From Chlamydoabsidia padenii (taxonomy: Eukaryota > Mucoromycota > Mucoromycetes > Mucorales > Cunninghamellaceae): DNA of 64,000 nucleotides. The stretch is from NCBI GenBank assembly GCA_025330725.1, contig JAIWND010000048.1, positions 1-64,000 on the forward strand. The letters run 5' to 3'. The position numbers were made by a program, and so were the translations under genes. Positions within the stretch are counted from its first letter, which is position 1; the number at the start of each line of letters is the position of its first letter. This document shows, piece by piece, positions 1 to 64,000 of the stretch. A model generated the notes under the pieces. It made no database searches, was not told the DNA's origin, and saw only the letters and a program-made list of their open reading frames with translations.

Positions 1-80
1 TTCTCCTCGTTTCCTCGTTTCCTTACCACATAACACAAGGACACGGAGTTTCATTGACTGATTTTTTTTTCTTCACGCTC

Positions 81-974
81 ATGTCTAGGTAAACACAACA
101 AAGCAGAAAAGCATGATTTATTTAAACGACTGTTAATTCAACTTGTTAACCACAATAGGAATCGCATTACAGCTGGACCCAAAACTGTTGTTTGTCAAGA
201 AACCGACCTCAAAGGAGAAGTGTCAATAGGCGCGGGTACAAACAGATATTCTCAACGCACAATGTATATTTCTCATGACAAGTCTTTCTTTGTAAATAGG
301 TACAGTTCTTCATCCTCAATGTCGTATTATTGCTGAAAATGGTCCTATTTACATTGGCAAGAATAATATTATTGAAGAAAACAGCATCATCTTCAATAAG
401 TAAGTTTATGCGATGCGTAAGATAACTAAGCAAGTTGTTCAAAACTATCTATTCACAGGAACGCAGCTCCTTTGGTAATCGGTGACGAAAACGTTTTTGA
501 AGTAGGGTGCTGTAAGTCGCGCAGTGATTATGGCTATGAAATATGGATACATTTTAACGAAAGTTTACGTAGATGTGGAGGGATCACGAATAGGAAACAA
601 TAATGTTATTGGAACAAGATGTAAATATTATCACATCAGCACATAGAATGTCTCATGTTAACCTGTGAATAATTTTAAAGCTCGCGTATTAGGCAATACA
701 ATTATTGGTAATCACTGTGTCATTGGAGCAGCTTGTTCCACTGAAATGAATGAAACTATTGAAGATATGGTTGTTATTTACGGAAGCCAACCAAGCCGAA
801 GAAATCAGAGTACCATTTTACCGGTAAAGAACGACATATAAACCTCAGCATTATAGACAGGCTAATTTTCGCACTCTCTTTTAGGGACAAGCCGCTTTAC
901 ATTCTCGGCATTTGGAGTATCTTCGTGAAGTATTACCAAAGTATAATCATTTGAAACGTGTAGAAACTGTTTAA
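81..974 (+). CDS. DCTN6: Dynactin subunit 6 (p27), seven exons
   Basis: This gene encodes a left-handed beta-helix (hexapeptide-repeat) subunit of the dynactin pointed-end complex, which helps link dynein to cargo. Exons are 81-88, 159-235, 300-399, 459-511, 573-620, 681-823 and 885-974; all introns are GT-AG and the phases close to a TAA stop. The protein starts [14 protein letters not shown] and shows repeated I-G-x-x-x/N motifs ([39 protein letters not shown]). It ends with the family's conserved tail ([17 protein letters not shown]), which corresponds to the LPNYHHLKK region of animal p27. A length of about 170 residues fits the family. The start lies in an 8-nt first exon and was chosen because it gives an open frame into the conserved region. 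An AATAAA lies just after the stop. It is convergent with the next gene. Function is inferred from family resemblance. Confidence 0.88.
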
Positions 975-1231
975 ATCAAACAATAAATGGAGCTTACCTC
1001 ATCTCTCTTTCGACAAGTTATTTCCACAAAAGGGCACTTACATTGAGGGCATCCACAGTCGTTGTCCTAAACTCCACACTACAGTAAATCTAATACCATT
1101 TGACCGATCCCACCACCACTAACACCAACATTGACCCCCACCGACGATAGATTTAGTATTTGATTGTATTGTATGTGATAACTGTGAAAATACTATATTG
1201 GACCCCGAACCCTTGGGAGATTGTATCAAAA

Positions 1232-3034
1232 CTATTGTTTACTAGCGCTATTAAGAGAGGATAAAATGTTACCAAGCTGTTCCGTACTAAGAGGAATAGA
1301 CTCATGGTTAACAGAGCCCAGATTATGAGGTGGAGAGTGCGTATGATGACTGTTCGAATAAGCTGATCCTAAAAATGATGTAGGGGATAACGGAGGTGGG
1401 GTTGATCGAGAAAGTGTCACTTGAGGAAATTGCTGGTATACTGGTACTTCTGGGTTCAAGCTGTAAGGAGTTTGTGTTTGATACAATGTTTGCTGCTGCT
1501 GTTGACTTTGCTGGTGTTGAGCGAGAGCCGATTCCAATTGTACATGAACCATATCATAGATGGCTGCCAGTGTATTGACGTCCAGTTGTTGAAGAGCAGC
1601 AATATCCAATGAAGGATGATAAGGCGGATGTACTTCTTTTGGAGAGGTTTGTGCTGGGGTGTCAGAGTGACCTTGAAAGTGAGGTGGTGATTTTGGAGGT
1701 GGTCGGTTTGCAATACTTTTTTCTTTAATGAGCGTGATAGCATCATCTAGGGAAATAGAGTCATACGCTATACAAGAAGGAAATGGGACGTTAGACGTGC
1801 GGAATGCTAATTTATATGTTTAATTTGCATTGATTTACCGTCAAAGTGAATACTAGTACCAAACGCATTCAAAAGCCTTAAATCGATCGTTCGTTGTTGT
1901 TCATGTTTAATTTCCACATTCAATACAGCTATCACTCCTGGATGAGCTTTTTGTCGGATAATACGGTCTTCGTCGGATGCGGACCGATTTCGCATGGAAG
2001 ACACAGCTATTGGGAGAGAAGCTTTTTCAAATTTGAAACGAATATGGTCAATGTAGCCTGGAGGAACTTGATCCCAGATAATCAAATTTGCAAGTGGTTT
2101 TGAATGGTCATTTCTTCTGGCAAAAGAGGGTTTTGTTTTGCACACTTCAAGTTCTAATTAGTAAATAAAAGTGTTAGAAGTTAGTAAAAGCGTGAACAGA
2201 GAGATATTTTTTTTCTTTTTAACAATTATGTTTACTTAGTAAGACACCCTTAATGGTTTTCCCATTTTCACAACAAACAGCAGCTTGACAAGAAGAAACA
2301 TCAATAAATTGAACAAAACCAATATGATTTTTTATGACAACCTCGACGATCTCTCCATAAGGACTGAAATGGTCCAATAACTCCCAGTTATTCAATGTAG
2401 AAGGGATGTTTCGGATCAACATTCGCGATCTGGCAGTAGTTTTGCTCCAATCCACTGGTTTAAGTGCAAGCATGTGCGTTACACTGGCTGACTGGCCGTG
2501 TTGAGCCGGTAATCGTTGGGTCACTATTTTTGCTTTCTCACGGTACCTTACTGAGGGAGGTGTTGAGGATTGTCCTTGATTTTGAGGATATAAATGAGGT
2601 TGAGGTTGATCAATATGCTGATTATATGGATTCCTATTTTCATGACTAAACCCCACTGATTCTCGCGATTTCCCTTCCCCGTATTCACGTTCTGGAGATG
2701 GGTCGGTTTTCCTTCTTCTACTCAACTGGGTATAAGCTTCTACTTCTTCAGTTAAAATGAATTCACGCTTGGTTGCTTTTAGAGCCGGGCTTGCTAAATC
2801 TGTAACTGCTGGAGTAGACTCTAACTTAACAGGAATAGAAGTACACTCTGATTTGGCCATTTGCTCTTCTGTCGATTCAGGAAGAGGAAAGCCATCTCCG
2901 TTGACTGATGGAGTGGCAGGTGAAGCGGTAGGTTGAGATGAAGCAAAGAGTGCAGAAATAAACGCATCAATCACTGATGAGTTTCCATCTTGTTTCCCCT
3001 GCTCTTGCTTTTTGCTTTCACTATTCGCTTCCAT
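1232..3034 (-). CDS. Nab3-like RRM RNA-binding protein, three exons
   Basis: This is probably a nuclear RNA-binding protein of the Nab3 type, acting in termination and surveillance of non-coding transcripts. Exons are 3034-2236, 2153-1839 and 1767-1232, summing to 549 codons plus TAG with correct phases. Residues ~1-200 are low-complexity and acidic/Ser-Pro rich. An RRM lies at about 203-267, with RNP2-like MLIRNIPST and RNP1-like HIGFVQFI. It is followed directly by LKLEVCKTKPSFARR and an alpha/beta domain (LANLIIWDQVPPGYIDHIRF...GVIAVLNVE) in the position of the second domain of yeast Nab3. The C-terminus is Gln-rich (QQSQQQQQTLYQTQ), also a Nab3 trait. Nab3 versus another RRM/NCOA5-like protein cannot be settled without alignment. 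It lies 149 bp downstream of the PACT gene on the same strand. Confidence 0.65.
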
Positions 3035-3183
3035 GATGTTGAGGGGTTTTTTTAAAAATAAAATAAAGAAAAAAAAGGAATTATTTTTTCTAATTCCACC
3101 ATCCTTTCGGATATAAATTTTGCCGGTCCAATAAAATTCGAAAGTTTACCCGAAACATACTACGACCACTTTTTATTAATTAA

Positions 3184-4523
3184 TTAATTAAACTTTGAAA
3201 CTAATGGCTTCGCAGACGTTGTGGCGGGTAATTGTCGTGATGGAGACTTCACTGATGTTGACAAGGACACGGAACTCTTTTGCTTTTGTTGTCTTTGCTC
3301 ATGTTCTGATATTACTGATATTACTGGAGAATCCGACGATACTGTAGAACAAAATCGACGTACGGCAATAATAGTCCACACACAAGCCCGACACTTGAAC
3401 CAAAGGGAACGTGCTGGCTCGATCTTTGTCACACCTAATTGCTTCAGCATTTTTGAAGATTCTTGCTCACTGCATAATGGGTTAAAACCATACAGAGACA
3501 TCAATGGTTCGTTCTTTCTCCCTCCCTGCACATTCTTACCACGATTCTAAAGCCGCATTAGCTAATAAAAGGTACCGTTTTTGAAACAAAAGATCATCCC
3601 TATGTCGAGCATCCCTTCTCTGTCGTTGTTCAACCTGTTCTACTAATGCCAGCATATCGGTCTTGCTATATTTCTTTTACAGAGAGAGGGGTAATATATG
3701 TAATGTGTTTAAGTAATATTATTTGTGAGTAACAGTACACCACTGTATATATATGTGTGTATGCAAGTGAGCTGATTGAATTACCTCACTAGAGGTATGA
3801 ATCGATCCATCCATCCAATCCTCCAACTCCTTGTCAAGTGTAAGTTTACGTTGATCCTGTATTAGTTCTTCCAAAAGACGCTTATCCTGACGACATTGAA
3901 GCAGCGTGTTATGGTTTCTTTGGAGAGCGATGAGAAGTTGTTCATTTTCTTTCTGGAGGTGTCGTACGAGAAACTTATATTCGTCTTCTTCGCCTTCACT
4001 ATCGCTATCAGGTTTCTAGAAACAGAAGGGCAAATTGTTGCAATAGGAACCATTAATGAAGGAATATGATATACTTTACTTGTTCTTCCTTTTTCCTATT
4101 ACCTGTTGTACATTAGGTGGTAACTTTGGCCGTGGTAGTGAACAATTCTGTCGAGAAAAATGACGTTGGGTTAGCTGCTGTGGCAGAATATGTTGCGATT
4201 GCTATGAAGGAGGTAAAAGAAAAGCGAGGGTGAATATCCCCATCCAAAGGTACGAGTTCACTTACTAGTATTCCTTTAGTTGGAATATCGAGAGAATCAA
4301 ACAAGGTTATTGGCCTAATACCAAACTGACTTGCTGACCTTTGAATAAATTCATCAGAGAGTAATGACGATTGGGCAAGTTCTTTATTGAAAATTACTGG
4401 TGAATATACACTCTTTTCATCCTCTGTATCAGACCCAGGTAGAAAGTTAGAATTGGAACTAATCGGAGTTTTTTTCTGCTGCTTTTGATCCTGTGATTTA
4501 TTTGAAGAAGGTGTTTGTGGCAT
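3184..4523 (-). CDS. Short PACT-domain (pericentrin-like) spindle-pole protein
   Basis: This is a probable microtubule-organising-centre targeting protein. Exons are 4523-4266, 4201-4103, 4015-3785, 3661-3540 and 3469-3184; every junction is GT-AG and the phases sum to 331 codons plus stop. The N-terminal ~120 residues are Ser/Gln-rich. A coiled coil follows (EYKFLVRHLQKENEQLLIAL...DKRLLEELIQDQRKL). The C-terminal third has the PACT hallmarks in order: RHRDDLLFQKRYLLL, then CEQESSKMLKQLGV, then a basic/hydrophobic helix (RSLWFKCRACVWTIIAVRRF). The CEQ motif is only recovered by splicing out a 70-bp intron, which supports that exon model. Pcp1/Spc110-type proteins are normally far longer, so this is either a short lineage-specific PACT protein or only the last part of a larger gene. 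The ATG at 4523 heads an open exon and nothing coding was recognised upstream. Confidence 0.7.
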
Positions 4524-4788
4524 TCAATATAAAGAAGTTAGCAAATGTGCTCCTTCTTTTCTTGCCTTAAGAAATAGAACTGCATCGAAAAAATCGGGGT
4601 TTGAAAAATTAAGAGGTGGCTATACAGTGCTTCCAACAAGCAAAATCGCAGCCAATCAAAATCAATGTCGCTTGCCAATGAAAAATGATGTCGCAGCAAG
4701 TCAAAATTAGAAACCACATCGCCGGCTTATAAATCATGTCCGCATAGATTTTCTTGGTGTCGTATTCTAACAGGCATTTAGCAACAAA

Positions 4789-4989
4789 TGTGCTACATGT
4801 TGGAATATTCAGCTCGGATAAAATTCTCCTAGAGCAGTCTCTCTGCCTGCAGTCCTGTTGTTATATCCGGGAAGTAGTTTTTGTATTACTGTTTTCTTCT
4901 CTCTCTCATTTTTATCTAATAAACTTGACCCACACCTTTGACTCAGTGTTTATACAGTCTTTTATCACAACAATCACACCACTACAACA
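4789..4989 (+). repeat. LTR-like direct repeat, copy 1
   Basis: This ~201-bp sequence runs from TGTGCTAC to CCACTACAACA, a TG...CA frame. It contains a pyrimidine-rich tract and AATAAA, and is about 90% identical by eye to 9049-9247 in the same orientation. The size, TG/CA ends and internal polyadenylation-like signal suggest a solo LTR or LTR-like terminal repeat. No matching 5-bp target duplication was found. The downstream small ORF's ATG starts on the last base of the repeat. Confidence 0.6.
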
Positions 4990-5393
4990 TGTTCAATGGT
5001 CACAATTGCACGCACATGTACCTTGTCAACTTGATCGAAGGAATCGCATTGAAACCCTCTCCCACTAACCGCTTTTCGTCCACCACACCTCAGCAACAAC
5101 AACAAAACAATATCACTGACCACCAGGTACTCTTCAACGAGGCCGCGACACGGTAAGAGTAATATCAAAACTCGATCGACGAATACTAAACGATCGTCAA
5201 CTTTTTTTTTAATTCATGCAGATTACAAAATGCAATAATTACACTCAACCAGCAAGTCCTTCTCAATAGCCAATACTACGATCCTGATTCTGCCAATGTC
5301 ATCAACGATCTCGCTGAACAATTGACTGATATCACTGGATCATTAAGAAGACACAAAAGAATCAATATGCTCGAGAACGGACGGACAGGGTAG
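4989..5393 (+). CDS. Hypothetical two-exon protein next to the LTR-like repeat
   Basis: A two-exon open frame (4989-5152, 5222-5393; GT-AG, phases match) encodes 111 residues starting MFNGHNCTHMYLVNLIEG. A QQQQQ run follows, then a helical second half (LFNEAATRLQNAIITLNQ, then VINDLAEQLTDITGSL). The clean splice and helical pattern argue for real coding. No family was recognised. Its ATG overlaps the 3' end of LTR-like copy 1, so it may be the N-terminal piece of a Gag-like protein or a host ORF using the repeat as promoter. Either is speculation. Confidence 0.35.
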
Positions 5394-5785
5394 GACCATA
5401 AGGCGCTCTTCTTCGATACCACGTATAGAGCGCTAAAAATGTAATGGTTGGTGTTATCTAACTGGTAAAGAATTAAATTTATACTGTATGTCTTTTTGGC
5501 TGGCTGTTGCAAGATTATACATGCGAAGATCCGGATAAACGAAAAGGAGATATGTAACACATAACCATCACCATCAACAGGACTCTTTCCAGTTTATTAG
5601 GTAACAGGATCAATTACCGTATAATTTAAGGTTTATCACAATACCGAAACGCTTCGGAACCAATCCTGCTTTCGCGGGATTTAAAATATGATTTCGTGGC
5701 CCTTTACTTGGCCCCTTATATAATATTTCCCCACGCTTTTTAAATTTTATTTTTGTCTTTCTTTCTCTTAATTATCTTGCTTACC
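5394..5785. other. Intergenic, probable promoter of the carnitine acyltransferase
   Basis: No gene was seen. The last ~80 bases contain a TATA-like stretch (CTTATATAATATTT near 5715) and a T-rich tract just before the acyltransferase start, consistent with its promoter. Confidence 0.4.
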
Positions 5786-6894
5786 ATGACCAAACTAATT
5801 GGAATGGACGATATAGAAAATCAAGGCCAAACATTCAAATACCAAGTTCAATTACCAAAACTTCCTGTACCAGACTTGAAAGCTACCACTGATCGATACC
5901 TATCAGCTCTGAAACCACTACAGGTAATTGAAGAACATTGTATATAGTATCCTTGACTTTTCTTACTTTCTTTTTTATAAATACTTTCTTTTTTATAAAT
6001 AGAGCCCACAAGATCATAGACGTACCAAAGAAGCTGTGCGTTTTTTTTTGGAAAATGATGGACCTGAATTACAAAAGAAACTTTTATCTTATGCCACGAC
6101 ACAATCCTCTTACATTGAAGAATTTTGGTAAGTCGATCCCTCTCATATTTGAAACCAGATCAATAACATTTTTAGTTTTATTTTTATTTTTATTTGTTTA
6201 TTTTTTGCAGGTATGATGCTTATCTTCAACATAGCAATTCGGTTGTCTTGAATCTGAATCCCTTCTTTTTGCTTGAAGACGACCCTACTCCACAACGAAA
6301 TGACCAAATCATCCGTGCGTCTAGCCTGATCGCTTCCACCGTGACCTTTATCAATGCTTTACGCCGCCAAGAACTCGAACCTGATGTATTCCGAGGCACG
6401 CCACTGTGTATGTCTCAATTCAATCGATTGTTTGCCACTACCCGCGTGCCTACCGAAGAACATGGTTGTTTCATGTCCACTGACGACGCCTCTCAGCACG
6501 TGGTGGTGATGGCTCATTCTCAATGTTATCATTTCGATGTGTTTGATTCTCTTGGTAATGTGGCTGTGACCGAAAAGGAAATATCTGCTAACCTCCGGGC
6601 CATCGTGCGTGATGCTTCTCAAGTACCGGTTCAAGACATTGCGAAAAATGCGGTGGGCGTCCTAACGACGGAAAACCGACAAAACTGGGCTCGTTTACGA
6701 ACATCGATGATGCAGCAAAATGGAGATGCTTTGCGTGTGGTGGACTCGGCTTTGTTTGTTGTCTGTTTGGATCATATTGAACCTACGACGATCGAAGACT
6801 TATCGACGAATATGTTGTGTGGGACTTATAAACTGGAAAAAGGATTACAAGTTGGTACTTGCACTAACCGCTGGTATGATAAACTACAGGTTCG

Positions 6895-6932
<38 letters not shown>

Positions 6933-8389
6933 GAAATGATTAGACGAAGAGAAATGGCGACCCGACTAAATTTTTACTTCTTGAAGATTATTGTTTGTAA
7001 AAACGGTAGTGCGGGTATCAACTTTGAACACACTGGTATATATATATATATATATAAGAGAGAAATGCGATGAATTTCACTTACATAAGATCTTTCTTCT
7101 TTTTTAGGTGTGGATGGTCATACGGTATTACGATTTGTATCTGATATTTATACTGACACGATCCTTCGATTCGCCAAAACCATTAACAGTCAGACCAAAT
7201 CGATCTTCCATTCATACAAGACCAACAAAAGCCCTCCTCGAGGTAGCCCTGCCGCCATGATGGCTACACGAAATCGATCCGGCTCAGATACTTCTACCAC
7301 CTTCGATATCAATCCTCGTCGAATTGAATGGCATATGACCGAAGAACTCACTCAAGGCATCAAGTTTGCTGAAACTCGGCTTTCTGATCTGATCCTGCAA
7401 AATGAAGTCAAGGTATTGGAATTCACCAACTATGGTAAATACTTTATCACTGATATGAAAATGTCTCCTGATGCCTTTGTCCAAGTAAGTTGTCTGTGGA
7501 TTGATAGTGGTTGGGTTTATTTAGCTTTTGTTGTTGTTGTTGTTGTTGTGATTAGATGGCATTCCAAGCAGCTTATTATGGTCTTTATGGAAAATTGGAA
7601 TGTACCTATGAACCCGCCATGACCAAGTCATTCTTACATGGCCGTACCGAGTCGATCCGTAGTGTAACCGACTTGTCACTCGACTTTGTCAAGGCATACT
7701 ACAACAAAGACAACACACCACAAATGAAACTGGATGCACTACGTTCGGCTTTGAAACAACACACAGTACTGACTCGTGATTGTGCCCAAGGTCAAGGTCA
7801 AGATCGACATTTGTATGCTTTGGAATGTTTGTTTGATCGACTGAACAAAAACGGTGAAAACAAACCATCGTTATTTACCGATCCTGGCTGGCAATTACTT
7901 AATCATACCGTGCTCAGTACTTCTAATTGTGGTAATCCTGCTTTACGTCTGTTTGGGTTTGGACCTGTTGTCTCTGATGGGTTTGGGATTGGTTATATTA
8001 TTAAAGAAGATGGTATCTCGGTAAGTTCCCTATAATGTTTGAGAAGAAGGGGTGTAATTTTTGATTTCTTCTGTTTTTAGTTTGTGGCTTCTTCAAAACA
8101 TAGACAGACAGAACGATTACTGGCAACATTGAAGCAATACCTAATTGATATACAACAAATGATGATGGATGAAAAATACCCTGGTGGCATGTCACAAAAA
8201 CAACGATTATTGGCTATGGAAGAAGCTCATGCTTTGGTCAATGGCTATTCTTACTTTGATAATGGTGAAGGTGATCAGTACTCGGTTGGCTCGGATGATG
8301 GAGGCAGCAGTAGCAGTCTTAATAATAACGGCAATGGCACTCCACATCGAAAAGTAGGTAAACGTTTGATGTTACGAAAAACTGATTAG
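5786..8389 (+). CDS. Carnitine O-acyltransferase (YAT-type carnitine acetyltransferase)
   Basis: This enzyme transfers acetyl or acyl groups between CoA and carnitine, feeding acetyl units into mitochondria or peroxisomes. Exons are 5786-5923, 6003-6127, 6211-6889, 6987-7035, 7108-7484, 7556-8020 and 8081-8389, giving 713 codons plus TAG with exact phases. The N-terminus has the family opening LPKLPVPDLKATTDRYLSALKPL. FFLLEDDPTPQRNDQIIRAS forms the conserved YLxxRxPLxxxxN-like region. The catalytic His lies in GINFEHTGVDGH (about residue 329). The C-terminal half carries the rest of the fold and ends in an acidic/Ser-Asn tail (DDGGSSSSLNNNG). No signal peptide or C-terminal SKL was seen, pointing to the cytosolic or outer-mitochondrial YAT1/YAT2 type rather than CAT2. 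The ATG at 5786 was preferred to an in-frame ATG 33 bases upstream because the upstream residues are unlike the family. Intron 3 contains a 27-base poly-A. Confidence 0.88.
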
Positions 8390-8811
8390 ATACAAACATT
8401 TCAAAAGTGAAATCGCGGTTTTTGTTATCCATCATTTTATATTATAATAAAACACGTCTTTTTTTCTCCTCCTCTTCTCTCGCTTTGAACCCCGATCCCC
8501 TTCGTCTTCCTCATAGGGCTTTACTTGGGACACACCCATCGGGATTTAAAAAGTAGTTTCTCTAGTAAAAGGTCACACAGTAAAGTATTTAACTTGAATT
8601 TGAGACAGCGTCATTTTTTTTTAGACAGTGTGAATTGAAGTTTAAGACGGAGTTACATAATTTTTGAGACTGAGCGGAGATAAATTTTAGACAGGTGAAT
8701 ATGCAAAGTGGACGCCAAGAAAAAAAAACGAGACAAGGTACAAATAAATTTGAGACAAGACTTTTTAGAATGGTACTTTTCCCCTTTTTCTTTTGTTCTC
8801 TGTACTATCTA
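8390..8811. other. Intergenic with repeated GAGACA-type words
   Basis: No gene was seen. After the acyltransferase stop come AATAAAA and a T/C tract. From ~8595 to 8765 short words of the form TTTGAGACA / TTTTAGACAG recur about six times at uneven spacing, a degenerate minisatellite-like patch. Confidence 0.4.
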
Positions 8812-9081
8812 ATGGATTTCATCAATTACATTCCATCAAATGAAGACTATTCTGATACGGAAGACGAGGTTGATGCATCCCACGATCTTGGCGACATCGA
8901 AATGCTTGTTGATTTTAACACCAAATCGAGGAAGACTGCAATGGCAGGTGTGATCGACGATATTACCATTGGAATGGGTGCTGTGGCGATAAATCCTTCG
9001 AAAAAGTACAAGAAATACGGCCCGATCAAATCGACATTTAGTAACAATTGTGCTACGCGTTGGAATACTCAGCTCGGATAA
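8812..9081 (+). CDS. Hypothetical acidic ORF running into LTR-like copy 2
   Basis: This 89-residue open frame begins MDFINYIPSNEDYSDTEDE and ends CATRWNTQLG, the last ~10 residues being encoded by the LTR-like repeat. It may be a fragment of an element-encoded protein. No family was recognised, and chance openness is possible. Confidence 0.25.
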   Translation: MDFINYIPSNEDYSDTEDEVDASHDLGDIEMLVDFNTKSRKTAMAGVIDDITIGMGAVAINPSKKYKKYGPIKSTFSNNCATRWNTQLG

Positions 9082-9247
9082 AATTATTCTAAAGCAGTCC
9101 CTCTGCCTGCAGTCCTGTTGTTATATCCAGGGAGTAGTTTTTGCATTACTGTTTTCTTCTCTCTCTCATTTTTATCTAATAAACTTGACCCACACCTTTG
9201 ACTCAGTATTCATACAGTCTTTATTTACATAAAACACCACTACAACA
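9049..9247 (+). repeat. LTR-like direct repeat, copy 2
   Basis: This is the second copy of the 4789-4989 repeat in the same orientation, with the same TGTGCTAC start and CCACTACAACA end. Differences are scattered substitutions and a small indel near the 3' end. Confidence 0.6.
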
Positions 9248-9569
9248 GGTTCCACATCCAGCCAATTTAGAAATTGCTGGGCAAATAACTATTCGATGAT
9301 AAAATGAGTAATGACGCAACATATTCTTCCGGTACAGTATGGTACTTCACCTTCTTTATGCTTGGATTCCAAGCTATCACCGCTTTCTGACATGTCTGTT
9401 TGAGAGGCAAAAACGAAAACCTAAAAGTGAAAACTTTTTTTTGTCGCCTGGGCAACGGAGTTGTGTGAGAAAATCAGTCTCCAAAAACAAAAAAACAAAA
9501 CAAAAATTTCTCTCTTTTGATTAGTCTTTTTTTTTTTCTTTTTGATTAGCTCTTGTAAGGTCTCTTTAT

Positions 9570-9840
9570 CATGTTGGGTGAACAGCACGCGTATAATGGT
9601 CTTATTTTAGCTCTGTGCCATGTTCATGGTCTTTTTGTCTTGTTGGGTGACGCCCCATAAGATTGATCAATATCATGTTGGGTGACGCCCCATATGATTG
9701 ATCAATATCATGTTGGGTGACGCCCCATATGATTGAACAGCACATGTATGATGGTCTTATTTTAGCTCTGTGCCATGTTCATGATCTTTTTGTCTTGCTG
9801 GGTGACGCCCCATATGATTGAACAGTACATGCATGAAGGC
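9570..9840 (+). repeat. Compound tandem repeat with TGTTGGGTGACGCCCCAT core
   Basis: The word TGTTGGGTGACGCCCCAT (one copy with CTGG) occurs four times, and a related TGTTGGGTGAACAGCAC once. Two or three units are spaced 35 bp apart (core plus ATGATTGATCAATATCA). These sit inside a longer ~140-bp unit that also contains GGTCTTATTTTAGCTCTGTG and is present twice (about 9598 and 9751). This is nested duplication of non-coding sequence. Confidence 0.75.
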
Positions 9841-10467
9841 CTCATTGGTTCAAACCCTACATGCAGAATATGAATGGACAGGTCAGATAATACACCCGGA
9901 ATTACCGATGTAATTAACTTTTTTTTTTCCATTTTATTATGAACAAACTTCTTTGCTCACGGATCATCACGACGACTATTTGACCACTCACTGCTTATTG
10001 AAGCGTCAACAACGTACATTCATCCGAATAGTGTACACAAAAATACAAACAATTTCACACGTACCATACGCACGGATATCAGTCATAGGTGAATCTCAGT
10101 TCCAAGGCCATGATACTGAAGCCTGAACCAGGTAATACCCAAGGAAGACGTGGTGAGCATCGATTGCAATCCATGACTGCATGTTGGTGTGATTGCTGAC
10201 GAAGCTCAAAGTGTATGAAGATCAATACCTCTCAACCATCAAAGCATTTTGTACCATCACAAACCTTGCAACCTGGAAAAAATTGATTACATACCAACGA
10301 AAACCCGTGATTGCAGAAGGAAAAATATTGTATCTCATCAACATTCATAAAAATATGAAATAAATGATTGAACATGCTGTTACTTCAGGCCGTTACACTT
10401 CATCCCAAATCCTTTTTTTTTTTTTTTTTTTAGCCAAACACCTTGTTTCCGTGGATTGCAAGCTTCT
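9841..10467. other. Non-coding stretch downstream of the IS630-like transposase
   Basis: No ORF or inverted repeat that could mark the transposon's left end was identified here. An 18-base poly-T lies at about 10413-10430. Confidence 0.35.
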
Positions 10468-11598
10468 TCAGAGCGCTTGCTTATTACGGCATTTGTCCAA
10501 GCATTTATGTGAATGCCAAACAAAGCCTTTAAAATCGCTCAGTTTCAGGCTATTAGAAGCCTCAGTGATCCGGGTCATCAACGTTTCCTTCTCGAGAAAT
10601 TTGTTGCGTTTCACTTTACTTTTGACCACTGACCAGAATTTCTCAATTGGATTAAGTTCAGGAGAATAGGAAGGCAAGTAAGCGCAGCGGTAGCCGCGAG
10701 ATTCTACGTATTTGGCTATGTCCTCTGATGTATGGATAGGAGCATTATCCATTACGAGGTAGTGACCTTTCATGTGTGGATAATGGTCCATTTCATCCAT
10801 TGTGGCTTTTAGAAAGCTAACATAGTGTCCGGTAACTGTTCCTTTGCTCATATGCCCAACACCATCTCCCCGTTTTCTCTTTTTATTGGATGGAGGTCGG
10901 GGAAGCCTAAGACTGCATTTGATTAGACCTTCAGCAGAGATCGCGCCTAAAATGGTTGTTGTTGTTGCTCGTGTTTTGGGAACTGTGACCGCTGCCGGTG
11001 TAGCTTTCTTTGACCACGCCATACTTCGTTTCAAATTAATATGGAAAGCAGACTCGTCAAGAAAGACACAGTTTCTCGTAAAGTCCAGGTCTGTATTTTC
11101 CCACTTACGAATCCAACCCAAGCGCTCTTGAATCTTTTCTTTACTGTTCCGGTCTATGGGTTGAAGCCGAGCTTTTTTGAGAGACAAATTACAATGTTTT
11201 TTTACAAAATCAAACAAAGTACTTTTAGATACTTTTAATTCTGTGAATATTTGCTTTAACTTCTTCATTACTTCGTCTAGGACAACTGAAGGATTCTCAT
11301 CAATGCACTCGAGAATAACGCTTTTGTGGTCCTCATGGAGAATACGTGGACGACCAGTCTTTCTCCGTTTTTGAAAGATACTATCAGAATTCCTTTCGTA
11401 TTGTTTGGTCCAGTTTTGTGCTGTACGAACATGAATCCCAAGCTGTTTTGCAGCACCGGCCGCACTCAGACACTTCTCAAACAGCAGCTTGAAGAACCTC
11501 ACTTTGTCCTGATCAGAATAGCGTGTATAATTTCGCTTCACTGATGTCTCCTTCACAATAACATCACTACTAGACTTTGCCCCCTTTTCCATCTGCAT
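10468..11598 (-). CDS. IS630/Tc1-type DDE transposase
   Basis: This is a cut-and-paste DDE transposase of the IS630-Tc1-mariner superfamily. The single open frame has an N-terminal helix-turn-helix (EKCLSAAGAAKQLGIHVRTA) and a GRPR-like hinge (KTGRPRILHEDH). The DDE core has its first Asp in CVFLDESAF, second in HYLVMDNAPIHT and third acidic residue in LPSYSPELNPIEKFW. The catalytic residues and spacing look intact. The chosen start is the ATG giving MQMEKGAKSS. The frame remains open further upstream to an in-frame TAG, beyond which protein-like sequence (MDYIVDEE) continues in the same frame, so the original N-terminus may have been cut by a nonsense change. No terminal inverted repeats were recognised. 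Confidence 0.85.
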   Translation of the reverse strand: MQMEKGAKSSSDVIVKETSVKRNYTRYSDQDKVRFFKLLFEKCLSAAGAAKQLGIHVRTAQNWTKQYERNSDSIFQKRRKTGRPRILHEDHKSVILECIDENPSVVLDEVMKKLKQIFTELKVSKSTLFDFVKKHCNLSLKKARLQPIDRNSKEKIQERLGWIRKWENTDLDFTRNCVFLDESAFHINLKRSMAWSKKATPAAVTVPKTRATTTTILGAISAEGLIKCSLRLPRPPSNKKRKRGDGVGHMSKGTVTGHYVSFLKATMDEMDHYPHMKGHYLVMDNAPIHTSEDIAKYVESRGYRCAYLPSYSPELNPIEKFWSVVKSKVKRNKFLEKETLMTRITEASNSLKLSDFKGFVWHSHKCLDKCRNKQAL

Positions 11599-11879
11599 TA
11601 CCTCTACTTTTTTCTCGCTCTCCAGAGGCAGTTGAGCTAAGTATTGTATATGAGAGCTCAACGTTTCAAGACGAAACTACTCCTCATCAACAATATAATC
11701 CATCGGTTCAGGTCTGTCATACTCGTCGACAACAGAACCTTTCCCATTTTCAAACAAGAATTAAATGTTCATTATCTCAGATTTTTGATGCAATCGTGAA
11801 AAAGAAATAAAACAAAGACAAGCTGTTAGATGCGCTCTTATATAACCCAGAGATGCCAAGACTTGTACTACCAGGACAT

Positions 11880-12020
11880 CTGATTTGTCAGCCAAGACGA
11901 ATTTACATTTCGTACAACACGAATTTTGCTCTCCCCATCAGGCGAATTGATTTTCCATCAAGGCGAATTTACTTTTCGTATGACCCGAATTTTGTTCTCG
12001 CCATTAGGCGAATTTACTTT
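11880..12020 (+). repeat. Subterminal-type direct repeats upstream of the IS630-like transposase
   Basis: Words of the form GGCGAATTTACTTTTCGTA and CCCGAATTTTG(T/C)TCTC recur two to four times within ~140 bp (around 11898, 11918, 11941, 11961, 11983, 12007). Such short iterated motifs outside a transposase gene resemble transposase-binding subterminal repeats. The assignment to this element is inferred from position only. Confidence 0.5.
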
Positions 12021-12034
12021 CTGGAAAGAGTGCA

Positions 12035-13365
12035 CAGTCCCCTTTAAAAAGTCTGTGGGATTTTTTTTGAATGCCGCTCAAAAATAAAAACCTCAACAAT
12101 TCTTTATTTGTTGTTTTCTCTCTCCTCTTTAACTCTTTTAACACCAAACTTTTACTATGTCTAACTATACCTGTTGTGAAAAAGCCTATATGCGTGATTT
12201 ACGTGACGGAGGTAAATCTGTTGCTGAAATTGCAACAATAATGGGCAGATCTGTGTCTGGGATCCACGCGATCTTTAACAACGAAAATGTAGATCCGTCC
12301 ACCAAATCAGCAAAACCGATCGGACGGCCACCAAAGTTGACCGAAAGGGACAGATGGGCTATCACTGTAACAGCAAAGCGAAACCGGCGATCTACATTAG
12401 ACGACATTTGTAATTCCGTGGGGGTCAATGCCGGCAAGTCGACGATTCGTAAGGTATTACATGATGCCGGCCTCAACAATCGGATCGCAAGGATGAAGCC
12501 ATACCTTGTCCCTCGCCACATCACCCAAAGGCGTGTCTTTGCTATGGAACATCTTTCGTGGATTTGGAACACGGGAGGAACGTTATTTGGACCGATGAAT
12601 CATCATTCGAGTTGGGGCGAAACAGCAGGCAACTTCGGGTGTGGCGGACGGTGACTGAAGAATTGGAACCACATTGTACTGGCTCAACATTCAAAAGTGG
12701 CAGGTCCTCGGTCATGGTTTGGGGTGCAATTGCATATGGAAAGAAGTCGAAATTGGTGTTTATGGATCCAGCGAAAAAGGAAGCACCTGGTTTCATAGAA
12801 CAAGTCTATGAAGGCTCATTGCGGGACTTTTTGGAGGATTTCGACAATCCAATTTTGATGGAAGATGGGACCCCGGTTCACAACAGCCAACTGACAAAGC
12901 AATGGAGGGAAGGGATCGGTCTGGAAAAAATGAAGTGGCCCGCTCAATCACCAGATTTGGGCCCGATCGAACACCTGTGGTTCCAACTCAAACAAGAGGT
13001 GCAGAAGCACTACCAAGCAAGCATGACGATCGATTTGCTGAAACAAATCATCCAAAAGGCCTGGGACGACATCAATATGGAAGCCATCAACCGTTTGGTG
13101 GACTCTATGCCCAACCGTGTTATGACCCTAAAGAAGAATAACTTCAAAAGCACCCGTTATTAGTAGTCTATAGTCAATTCATTAAAAAATGAATAAAAAT
13201 ACTTTATTTTAACATTATCAATAAACATTATATATGTTTTTAATTGTGTAAAATTTGGGATGGGGTTGTCTAACTAGATGTTGGGTAAAGTGCAAAAGAA
13301 GATAAAAAAGTGCTAAAAAAGGGAAGTAAAAAATTTGAACTCCACAGACTTTTTAAAGGGGACTG
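12035..13365 (+). mobile_element. Tc1/mariner-like element with perfect 24-bp terminal inverted repeats
   Basis: The element starts CAGTCCCCTTTAAAAAGTCT (12035) and ends with the exact inverse complement (13342-13365), a perfect 24-bp inverted repeat ending ...GTGG. The right flank is TA as expected for this superfamily; the left flank is CA, one base different. It carries one transposase gene in the + orientation. Length (1331 bp) and structure are typical of Tc1 elements. Confidence 0.93.
12157..13163 (+). pseudogene. Tc1 transposase broken by one frameshift
   Basis: The first frame (12157-~12555) encodes the paired-type DNA-binding half: helix-turn-helix KSVAEIATIMGRSVSGI, the GRPPKLTERD hinge, and a second helix-turn-helix. 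It stays open past the break but loses homology and stops at 12654. The second frame (from ~12556 to 13163) carries the DDE core. Its first Asp is in VIWTDESSF, the second in LMEDGTPVHN (usual DNAP replaced by DGTP), and the Glu is in SPDLGPIEHLW. The switch between frames happens near HLSW/DLEHGRN, where a single-base indel explains it. Such genes are normally intronless, so a splice is unlikely. The copy therefore looks inactive but young, given its perfect terminal repeats. Confidence 0.85.
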
Positions 13366-13957
13366 TACATACCTCAAGATTTATGACGAACTTTTGATGT
13401 ACCTCAAACTTCCATTTTAGGATTTTGAAGTACTTCAAATTTAATAGCACCTGCTGGTTTTACTCTATGAGAAAGAAAACAGGACACAATATCAACAGGA
13501 TGTGCTGAAATCTGCACCCATGGAAATCCTTTGTTGTCTGAGAAACTATTATGCCGACATTGAAAATCCGATATGGAAACTTCAAGGAACCCCGACAAGT
13601 AATTCCAGAATTAGAAGGGGTGGTTCATTTTAAATCGTCAGCTATTTATAGCTCATAGTTTTTTGAATCACTCAATGGAGTCCTCATTAAGTAAAGAGTA
13701 GCCTAAATGAAAAAAAGTAATAATAATAACAACATCCAATTATTCTTACGATGGTGTCTACTTGTCTTGATTGAAGAAAAGTATCGTCTTTAAATAGCCG
13801 GAGTTTTTGAAAAAAGAGGGAGTTTAAAATGTACCTTTTAATTTTGCGTGTGTCACCCAAAATCTCATTTACCTCCTCTCCAATCTCCCCAATCTTGCTT
13901 CTCTTTTTCCCTTTTTCTAATTATTGATTCCATCAATACCCTCTCCCTCTCTCCCTC

Positions 13958-13988
<31 letters not shown>

Positions 13989-14228
13989 TTTACCTTTGAC
14001 CCATTCCTTTCTTTCTCTTCTTCTTCTTCTTTATGTTAAATTGAAAAAGGTCTTTTTTCTCTTTAACAATATATAGCCTTTTCATTCCTTTTTGACACAT
14101 TCCCTCGCCACCCCCCGATTTGCATTCTCTTTGTTTCTCATCATACCTATTTGTATTATCATTACATGTTTTTATCGTCATACAATAACTCGTCACGATC
14201 GACAAAGAACAACAAAAACCATTTTACA
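13366..14228. other. Intergenic region and RAX2 promoter with CT/CA microsatellite
   Basis: No gene was seen. Near 13366-13450 short CTCAA(G/A) words recur (tacctcaag, tacctcaaac, tacttcaaat). A pyrimidine microsatellite followed by (CA)n lies at about 13940-13990, and TC-rich sequence continues to the RAX2 start. Confidence 0.5.
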
Positions 14229-17200
14229 ATGACAAAGCTTGCGCAATTCGTGGTGATCACCTTTTTCTTTTTACAATCGTATGTATTCTCAGCCACCAAC
14301 ATGTTAGTTTCAGGCTCCCAGATTCCTGATTCAGTGACGAGCATGATTGATTTGACTTTGTTGGAACAAATGGGTTTAGTCGGTTGGTATGATGGACTCT
14401 CAGTCATCACCGAGACGCACCAACTTACAATTATCCCACCTCACACTTCCTCTGGTCTACTTTACAAAAATTCAACCTTCTTCACCATGCTGGCCAACAC
14501 TTCAGTCAATGGGACTATCACCACTAGTTGTCGACGAGGAAATGATCTTTTTATTGCTGGGCAGTTCCAATCATTGAATCAACAACAAAAAGTATGGAAT
14601 ATTGCCAAACTCACCTTTACTGACAACAACGTTAATAACGATGATACAATGGTGACGGTGACCACTCTAGGCAATGGATTGGATGGACCTGTTTATACAA
14701 TGTACTGTGATATAGATCGAATTTATGTCGGTGGGGATTTTTTGGCACCAATCCAATCTTCTCCTGGTTATGGTGATTCACTCAGTTCATTTGGTGGAAA
14801 AATGGCAATGTGGATGATTTCGAATGGTAGTTGGGCAGCATTACCTTGGAAAGGTGTAAATGGGCCTATCTATTCTATTGATAAATTCAAGAATCAAGTT
14901 TATTTTGCCGGTCAATTTGATTCAACTACTGATGGACAAATGAATCATGCACCAGCCAGTCAACCTATTGATCTCAACTCGCCAACAACAGTAAGGAGAA
15001 AAACAACTGATTTTGACCAACCAACTAACTAAATGACTGACTGACTCCTTAATTTGTAGACTTTGGAAACCCACAATTCTGATCCTAATTATAATGATGC
15101 ACATGGTTTGATCTGCTCTCCTGGGGATGAACACCCTTGGTTATTAGAAGATAATACTCCCGGTTATTGGCAAGCTGCTTTTATTTATTCTGTTACGCCT
15201 TCATTGTTCCGTTTAAATAATACTCATTATGAAGGCCGTGGAACAAAGGAGTTTGGGTATGTTAATAACAACCTTTTCCCTTGTTATCAAAAGAAACTAA
15301 AATATCAATTTATATCAAATTCATAGGATCCGATCCCTCTCCAATAATCACTTTTTTAACATGACTTACTTGGATCCAATCACTGGCAATCGATTGTTTT
15401 GTACCAACAATTGTACTTTATCTGACGATCCTTCGATTCAATTCCAAGAATTCTTGGTGATTAATAATCCATCCATTACTTTTGGTATTCGTATCGAAAT
15501 CACATCCTGGTACGGTCTTGGTGGTGGTTTATCTAGTGTTGAGATCTATCAATCAGGTAAAAGACAACATATCATGTACCTCTGAACTCTAACCTATCTG
15601 GTATCTTGTAGAAATCTTTGTTCATGCAGATAAAGCGGGCAACTTCCCAGACTGTTCTTCATCAGAAAAGCAACATTTACCCACCTCATCAGCATCAACC
15701 AACGGCAAATGGGCTAAAGCTCAAGCTGGTCATTATATGGTCTCCTCTATTCCCATTGACCAAATTAAGACAAGCACGAATTCGGTCACCTTTACACCTT
15801 ATCTGATTGAACCAGGAAACTACACCGTGACACTATATACACCTGGGTGCACCAATAATAAAGACGCGCCTTGTCAACAACGTACTAAAGTAGATGTAAA
15901 GATTTATTGGAATAACAGCACTTCACCTCGTGTTGTCACCATTGATCAAAACTCACCCAAAGATCGAATCGACAAGATTTATACCGGACCTATCTCCATC
16001 ACCGCCGAATCCTTCAAACCTCGTGTCGAGATTTCTATTAGCAAATCAGTAACACTACCACAAAAGTCATCAGGCAATGTTATCGTGGTCGCCAATGCTG
16101 TCCAATGGGTCAAATTAGCATCACTTCCTAATCTATCTAGTGTTTTGGTTTACAATCCCCAGCAGGCGTCATCGCCGAAAAATACCACTACTACAGCTTT
16201 ATCATGGTCACCACTATCACCATCTTTACCAATGAATACTCGGATCAATGCAATGGAATCCGTCAATAATGATCTGTATCTGGCGGGCAACTTTTCTTTT
16301 GTGGAAGGGAACATGTCTTATTCTAATGTGGTCAAACTCGATGGCAAATCTGGTCAATTGGGTTCTCTTCATGGTGGAGGTCTTGATGGTCCCGTGGCAT
16401 CCTTAACACATTATCAATCAGGTAAGGAAAGAAAGAAATTATTGAAAGACTTGTTTTTGATTTTCTACTTGCTTAATTATGTGTTTTCTTTCTAGACCTT
16501 TATCTCGGTGGAACTTTTAATGGCCTTACTAATCAATTCGTCTCTCCCTCTTCCCCGATATCTAAAAATGTTGTCCGATATAATACTCAACGACAAGAAT
16601 GGCTTAATCTTGATGGCGGTGTGGATGGACCTGTCAGTTCCGTACTTTTAACAGACAATCAAACCAACATTCTTGTCTCAGGAGACTATAGAGGACTTTA
16701 CAATGCCTCGATGATTAATATCTCTTCGGGAAATACGTGGTGGAATCCCTCCATCAATACCTGGGCTCCGGTAGACACCAAACCTTATCTGACAGGCACA
16801 ATCTATGCTAGTGGTGGTGGTGATTTTGGTCAACAATATTATCTGGGCAGTATCAAAAGTGCACAGCGTTATGCGGCACCTCAAGGCTTTGTCTATATGA
16901 ACAACAATCAAATACATCATCATCCACTTAATCCACTACCTTCTACGGATGGGCATGGTATTATTACAGCAGGTGCGTTTTGGAATGATCCACAACATGG
17001 AAATGCAAGTACTATTATCCTTGGTGGCTCTTTCTCGGCTGGTATGGGGATTCGAAATGTCGCACTTTATCAACAAGGACAATGGCAAGGCATTGGTGCC
17101 GAAGATTGGCAAGGCTCAATTAATACCATGATGGTGGTGGGTAATCGATTATTTATTGGTGGTGCGTTCTCGACGATCATGAAACAAGATGTGCCTGGTT

Positions 17201-17298
17201 TAAACTCTTTTGCTATTTATGATTTGGTCAATCGGACTTTTGTCCATGTGCCTGATTTACACAGTAAGTGAAACGTTAAAAAATTCTGGGCTAGCAAA

Positions 17299-17335
<37 letters not shown>

Positions 17336-20300
17336 TCAATTAGCGGGTGATGGATCACCTACCTTGGTCAACATGATTAAATATAGTGATGCGGATGGAA
17401 TGGTGATTGTTGGTGGAAATTTTAGCACTGGTGGATCTCTAAGTTGTTATGGGGTTTGTGCTTTGGATATGACAGAATACCAGTGGAATAATCTAGGTGA
17501 TGGTATCCTAGGCAATGTCACTGACTTTGTATTCATCGACGTAAGTTAAGGAAAAAAATCAAAATGAAACCTCCATAGTTTTACTAATCTTGGTTCTCAC
17601 GTTAGAACAAATTGATGGTGGCAGGCAATCTTACCTTGACGAATGGTACGCCTGTACCTGTGGCAGCTTATGATTATGGCGGTAATAATTGGGAACCTAT
17701 TTCGGACTCGGCCAATGAAAATGGCTTACCAGGACCTTGTCATGCTGTGTCGTATGATAATAGTACCAGGACTACTTTCTTTGCTGGACAGCAGTAAGTT
17801 GTTTAAATTATATGAGATAGAACTCTCACACTTTTTAACCAACTCCTCTTTTAGATCCAATACATCCACGGCTTATATTCGAATGTGGAATGGACAACAA
17901 TTCTCTTCACCCAGTAAGTCTCATTTGTATGTGATGATCAAATCTATAATTTCACCTTTTATATATATATGTATAAAGACCAAGAACTCGGGCCTGGTAG
18001 TACAATTCAACAACTTTCCGTGCTTCCGACCGTAACTAATACTACATCGAATTTATCTGGCAACACCAAAGCTGTCCTTTTAGCCACTGGATTTTTGAAT
18101 CTTGGTCAACAAAATGTCAGTGCGGCACTTTATAATGGTACCACTTGGATACCTTATCTTGTCGCTTCAACAGCTGATGGTACTCCTGGTCTATTTAGTC
18201 GTGTCTTTTTCAAATCTTACAGCATGAGTGTTCATAATCGCCGTAAGCTCCCCCTAAAAGTTTATATACAAAACTGACCAACCTACTTTTTGGTTGATTT
18301 AACGAATAGGCTATATGGCTGTCCCGTTTGTGATTCTTGTCTCTATTGGTTCTGCATTGGGTGTGACCTTCTTATTAATTCTTGCGTCTTTAATTGTTTT
18401 GGGTGTGAAACGTCGACAAGATGCTAAAGTTGACTGCGCTCAACCATGGACTTATTCTGGAAAACCACCTATGGCCCCGGATACTTTATTGGATATGTTA
18501 TCTACTGGTACTCTCACAACCACCGGACTTTATGCGCTTACTGGTGGTAGTGATAATGATGATCATAACAACAATAATAATGAAAAAAATATACCTCTTG
18601 ATACCAATGAAGATGGATCTGCTATAGGTGCCGGTGTCGCTTTAGGTGCTAGGATGATGGCTATAAATAATAATTACCCTCCTGTTAATAATGAAAAATC
18701 CCTGTCCCCTCCTGTTGCAGCCTATCTATCAAATCCGGTAGGTGCGTATGATAACAATAGTAATATGATGATGATGATGGCGACAACAACAAATCGAGAA
18801 ATGTCATCGACTCCTTCAACCAATCCCTTCCGTGTCTCTTCACCAATGATTGGTATGGCAATCACCGATTCCCCTCCTACTCAACAACAGCAAATTAATG
18901 ATGAAGTCGTTCAAGGTGATGTGCGATCGACAACAACTGACGTAAATATGGATCCCTATCGATTCTCGGAATTGATACCACCACCACAACAACATGAATC
19001 CACTATTTTGACTATGCCTGTGATGAGTCTTGCTCAAGTGGAACGATTAACTCATAACTCTATGCATTGGCCCAATGATTCTTCTTCTCCTTTTGGTGAT
19101 AATACACAACATCCTGTGACATGGACTCATACTGTACCTGATCGAGGTGAAGCCATGGTGACTAATGCGACTGATAGTACACTCTTCTCGATACCACCCA
19201 CCAGCAACCATACGGCAGCAATGGCAAAAGGAGCAAGATTATCTTCTATACCATCCTCTCCTTCATATGTGTCATCCATCGAACAACCTCGGGCGATAAC
19301 AACAACGGGGCGAACATCCTCACCATTCTCAACCTATACTTCCGCATTAAACTATGAATCCATCAACAACCCCCCTCTTATTACCTCTAATGATCATCAT
19401 CACCCCGAAGAAGAAGAAGAAATCAGAATACGATGGACCCAATTCAACTCGGAAGGGGCACAGGATCGATTACAAATCAGCAATGCTACACCTTCCATGC
19501 ACTCTGAATACTCATTGGGTGATTACTTGAGCAATAACTCATCATCAACATTTCCTTCTACTCCGTTTGGATTGGGTACGTATGATGGTTTCTCGTCTGA
19601 TCCTGATATTGCACGATGGACCACCACTAACGATAATAATCAACAACAAGCAACCATTCCTCCTCCTTTACCTTCATCATCATCATTATCCAGTCTTTCC
19701 AACAATGATGATAAATCGAGTAGTATGGAAAGAAATACATATACATCTGGATTACGATTCTCTTCCGTGATGCTACCTGACGATATTACCTTCCCACAAC
19801 AACAACAATCTACTACCACTTTATCCTCTGACGGTGATATGTCTTCAAGAAGATCTTCAGTCTCTTCTTTGGCTTCCTCCCACCATCAACCACAACAGTC
19901 TTCATCACTCGATTTGACATCTAGCAACAATGTTACTCAAAATATTAATAAGAACAATAATGCAACAACAAACAAAGGTCAGCCAGTACCTTCTTTGGAA
20001 ACATTCGAGACTTCAGCAAGTGAATCCCGATGGTCCGATTTTGTAGCATCTACTTCCTCGCCTATCAAAACAACAACAGAGGATCTACTCTTTCCACCAA
20101 CAACACAGCAACAAGAACCGTCCCCCACAACGAATACTGATTCAACTACCTTGTTATCTACCTCACCGCCAGCAGAAGTCATGGCGAGATCCACTTCCTC
20201 TGCCTCATCAGTCAATCCTTTGGAAGGCCGTGCAGCATCTAAAAAAATGATTCAAGACTACTTATCATCTCGTGATCCTACAACCAGTGCTAGCCGACAA

Positions 20301-20585
20301 CAGAAATACAAGAGTGATTTTAAACGAGCGATGCAAACCGCATTACAAAACAATAGCAACACCACTGGAAAATGTAGTCAAGATCATCCTTATTTATATA
20401 TCGCCAAATTCGATTTCAGTGCACGTGAACATGGTGAGCTTGGATTTGAAAAAGGTGACCCGATCATTGTCATTGATGCTGAAGATGATATTTGGTGGAT
20501 GGGATATAAAAATGGCCAGGATGATGTCTTACAAGGTGTGTTTCCTAGTAATTATGTCGAACGGGCTACCTTTTTACCAAACTAG
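14229..20585 (+). CDS. Rax2-like cortical polarity protein with C-terminal SH3 domain
   Basis: This is a probable single-pass membrane landmark protein for cell polarity, related to yeast/fission-yeast Rax2. Ten exons (14229-14990, 15060-15256, 15327-15556, 15612-16421, 16496-17263, 17344-17540, 17606-17793, 17855-17913, 17979-18242, 18310-20585) sum to 1916 codons plus stop with exact phases. Residues 1-24 are a signal peptide (MTKLAQFVVITFFFLQSYVF). The ectodomain (~25-1160) has Kelch/beta-propeller-like repeats (LFIAGQF, IYVGGDF, LYLAGNF, LYLGGTF, MVIVGGNF) and many N-glycosylation sites, as in Rax2. A transmembrane helix lies at ~1163-1190, followed by basic VKRRQ. The ~690-residue cytoplasmic tail is Ser/Thr/Asn/Gln-rich and ends in an SH3 domain (~1853-1908: YIAKFDFSAREHGELGF, WWMGY, GVFPSNYVE). 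The SH3 end is not a feature of yeast Rax2. Confidence 0.85.
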
Positions 20586-20902
20586 TTACAGGGAATAGTT
20601 TTTTGAATAAATTTTTTGTTTTTTTTGTTTTACTGCGTGTGGGAAGATAATCGGGCTTTACATTTTGCATGATTTACATCACTTGTTTCAAATCTCGATT
20701 TCCTTTCGTGGTTTAGCGAAGTATCGCAAGCCATAGTCGATCGACAAAATGACCTGACGTATTTCATTGTTAACTTGCATATGTAAGTAAAAGTCGAATA
20801 GATTTTATTAAAGTCAAGTCATTTCAAACCCAGATTACACGATAAGAATTAGATTAGCTAACTAATTACCCATACTTTTTTTAACGGGATTGCTCCGCTT
20901 AC
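20586..20902. other. Intergenic spacer between RAX2 and the first MULE
   Basis: Only the 3' flank of RAX2 was seen (AATAAA near 20606, T-runs). No ORF or RNA gene was recognised. Confidence 0.4.
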
Positions 20903-21010
20903 GGGAATTGTTATTTCTACACCCCACAATTTCTCTTTCCACACCCTACCCGGATATATTGGTCGCCGAGCCAATCATATTTGTCCTTTTAAAAAATAAA
21001 ACTTTTTTGA
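20903..21010 (+). repeat. MULE 1 left terminal inverted repeat
   Basis: This ~108-bp repeat is inverted relative to 23638-23778; both include CGGATATATTGGTCGCCGAG. Confidence 0.9.
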
Positions 21011-21578
21011 TTGATGCATAATAAGCATGTTTTTTATTTGATAATTTGATAAAAATGATATTCCAACGTTTGATAACAACTGTGATATTTTGATAATAAT
21101 AAAAAGTAGTAAGACAGGAAAGTAAAAAACTTTGAGACTGAATTAATTGTCCTTTATTGATCAATGAGAAAATAGATGTATTTATACAAAATACAGTTAG
21201 CTGGTACGACTGTATAGTTGTTCCTTTCTTAACCGGGATGATGCTCTTTTTCTTTGTTAGATATAAGCCAAGAGTATGTCAGTTATAATGTCAATGTGAT
21301 CCCAAATGACTCTAATTGAGACAGAGCGGAACTTTAATATTATTTCGTTCCTGAGGAATGTTTACTTCTTTTGTCCTTCTTTACATATACTCCGTATCTG
21401 TCATTCTATCTACAATAGATCTAGACTAGTATATCTTTTCACTGTGGTAAATAAACTTTTATTTCCAGGACAAAGTGTTACATGCATTCTTGCCATTTCA
21501 ACATTCCGTTAATGAGATGTCTGAATCACGACAACAACACTATTCTAATGTAATAAGGGGGGGATTAACTAATCTACG
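21011..21578. other. MULE 1 interior, non-coding
   Basis: This lies between the left terminal repeat and the end of the transposase frame. It is AT-rich with no recognised gene. A six-base G run (GGGGGG) sits at about 21558, just downstream of the transposase stop. Confidence 0.35.
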
Positions 21579-23602
21579 CTATTTGGGACAGTTTCTATAG
21601 ATGTGACCAGGTTGCGAACACCTTCCACATCGTCGAGGGGTTCGTTCGGCCAGCTCAAAAGCGGATGAATCCCGTTGAGTGGAGCTGGTGTTGTGTCTCG
21701 TCGATCCAGTCGGACGACCCCTACCACTTCTAACAGCTGGATCAAGTAGTGGTGGTGATGGCCCGAAGGCAATTTCTTCGAGGCGTTGTCGAGCTTGTAT
21801 ATGTTGTTGCAAATTTCCCTGGTTGTATCGTTCTATAATCCGGTCCACCAAAGGTTGTATATCCCCATCCCCACTTCCCCCTTCATCCATTGTTTGATTT
21901 ACCTGGCCGCCAGGGAAGTCGGTACTTTCATCAATCCACCAGTGTTTGTTAAAGTCGTTGAGAGAGAGGGTGGCATCAGGTGTATCTCTTCTGATGTTGG
22001 CGATGTGGTGGGCACAAGAGAGCCCTACAAAATAAATGGTTAGTTACAGTATACGCTAATGTCACTTTCTTACCCATAATTGTTGTAAATGTGTTGGTAC
22101 AAGGTGAGATATCCGTTTCCATAGATTTGTCGACCTGTTTCCTTGTTTCGTTCAAAGCGTAAGAAGAGACCTTGCCAATGATCCTAGCAAAAAGAGGAAT
22201 TTGGTGAGAGTGGGCAATACGAATTCGATCATTCATTATCTTCGCCTGAATTTCCTTGCACTGATTTGCAACAGCTAGATCGATCTTTTGCTGGACGTCA
22301 CGAAGATGGCTTGTCGAGGTCTTCACATAGGATTTGATTGATCGGTGAGCGCTTTCCACCCGAGATGTTGTCGTTGTCCCCAAATGCAAGAAGTGTCGAG
22401 TCAAAAATGTGCCAAATTGTATTTTATGTGGGAGCCATGACGATTCAAGGTAAGAGATTACAGGCCAATGATTTCCACTATATGTCGATTTCAGCTGGTT
22501 CCATGCCCTATCGAATCCATCTTCTTCCCAAAACCGTGCCACTAAGTTCCAAGCCGCCAAGAATTCATTCCAGTCATCGTCGCTGCTGAAGTGCTTTTTG
22601 CAATTGGTGAGAATGTTTTTGTTGATGTGCCACATGCATAGTACATTGTGGGAAGCCGGAAAAACACCAGGAATAGCATTCATCAGCAAGTTCACGATCA
22701 GTAGCAATAGTACTGGGATCAGGAATTCCATTATACAACTTCTGGCTAATTTTTCGTAAAGCCCAGTCGTAGTCATCTTGCTTTTCATCCCGCAAAAAGA
22801 CGAAGCAGCAGAAGAATGTTGACCAGGAGCTTGTAATACCCACCACTTCCAACAGAGGCATCCGGAATTTGTTAACCTTGTAGGCGCAATCTATCAAAAA
22901 AAAAAAAAAAAAAATAGAGCCATACTGTCGAACCAAGTCGATTGATGTTTTGTGTGCAAAAAAAAGATGGGTAATCTTGTCTTCGCTGTCAACGCGAAAA
23001 TCAAACACATACTTGTTCGAGTTCGAGAGTTCGTTAACAAGTGCCCTAATTGGTGTTCGTCCATTTAATTCCTTTTGCCTGTTCTTGTATCGTTCGTTAT
23101 AGACAGTACGGGCGACGAGCATTGCTGAAGGATCGGCTCGCCGAATTGACGATACAATATCTCGAGGTAGAGAGCTACTAGCAGACATGACCGCCACTGT
23201 TTGTCGATGTGTTGCATTGAGACGGCGTACACATGGGTGGCCAGACAAATCAGTATCAAGTTCGTGATTGTGGTCGTTGCAAATCACCCGGAGATTCCAT
23301 TCACCGTCGCGTAAGGTGGCCTTCCAATGGAAAGGGCATCCAGTTAATCTTGAACCAGTATTTGGTCTAACCACAGGTGCAACACGTCGCTGTTGATAGA
23401 CACCACCACGATCGCACTTGAATTCAACAGCTTGTAGATCACCCTTCCTATTTTTCTTGCTACGCTTGATGGTGATTCCAGCACCATTTTCGATTCCAAA
23501 TTGCATAACATAATCCTTACAACTATCCGCATCATCAAAACGGAGTTGCTCGGGCATCACCATCGTAAAGAATCGTTGTTGTTGTTGTTGTTGTTCAGAC
23601 AT
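21579..23602 (-). pseudogene. MULE/FAR1-type transposase with SWIM and zinc-knuckle, one frameshift
   Basis: The start MSEQQQQQQRFF leads to a FAR1-like WRKY/GCM zinc-binding domain (VEFKCDRGG...RLTGCPFHW...NDHNHELD). The MULE DDE core follows, with LIDCAYKVNKFRMPLLEVVG, then IATDREL, then CMWHINKNIL. Near 22684 the frame shifts by one base between RELA and LMNAIPG. The C-terminal part has a SWIM-like motif (SPCTNTF...GLSCAHHI) created by an intron at 22073-22025, then a CCHC zinc knuckle (CGRCSQPGHIYRNCPK). A 19-base poly-A at ~22893 sits in the core and could be an intron or an expanded homopolymer. Because of the frameshift the gene is probably inactive, unless that base is a sequencing error. 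Confidence 0.82.
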
Positions 23603-23637
23603 AATATTGGTTGAGAGTAAAAGGGAAAATAGAGCAG

Positions 23638-23778
23638 TCAAAAAAGTTTTATTTTTTAAAAGGACGAATATGATTGGCTCGGCGACCAATATATCCGGGT
23701 AGGGTGTAGAATTTTTTTTTTTTTTTGTAAAGGAGGGTGTAGAAAGAGAAATTGTGGGGTGTAGAAATAACAATTCCC
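23638..23778 (-). repeat. MULE 1 right terminal inverted repeat
   Basis: This is the inverse of 20903-21010 with an internal duplication of CTACACCCT plus a 15-base homopolymer. Confidence 0.9.
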
Positions 23779-23782
23779 ATAA

Positions 23783-25115
23783 TTAAATGGGCGATCCTTC
23801 GTATCCAGGGACCTTTTCAATCAACAACTTCTCAGTAAAGTCCCAAAGTTCCTTTGCGTTTGCATCTGAGCTAGCCAAACCAGATACATATCCTACTTCA
23901 CCATAGGGCACCTAATACCAAAAAAAGGAATATATATTAGCAAACCCACACCCTGCAAATAATACTGTATTCTCATACTTACATAGTACTGTCCTTTCAC
24001 CTTATTGGTTTCTATTTCAGGACTTGTAGCCAAGTACAGTTGTGTCAATGCACCATCTTCTGTGGTTATGGTCATCAAGTTATCATAGATTTTTGTCATG
24101 AGTCCACCCATCATATGTCGTGTCAAATCACTACGCACCACCCCAGGATGATTACAATTGGTATAAATGTTCTAGATATATGGAAAATAATCTAAGTATT
24201 TTTACCGCTCTCAAATTGTTTTGTTTTTTACCTTTATGCCCTTTTCTTCCAGTCTCTTTGCCAATTCACGCGTGAAAAGGATATTGGCCGCCTGTTATAA
24301 ATGATCGATTTTAGTAAAAAACAACAACAAAAGAAACACAAAAACTTGGCATTTTTTTTTAACCTTTGATTTGCCATAATGATGAATTCGATTATACTTA
24401 TTAGGATTGCTGATATTCTTTAGATCCAAACCACCAAATACTGTACGGTGTCCCATTGAGCTTACAGTGACCACGCGACTTGTAGGAGAGGTTTGTAATA
24501 CAGGAATCAATTGAGTGGTGAGATAGAAATGAGCCACATGGTTGGTAGCAAATTGAGTTTCGATTTCTATTTCAAAAAGCAGAGTGTACATAATAAGTCT
24601 CTCGCAAAAAAAAGGGAGTTTCTAGTTTTACCGTCTTGACTAAGGCCAAAAGGACACATCATAACACCCGCGTTGTTCATCAAGATATCTAGTTTGATTT
24701 TTTTTGCCTTGATAGTTTCCACAAATCTTTTGACTGATTGAAGTGACATGAGATCAAGAGCAATGAATTCGAGTTGATCGTTCCCAGTTTCTTTTTGAAT
24801 GTCATCAATCACCACTTGAGCTTTGGATTCTGTTCGACACGCCATGATGCTATATACATTATGATGAGTTGAATAGGAGCTTGGCAATAATTGTGATACT
24901 TACATTCGACAACTTTTTCTTGCCATTTCCAAGGCGCATACACGACCAATCTATGGGTTTCATAAAAAAAAGGGGGGGGAGGGCTCATGGTGAGACTTTA
25001 TCATAGGAGTGTGGATGGAGCTACTTACACCAGTATTCGCACCTGTGATGATCGCTGTTTTACCTGTAAGATCAGGAATATCTTTGAATTCAAAGTGTTT
25101 CTTGCCCCAAAACAT
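23783..25115 (-). CDS. Short-chain dehydrogenase/reductase (retinol-dehydrogenase-like)
   Basis: This is a classical SDR oxidoreductase using NAD(P); the substrate is not predictable. Exons are 25115-25029, 24950-24904, 24849-24632, 24566-24364, 24291-24232, 24171-23983 and 23911-23783, summing to 310 codons plus TAA with exact phases. The protein begins MFWGKKHFEFKDIPDLTGK. Visible motifs are cofactor-binding TGANTGIGR (residues 24-32), IIMACRTESK, NNAGVM, the catalytic Ser in VVTVSSMGHR and Tyr/Lys in HYGKSKAANILFTREL, and NHPGVVRSDL. The organisation matches fungal and animal RDH11-14/WWOX-type SDRs of about 300-330 residues. MULE 1 starts four bases beyond the stop codon, so the normal 3' UTR and polyadenylation signals have been displaced or are supplied by the element. 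Confidence 0.88.
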
Positions 25116-25167
25116 CACAAGGTTTTTTTGAAAGTATTTTTTTCCCCACTAATCCTTTGCCCTCTTT

Positions 25168-25480
25168 TTATACTTGAGAGCCCGGCGGCGTTTCAAAATC
25201 GTGGAAATCTTCTGCCGTCATTCTTAATACTCCTACTGTAGACGATGCGGGCCCAAAATGGTCATCATCGTCATCAGTGCTAAAATGATATTAAATATCG
25301 TTCTATCATATGATACAAAAGGTATCACACTTTCTTATCAATTAAATGAAATAGAATGAATGTTATATGGATATACTTGTCAGCTACTCGAAATGTCGAT
25401 GGCGGGCGGGCTATGATAGCAATCCCCACCTTTAATAGTTTGGAAATACAAGCATTTAATCTATAGCTAAGTAGAAGATC
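25168..25480 (-). CDS. Unidentified coding-like exons, in frame beyond the preceding stop
   Basis: Reading the minus strand after the TAG at 25481-25483, the same frame stays open (LLSYRLNACISKLLKVGIAI, then ARPPSTFRVAD). It reaches a GT donor at 25376, and an AG acceptor at 25280 continues it in phase (TDDDDDHFGPASSTVGVL, RMTAEDFHDFETPPGSQV) to a TAA at 25168. The composition looks like real protein. It has no ATG of its own. It could be an alternative or read-through 3' extension of the membrane-protein gene upstream, or the last exons of a separate transcript. The family was not recognised. Confidence 0.35.
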
Positions 25481-26127
25481 CTATTTCCCTTTTCGAGTTT
25501 GTTGCAATCCAAAGTACCAGTAAGCACCTACCACCAAAAGAGACATCAAAGCGGGAGCCAGATCTAGTTGAACAATCAAATAAACCCAAATGGTTGCCAA
25601 ACCTGGTGCACGTAACATTTGGCCCAATGATGGTGAATGCTGTAAAGTATAAAGTAAAAACGCGCCTACAAATAAAGATCCTACAGTCATCAATCCCTGT
25701 GCCCACAAGCTAGATTTATGTCGATTAGTTATATAGATTAAAGGACATAAAGCTATAAAGAAAGTGATCAGTTCCATCAACTTTTTTTTTTTTTTTGGGG
25801 GGGAGTGGATTTTGTTCTACCTGGTACTGATTTAACAGCTTTAAAAAAAAGATTCGAGTAATCCCAAGGTTCATCAAATTGGACTTTAACTGTGACATCA
25901 AAGGCTGATAGTAAAAGACCAAAAGGAATAGATAAAAAGATGGCTTGCCAAATATATTGAGCTGTACTGATTTGCTGTAGTTGTTGTTGCCGATTCAATT
26001 CAGCTTCACGTCGTTTGGCTTGTTCAAATAATCCACCGGCTTTTTGTTGGATGAATTCTTCTTGAGTTGGGAAAGCTTCGGAAGGTTTTTTGGTAGGTAT
26101 ACGTTTGACAAGTGGTTCTTTACCCAT
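25481..26127 (-). CDS. Small multi-pass membrane protein (DUF7719-like)
   Basis: Two exons (26127-25821, 25752-25481) give 192 codons plus TAG; the intron contains a 16-base poly-A. The protein begins MGKEPLVKRIPTKKPSEAF. A charged helix follows (LFEQAKRREAELNRQQQ), then about four hydrophobic segments (IFLSIPFGLLLSAFDVTV, LCPLIYITN, GLMTVGSLFVGAFLLYTL, LMSLLVVGAYWYFGL). The arrangement resembles an uncharacterised fungal membrane family (DUF7719), but this identification is from memory of the pattern. The function is unknown. It is divergent from MULE 2, whose left end lies ~120 bp upstream of the start. Confidence 0.6.
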
Positions 26128-26246
26128 GACTGTGGTGCGTGAAGGGGAGAAAAAGGAGCCAGGCTGCCAGCTTTTTTCAAGCGCAACTTTAATTTTGCAA
26201 CGATTAATCGGAATTTGAAGTATAGTGATCCGTCATCACAGCCAAA

Positions 26247-26390
26247 TTGCATCCCCCGTATTTCGATGTCTTGGGTGAATTATTAACCGATTATTTGGAT
26301 ATCTTTAGTCTGCCCCCCATAAATTTCAATCCCAGTTCCTTTTCTTCACGACAAATAAACTTTCTTTATTTCCCCTTTTCTTTTTCTATC
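26247..26390 (+). repeat. MULE 2 left terminal inverted repeat
   Basis: It is inverted relative to ~28921-29059 with about 90% identity by eye. Confidence 0.85.
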
Positions 26391-26752
26391 TTTTTTCCTT
26401 CTGTTGATACTGTTTTTATTAAAAAATATAAAATTAAAATATAAAAAGTCATGGTGATAAATCACAGTAGGTTGCTATTGACGCTGGGTTCTTAATGTGC
26501 GGAAGTGGTTGGGATGGCGGCTGATCATTCTCATAAAAAAACTGATGGACTTGCTCCATAGCTTGAGTTCCTTCTTCGAGTTCCTCTTCTGTCAAGCTAT
26601 CTTGAAATGCAACAACATCTTGACAGGAGTGGTAAAATGTTGTGAAAAAATCAATTGCCGTGTTAACAAAGTCTTGTGCCCTAATTCTTCGCCTTATATC
26701 GACATCTTCACCATCAACTTCTTCAACATCGCTGTTTTCTTCACTACCGCCT

Positions 26753-28698
26753 TCATCTTCTTCCATCTTCAGTGTCATCTTCACCTTCTTGTTCTTGATC
26801 TTCTTCACCTTCTTCAGTAACGAACAAATTGATCGGAACAGTTAGTGCCGAAGGGATGTACAAAGGAATAGTTTTTTTCACCCGGTGGACCATATACATA
26901 TGCTTGCTAGGGCTTAATCTGTGTTGGTAATCCAAACAAGTGCAATTGTGGATCTAACTATCGATTATATGGACGGTATACATCACATTGCTCGACGCTC
27001 CTGATTTGACTTTATATGTGTTACCACTCGGATCTTCTTCGTCGCAAACAACAACCTGGTGCAAAATATCCTCAGATATTAGGTCGGCACGAGCAGAGCG
27101 GATAGCCAGTTCACGGTGGAAGGGACCCATTCTGCCAACCTGTCTTGAAATTCGTTCAAGTTGGGTGTGATGATAAAATTCTACGTCTGAAATAAGGATA
27201 AGCGCCAACCGATCCATCCTCTGATTTCGTTTTCTTTTCATGAAAACCGTTTTGAGCTGATTATGCCAGCTTTCTACAAAGTTGTTAGTATCCATGTGAT
27301 TGTGTTGGATGTTGCTATGATATGCCTTGCTCCATGCTTTCAGATTATCAGGGTAACGTATGCTGTTGAGCCAGTCCCTTTTAAAATAGCTGATGAAGCG
27401 ATGTTGTTGTTGATGTTCCCGCAAGAAAGATGCCACTGCCTGATCGAATTGGTTTTTGTCCATCATGCGAATGATTGATCGCAACTAGTCTTCCATGTGT
27501 TTACGATATCTTTTCTGATCGGCTGTCGAGGTATTGACCAACTCGACTTTGTCTGATAGCTGATTTTGCCAGGCACGGATGACATGGAAAGAGCAGTACC
27601 GGATATCGGTGTCAGGAAAGGCGCTTTGTATTGCTGATGATTCTGCGGGACAGATATCGATCGTAATCTGGGCAGGTTTCATTCCAGAGACATCCCGTAA
27701 AAATTGAAGCCATTTAATGAGAGGCGTACTTCCTTGATCATTGGTTAAAAGATATGCCATAGGGTATCCGAGTTCAGTATGTAAATGTCTTACAACCAAC
27801 GTATACAAAACGATACGAATGTCTTTGACAAGCTTGTATGTTGCATCCATGGAGTATGGAAGAATGTTGTTTGCCATAGCATCGTATTGGGCAGGCTATT
27901 GGAAGCCTTTTGCAAATTTGTTTAGACTGGGCCCATACTCATGCATATTTCCTATAAAAATTTTATAGTTCTTCAAGCGAAGTTCCTCCATCCACTTGTC
28001 GAAGGAAACATGGTCATCGTCGTCCTTTTTGTACGCCGAGGTACTTTTTTGACGAAGCAAATTGTAAACGTCTTCGTAGTGTGGTCGGCGGTAGCGAGCC
28101 TCGGCCGGCTCCATCTGATGTAGCATGTCATCTAACACTGATCTGACATCGCGGGTATATGTTAGTCTTTGATCAAGCGTTTTTATCACGTCAGAAGATA
28201 AGCTGACATTGCGGATATCCTTATCACTACCAGGAACATGGTCCTGGGAATGATTTTTTTCCATAGTGATTTTCACTATCCCTGGACTATTAGTGAAGCA
28301 CCTCACTATTATTAATCCTTGACACCCAATTTTTTTGGTTGGTTTTTGGTGGAGCCGGACCGTTTTCTTGGAGTCATACTTGCCAGATCGGTGACATATG
28401 AAGGCTTGACTAAAGATAATGCTTCTGTTGCTTGTCTTTGCACTATCTCTGGAGTGAGAGGTGCTGGATCACCTTGATAGATTTTCAGGCTATCGTTTGG
28501 CTGGCCTGTGTGATTGATGATCTTACCCGGTATCCAATGGCAAGCGCACAGCTCTTTCAATTTGGCCATGCATGCTGTCCAACAATCGCGCCGCACATAA
28601 ATGGGCTGCGTGATTATCATAACACTTCGGATTTGTGAGGGAGCCAGTCCTTCGTTAATACTTTTTGGATCGTGAATGTGAATCATTTTTATTGTCAA
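26753..28698 (-). pseudogene. Decayed MULE transposase with in-frame stops
   Basis: Recognisable blocks on the minus strand are, first, an N-terminal region (28698-28312) and then, in a different frame, 28306-27896. The DDE-type core follows: MDATYKLV (first Asp), ITIDICPAESSAIQSAF (second Asp) and IRYCSFHVIRAWQ. Next come HMDTNNFVESWHNQLK and a SWIM-like motif (CTCLDYQHRLSPSKH, where Ser replaces the usual Cys). From 28306 to 26753 all blocks are in one frame but are interrupted by stops at 27896, 27485 and 26954, with a frame change near 28310. This copy is clearly inactive. It belongs to a different MULE family from MULE 1, since neither ends nor protein match closely. Confidence 0.85.
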
Positions 28699-28734
28699 TA
28701 ATAATTGTTGTTAATGATAATGGGTGACTATATT

Positions 28735-28737
28735 AAA

Positions 28738-28801
<64 letters not shown>
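28735..28801 (+). repeat. (TAA)n microsatellite
   Basis: About 20 uninterrupted AAT/TAA trinucleotides lie within MULE 2. Confidence 0.95.
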
Positions 28802-28920
28802 TATATAGTTATGCTATTACATTCATCCAAGTCGAAGCTTACATGTCTAATTTTTTTTTTGTTTTAAAGCGATGCCTATTTGTCTAAACCGAATAAATAA
28901 CAAAGAGCAGAAACAAACAA

Positions 28921-29059
28921 AGAAAAGGGGGAAAAAAGAAAGTTATATTTGTCGTGAGGAAAAGGAACTGGGATTGAAATTTATGGGGGGGGGGCAGACT
29001 TAAGACATCCAAATAATCGGTTAATAATTCATCCAAGACATCGAAATACGGGGATGCAA
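28921..29059 (-). repeat. MULE 2 right terminal inverted repeat
   Basis: It is the inverse of 26247-26390, with an expanded C-run (ten on the inward strand). Confidence 0.85.
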
Positions 29060-29172
29060 AATCCTTATGATGCGCAAAATTCAGGATAGGCAATCTACAC
29101 TTTTTCGGTTTTAAAATGGTCACGTAGGGGAGCGGGCTAGGGGCACCCTCTCATCTCTTCTTATCAACAAAC

Positions 29173-29580
29173 ATGTCCGGACTTGTAGTCTATCACAATC
29201 CCAGTTGTTCGAAATCACGCAATGCAAAAACCCTTCTCGAACAACAACAACAAGCCAAGCTATATGAATTACAAGTATGTACTTACAAGACCTCCCCACC
29301 CTCCCGTGACACTTTGGAAAAACTCGCTCAATATTTGGGATTGATGGAAAAGGAAGACCTGTGCCGACCTTGGGATGTGCTTTTACGACCCGAAGCCAAA
29401 AATAAAGCGCAAGGATGGATGGAAACTTGGGAACTCTTGGCGAACGATCCTGCCTTGTTGGAACGACCATTTGTAATTGATTGGGATCATCAACGTGCCG
29501 CTTTGGGACGTAGTGTGCCTGGTCATCCTGATCTCATGACGATAGAACAATTATTGGATTTATATGAAAATGATAAATAG
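29173..29580 (+). CDS. ArsC/Spx-family arsenate-reductase-like protein
   Basis: This single-exon gene encodes 135 residues of the ArsC (glutaredoxin-coupled arsenate reductase) thioredoxin-fold family. The N-terminus has the beta strand and active-site loop VVYHNPSCSKSRNAKTLLEQ, with the catalytic Cys at residue 12. A mid-region WDVLLRPEAKN is followed by RPFVIDWDHQRAALGRSVPG in place of the usual RPI(V)...AxxGRPPE block, with the Arg residues retained. The family is mainly bacterial; whether this copy reduces arsenate or acts like YfgD/YffB-type relatives is not determinable. The start ATG lies 113 bp from MULE 2. The stop is followed by AATAAAG. Confidence 0.85.
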   Translation: MSGLVVYHNPSCSKSRNAKTLLEQQQQAKLYELQVCTYKTSPPSRDTLEKLAQYLGLMEKEDLCRPWDVLLRPEAKNKAQGWMETWELLANDPALLERPFVIDWDHQRAALGRSVPGHPDLMTIEQLLDLYENDK

Positions 29581-30481
29581 CTGCCTGTTTAATAAAGAAT
29601 GTTGTTATAATTGGCTGGTCTGTATAGAACCCCGATATTCCCATTGTTTTAGTAGTCCAAAGAAGACATTGATAGCGTCATCATCAATGCAGGTGTTTGA
29701 TTTCAAATACAATATATGGGAGAATGATCTAGTTTATGAGGTTCATAATACAATTGCTAAAGCGTGAGTTATTTTGGTTTGGAAGAGCTAACCAGAGACT
29801 ATTTCGAAAAACTGAATGGAGTTCCATCATCGATCATCGCTGGGGTTTCATCATTGCTCATCAGAGGTACTCCCCCCTACACGCCTTATAGGGGATTGGA
29901 GGTACCTCCAAAATACCAACTCCACTCAGTTTTCTCTTATAAAAAAAGATACAACAAATCTCAAACTCAACATCTTTTAAACTTCGGTTTAATCCCGGTC
30001 TTTTTAACTTTTTTTTGAAACGTCGACGTTCACCGCACCCGTAGGGTGCCCACCATTTGGGCCGATGGCCAAGGGGAGCAGGGGATAAAACCTAGAGCCT
30101 AATAAACCACATAAACGTTAGACCACTCCAAACCACTAGTCACTTTTTAAAATGGAAGCATGTGTAGTGACAATTTGATTTGAAATACTTGACTTGTGTA
30201 ACTTTGACTTTTAACTTTTGATATGTTTTGGCAGCTTTTATTAGAAAAGCAATTGCTTATTTGACACTATTAAAGAAGTAAGGGTCGTTGAAGTTGGATT
30301 TAAATGTCTTATCTAAATAAAAAAAAATATTCCCGACTCCTTTTACTATGCCTGATTGTTGGATGGGTGTTAGATGTAACTGTGCGAACTGAGAGGGCAG
30401 TTAGGCCAATATCAGTTACATTTCAAGGTAGCCTGACTGGCCCTGAAATTTTCGGGGTGTGGTGTCCTCTCTTTAGATTTA
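29581..30481. other. Intergenic, no gene recognised
   Basis: This is AT-rich sequence with one short palindrome-like GC-rich patch (30010-30085: GCACCCGTAGGGTGCCC, GGGCCGATGGCC). No ORF with family resemblance and no tRNA-like fold was noticed. Confidence 0.35.
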
Positions 30482-30630
30482 GAAAGGCCTCTACTCCCTC
30501 CATTGTCAACTAAGGCTAATGATTAAAGTGGTGATGTGAACACTGTGGCATATTTCCAACATAAGTCACCGCAAAAACCAAGCTCCAAGGCTCCTGTGTC
30601 AGTATGTTCAGGCTTGCGATGACTTTTTTT

Positions 30631-30903
30631 CTAGACGAAAGGAAACTTCATTTTCAAACGCCGAACACCAAAATTCCGTGCGTCTAGCGTAGTAGCAATT
30701 CTCAAAAACCAGTATTTCTGTTGCATGCCCCTTTTTTCGACTTTGACCAACTCCTTTTTGAACGGGATGGAATTTTTAAATCCCGCTATATTCTTTTCTC
30801 CCCAAAAGGGGTGATCGTTTAAGTTCATCTCCCATACAAAGTATTGCTGGCGAAAATTTGTAAAGGATAGGTACATATCTTTTAGGAAGTCAGGTAATAT
30901 CAA
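30631..30903 (-). CDS. Small hypothetical ORF inside Fanzor element A
   Basis: This 90-residue open frame is divergent from the Fanzor gene, begins MILPDFLKDMYLSFTNF and ends in a basic tail. It is conserved without change in copy B. No family was recognised. Its conservation says little, because the whole element is nearly identical. Confidence 0.25.
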   Translation of the reverse strand: MILPDFLKDMYLSFTNFRQQYFVWEMNLNDHPFWGEKNIAGFKNSIPFKKELVKVEKRGMQQKYWFLRIATTLDARNFGVRRLKMKFPFV

Positions 30904-31316
30904 TCTTTTGAAGTACTGCAGTCTGTTTCAAACATTTCGTACATGTCGTAAATTCATTTTGTCATTTCCCGTAGTGTCCATCCTGCATATATTCCCATCT
31001 GACGTTTGGAGTCAGGATCGTACCGTTTGATGTATAGCTTCCTTTACCTTAAACGAAATCTATAACCTTCAGGAATGCAATGTACTAAACAGAAAAGAGA
31101 AGGCATTATTGATTGTCAATTGATAGTTATATTAACTTCTCCATGATATAACAAGACCTTAAGAAGGAAATGGAAGGAATAAGAATCTTCTTTGTTTCAT
31201 GCAACAAGATAGGACTGAAACCACATAACTGTGAATTTTTCCCTCCTTATCTTTTGCTTTTTACTTTTTTTCTTCTTTATTCTTTCATTCATTATATATA
31301 CCTTTAACTTTATCTG

Positions 31317-34179
31317 ATGGCGCGTACCAAACAAGGTATGAAGGAAGCGCAAGACGGAAGATGAAGACGGTGAGGATCAAAATCGGTGGCCCAACCTACT
31401 TCCATTGGATCAAAAAGCTAGTGAAGAACAACCAAGTAAGCCAAATATTGTTTGATAGCTCTTTGACTATTTGTTCTAAAACTCATCTTTTGTTTGCAAC
31501 AAACAGAACCTCCCAAACGCCAACGACGTGGCAAGTCAAAGAACATCACCCGCCGCAAACAAGACTTTGATGAAAAGAAAGGGAAAGAAGACGCAAAAAA
31601 GGCTCACCAGAAGAACATACAAGACCAAAATAAATCCAGAAAATCACCTCCTACTTGCATAAAGGAGAAAAATGTTGAAGCACCGAAGACGCATTCTCGC
31701 AGTTCCAACAAATTATGTCCTTACAAGAAAAACTGTCAAAGTGCAACTTCTCGCAACTTGTTGGGTGGCGACTCCCGTACCAACACTATCAAACACGGTA
31801 TATCAGGCATTTTGAAAACCCTCCGGCGCAATAAAAAAAATGACATTTATGTCTGCTCTGTCCAATGTGTTAGGTTATGTGCGTCGTGCCAAGATCTGCG
31901 GTCATCTCTTTATACTACATTATTTCACTCAACGACTAGTGGCTGGACAGGCAATACCATCTGTTTGCTTCGACTACCGATTTACTTATAATGTATATCA
32001 ACTTATGACTGGACGGCAATGGTCAAACACTGAATTATTCAGTGAACAACTACTAACTAACATCAAAGTATCATTTGAAGAATTCAAGGTTATGATCCCT
32101 AGTGCTGTTTGTCGTTTACCATCCACCATAAATCAAGGAAAAGCACCTAATTATTTTGCGAATATAATGGCCTTTATAGCCCGCTCATATGTTTCCAATA
32201 TGGTAAATCACCTTGTGGAAGGGTTTGAACAAATCTACATCTCGTACCTACAAGCCCGGTTGTCACTTATAACACAAGCAATAATGCCGACTTCCCTCCT
32301 CAACGGCCTACTATTAAATATGCCGCACATTTGGATTCCTCTTATAGGAATCTTATATGAACGACTCTCTGGAGAATGCTTTGCGCCAACTGACTGGAGA
32401 AACAAGTGATTGCTGGGGCCGTCTGTCTGGCCTGACTGAGGTAGATCGACAACCTGCAATCGTAGATGATACTAGCCATGAAAAAGAAGATGAATATGAC
32501 ACTGGCACTAATGCTGGCAATGATAAAGATAACAATGACACTGACAATAAAGGTGACACTGGAGAAAACCGCAGTAATGTAGATGCGATGTCTTTGGGTA
32601 CTGAACAACTCTCAAATATGGGAAGCTCTTCGACAATGGGTGCATCTAATCTCCAAATCGTACTGATACTCATTTTCATAAAAACATCTACAATAACTCG
32701 CTATCCTCATTTTTTTTTTACCTCTGTCATTTATGATATTCTTGTCGAGTTGGAAGAAATGAACGCCACCGATGTCCAATCACAAGCAACTATCAATCAA
32801 GTCAATCGTAGTTGGGCACATCATGAACTTTCAGTCTTACCAGAATGGACATATACCAGTCGGCGGCAAAAATTCAAGATGACTACTGGCGAACGTTTTA
32901 CATGAAAACTTCAAAATATTCAATATGGCGAAAATCAAGAAAGGACGTGGCATTTTGGAAAACCAATTTTATCCTGATGGATATTCCTTGTGCTTTCCTT
33001 TCAAAAGGTTGTGGCAACTTCACATGGCACTCCCATTTCCCTGCATGATATAGAGCCTTCAATAATGTAATACTTTGACGTATGGGGGATAGATCCTGGA
33101 GTAACTGAAGTATTTTTTGCGTCTGATTCTTCTGATCTCGATGCCTATACCTCGGAAACTGATATGATGGATGAACCAATCTTGGCCGCTCGTAAAGACA
33201 AACGTCACCAGGTCCTAAAACTCAGTGCAGCTGAATTTTACTGCTCGTCAGGGTATAACAAGACCACCACAAAGATCAAGAACTGGAAAGACTTGCATGG
33301 AATCAGTACCATCGAAAGCACCATGGGATCACTTAAAATTGCATCAATCGCACGTATACAAGATTACATTGTTAACAAGATGATATCATTGGACAGACTT
33401 CTTTTGTTCTACAATGATGATTTCCAAAAAGTTCGGTTCTTCAATTACCGTGGCAAACAAAAGGCTGCCCGAGAAATGGTGCAAATCTTTGTTGAAGCTG
33501 AACACAAGTATGAACGTCTTTCTAACAGAGGCAATTGTTGTTTCGTGCAGCGGCAGCGATCGAAGAACGATGGAAGTTGGAAGAAACGACGGTGTCAATT
33601 CGACAAAATTTCCCAAGGAATACCTTCTATACAGTAAGCGAATTCGTCTGAAAATATATGTTGAAAAGAGTGATAGTGTAACTTTTTGTTTTGTTTTTCT
33701 TGGGCGTGCTGTGTAGACCTAAAATACGCAAATGGAAAAAACATCCCTTTGAAGAATCAAACAAGATCCCATTACTGTGTGTCGGTGACGGAAAGTTCGA
33801 TCGAAGATCTTTCCGTAGAAAACCGCGTGGTCTAGTGAAGGCATTCCGGAAAGTAACAAAGCTGGCACAAAGACAACACTTAATGTTTGTGGTGGATGTG
33901 AACGAACAATATACATCGAAGGTGTGTTCGAGACGTGGAAAACGATCATTGGAAAATGTACGTGTTGGTCATAATAGGCGGTCAAACTTGCATAGTATGG
34001 TAAGCTGCAATGCTTGTCACATTGTATGGCAACGAGACGTCAATGCCTCCAGAAACATTCATTCCTTGGCCTTGTTCGCAATTTGTGGTTGGTGCCGGAC
34101 GTCTTCACACGTGGATACGTACAGACGCCCAACGAAAATAATCCGGGTAGTAAAAACCCGTCTGACGCATAAACCGTAA
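31317..34179 (+). CDS. Fanzor1-like (eukaryotic TnpB/OrfB homologue) nuclease, copy A
   Basis: Fanzors are eukaryotic relatives of TnpB, RNA-guided DNA endonucleases with a RuvC fold. A basic N-terminal part (PPKRQRRGKSKNITRRKQDF) is followed by the helical Fanzor1 region (31840-32409: YVRRAKICGHLFILHYFTQR), probably joined by an intron 31797-31873. An acidic insert follows (32460-32600). Then comes the RuvC I block VWGIDPGVTEVFFAS (Asp codon 33092-33094), with FYCSSGYNKTTTKIKNW and FFNYRGKQKAAREM. After an acceptor near 33717 comes LCVGDGKF, then RuvC II VVDVNEQYTSKVCSRRG (Glu 33904-33906), a C-x-x-C half-finger (SCNACH) and RuvC III VWQRDVNASRNI (Asp 34036-34038). The first zinc pair reads CSRR rather than CxxC. 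A TAA directly precedes the RuvC I block, and not all frame changes resolve as introns, so intactness and the start are uncertain. Confidence 0.82.
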
Positions 34180-34235
34180 GTGGCACCTCCTTTTCTTTTC
34201 CTTTTCTAAACCTTCCTTTCTATTTTATAGTAATT

Positions 34236-34584
34236 GGTCTCTTATCTGGCTTATATGAATAATACAATATGTTCGAATGAAACAGTTGGCTGCATTTGTG
34301 TCCTGGCTTTTGGAATAAAATACAAAATTCATGCATGTATTTCCTCACTGTTTGTCGGAATGCGAACTTGTTTTCATGTATTATTTACTTTATTCCACAA
34401 GACAAAAGTTTATACGTTTATGAGAATGACAGCACATTCAACAAATCCGTACATTTGCTATGATATTGTCTTGTAAAGGTCAATCTGTCAATTGTGTACC
34501 CTTGAGAGCCCTAAAACAATTGCAATGGTCATCGTGGATATAATTAATTAATTAATTACTTGATAGTCAGATCATTTTAAATGA
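34236..34584. other. Intergenic, right flank of Fanzor element A
   Basis: AT-rich; contains a TTAATTAATTAATTAC run near 34543. No gene was recognised. Confidence 0.35.
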
Positions 34585-35269
34585 TTATATGCTAAGCTTA
34601 CCACGCAAGAAATGGAACAAACGCATTGTTTGCCAATCACTGAGTCTAGCAGCTGAGTCTGCATTCTGCGTGGCGTCGTCTTGAATTGTGCAGCTTGAAA
34701 ACCTAACAATATCTAAGGTTCATGACAAGGATTATTCAAGTCATCAAGTATACAATGGTGTATTCCATGTAAAAGACAATCTTACTTCTTCACACCCATT
34801 TGCGTATAATATTCCTTGACCATTATCTAGACGCCATTCGATCCATCCTATTTTCTCTGATTCTGATTCAGTGAAGGGTTTTCTAGAGCGGAAAGCCAGT
34901 AATTTGTCGTTCTTGTCAACTTTCTTGCCACAGTAACAGCAATAATCGCCCTGTAACATCTCCATACATTCACGATCTATATTGCCGGCAAAATTCAGTG
35001 CCTATTATAAATTAAAACTGACTTTTCCAATGATCTTACGTTTTGAAGCTGTTATATAGTCACCAAGGTTAATACCATCGCCATCATCATCATCATCATT
35101 TACAGAGCACTCATTTGCATATTTGTTTGGTTGACAGGTATCATTGGTGCGTACTTTCCAGTCCACTATGGTAGCTTCAGTCTCCCATTGACCACCTCCT
35201 TGAATTTTATGCAGGGGTGTAAGATGCACAAAGTCTGTGCTATTCAAAAGACAATCAAACGTAGATACT

Positions 35270-35318
<49 letters not shown>

Positions 35319-36766
35319 GAGTCCCTACTCAGACATATACAGTTGGTTTACTTTTGCTTACGGTTGTATGATTTGGTTCCACATACTGTACTGCCATTGA
35401 TATACCATGTTGTTTTGCCTTTTATACTCTTATGTTGTACAGATGTCGTTAAGCCAGTCAAAAGGATTCGTTGTCCGATTGAGATATTCTTTGCATGAAT
35501 ACCAGAATCCTCCCACAATGTTACATCCATCTTCCCTGATTCGTCTTCAATGCGCATTGCGAATCTATCCATTCTTTTTCCTTCGCTTAAAAATGGGCTC
35601 TGGGAGAGAGGCAAGAAGGATGATGATGATGAAGAAAATGAGATCTAGTTAAAGTAGTATTAAATCCATACTTACATTGTTGGCTTTGGCAATCACTCGC
35701 CCAGATATAGTTATATTAAGCATATTCGGTTCCAGATCATTAATCATAAGACGGGGCACATGTGTAAGGCAGTCCATTAAACCTTCATCATCTCGCCCCA
35801 TTATAGGACATTTTTCAGGGGACTTGGTAGTAGTTTGTTGTTGCTGTTGCCAAAAATCGGATGCTGGTGCTTCGAGATCTTGGCTTGCGGTGACATTGTC
35901 CAAGCAGTTTTGCTCATGTTCTTGAGTAGTAACGCTTGCTTGATAATTTACACTGGATTGATTGGACTCTGGTTCCACCTTTATCATACCAGCCTCGGTA
36001 GCATCATTGTTGGACATGATGAAAAGCATTGTCTCCGGACCACATTCAAATATAATGTCGGTTTGCGCTGTTTGACTTTCAGTATGTCGACATGCAATAA
36101 CAGGGTGGAAAATACCGAGATAGTCTCCCTTTTGGATTATTTGGCACATGTATATCTGTTGGTCATAAAGAGATAACAATGCAGGCTCCGTATCGTCAGA
36201 CTTGTCAACAATGTAAATATCCTTTCTTGTACTACTTTTTGGGACAAATTGGCTTCCACGTTCTTGATCATCACCTAAATCTCCCGCTGATTGCTCGATA
36301 TGAATGACCTTGACCCATAGTCTATGCCGCTTTACTTTGCTCATTTGAGAAGGCGGGGCTGCTGCCATTGATTGAGGAAGAATGACAGTTGCAAAAGTAT
36401 CCCGAAAGACATCCTTGATCCAAGGGCCATCCCGAGATTCTAATTTCCAAAGACATTCTTGACTAGGAGGGTAGCAAAAGACTCGATCTGATCGTGACAA
36501 ACTGTCGTTGTAATAGTGTTTGAGAAGCGGAGTATTCATTTGCCGAGGGCAAACAAACCTTATTTTTCTGTCCTTTGAAAAGTCCTTCAAGAAGGGAGAG
36601 AGCCGATTGTTGATCCAATCGTTGCATTTCGGAGGGAGGAACATGTCCATGTCGCGCGAACTTTCGTCTTTTAAAGTAGCCAGCCGTAAACAAAAATGTA
36701 GAATTAAGAACAAATATTTCCTTTACATTAGAATATGTATCAGCAACTTCAGTGTGCGATCAAAAG

Positions 36767-36797
<31 letters not shown>

Positions 36798-37308
36798 ATA
36801 AATTGTATCATGTTTGTATTCAAGATGGCTTATTTGGCACTCTAGAAAAAGCACGTCGTTTGATCTTTCAGGATCATACAGACTTTCAATCGTGTCGAAT
36901 TCTAAAAGAAACAGATTAAATTAGATTGATAAAGGTACTTTACAGGTATTTGAACTTACTAAAGTTGGTTGTCAAGAGGCAGTGTCTTTCCCACTATGAA
37001 ACAGAGATTATCTTGGTATATGGACTTTTTGATTACATTGCTTCTTTTTCTTTACCAGTGTCTCCAGTTCAGCTAGGACAATGGCAATTGTCAAGCCGCT
37101 AGGGTAAGCACCCATTAATTGTGCTGTTTGAATGGCAACCCAAGACCTGTCTCGAAAACAGTTTTAACCTACATACAGTTTCATATTTTCATTCTACGTA
37201 CCAGGTAATCGGAGGAGAATCTTGATACCTTTCTGCATATTCTGGGTTTTGCTGAAATATTTGTGTCAAACTAGTATGAAGACGATTAACTGTTTGGTTA
37301 AATGACAT
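34585..37308 (-). CDS. Multi-OB-fold protein resembling shieldin subunit 2 (SHLD2)
   Basis: This is a candidate single-stranded-DNA-binding OB-fold protein. Well-supported exons are 37308-37202 (MSFNQTVNRLHTSLTQIF), 37146-37056, 36993-36960 and a fourth starting 36901 (DTIESLYDPERSNDVLFLE). The 3' set is a large exon ending 35676, then 35599-35362, 35267-35040, 34976-34796 and 34702-34585, with matching phases to TAA. OB-like strands are seen at LNITISGRVIAKANN plus RFAMRIEDESGKMDVTLW and IGQRILLTGLTTS. Near the end a zinc-ribbon half (YCCYCGKKVDKNDKLLAFRS) resembles the one in the SHLD2 C-terminal domain. The join between 36901 and ~36650 crosses a ~28-base homopolymer and two overlapping open frames and is unresolved. 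RADX or an RPA-like protein are alternatives. Confidence 0.5.
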
Positions 37309-37810
37309 TGAAAAGATTATAGAGATCCCTCTGTTGAGGTTTCAGTTGATTTTTATCTTTTGCGGACTTGGGTTCCTGATTTGGGCCTGAATGGCCTCTT
37401 CAAGTTCTTTAATTTTTAATCATGTAGTTGAAAACCTATCCATTAAACTCACAGCCTTTAGGCTTGTACACTATATCGCAGACTATTTGCTCATTATCCT
37501 TGCATTCTATAAAAGTATGTAAATGACTTTTTATTTTATTTTATTTTGCTTTACTGTCAACGTGCGCTCGTAAGGAAAAGTTTTACCCCACACACCTTAT
37601 CATGCGGGGGTTTCTTGAATACTAAAGGGGACCTATTTGTAAAATCACTCAGTAATGATAGCTAATGTTGGTATATTCTTGACAGGATGATTCCAATTTA
37701 CAAATATGGCAAGTGAAGATTTCAAACAAGGTTTGACCTCCGTCACATGGCACCACAGCATATCAATGGCCAAACTCTCACTGGTTTTGCTTTTTTTTAT
37801 TAAAAAAACT
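37309..37810. other. Divergent intergenic region
   Basis: This lies between the OB-fold gene (minus) and PEX16 (plus). AT-rich with a TTTTA repeat near 37530. An in-frame ATG at 37706 could lengthen PEX16 by 35 residues. Confidence 0.4.
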
Positions 37811-38435
37811 ATGATTTCAAGTAGCTTGCTACATTTCACTGGATCGCTCCATCATTACCATAAGCTCCAAAAAGGGTATACGTCAAAAATCGAACAAGTA
37901 GAAGACCTACTGCGTGCGCTTTCCCTCCTTTTACCAGGTATTATTATATTGAGTTTCCAAACAAATGAGTAATAGTAAAGCAAGCAGTAACAACTAACTT
38001 GGTCATATGGTTGTAATCAGGGAGGGTGTCGGATGGAGATCTTTGCTCACAGTCAAGTAACTCATATAAGAATACTGGGCGGAATGTTAAAGTTGACTAA
38101 TTCTATTACCCTGTTCTATTTGGAACGTTAATCGTAGTTTTGACAACACTGAATCTGGTTTCACTGTACAACACCCACCATCTCATTACTACTGCAGATA
38201 GTAAAAGTGTGGAGAAAGATCGATTTGTTTTCAATCAATATCTGCGGCACCAATTTCGCCGTTCAAAATTGTTTCACACCTTATCAGTGATTTTGAGTGT
38301 GGTTTCTTACAGTGAGGTTCTTTTGGAAATGCTTGCCGTGAGAAAGTACAGCCTTTTGCGATGGCGTTTTATATCCTGGTTAGAAGGCTTCAAGTAACTT
38401 TTTTTTTCAACTTTTTTCGACCCCCTCCCACTAAT

Positions 38436-38502
<67 letters not shown>

Positions 38503-39388
38503 AGAGCGTTTTTACGACTAGTCTTGTACGTCGGCTCACGAAAAAGCATGGTACTCCACCCTACACATTTTATTCGCAACGTCGATTCAAGCACTTTGAC
38601 CTATGATACAATGGGAGAGGAGAAAATCGAGCTAACGCATCTAGATACAAGGATTGGGGTTCCGTCTACAGCGAATACTGAGCTCCTTTCAAGAGTGATG
38701 GATATCGATATACCAACTTTTCACAGATCAAAATGGACACATTTGGCCGAAGTACTATGGATTTTCCGGCCTTTGATTTATGGTATGACAAACACAAAGG
38801 ATTTTAATATGTGGCTCGTGATTTTATATTAAACTTCTTTAATAGTAATTCTTTTAGGGAAGGCGCATAACAAACAGCGCAAACTAGCGAACAACAGTAA
38901 GGACACACATAGAGAAGCCTGTCACGAAGAAGAAAAAGATCTCATGGAAAAAGATGAAGAAAACTATTGGCAGCCTTGGTTGACTTCATTAGCTGTTGAT
39001 GTTTTGGCCTTGATTTTGAGGCTTACGCAGAAGATGTCTTCATTGGAAAAAGAAGAATCAAAACGTAGAAATTACTTGCTCCTATTTTATCTCCTTCGAG
39101 GGCCGGTATACTCAGCATTTATTAGGTAGGGGAAAGAGAAAGAAAAAAGTATTATGTGGTCCATGCAGCTCACTTATTTTCTATATGTAGAAAGTTGTTG
39201 GATAGAATATGTAATTCCACTGAGCATAGACCTTTAATTTCTATAGTAACAAGTAAGGAAATAACTACAATCAGTAAAGACCACATCAAAGCTGCGTTCT
39301 AAAATGGTACTTATTATTTTCCTTAGCTGCTGTCAATGACTATCGTCCGTTTTGGGAGCAAAGCTATTTTTATACTTCAGGTTCATGA
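37811..39388 (+). CDS. PEX16: Peroxisomal biogenesis factor 16
   Basis: This is a membrane peroxin acting early in peroxisome assembly by recruiting peroxisomal membrane proteins. Exons are 37811-37937, 38021-38056, 38138-38393, 38505-38782, 38858-39125, 39191-39252 and 39327-39388, giving 362 codons plus TGA with exact phases. Family landmarks in order are VEDLLRALSLLLPGRVSDGD, LTTLNLVSLYNTHH, SVILSVVSYSEVLLEMLAVR, WRFISWLEGFKAFLRLVLY, HLAEVLWIFRPLIYG, WQPWLTSLAVDVLAL, ESKRRNYLLLFYLLRGPVYS and the terminal YRPFWEQSYFYTSGS. Length matches the family (~340-390). Intron 3 holds a ~65-base poly-T. The start at 37811 fits the family better than the in-frame ATG at 37706. It is convergent with the mevalonate decarboxylase gene, stops 82 bp apart. 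Confidence 0.88.
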
Positions 39389-39470
39389 GGTATAGTGCCA
39401 TCAAACTTTATTATAATGAATTGATTAAATGAATAAACAAAGCACTGTAGACAATTAAAAAAAAAAGAAA

Positions 39471-40773
39471 CTAATTTAAGCACTTGGGAACACCATCCGA
39501 GTTCAACAGTGATTGATCTTCGGATAAAGTGCGAGGACCATCATGCACCTTGGTGTGAAGTAAACGACTGACACTTCCCGCAGGGTAGATAGGGATGACT
39601 GACGTATTGAATTTTTGGTTGATTGAAGGATTTTCTTTGGAAAAGCCTTTACCTTGTAAAACATTGTAAGGGTCGGTGAAATAGGTAGACTTCTTTTCAT
39701 CAGACGGAGGGAAGTAGTGGGCGATCAATTCAATAATTTCCTTCATATTTTCCTTAGTAGCATAAATGACAGCATTAGGACCAGCATCATAAGTATAAGC
39801 CGCCTTGTAGACACCATCATTGGAAGCATTGTATTCATGGATCAGTTGAATAATGCCACGAGATGTGTCATTGAGATAAAAGATGGGCGGAAAAGTGTCC
39901 AGACACACAGAGTGGAATTGATTGGAATCACGCATAGTCAGCTCAGCGAATGATTGGAAATCTTTGTTTTTAATGGCCTGTTTCATAGCATCCATTCGCC
40001 CAGGAACAACTTGTAGTCGTTCTTTCATCAAAGGACTGCTTTCAATTGTTTGCTGCATCCCTGAAGTAGAAGATGTACCTTTCTTAGCATCGGAAACGAC
40101 ACAGACTAATGCTTCCAGTTCCGGCCAGTGTGTGTCAGGAGCAATTTGGACTGCACGAGAGTCAGATCCATCTGCTTCTGATCCCATTTCCCACGCAACA
40201 AACCCACCAAATAACGAACGACAAGCTGATCCAGATCCTTGACGAGCAATACGGGACAAGTCAGTCAAGGAAGTAGGAAGATCGAATAATTTGGCCAAAG
40301 TAAAGACAAGTGCAGCCAAACCAGACGCGGAGGAAGCCAAACCGGCAGCGGTGGGGAAGTTGTTTTCAGAGCATACATGAAGAGGATAAATCGATAAAGG
40401 TGGCAAGCTGGAATCTTGCTCCTCCATCAATCGTCGAAGTGCACGTGTTTCCCGGAAGCAGTTGTGCATACGCTTATTCTTGGTAATATCTTCTTCAATT
40501 CCATTTAGCCAGAGTCTATCGCGAGTATAATCCTTACTAGCACTAATGCTGGTTTTGCTGTGAAGGATATCTTGAGATAAAGTCACAGACAGGGAATCAT
40601 TAGTGGGCAAGATGAGTTGAGTGTCTCTTTTCCCCCAGTATTTGATGACCTTCATTGATATGGAAACGACAATGATGAAAAAATAAGTATAAAGGTATCA
40701 AAAGATTATAGGTTTCAAAGCCCTATTTACTTACGGCAATATTGACAGGAGCAGTACAGGTGACTGATACCAT
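39471..40773 (-). CDS. MVD1: Diphosphomevalonate decarboxylase
   Basis: This enzyme catalyses the ATP-dependent decarboxylation of mevalonate diphosphate to isopentenyl diphosphate, the last step of the mevalonate pathway feeding ergosterol synthesis (yeast ERG19). Exons are 40773-40735 (MVSVTCTAPVNIA) and 40649-39471, giving 405 codons plus TAG. Signatures are IKYWGKRD, LPTNDSLSVTL, the GHMP-kinase ATP loop PTAAGLASSASG (residues ~112-123), SGSACRSLFGGFV and AYTYDAGPNAVIY. The Asp of YTYDAGPNA and the Ser/Arg of SGSACRS correspond to catalytic residues of the family. Length equals that of yeast MVD1 to within ~10 residues. It shares a 193-bp divergent promoter with the mitochondrial GluRS gene. 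Confidence 0.96.
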
Positions 40774-43066
<2,293 letters not shown>

Positions 43067-43165
43067 ATAAACACTGCATATTTCTAGTACTACTATTATC
43101 ACATATATTCATGGTTGTTCAATACTATACTGAAGTAGTCGTTATATAACAAACTAACAACGGTA

Positions 43166-45725
43166 CTATAGAGAAGGAGAAATGGTCATTTTGCGCACTT
43201 CACCATGAGGACTGATCAATAGACAAGTAGAAAGGACACCACATTCTTCTCCACCTTGTAGCATAGCAGCTTTCTTTCGACCGCTACTAACCATGCTGCT
43301 TCCTAAAGGTTCATGCACACAGGCGACTAGATGCCATCCAGGCCCTACATGAAAAACACCCACTGGTTTTTGTTGTTGTCCAGACCCATGTCTTGTTTGG
43401 TAGACCTTTAACAAACCACGGCGAGCTGAGTAAATGACCAGAAACAAGAGTAAACGGGTTCGATGTTCGGTGCCCTGTTCTTTGTCTTGATACTGAATCC
43501 ACCCACAATGAGCATCTCTCATACCTTTCCACATCCGAATCATTTGACCCTGTTGAATATCCCATAAAATCACCCGCCCCAAAGCATCACTCGTTGCTGC
43601 CAAAGTATGATGCTGACTGTTCTGGAACGGAGGCGCTACTTCAATCGAATGAATAGATCGACCTGGATCGGATAAATGTAGTAAGGAGGGAATCGTCGAG
43701 GCTTGCTCAATTACTTGAGGAGGTATTGGCATACGAGGCACAAAGGGTGCTGCTATATTAGAATTCTGTATCATTTGTTGTTGAGAGGGCGATGATGAAA
43801 GTGGCAATGTTGATCCGGAGGAGGATAACGTGTCATCAGGGTGACTCGTTGTTGTTCCAGACCACCATGATTTGGCAAATGAGAAAACTGGACTAGCTAC
43901 GCGAGATACCATATAAGACGCCATAGAGACAGCAGACATATATGGACGACTTGTTTCGTGAGTTGCATAAAAACTAATCATTGGTTGTATTCCCACTCCA
44001 ATATAACGTGATGTTGCTTCAGCAAATGGTTGAGATGTTGCTGTTGCTAATCCAGGAGTGTTTGATGATGAGGACAAGGATGATGAGGATGAGGATGAAG
44101 AAGACGAGGATGAAGATGATGCGGAAGGCATCATGATAGAATAAAGAGTCGCTGCTGTCATCGCTGCTGTAGGATCTCCACTATTACCAGTACCACCTGC
44201 TGCACCCATTGGTGTATTTTTTGCTGTAGACCACCACCACCAAGATGATCCCATCCTATTTTGACCAGAATCTGATAAAATGTCGGAAGGCAAAGTCACT
44301 GAAGAAGGTCCAAGAGATATGATATCACGCACCTTTTCTTGCCGATCCAGTTGCCATTTTTTATATGTGAAGGCTGTTTGCATTTTAGACGCATCAATCC
44401 CACTTTCCCGTTGGCCATCACATACACGTAAAACCATCCAAAGGCTTTGTCCGTCGATACTAACCACTCGATTATTATCAAATAATACAGTGATTTCTTC
44501 GTCCTCCTGGTGATAGTATTGTTGGTGTTGATGTTGATGTTGATGTCGATGAAGGCGCGTACCATTTGCATAAATATGTTGCTGCTTTGACTTTTGTTGT
44601 TTTTGTTGCTGCTTTATAGCTGGTGTTGGAGGTGATGTAGTTGAAGGTGGTGGCGGAGTTCGTAATTTGATCGAAATAATAGGTGATGATTCCAGTAATT
44701 GTGCTGTCAATAATATACCTGTCTAAATAAAAGTTAGTATAGCTTATTCGAGGGCATTTTATTTTACGTTTCACAAGCTTACAGAAGAATAGACACGTAG
44801 CCAACCAGTACTATAACCAATCATGATAAATATTTGGCTAGAATAAGAAGAAGAAGAAAAAGAAAAGATGCCTTATTATTCCCTCTCTGATAGCCCTCCC
44901 CGCTTTTTTTTTTTTTTTTTTTTTTTTTTTTCTAACCAAGATACTTACTTTTTCCTAGTAGACGGCACAAACAAGGGTAGACATAAAATACTAGTGATCA
45001 GTTCACCATCATCTGAGCAACCTGAGCCTTGACCAATAACAATGTATTCCCCTTGATCAGGATGGAGAGCTACCACCACAAATTTGCGTTGATAGGCCAT
45101 GGCAATGTATTTTCCTGCTGCTGAGGCGGAGACCAAATATGCTTCTTTACCAATGGGTGGTGCTGTTAGAGCCGGTGAAAAAGAACAAGTAGAGGAAGTC
45201 GATGATGATGAAGAAATCGAAGAGGACACATCAGTAGGTGCAGCTTCTGTTGTCATTTTCCCTGTTGATTTAGGTATTGAAATAGCTGATGTAGATGCAT
45301 GGTGTAAAGACGGAGAAGACGATGGTGATGACACTTGTGCTGCTGGTTGCAACTTTGGTAGAGGTGAAGATGATTTATCCTAGAGTGAAAATAATAATGA
45401 GATTCATGCCTTTTTACCAAACATCTGTTACTTACGTCGTCCAAACCCCAACTCCATTCTTTATCCCAGGAATCGACTACAACAACATGCATAGACTTGA
45501 TGCCATGAGACACGAACGAGGATTAGATTATTTTAATTTATTACCTGGATTGGAGTGTTGTGGGTTAGCTTTAGGTGTCTGATAGGCTGGTTGTTCGGTA
45601 GTGGTAGAAGAAGGTGATGGTGTGGTGGTTGTGTTTTTTGGTAACTTTCCAACCAAAATAGATAAAACAGGAGTTGGTATATGGTGATGAGGTTCTAATC
45701 TACACTTGAAAGGTGACGACAACAT
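43166..45725 (-). CDS. Rab3GAP regulatory subunit N-terminal-domain protein
   Basis: This resembles the N-terminal beta-propeller domain of RAB3GAP2, the non-catalytic partner of the Rab3/Rab18 GAP complex. Exons are 45725-45545, 45476-45436, 45379-44949, 44837-44783 and 44722-43166, giving 754 codons plus stop with exact phases. Family landmarks are SWDKEWSWGLDD near the N-terminus, YLVSASAAGKYIAMAYQRK, the IFIMIGYSTGWLRVYSSTG block leading into LLTAQLLESSPIISIKL, ATSDALGRVILWDIQQGQMI, MWKGMRDAHCGWIQ, LVIYSARRGLLKVYQTR and VGVFHVGPGWHLV. Long Ser, Trp (SSWWWWST) and Pro-rich inserts separate the blades. Animal RAB3GAP2 is ~1390 residues, so the C-terminal half is absent here, as expected for proteins keeping only this domain. 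Confidence 0.82.
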
Positions 45726-46097
45726 TATGTGGAGATATATATGCTAAAAGAAAAGTGATTTCTTCCAAGTGTATCACACAAAATACTCTCTTTGCTGAAC
45801 ATGAACACGGGTGTAAAAGACCACTGATCATTTGCTTGCTCCTGTTTAAAATCCGACATACATCAGCCAATCAACAACCCTTGACTAATTGATGCACCGA
45901 ACTAGGGGGCACGAGTGACACAAAACGTAGAACTATCACACATATCACAGCATTCCAATTAACCCTTCTTATTTTTCCTTCTTTTTCCAATCTCATAGAT
46001 TTACTGTACACATATCATACAAGCATTCTTGTTTTTATTTCCCTGTTTTTTTATTCTTTTCTTCTTCTTTTTTTTTGTGTGTCACAAACAACAAGAC
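45726..46097. promoter_or_regulatory. Divergent promoter between the Rab3GAP2-like gene and the Nramp gene
   Basis: This 372-bp head-to-head spacer has T/C-rich tracts near the Nramp start. No specific operator-like site could be identified by eye. Confidence 0.45.
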
Positions 46098-47108
46098 ATG
46101 CCAATTCAAAAGCTTGTAAAGGCAGGTACTTACTTGCGACGACTGGCAAAGTACATTGGTCCTGGGTTCATGATTGCTGTGGGATAGTAAGTAAGATCGC
46201 TTCCTATATAAAAATCAAGTTATACACCTTAACCTTAATTTTTCACGCAGTTTAGATCCTGGGAATTGGAGTGTGGATTTCTTGGGTGGTAGTCAGTTTG
46301 GTTATACCTTACTGTTTGTCATCCTTATATCCAATCTGATTGCCATTTTTTTACAAAACCTAGCAATTCGCTTAGGTACCGTTTCTGGTTTGGACCTCGC
46401 AGCCGCTTCTCGTCAACATTTATCGCAAAGATTGAATCTCTTTCTCTACATACTTGCTGAAATTGCTATTATCGCTACGGATGTTGCTGAAGTCATTGGT
46501 AGTGCCATTGCTTTGACACTTTTATTCCCTTCACTCTCGCTTCCTATGGGTGTGGCTATTACCGCTGCCGATGTCTTTATTATTTTACTTTTTTACAAAG
46601 AAGAAAACAACAACGAGGAAGGTGGGCAACAACACGATATGCGGGCAGTACAATACTTTGAATGGTTCGTAATGGTCTTGGTCTCTGCAGTGGGGGTATG
46701 CTTTGTGATCGAATTGACTCTTTCACCAGTGGTGTTCGGGGATGTAATGCGTGGTTTCTTGCCATCACCAGATATCATTAAGGATCCAGAATGTCTATAT
46801 GTGGCTATTGGAATCATTGGCGCCACTGTAATGCCGCATAACTTATTTTTACACTCCTTCATTGTTCAATCAAGATGTCACGTCTGGCGATCTGACCGGC
46901 CCGTTCTGGTAGAGAAGAATCACAATAACAACAATTTTACTGCCTCCATCAAGGAAACTGATTCTATTGCTGAACATGTTGAAAAAGTATCCATGGATTA
47001 CGACACTATCATCATGACGGCCGCCTCATTTGACGTTACCGATGACAATAGCGATAATAATCATGCGGAGCAAGTCAAAAAGATCAATTTTCATTCTTCT
47101 ACAAACAG

Positions 47109-47145
<37 letters not shown>

Positions 47146-48174
47146 AGTGAGCGACAGGTATCAACAAGTACAGAAGGAACTGTCATCATAGCCACCGAAC
47201 ATCACAAACAACATCAACAAAATATGACAGAATTACGCCATCACCTTGCTACACATGTCAATGCCAATCTACATTATAGCTTCATTGATTTGATAGTCGC
47301 TCTTTTTTTTGCCTTTTTTATCAACACCGCCATCCTGGTTGTTGCCTCTGCCAATTTTCATCAAACGACCATTTCAGCAACTTCATCCATGATTACAGAT
47401 TTATTCGATGCTCACGACTTGTTGGAACAGTATATAGGGCGTGTGGCAGCCTTCGTATTTGCCATTGCACTATTGTGTGCGGGTCAATCTAGTACTCTCA
47501 CGGCGACTTTGGCAGGACAGGTGGTGATGAGTGGGTTTCTAGGCATGACCACCCGACCATGGTTAAGACGATTGGTGACACGAGGAATTGCCATTGTACC
47601 AGCCATGGCAGCGGCCTGCTGGGCGGGACGGGCTGGTTTAAGCCAAATGTTAGTGGCAAGTCAGGTCGCACTTTCCATTCAGCTACCCTTTGCCGTTGTT
47701 CCGTTGGTATGGTTCACTTCCTCACCTGATATCATGAAATTAGATCTGATAAAAAAGCCGCCGCTTACCATCATAACCAAAACAAATATGGACCCGCCTT
47801 CAACTGGTACAATTGGATGGACATGGTTTAAAAGAGTATTTACAGCAAAAGGAAATAGTGAGAATCAGCAAGAACAAACAGAGCCTTTTCTGCAACATCA
47901 TAACAACAATACCACGGTGGGGGAATTTGAAGAAGCTACTTGCATGACTGATTTCTCGCCTTCCACAACACTTGTCAATCATTCCTACCCTGATGATATC
48001 ATGGATGATAATGATAACAATAATAATGGTGAAAGTGATTATTTACTGCTACCGATATGGCCTAACCCTCTTACCTATCCTAATTCCATACTAGTAAACA
48101 TCGTGGCCGGATTGGTTGCAGGATTACTGATCGCCCTCAATATCTATCTGGTCATCTCTACACTATTTATTTGA
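46098..48174 (+). CDS. Nramp-family divalent metal transporter
   Basis: This is a proton-coupled Mn/Fe-type transporter of the Nramp (SMF) family. Two exons (46098-46186, 46251-48174) give 670 codons plus TGA. Metal-site motifs are DPGNWSVD (residues 32-39) in TM1 and VMPHNLFLHS (around 223-232) in TM6. About 11 hydrophobic helices are visible, including LYILAEIAIIATDVAEVIGS. The C-terminal transport signature region reads LCAGQSSTLTATLAGQVVMS, which is diagnostic for Nramp. Two long polar loops differ from short bacterial members: residues ~240-330 (with a run of ~13 Ser) and ~535-620 (Asn-rich). Whether it is plasma-membrane or endosomal (Smf1/2/3-like) cannot be told. Confidence 0.92.
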
Positions 48175-48518
48175 ACTTGAATAAAAATCACTTGTATTAT
48201 ATACCTTTTATCCATTCCTTTTACAATAGAACAGCCAAAAGTACAAAGCAGCTTATGGAAATTATATTTTGATTCGAATACAGCTCCGTGATGCTATGTA
48301 CTGCGAGATTCTTAAATTGTCATAAAGTTTTTTAAGTTCGGTGATCCCCCTGGAAAATCAGTCTCCCCCATCAAAATTCTAGTCACTGCCAGAGCTCTTT
48401 CCTCCTTTCTTACTCTTTAACTTCATTTACAACCCCCTCCCCTATCTCAATCACCCTCTACAACTATCATAATATTAACAATCCATGTCTGTGTTATAGT
48501 TTATCTTCTATCTTTACC

Positions 48519-48650
48519 TCAACATATAGTGCTATCATACTAGTTTAGTTTATATCCATCATTACTATAGCAATCCTTTATCATTATCTTAACTTGTAGT
48601 GCTATCTTACCAGATTAATTTATATCCATCATTACTATAGCAATAAACCT
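48519..48650 (+). repeat. Imperfect ~70-bp tandem duplication
   Basis: Two adjacent units share TAGTGCTATC and TATATCCATCATTACTATAG; they differ at scattered positions. Confidence 0.8.
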
Positions 48651-48773
48651 TTTTATAACAAAGTCTTACATTTACTTTATCAACTTGTAATCCAGTATTA
48701 CTGCAACAACTACTTTTTTATTATTAACAAAGCCGGCCATGTGTCTTGTCTTCTTTTTTTACGAGTGTAGGGC

Positions 48774-48867
48774 CGCTCTCGCGACACTTTTCCATCCAAC
48801 CTTCAGGTCGTCCGACTGTTCTAGATAGGTTTTAAAAGGAGATAATGGTCGCTCTCGCGACACTTTT
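48774..48867 (+). repeat. 18-bp direct repeat CGCTCTCGCGACACTTTT
   Basis: Identical copies at 48774-48791 and 48850-48867 contain the self-complementary GTCGC...GCGAC element (second copy). The second copy lies two bases from the TTA flanking the Harbinger element. Confidence 0.75.
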
Positions 48868-49098
48868 CTTAGGGCATCCACAGTGGTCCACTTGATTAGA
48901 GACTTTGCGTATTGGTCAAAATTTGATTAAAGCGGAAATAGGTAAGATTTAAGGTTTGTAGACTAATGTTGAACCGCCGTCCTTCCATTTGACTCACCGC
49001 ACTTTTTGATAACCGAAAACGGGTTTTGGATAACTGAAAACGGAACTGGACTCTTACTTTACTCACGACAACATATTTTTAAAGAGCCGCCCTTCCCA

Positions 49099-49151
<53 letters not shown>

Positions 49152-49180
49152 GCTCTTTCTTTTTCAATAAACTCAATACT

Positions 49181-50703
49181 ATGTCAATGAATACTGTGAA
49201 TACTCAAACGCTCTCACTTTTAGGTGAATTACATGAAATTGAAATAGCCTTTGCTTTTCACGAACGACAAGTAGACATTAACGACGAAGGCCAACACCAA
49301 CACCAGCAACCATTACAACTTCCTCGAATACGGCTACGACGTCCTCGCTTGGATATTCAACGATTCACCGACAGTGAAAGTAAAGAATTCTTTCGATTCA
49401 CGCATAACGACGTAAGTGTCATACATGTGTACTTAACTGGTACTAATGAAATGTCTTTATGTTCTTTATTTTATGTAGATTCGTCGTATATGTGTCGCAA
49501 TGGACCTCCCCGAGACCATTGATGTAGGCACTCCTGGTCACCCTTTCAAGGTGACTCGTGAATTTGGACTGGCGGTTCTTTTGCGTCGCCTTGCCTTTCC
49601 TTCAAGATTGGTGGACATCCGACATTTTTTTTAACTTGTCAAGCTGCTCGGCAGCATCTCTTATCACGACTGGGATGGTGTCGATGGTATTCCGGAAAAT
49701 CAAGCACGGGATGAAGTTCAACACTCATCACATGCGCCCCGAAAACTTGGTCCGTTTTGCGGCCGCTATCAGGGCTACTGGTAAGGAGCATAGCTATAAA
49801 AATTGGACAAAATCACAATATACTAACAAGTCTTTGATTGTAACTAGGCGGTGAAGTCCGTGATGTCGTTGGTTTTATCGACGGCACTATGCAGCCAACA
49901 TGCCGCCCTTATATGCGACAAGATGAACAACGCCTGATGTACAACGGATGGAAAGTAAGTGACAACAAGGTGGTGTATACTCAATAATGTTACCTTTAAC
50001 TTACTCTTTTATATGTATTCGACTAGCATTACCATTGCCTGAAGTACCAGGCCATCACGACGCCTGATGGTATCACTGTCAGCATGATGGGACCTCTTCC
50101 AGGAACACAACACGATGAACGGATTGCGAACGGCACAGGCACCAGGGAACTGCTGGAGCGGTACATCAGTGGGTTTGCCTTGTATGGCGATCCTGCATAT
50201 GTCCAATCCGCGGAATTGATCCGCCCATTTATCATTAACAGGGATGCCGAAACCGAAGAGGAAAGGAACGAACGAGGTAAGTGGGTTGATAGGTAGCAGA
50301 CAATAGATAATAGTTTATAATGTATAGGTTATAGTTTAGTTATTATACAATATGAATAAAGGACGTGCAATTTTAACACAACCATGTTATACCACCTTTT
50401 CACTGTAGGAATCCGACAAGACATCAACAGGGCGATGGCTAGTCAACGTGTGGCTGTTGAATGGGAATTTAGAAATTGGAAAAACTTCCATCTTCTTCAG
50501 TCATATCAAGTTTGAGTATGCCATGCGTACATTCAACTCTTTTCCTGGGCTTCTTTTGTGATTGCCACTTTCTTCAAAAACATTCACATCTGCCAGTATG
50601 GGTCCCCAGCAACAAGTCGCTTTCGTGTCTCACCGCCTTCTACTGAAGAATATATTGGAAGTGTGCTTAACCAAGGCGACTATGGGATTCCTGGTGTGGA
50701 ATA
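49181..50703 (+). pseudogene. Harbinger transposase, one frameshift and one nonsense codon
   Basis: Exon-like blocks are 49181-49411, 49479-~49627, ~49628-49780, then an exon from 49849, then 50028 on, then 50409 on. Conserved pieces are PGHPFKVTREFGLAVLLRRL, HMRPENLVRFAAAIRATG, the first Asp in VVGFIDGTMQPTCRP, LKYQAITTPDGI, GPLPGTQHDERI, the second Asp in FALYGDPAYVQ and the last acidic residue in RVAVEWEFRNWK. The frame breaks in a T8 run near 49627 (IRHFF / FFNLSSCSA). A TGA at ~50513 interrupts an otherwise continuous C-terminus (LLQSYQV, stop, VCHAYIQLFSWASFVIATFF) that ends naturally at 50703. Catalytic residues are present but the gene cannot be translated through as read. Confidence 0.8.
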
Positions 50704-50784
50704 AATGTTTATGCAAGAAGTACACTTGAACCCCACTCTTTTTTTTAAAAAAAAATATGATAACAATAATAAAGGAACTTTTTA

Positions 50785-52031
50785 TTAATCAATTGCCTGA
50801 ATTACTAGGTCTTTGTGGTTGTGGCTGTGTTTGTTGTTTGTGGTGGAGATTGGTTGAGTAGGAGGGGGAGCGGGAAAGTTGTAATGGTGAGGGGGTTGGT
50901 AGACGGCGGGGGCAGGCATGCGCTGCATTTGCTGTATCATCATGCTCATCATCATGTTTTGGGATTCCATCGTCTTTTGAAAAAGTTCAACCGTTTGACG
51001 ATGGTATTCTTGGTTCCGACGAACAATATCCTCCAAAAAGGTGGCTGTCTTTAAGGCATGGTCGTTACCAGTCCTCATGATGGCAACCAGTTCATCGTGA
51101 TTTCTTTGCCGGTCGGCCGCTTCAGCACGGTGTGCCTCTTCGTTTTGGCGCGCCAAATCACCAATACGCTGGTTGAGACGTGCAGTGGCAGCCCATGGGT
51201 TTGACATGGCATATGAGATACGACGAGCTTGGCGGCGATCATTGTCATTTTCTTCTTGTTCTTCTTCTCTTGCTTCTTCTTCTACTGCTCCTTCATCTTC
51301 ATTTTCTCCTTCATCTTCTTCTTCTGATCCTCCTATTTTTACTTCTTCTTGGGTTTGAGGGCGAGGGAACCTAGGGCGACGGCGACTATGAGGGGGGTGA
51401 ACATCCGGGAATAGATCACCATTCATTGATCGACAGTAGGTGGAAGCAGCAACGATGTTTTGCTCCAACTGACGCAGTCTTGCAAGACGTTCAGTCTCGG
51501 CCCGGCGCTGCTCGTTCGTGGCTTCCCTATGTGCCTTTTCCTATGATATAAATAAATCATTAGTCTGTGCTATCATACATAGTTCATATAAAACATACAG
51601 ATTACCAGCATTGATAGATCATGGCATCCAGCGGAGATCGGTCGACGTGAACCCCTGACAGCCGGTCGTTAGGACCTTGCTGAAATTGTGGGGTCTTTGA
51701 GTCGATTAATGACCTCACCTTCCTTTTGATTGCATCCACAGCCAGAGATGGCAGGTTCCTTGACTGGATTGAATTGACGTGAACGATGACCCGTTCCCAA
51801 GCCAAAGTTTTTTGGCCATGTGCCGCAGCACATGGCCTGTTCTCCAGGTAAGCGGTCATAAGCCCAAGCTCCCGATCGTCTGTCCATCCTCCTCTGCGCC
51901 TAGCAGCACCGGATTCAGGCACCACAGCAACCAAGGTTGGCATGGCAGCGGGAGAAGATACAGGGGTATCTTGTTGTTGCTCATGGGAGAAGTTTTCGTT
52001 TTCGTTGATAAAAGTAATGTTGTTGGGCATT
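50785..52031 (-). CDS. Myb/SANT-like Harbinger accessory protein
   Basis: The first block (52031-51602) starts MPNNITFINENENFSHEQQQ and has a Myb/SANT-like tri-helix segment (RRGGWTDDRELGLMTAYLEN, then QKTLAWERVIVHVN). The second block, open from about 51560 to 50785, is a coiled coil with an acidic run (SEEEDEGENEDEGAVEEEAR) and a Pro-rich tail. Harbinger elements encode such a DNA-binding partner for their transposase. The obvious GT-AG pair at 51602/51560 does not keep the phase, so the junction is uncertain or the gene is damaged. Confidence 0.6.
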
Positions 52032-52461
52032 TGGATTTTAAGATGGGAAGAGAAAAAGAACAAAAAAAACAAGGTGGGGTCCCGTTAGAGAAACTTCATT
52101 ACAAAAATTCAGTATCCGATCCATCCCAAAAGAGTTCGCGGATTTTGATCAAAATCCGCTTATCAGTCCAATTTTCATGCTTTTCGGACATCCTTTTTTG
52201 AGTGAGTAATTCAAAGTCCATTTGTTTACGCGCCGATTTGCATATTCAAGCGCCGCGGTAACACGAAATAAGCTGATTATTATCCAAAAATCAAATTTTG
52301 ACTAAAACGCCAATGTTTTATTGGCCAAATTTCATTCACCGCTAAAGGTTGGATGGTTTATTTTGGGACAGTCAACCCAAGTCGGGGTCTGAACATCCGT
52401 GATTTTTGGGAAACGCTAAGGGTTCGCTCTACAAACAATATAAACATACCTTGCTCTTGCC

Positions 52462-53640
52462 ATGACAACAGAAGCAGATTTTCAAGGTACACCAAAGGAA
52501 TGAGGGAAGGAGAAATACGTTGGTATAGACTTTTTTTTTTTTTTTTTAGAAAAGTTACAAAGGGGTTACACGTTACTAGCCTCAAATCTTAAAGAACTCT
52601 ATGATAAGGAGCAGGAAGAGCTTGAAAATGCAATGACAAATGTTAGCATTAGTTCGGTCAACAATCTACAGGATGATTTTGATGGAGCTAAACTCCAGGA
52701 CAACATGCAAAAGCTATGTATGATCATATCTCATGATGCTACTAAATTGACCCTCGCTTGCAAACCTCCTCGAAAACCAGAGGAAGCGATCAAAATGATC
52801 GATGGTAACGGAAAGAAAAAAAGAAAGAAAGACGATCAATTGAGATTTAACGCAAGCATTCTTTTATTTTATGTGTGGGGGTACATAGCAATAAGCAATA
52901 CAATATATCGTCTTGTTGGATTCTATTACGACATTCCCTCAAGCTGCAAAGTGAGTCAAACTTTAGATATCGCTACCTATCGCAAAGCATATCAAAATAT
53001 CACTGATGGGATTTTACGTGGGGCTTTGAGTCTTTTTGTCAGCTTTATGGATCCAGAAAAGGTGCCTACTTCGACTTCGTCCACTCCTTTCATGCTTTCT
53101 ACTGCTGCGCTTTGGGAAACTTGTAAATCAGCCTCCTCATTACCAGCCAACAACAAAGAAGCAGTTTCCAACGAATGGAAATCATTGATAGAAACTTTAG
53201 TAGACGCCAAGAACGAAACGGAGGATATGAAGCTCTCCAGCAATAACGAGAACAGTGACCATCTTGATAGTGGAATTGCGGCAGTAGACGACGATAATCT
53301 ATTCGATGACGATATGGATCTTGATGTAGAGGTGGATACGGAAGTTGCAAGAAAATGTACGTCTTTAGTTGGCTTGACCTGTCTCTTATTCCAAAAAATT
53401 CAAAAACGTTGCATTTTTACTGATGTGTTGGTGATCGAAGGACGGGATATTGTAGAACAGGTTGACATTATGGTGTCCAAAGCGTATGACCTCGAACCGA
53501 ATGATATGACTCCTGTAATGGAGAATTATGTGGAAAAGGTCAATTCTCTGATCCGGATAGCCCACACTTCTTCTAGCCAAGAAAACGATGCTGTTTGGTT
53601 CAAGGTGAAACAGAAGAATACCAGACAAAAAAAATATTAA
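52462..53640 (+). CDS. GCIP / cyclin-D1-binding-protein-1-like
   Basis: Exons 52462-52486 (MTTEADFQ) and 52550-53640 encode 371 residues with matching phase; the intron ends in a 17-base poly-T. The helical core (CMIISHDATKLTLACKPP, YQNITDGILRGALSLFVSFM, ALWETCKSASSLPANNKEAV, LIETLVDAKNETEDM) matches the pattern of the GCIP (CCNDBP1) domain, a helix-loop-helix-like regulator that binds D-type cyclins in animals. A central acidic stretch (DDDNLFDDDMDLDVEVDTE) precedes a second helical part. The family call is from pattern memory; the role in fungi is unknown. Its promoter lies at the edge of the Harbinger element (right end 52357). Confidence 0.65.
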
Positions 53641-53963
53641 TTGTACTGATTCCGATTTTTATTTAAAGATGTGTGCTACCAAGCTCTCAGGTATTCTTGC
53701 TTAAAGCTGCCTACTCATACCTCCAACAAATTTGGTTTCCTGTGTGTTGATAATCACAATAATTTTGTTACTTTCTGCTCTTTTTATACTTTCATTTAAA
53801 ATTACTATATTTGCTACTTGGCTTCTGTTTCTTATTGCAAGAACTAGCAAAAGTGAATTTTTCATTATTTTGTTACTAATCATTTATAATAAACTAGACA
53901 ATAGTCTAATTACTATAAAATAGAAAGGAAGGTTTAGAAAAGGAAAAGAAAAGGAGGTGCCAC

Positions 53964-56826
53964 TTACGGTTTATGCGTCAGACGGGTTTTTACTACCCGG
54001 ATTATTTTCGTTGGGCGTCTGTACGTATCCACGTGTGAAGACGTCCGGCACCAACCACAAATTGCGAACAAGGCCAAGGAATGAATGTTTCTGGAGGCAT
54101 TGACGTCTCGTTGCCATACAATGTGACAAGCATTGCAGCTTACCATACTATGCAAGTTTGACCGCCTATTATGACCAACACGTACATTTTCCAATGATCG
54201 TTTTCCACGTCTCGAACACACCTTCGATGTATATTGTTCGTTCACATCCACCACAAACATTAAGTGTTGTCTTTGTGCCAGCTTTGTTACTTTCCGGAAT
54301 GCCTTCACTAGACCACGCGGTTTTCTACGGAAAGATCTTCGATCGAACTTTCCGTCACCGACACACAGTAATGGGATCTTGTTTGATTCTTCAAAGGGAT
54401 GTTTTTTCCATTTGCGTATTTTAGGTCTACACAGCACGCCCAAGAAAAACAAAACAAAAAGTTACACTATCACTCTTTTCAACATATATTTTCAGACGAA
54501 TTCGCTTACTGTATAGAAGGTATTCCTTGGGAAATTTTGTCGAATTGACACCGTCGTTTCTTCCAACTTCCATCGTTCTTCGATCGCTGCCGCTGCACGA
54601 AACAACAATTGCCTCTGTTAGAAAGACGTTCATACTTGTGTTCAGCTTCAACAAAGATTTGCACCATTTCTCGGGCAGCCTTTTGTTTGCCACGGTAATT
54701 GAAGAACCGAACTTTTTGGAAATCATCATTGTAGAACAAAAGAAGTCTGTCCAATGATATCATCTTGTTAACAATGTAATCTTGTATACGTGCGATTGAT
54801 GCAATTTTAAGTGATCCCATGGTGCTTTCGATGGTACTGATTCCATGCAAGTCTTTCCAGTTCTTGATCTTTGTGGTGGTCTTGTTATACCCTGACGAGC
54901 AGTAAAATTCAGCTGCACTGAGTTTTAGGACCTGGTGACGTTTGTCTTTACGAGCGGCCAAGATTGGTTCATCCATCATATCAGTTTCCGAGGTATAGGC
55001 ATCGAGATCAGAAGAATCAGACGCAAAAAATACTTCAGTTACTCCAGGATCTATCCCCCATACGTCAAAGTATTACATTATTGAAGGCTCTATATCATGC
55101 AGGGAAATGGGAGTGCCATGTGAAGTTGCCACAACCTTTTGAAAGGAAAGCACAAGGAATATCCATCAGGATAAAATTGGTTTTCCAAAATGCCACGTCC
55201 TTTCTTGATTTTCGCCATATTGAATATTTTGAAGTTTTCATGTAAAACGTTCGCCAGTAGTCATCTTGAATTTTTGCCGCCGACTGGTATATGTCCATTC
55301 TGGTAAGACTGAAAGTTCATGATGTGCCCAACTACGATTGACTTGATTGATAGTTGCTTGTGATTGGACATCGGTGGCGTTCATTTCTTCCAACTCGACA
55401 AGAATATCATAAATGACAGAGGTAAAAAAAAAATGAGGATAGCGAGTTATTGTAGATGTTTTTATGAAAATGAGTATCAGTACGATTTGGAGATTAGATG
55501 CACCCATTGTCGAAGAGCTTCCCATATTTGAGAGTTGTTCAGTACCCAAAGACATCGCATCTACATTACTGCGGTTTTCTCCAGTGTCACCTTTATTGTC
55601 AGTGTCATTGTTATCTTTATCATTGCCAGCATTAGTGCCAGTGTCATATTCATCTTCTTTTTCATGGCTAGTATCATCTACGATTGCAGGTTGTCGATCT
55701 ACCTCAGTCAGGCCAGACAGACGGCCCCAGCAATCACTTGTTTCTCCAGTCAGTTGGCGCAAAGCATTCTCCAGAGAGTCGTTCATATAAGATTCCTATA
55801 AGAGGAATCCAAATGTGCGGCATATTTAATAGTAGGCCGTTGAGGAGGGAAGTCGGCATTATTGCTTGTGTTATAAGTGACAACCGGGCTTGTAGGTACG
55901 AGATGTAGATTTGTTCAAACCCTTCCACAAGGTGATTTACCATATTGGAAACATATGAGCGGGCTATAAAGGCCATTATATTCGCAAAATAATTAGGTGC
56001 TTTTCCTTGATTTATGGTGGATGGTAAACGACAAACAGCACTAGGGATCATAACCTTGAATTCTTCAAATGATACTTTGATGTTAGTTAGTAGTTGTTCA
56101 CTGAATAATTCAGTGTTTGACCATTGCCGTCCAGTCATAAGTTGATATACATTATAAGTAAATCGGTAGTCGAAGCAAACAGATGGTATTGCCTGTCCAG
56201 CCACTAGTCGTTGAGTGAAATAATGTAGTATAAAGAGATGACCGCAGATCTTGGCACGACGCACATAACCTAACACATTGGACAGAGCAGACATAAATGT
56301 CATTTTTTTTATTGCGCCGGAGGGTTTTCAAAATGCCTGATATACCGTGTTTGATAGTGTTGGTACGGGAGTCGCCACCCAACAAGTTGCGAGAAGTTGC
56401 ACTTTGACAGTTTTTCTTGTAAGGACATAATTTGTTGGAACTGCGAGAATGCGTCTTCGGTGCTTCAACATTTTTCTCCTTTATGCAAGTAGGAGGTGAT
56501 TTTCTGGATTTATTTTGGTCTTGTATGTTCTTCTGGTGAGCCTTTTTTGCGTCTTCTTTCCCTTTCTTTTCATCAAAGTCTTGTTTGCGGCGGGTGATGT
56601 TCTTTGACTTGCCACGTCGTTGGCGTTTGGGAGGTTCTGTTTGTTGCAAACAAAAGATGAGTTTTAGAACAAATAGTCAAAGAGCTATCAAACAATATTT
56701 GGCTTACTTGGTTGTTCTTCACTAGCTTTTTGATCCAATGGAAGTAGGTTGGGCCACCGATTTTGATCCTCACCGTCTTCATCTTCCGTCTTGCGCTTCC
56801 TTCATACCTTGTTTGGTACGCGCCAT
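53964..56826 (-). CDS. Fanzor1-like (eukaryotic TnpB/OrfB homologue) nuclease, copy B
   Basis: It is identical in sequence features to copy A. The helical N-terminal domain lies at 56303-55734, RuvC I GIDPG (Asp codon 55051-55049), RuvC II Glu 54239-54237, the Cys-x-x-Cys half of the zinc finger, and RuvC III Asp 54107-54105. It carries the same CSRR variant in the first zinc pair and the same unresolved frame changes, including the stop just before the RuvC I block. The shared interruptions mean that they predate the duplication or are unrecognised introns. Confidence 0.82.
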
Positions 56827-57239
56827 CAGATAAAGTTAAAGGTATATATAATGAATGAAAGAATAAAGAAGAAAAAAAGTAAAAAGCAAAAGATAAGGAG
56901 GGAAAAATTCACAGTTATGTGGTTTCAGTCCTATCTTGTTGCATGAAACAAAGAAGATTCTTATTCCTTCCATTTCCTTCTTAAGGTCTTGTTATATCAT
57001 GGAGAAGTTAATATAACTATCAATTGACAATCAATAATGCCTTCTCTTTTCTGTTTAGTACATTGCATTCCTGAAGGTTATAGATTTCGTTTAAGGTAAA
57101 GGAAGCTATACATCAAACGGTACGATCCTGACTCCAAACGTCAGATGGGAATATATGCAGGATGGACACTACGGGAAATGACAAAATGAATTTACGACAT
57201 GTACGAAATGTTTGAAACAGACTGCAGTACTTCAAAAGA

Positions 57240-57512
57240 TTGATATTACCTGACTTCCTAAAAGATATGTACCTATCCTTTACAAATTTTCGCCAGCAAT
57301 ACTTTGTATGGGAGATGAACTTAAACGATCACCCCTTTTGGGGAGAAAAGAATATAGCGGGATTTAAAAATTCCATCCCGTTCAAAAAGGAGTTGGTCAA
57401 AGTCGAAAAAAGGGGCATGCAACAGAAATACTGGTTTTTGAGAATTGCTACTACGCTAGACGCACGGAATTTTGGTGTTCGGCGTTTGAAAATGAAGTTT
57501 CCTTTCGTCTAG
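57240..57512 (+). CDS. Small hypothetical ORF inside Fanzor element B
   Basis: It is the same 90-residue frame as at 30631-30903 in copy A; no family was recognised. Confidence 0.25.
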   Translation: MILPDFLKDMYLSFTNFRQQYFVWEMNLNDHPFWGEKNIAGFKNSIPFKKELVKVEKRGMQQKYWFLRIATTLDARNFGVRRLKMKFPFV

Positions 57513-57749
57513 AAAAAAAGTCATCGCAAGCCTGAACATACTGACACAGGAGCCTTGGAGCTTGGTTTTTGCGGTGACTTAAATTGGAAATATGCCACAG
57601 TGTTCACATCACCACTTTAATCATTAGCCTCAGTTGACAATGGAGGGAGTAGTGGTCTTTCAAAATTCCGTGCGTACTTTCCGTGCGCCTAGCATTCCCC
57701 TCCCCAAATCCGCTATCCATGTCAAAACCAATGCATATACTATAACAAC

Positions 57750-57835
57750 GCCTGCCATAACCCAATTACATACAAATATCTGCAATAGCCTAATTACATA
57801 CAGACGCTCATCATAACCCAATCATTGAAAGACGC
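57750..57835 (+). repeat. Degenerate ~35-bp repeats
   Basis: Words CATAACCCAATTACATACA / CAATAGCCTAATTACATACA / CATAACCCAATC recur three times between the Fanzor element and the Helitron remnant. Confidence 0.6.
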
Positions 57836-57979
57836 CAGATAGAGCCCAACAAGGGACGGCAGTCGGCGACCCGGTCGTTTATTGACAAAAAAAAAAAAGA
57901 AAAAAAAAAGGATGGGTTAAAAGGGACAAACTATAATGATGGGACAAACTATACTGCCAAACAATCTATAGCATTACGT

Positions 57980-59640
57980 CTACGTAAACCATGTTATTAG
58001 CAGAAGGATCAGATGAAGAAGAGGAAGAAGACAATGGGACCGCCACATACAGGTTTGCCCCTGGCTTCTGTGCATGGTCATTGTAAAGGCAGGACGGACA
58101 GGCAATTGTCGGTGACGCAGGGTAAATGGTTTTTGGATTCTTTGCTTGTAAAGTGAATTCTTCAAATCAGGAAATTCTTGTTGTTGCCAAATGATCGTAC
58201 TTGAATAGAGTGTTGTAATAGCTTGACCACATACATCTTTGTCCCGGTACAAATACCAATTTCCACATCGAGATTTCAGAGAACAATCAATGACATCCCG
58301 ACTTTGATGGTGAGGAGGTGGCCGGGTATACCATTCGGATACAATGAGTGAAGGAATTCCACAGGATAGTTGATAGAGTAGTTGAAGGAATCGTCGCTGT
58401 CGGTGAGGGCGTCCATTGATTCGTATGTCTTGGCTTCACCGGGGAAAGATTCTGCTGCTTCTATGTTGATCCGATCCACAGATGTATTTTTCGTCGTGAG
58501 GATGGTACGGGTCGCGTAAAAAGAGGGATCTTGGTGTTGTCTGAGGTCAGGGTAAAATTTTGTCTGATAATGATTGCAATGTCTTCAGAATCCAAAAGCC
58601 AGTCTTGTTTGACGGGTACCTTTTAATGGTGAAATTCATCATTTCCAGTAGAGAGAAGCTGGGCAGCAAAGTCGGTGTCCGTAATCCAAGACAAAAGAGA
58701 TTCGGGAGAAGAACATGACAATGCAATGTTAATCTTGCCGCTGTTGCAGCACATACTGAAGACAGGACTCGTGTTACCGGATACTGTGAGTTTTTCTGAT
58801 AGCCACATCTTGCTTCCACAATTGTTGCAAACAACTTCCATCCCAGGCAGCACATGACGGCGATAATTAGGACCATGCGCATGACACACGTTGGGACTAA
58901 ACACATCTTTATGATTGAATGAATGACTTGAAGCAGCTTTTCCATATCAGGGACCATGTTCAGCGTTTTCAGTAGTTTTCTTTGCTTGACAGAGACGATG
59001 ATTCCTTCTACCATGAGATATTGCGCCGCATGCAATACAACGTTGATCAATCACACCTAATAATGATCAAATAATGCTAATTAGTACACGCAAGTATATA
59101 TGAATTGTATGATGTATGTATATTTTACCCTCAGTTGCATCTTCAGTTGCATTATCACTTGGATTAGAGGCTTCTTGAATACGTGGATTAGCAGGACAAA
59201 GACGATGTATTGATCTTGAATGTGAAGTAGACTGGCATCTTGGACAGCTTGGGTTACTTGTATTAGTAGTAACGTGGTCATCTAAAACATATCTAAAGAA
59301 AGAAAGAAAAGTTAGTAAGAAGATTTGAGGTAAAAAGAAAAGAGCAAGTATACTTTTCTTCTCCTTACCTGTAGGCAATTGCGTTTTTTGATTCCGTGCA
59401 TTATAAGGACAGAGACGATGAGTAGATCTTGAATGTGAAGTAGACTCGCACCTTGGGCAGTTACCTAAAACGAATTGAGGCAATTAGTTAGTCCGCCTTC
59501 AACCAAAACCATATGTTTTCCTTTATTTTATTTTTTTTATTTTTATTTTAGCTTACCTGCTATGCTGCTTCTGACATTCCTTGATTGTGTAGTAGATTCA
59601 CCATTAAGATGTCCGGGCAAGGGCAAAGGCTAATGGAGGG
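57980..59640 (-). pseudogene. Truncated Helitron (Rep/Pif1-helicase) remnant
   Basis: On the minus strand, in order, come CCHC-like fingers (CPRCESTSHSRSTHRLCP, CPRCQSTSHSRSIHRLCP, CIACGAISHGRRNHRLC). Next is the Helitron cysteine region (VVCNNCGSKMWLSEKL, then MCCNSGKINIAL). Then, without the Rep HUH domain or the first helicase motifs, comes the C-terminal Pif1-type helicase part: INIEAAESFPGEAKTY, YPVEFLHSLYPNGIPGH, LTIKVGMSLIVL and RHRQLPVRPAFTMTMHRSQG. Stops and frame changes separate the blocks. The internal loss of the replication initiator makes this a dead fragment. Confidence 0.8.
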
Positions 59641-60246
59641 AAGAATTGTTGAAAGATTGAGAAGTCCTTCTTCAAAAAATTGTGTTTAGAAGAAGAGAAG
59701 AAGAAGAGAGGAAAATAAAATTCTACTCTTTTTATACAAAAAAAAAAAAAAAAAGGAACAATGCAATTTTATTCCGCTTGTCGGGAATTGGCGACCGCTG
59801 ATTGGGCAGACTGCAGCCAAGTACTAAAAATGATTTCCATTTACTTCGCACGGACCCTTTACCGTTCTTTCGAACAACAAGGTCGTTCCATCTTAGTAAT
59901 AGCATGACGCATTTCATTGGTCAATTTCTCTTTCGAAAAAGAAGATCGTTCCATCTTAATAATGGCATGACGCTTTGCATCAGATCAATTCTAGATTTCG
60001 ACAAAGGTTAGAGCCAAAAAAAAGGTCATTTCAAAAAAGGGTTTGATGCATTTCATTTGTAAAAAAAAAAAGAAGTCAGGACAGTTAAAATCAAATAATG
60101 TTTCAATCAGGCATAGTAAAAGGAGCCGGGAATAGATTTTTATTATAGACAAGACATTTAAATCCAGCTTATACGATAAAGTTTACGATTAGCTAAGTAC
60201 CCTTACTTCTTTAATAGTGTCATATAAGATCAAATAAGGGGGGGGA
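59641..60246. other. Intergenic with a diverged duplication
   Basis: It contains the pair of diverged ~65-bp units listed separately, several short poly-A runs and a seven-base G run at 60239. No gene was recognised. Confidence 0.4.
59870..59995 (+). repeat. Imperfect tandem duplication around TCGTTCCATCTTA
   Basis: Units at ~59876 and ~59940 share GTCGTTCCATCTTAGTAATA / GATCGTTCCATCTTAATAAT followed by GCATGACGC. Confidence 0.75.
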
Positions 60247-61233
60247 CTATATCATTTCATTTTTGATCAAAATGTCAATCAGAGGTTGTAATGGCATTAA
60301 TTCCTTTTTCTCTAATAAATCGAATTCCTTGGCAAAGGAAATGAAATGGGCAAATAAAGAATTGAAATGAGGTTCTTCATGTAAGGACAATACTTTGTCA
60401 AAATGATGGTGATAAATATGAGCGAATAGTCGAAATAATTGACTGAATATACGTCGTACCACCACGATCAATTCTCGAGGGAATTCTCGACCTTTCATAT
60501 ACATAAATATATATAAAGGGGGGGGGGTTGTGAATCATGCCTTTTTTATTTTTATTTTTATTTTTTTGGTTCTTACCTGCTTTTGTGGGAAAAATGGTTT
60601 CATCATTGAGTAGATTTTCAATACTTGTTGTCATATAATCGATATACTGAGGTGCAGGGAGTTTAATTTTTTTGGATTGATTATCAGTCCAGGTATATTC
60701 AACACTGAGAGGTTAGAAAGAAGAGGTTAGAAACTACCGTCAAATGAAGTGGATTTTACCTTGGACCAGCAGACATAGTTGGACAAGTTTGTGAGGTGCA
60801 AAAATCAGTTAATGATCCGTAAAACAAATTGAGGTAATGGAAGAATTCAAAGGCTAGCAAAGGGGGAAAAAAAGGAGGGGCAAGATGAGTTCTTTGTCCA
60901 GACTGTATCATCATCGTTATCATCATCAATAACCCATGGTCTTACTATTGAAGGAAAGCCATTCATTGACATCTACATATTTTGGAAGCTCAATCACTGT
61001 TTTGAAATTGCCCTTAACAAGCATATGAGTGACATAAGGATGACAGAGAAACAATGGTTTCGAATTTGTCGAGTTGCCACTGCTCGAGTTTGACGATGTT
61101 GTCACGGATTTATTTTTCGATGACTTGCTACGTTTTCCACCAAGACTAATAATTTCAAAAGACACTCAGGATTCATTAACTTGACTATTTTTCTTCTCCT
61201 TTTTTGTCCTTACCTAAAGTTCAAGAAACTCAT
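60247..61233 (-). CDS. MOB1: MOB kinase activator (MOB1)
   Basis: This is a zinc-containing co-activator of NDR/LATS (Dbf2-type) kinases in mitotic exit, septation and morphogenesis networks. Exons are 61233-61214, 61145-60946, 60853-60760, 60704-60577 and 60491-60247, giving 228 codons plus TAG with exact phases. The protein starts MSFLNFSLGGKRSKSSKNK. Family landmarks are VIELPKYVDVNEWLSFNTFE, LYGSLTDFCTSQTCPTMSAG (zinc Cys), YIDYMTTSIENLLNDETIFP, LFRLFAHIYHHHFDKVLSLH (zinc His) and SLFAHFISFAKEFDLLEKKE. Length and motif order match MOB1 (~216 residues) except for a slightly longer Ser/Asn-rich N-terminal insert. Confidence 0.93.
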
Positions 61234-61465
61234 AATATAATAATGAAGAATATGTCCTGTATTGTTTTTAGAGACAACGGATAGAGGAGAAAGAAAACTA
61301 TGTTAGCTTGCGGTCTCTCTTGAGGGGGGAGAGTTGTCGGATTTCCAAAATCAGATGTCGGGATTTTTTTTCTTTATAACACCATTTTGGCATATGTAAG
61401 TGTACAGTACTGTACTATACAGTACATTATCTTCTTTATTATGATATGTGAATGTAAAAGACTAA

Positions 61466-64000
61466 CTAACCAAAGACATCATTACCCATCCCCAATAAAG
61501 TTATGTCATAAATAATCATAAATACAATAGCAATACCCATTGCACCACTGGAAAATACGGCCAAGTAAAAAGGGTTTAACCAGGGACGTCTTTTGAAGGC
61601 AATAAATTTCCCCCGTGATTCAGCTTCTTGGTCATGTTCTTCATCTTGATCCATTTCAATGTTATCTATATGCTTGATTTGATCATCATCATCAATGTGT
61701 ATCTTTTCATCATGCGTAGCATTATCATAAGGGGCAATAGCTGAAGATTTAGCTGATAAATAACTAGCAATCATTGAATGTGTATTTAGACCGCCGACTT
61801 GTGTAGTATGTGATTGTTGTTGTTGTATATGATGATGTTGATGTTGATTATTATGATAGTGATGAGATGGTGACCCTGGAGCCTTGGCCATGTCAGGTGA
61901 CAGACTGCCTGGCGGATGTCGCTGTGATGGAGATTGAGGTTGTAATCTTTTCTTTGCTGGTGGATCAGTAACAACTGCAGGAGGAGGAGATATACCACCA
62001 ATAGGAGTTGATTTCGAATCAGTGATGCCGAGACCTTTGGCAGAAGCTAATGTTGCACTTGTATTACCAGCAGTAGAAGAGGTACGAGGTGAGTCTGCAT
62101 GAGGAGTGGTAATGAGCATGGTAGGTGAAGATGGGGGTTGTTGTTGTGTGGTGATATCCATTCTAGGTGACTCGTTGGCCGGAGTTTTTTCGTTTTCACT
62201 GCATACAATGGTAGGTATCACAGCTGCATGAGAATCATTACCACCGTATCGAGGCGAAGTGGGAGGACTGAACATTGTATAACTGATAGTGGATTGGTTG
62301 GCAAGTCGGCTTCCCAAAGGGAATCGTGGAGATCGGCTGAAATGGGATGATTGATGTTCCAAGCGACTGAGTCTGTTGGAGGGAGCAATACTGGAACGGC
62401 GAATGGAAATGGAATAGTTCTCTTCAGGATTATACATCACCACAACGTTTTCTCTATCTTCTTCTTCTTCTTCTTCTTGTTGTTCAGGGTGATATACAGT
62501 TGGAGGTTTAGGTGAAAGTGGTGTGGGCATGATACCAGAAGCATGAGTCGCTGTTTGATCATTTGTTTCGACAAGTGGTGCCATAGTACGCCGAGATACA
62601 AAGTACAATATGGATGGAAGAATAAAGTTCACAGTCTAACAAAAAGAGGAGAAGGAGTAAGTCAACATTTACTCGGTAAAACTTGTGCATTCTTCTTCGT
62701 TTCTTTTAGTTGATCTTCTTACCGACTGTAAAAAAAGACTACTCCAATTTTGTAAAGTGCCGACATAATCTTTTGTTTGTAGCGGACTATACAACAAACA
62801 AAGTTAGCAAAATTAATAAACAAAATGAACTCTCTTACATGCAGATAATCCAAGGAAGAAAATTCGACCAAAAGATAGCCCAGGTCTTACTACAGATTTG
62901 ACCACGAAGAAGATTAGATCTGATCACAATGGTAAACACAGGGATGGAAGTAACGAGAGCCGCCACAGGAAACAAATAACAAGTAACCAAGGATGCCGTA
63001 TTCCCTAAAATGAATAACAAAAAAAAAAAAAAAAAAAAAAAAAAAGAGAGAGAGAGAGAGAGAGTCAATTAAGTAACTGTTATCAGTATTTAAAAAGTTA
63101 TTAGTTTTTACCTCCTTGAGCTAAAATAGAAAGGATATCGCTGGAAGCAGACATCTGGTATGCCATAGCACCACACACACCTAAAAGGAGGAGGAGGAGG
63201 GTAATGAGTGAGATGAATGGGGAGGGAACAATATGATCACAATGACTTACCAAGTAGAAGGTAGAAAATAGTGGAGATAAGGACAGAGATCCATAAAACT
63301 TTATGAATGTTCACATTCGGCTTGAGGCTGTTAACCCATGAAGGTATCTAGTAAATAAAAAATAAGTAGAGATTAAGTATGCCTTCCCTGGCTTATAAGG
63401 ATTCGACTAGTGGTTCTTTTTTTTTTTTCTCTTTTTTTACCGTTGTGATATAACTGTAGTTGAAGATGACTATACCAAGAACAGTAGTAGAGTTACTTCC
63501 AGAAGCTGGCAGCAAAGATGGATCAAAACCATGTTGTCCAAAAGCTACCAACCATTGGACTAGAATACCAATCAAGATAATAAACGATGTCATTTGTACA
63601 GCAATGTTTTCCACCAGACTGAAAAATCCAAGAGGAATCACCATGACCGCGGTCAGAAGAAAGCCAAATGTAAAGATATAATAGTCATCAGAAGAAAAAG
63701 GGGAGTTTCCTTCTGCTACTTTAGCAGTTTGACAAAACCATCCACCAGGATTTACACCCAACCCACATGTACCATTAAATATAGTAATAAGCATACCATC
63801 GAATGTCTGAAAAGCATGTACATACACAATTAATATATCACCCTTTTTTATTTATTTTTCCCTTTGTCTCCCTTACCTGAGCTGCTAGAATAATACTTGA
63901 TATGTTCACCGCTTGAAGTGCCAAGAAAAGCATGACTTGAAAGAAATAGTGATATTTCTTTCCGAGATACACTTGAGCAATCGTAGTCAGTTCTATTTTC
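61466..64000 (-). CDS. Amino acid transporter (Aa_trans type), 5' end outside window
   Basis: This is a multi-pass transporter of the AAAP/SLC32-36-38 type. Exons within the window are (64000)-63877, 63806-63441, 63347-63251, 63180-63112, 63004-62839, 62786-62723 and 62635-61466, with phases consistent to the stop. Hydrophobic helices include FFQVMLFLALQAVNISSII, YYIFTFGFLLTAVMVIPLGF, SFIILIGILVQWLVAFG and VLWISVLISTIFYLLLGVCG, the last continuing AMAYQMSASSDILSILAQ, a pattern typical of the family. Further ones are WAIFWSNFLPWIICIPLQTK and TVNFILPSILYFVSRR. The last exon inserts ~300 hydrophilic residues (E-run, Ser/Pro-rich, QQQPPSS, HHYHNNQHQHHH) before the final helix (FYLAVFSSGAMGIAIVFMII). 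The N-terminus is missing, so the subfamily cannot be set. Confidence 0.75.

Follow-up and report, generated by a model that had tools for sequence, protein, structure and literature searches.

The window, as the whole 64,000-base stretch analysed here is called (bases 1-64000 of contig C43 in the 34.2-Mb, 95-contig assembly of Chlamydoabsidia padenii), very probably holds a defunct Fanzor1 gene close to the 3′ end of its carrier, a Helitron family (rolling-circle, RepHel) of this Mucorales fungus, in two copies, A and B, whose identity to each other would have arisen by gene conversion. Fanzor proteins are eukaryotic relatives of CRISPR nucleases. The initial annotation described a Fanzor mobile unit at 30482..34235; the mobile-element context was supported in part, but the unit is apparently a Helitron-type element with Fanzor as its passenger, the interval is larger (30257-34253), and both copies in the window read as pseudogenes. 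The end proposed at 34235 is exactly where the identity between A and B stops, and the start proposed at 30482 is near 30477, where the DNA shared by A and B starts. The carrier is recognized by comparison of its copies: ends are shared among them, the RepHel-like remnants and Fanzor stand in one copy and one orientation, and the right end extends over the Fanzor 3′ end. The features of both copies are listed in Table 1.

Table 1. Features of the two Fanzor-bearing element copies in the window.
Feature	Coordinates	Strand	Basis
Copy A, whole Helitron-type element with Fanzor pseudogene	30257..34253	+	Ends set by comparing other copies
Left end of copy A, lacking part of the left-end sequence of other copies	30257..30358	+	Alignment with B, C and others; 73% identity to left end of B
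118 bases between left end and MITE-like repeat, no match to copy B	30359..30476	+	BLAST of upstream regions
MITE-like repeat within the element, distinct from Fanzor	30477..30688	+	At least 52 further matches at at least 28 other places
Fanzor1 pseudogene (N-terminal blocks, RuvC, zinc ribbon)	31503..34177	+	tblastn of P0003, Pfam, lesions
RuvC-I exon; DPG aspartate 33092, stop codon 33068 ahead	33071..33634	+	Motif positions, codon table
Probable intron separating the two RuvC exons	about 33635..33720	+	GT at 33635, AG before 33719; same break in annotated model P0002
RuvC-II/III and zinc-ribbon exon	33721..34177	+	Glu 33904, Cys 33925, lost Cys 33934, Cys 34006 and 34015, Asp 34036, frameshift near 34086
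Right end of Helitron family, overlapping Fanzor 3′ coding end and stop codon	34124..34253	+	85-91% identity to right ends without full Fanzor; 31 genome places
Copy B, the longer of the two element copies	53890..60227	-	99.6% identity to A over 3788 bases; ends from copy comparison
Part of copy B without a single difference from 30562-34235 of copy A	53908..57581	-	Direct comparison
Probable RepHel gene remnants in copy B: N-terminal zinc-knuckle part and C-terminal part with SQGQT	57980..59650	-	78-92% DNA identity to PF14214 locus

Identification of the gene as Fanzor1

On the plus strand, GIDPG (aspartate codon 33092) is followed by NEQYTS (glutamate codon 33904) and RDVNAS (aspartate codon 34036), which is the order that had been claimed for RuvC motifs I, II and III. 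The last exon (33685-34176) matches the TnpB-type zinc ribbon PF07282 in Pfam (45.6 bits against a cut-off of 26.3, E 8.1e-12), and the zinc-finger region proposed between RuvC II and III has lost one of its four cysteines; the RuvC-I exon by itself had no match in the Pfam search. Both Fanzor signatures set out in the relevant part of PMC10711439, DPG and a glutamate six residues ahead of the first zinc cysteine, are present in the window copy (GIDPG codons 33092-33095; glutamate codon 33904 and cysteine codon 33925).

When single exons were compared with the PDB, nothing convincing was found, and a first profile of eight sequences matched SpuFz1 weakly (E 0.025). A family profile of 13 sequences, headed by the sister copy P0001 and not by copy A, retrieved 19 PDB sequences at E values up to 1, of which SpuFz1 was first (5.7e-11) and GtFz1 second (2.8e-6), with TnpB and Cas12-type proteins among the weaker matches and a ribosomal protein last; the placement within Fanzor1 is that of this profile. 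P0001 has 78% identity to the copy A query across 61% of the query. In the alignment with SpuFz1, the aspartate of DPG, the glutamate of the DEYxTS column and the aspartate of WNRD correspond to chain residues 777, 935 and 1000, which were counted by hand and are converted by an offset of 394 to D383, E541 and D606; in the portion of the SpuFz1 paper that treats the active site, these three residues are among the magnesium ligands. Because Pfam, the family profile, the ligand alignment and the published signatures agree, the gene is Fanzor1 by homology, Fanzor2 and TnpB being more distant. The family assignment of the initial annotation is thereby upheld by the PF07282 match, the DPG motif, the relocated RuvC-II glutamate and the best profile matches to SpuFz1 and GtFz1.

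The pieces of copy A, joined as one query, matched two C. padenii proteins, a third from Halteromyces radiatus and a fourth from a JGI source. The blocks further upstream (31503-32283) align with the N-terminal half of the H. radiatus protein (tblastn E 3e-27), indicating that the multi-exon gene is real and bearing out the earlier description of a gene in several blocks. The structure prediction that had been proposed was attempted in two AlphaFold runs on the sister copy P0001 (mean pLDDT 36.1 and 40.5), but the models, made from shallow alignments, were too poor for clustering of the D-E-D residues to be read and were set aside; such clustering in a RuvC fold is favoured by the alignment with the SpuFz1 ligands.

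Decay of the Fanzor1 gene

Fanzor-body DNA of this family is found at at least 12 loci, and ten copies were aligned across the RuvC part, omitting one that does not have this part (L041) and one that consists of the 3′ end only (L047). Among the aligned copies, the RuvC-I aspartate is retained in all seven that have the site, the glutamate in all ten, the RuvC-III aspartate in nine of ten and the full set of four cysteines in five of ten. Copies A and B keep the RuvC-III aspartate (34036) and three of the four zinc-finger cysteines; since all four are kept in half of the aligned copies, the loss in A and B is attributed to decay of that copy and not to membership in another family.

Several lesions contradict the intact gene of the initial annotation. 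A stop codon (33068) located eight codons ahead of the RuvC-I aspartate is common to A, B and a third copy, C, and the same three copies have lost the second zinc cysteine and are missing about 280-290 bases near 32889 that are present in two others (L042 and L044). This gap is read as a coding deletion, because the translation of the segment in the copies that have it resembles P0004. After RuvC-III, A, B and C differ by one base from the seven other aligned copies, resulting in a C-terminal frameshift, and A and B also have a frame break near 33003 relative to L042, L043 and L044. Pairwise dN/dS among six copies (B being omitted as identical to A) is between 0.54 and 1.0 in all 15 pairs.

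It is conceivable that the element is an active Fanzor element as first annotated, with splicing that avoids the stop codon and the frame breaks so that an RNA-guided nuclease is still made. The aspartate, glutamate and aspartate of the active site are all retained in A and B, and such a gene model can be drawn, inasmuch as P0002, a protein annotated on the contig of the window that matches A and B equally, is spliced past the stop codon by a long intron. However, the P0002 model loses a long coding stretch in doing so and stops short of the zinc ribbon, about 280-290 coding bases, one zinc cysteine and the C-terminal frame are absent in any case, and dN/dS is near neutral; an active element is accordingly very improbable. 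The stop codon, the frame breaks, the deletion, the lost cysteine, the frameshift and the near-neutral dN/dS together indicate that A and B are pseudogenes, in which any Fanzor function is predicted to be lost. A caution for annotation follows: Fanzor loci with perfect motifs can be pseudogenes, apparently kept alike through gene conversion.

Element ends and the probable Helitron carrier

The left end reads TTATTTGACACTATT in most copies (at 30257 in A and 60227 in B), and the right end carries TTGTCTGGTTTA in most copies (at 34253 in A and 53890 in B). The 5′-TC and CTRR-3′ ends of Helitron1 are absent, most copies having TTATTTGAC and GGTTTA instead, and inverted repeats at the element ends were looked for by eye and none were seen. 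When the ends were folded in search of Helitron2-type hairpins, a 3′ hairpin was found in B (z -3.1) and none in A, and the left-end hairpin was no better than shuffled sequences in all five copies folded; because of this result, assignment to Helitron2 on the strength of a 5′ hairpin was abandoned. Having lost part of the left end as well as the 3′ hairpin seen in B, copy A looks immobile.

Genome-wide, the left end occurs at 32 places and the right end at 31. They form 16 left-right pairs on the same strand, in the right order and 1.3-6.3 kb apart, where about 0.1 would be expected by chance, and no reversed or opposite-strand pairs exist within 8 kb. Zinc ribbons were located at 32 places, two of them under the Pfam cut-off, and at 12 of the 32 the zinc ribbon lies 57-105 bases ahead of a right end. 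At six of the other 20 zinc ribbons (C53, C67, C48 twice, C39:55381 and C61), the short stretches compared have no DNA match to parts of the element.

Of the two copies, B alone has a zinc-knuckle part and an SQGQT part, located ahead of Fanzor on its strand, that we take, by motif recognition, to be from a Helitron RepHel gene. These scraps do not exceed any Pfam cut-off (the nearest is Pif1_2B_dom, 16.6 bits against 23.9), but a locus on another contig (C23:1446500-1453500; L078, L067) with 78-92% DNA identity to them starts with the same left end and has a frame that carries PF14214 (Helitron_like_N). The C23 copy is itself interrupted, and the genome-wide right-end search did not find its right end. 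The family yielded no intact RepHel: four loci from the eight PF14214 places were compared, only C23 shares DNA with the element, and C70, C81 and C83, where PF14214 lies in long open frames, have no DNA in common with it. The upstream region of B yields 101 matching pieces, the DNA of the RepHel region recurring widely.

Immediately left of the gene, and within the interval first ascribed to Fanzor, is the MITE-like repeat (30477-30688). It recurs at at least 28 other places, and the leftmost 0.2 kb of that interval is not Fanzor. Inverted ends were found in three of six solo copies tested and not in the other three. A search of the window against Rfam at gathering thresholds returned no match, so the repeat belongs to none of the known RNA families. 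Its position raises the question of whether another transposon, such as a MITE-like element or one of the MuDr type, is the real carrier of Fanzor, the Helitron parts being a nested insertion; Fanzor1 of other Mucorales is found in MuDr-type elements described in PMC3627910. Such a carrier is improbable, given that the repeat stops at a boundary of its own near 30688, ahead of the gene, that the right end and the zinc ribbon are joined at 12 places with near-constant spacing, and that the genome has 16 pairs of left and right ends.

A Helitron-type carrier is preferred, and its ancestral form probably consisted of a left end, a RepHel gene, a Fanzor1 gene and a right end, in that order, the last enclosing the stop codon of Fanzor. 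Copies would be moved in trans by a RepHel from elsewhere, and an intact Fanzor would have acted as an RNA-guided DNA endonuclease that favours persistence of the element. That an RNA-guided nuclease helps its element to persist has been proposed for both TnpB and Fanzor.

Fanzor and the right end

Four sampled elements are seemingly free of Fanzor, and in these the DNA similarity to copy A resumes at 34124 or 34137. As both positions are inside the Fanzor 3′ coding end, approximately the last 13 codons of the unshifted frame belong to the right end. Protein comparison revealed diverged remnants of the Fanzor zinc ribbon directly before the right end in three of the four (L080, L081 and L082) and did not find one in L079. 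Recent insertion of Fanzor into a Fanzor-free Helitron had been considered and was dropped on account of these remnants. Fanzor is probably an old passenger of the Helitron family and not a fresh capture, since the right end encloses its stop codon and remnants persist in three of the four elements seemingly without it. In an element on contig C57 (L083), the C-terminal part of Fanzor, to which the reading there was confined, has the glutamate, the RuvC-III aspartate and all four cysteines in open frames and continues into the right end of the family; a left end is located 2.5 kb upstream.

A more speculative and rather unlikely possibility is that RepHel and Fanzor1 have been lasting partners, the right end forming the 3′ tail of the Fanzor coding sequence and at the same time a guide-RNA scaffold, with Fanzor-poor elements as ‘ghost’ donors of guides in trans. 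The consensus fold of 13 right ends has nine pairs with one two-sided change and a covariation term that is not favourable, and a short hairpin at 34140-34180 has a z of -2.0.

Identity of copies A, B and C

The match between A and B spans 30477-34263 of A at 99.6% identity, and within it 3674 bases (30562-34235) are identical. The flanks of the identical block contain six substitutions in 85 bases and six in 18 bases; a rough Fisher test of block against flanks gives p 2e-19, with a grouping chosen post hoc and a slightly longer right part. Copy C (C43:96017-99820) resembles A in patches: in bins of 250 bases, there are 0-3 mismatches in five neighbouring bins and 14-20 in the adjoining bins.

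Either the identity of A and B results from gene conversion, the two copies standing in opposite orientations about 20 kb from each other, or it is an artefact of assembly in which a repeat was collapsed. The latter is unlikely but carries some weight, as a collapsed consensus would give an interior that is exactly 100% identical while the short ends carry 12 substitutions. Nevertheless, the assembly has kept C distinct even though C is A-like in patches, which points to a process of recombination. Gene conversion, which accounts for the patchy likeness of C to A as well as for the identity of A and B, is the best explanation of the 3674 bases.

Neighbouring genes and other Fanzor lineages

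The host genes that separate A from B encode a mevalonate diphosphate decarboxylase (39474-40697, minus strand), a RAB3GAP2-like protein (43169-44722, minus strand), an Nramp transporter (46195-48171, plus strand) and a class I tRNA synthetase (41870-42499, plus strand). Elsewhere in the window are two Tc1/mariner-type transposase genes with DDE_3 and HTH domains (10471-11676, minus strand; 12142-13160, plus strand) and a MULE transposase gene with a FAR1 domain (22577-23782, minus strand).

Other lineages of Fanzor were noted in the genome. A second lineage (L007, C67:1173082-1176294), which has homologues in C. padenii, Apophysomyces and Absidia, possesses DPG, the relocated glutamate and four zinc cysteines in long open pieces. 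A third is located on C48, C39 and C61 (L059, L060, L061 and L062), and L059 has an open frame of 354 residues from VDPG through the zinc ribbon. Zinc-ribbon remnants of a Fanzor lineage different from that of the window also occur within about 200 bases of the MITE-like repeat at two loci (L050, C23:710500-714500; L058, C75:11000-15000), and this repeat may have some link with Fanzor elements.

Comparison with known systems

Fanzor1 genes in Helitrons have been known since 2013; the C. padenii family itself is not previously described as far as was searched, no earlier description of a Helitron-Fanzor family of this species having been found in the literature of one library. The account of Chlamydomonas elements in Bao and Jurka 2013 (PMC3627910) places Fanzor1 inside the Helitron2 elements CRe-1, CRe-2 and CRe-3, which resemble the C. 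padenii element in having an intron-bearing Fanzor1 within Helitron-type ends and in being represented by many truncated or internally deleted copies. As described there, the CRe elements are non-autonomous Helitron2 elements with asymmetric inverted repeats and hairpins, whereas in C. padenii the host is a fungus, RepHel remnants share a copy with Fanzor, and the ends are not assigned to Helitron2. Closer in host, the elements ROr-4, PBl-3 and MCi-4 listed in the same paper contain Fanzor1 in the same fungal order, Mucorales, but are MuDr-type, with MuDr-like terminal inverted repeats and 9-bp target duplications according to that listing; the C. padenii element has Helitron-type partners and no duplication established.

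The Spizellomyces element Spu-1, as presented in the relevant sections of Saito et al. 2023 (PMC10432273), encodes a fungal Fanzor1, SpuFz1, whose catalytic acids align with those of the C. padenii gene. Those sections give Spu-1 inverted repeats of 30 nt and report no transposase found within its ends, in contrast to the C. padenii element with its RepHel remnants and no inverted repeats by eye. The C. padenii elements without a full Fanzor keep the right-end region and in this respect resemble the ‘ghost’ loci of the Spu-1 type. Both ghost loci and co-occurrence with Helitrons are discussed in the same sections of that paper, and the sharing of one copy, one pair of ends and one orientation by RepHel and Fanzor remnants in C. 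padenii offers a concrete place to test the idea voiced by Saito et al. If the partnership were indeed a lasting one, it would be a eukaryotic parallel of IS200/IS605, in which an HUH single-strand transposase is combined with an RNA-guided nuclease.
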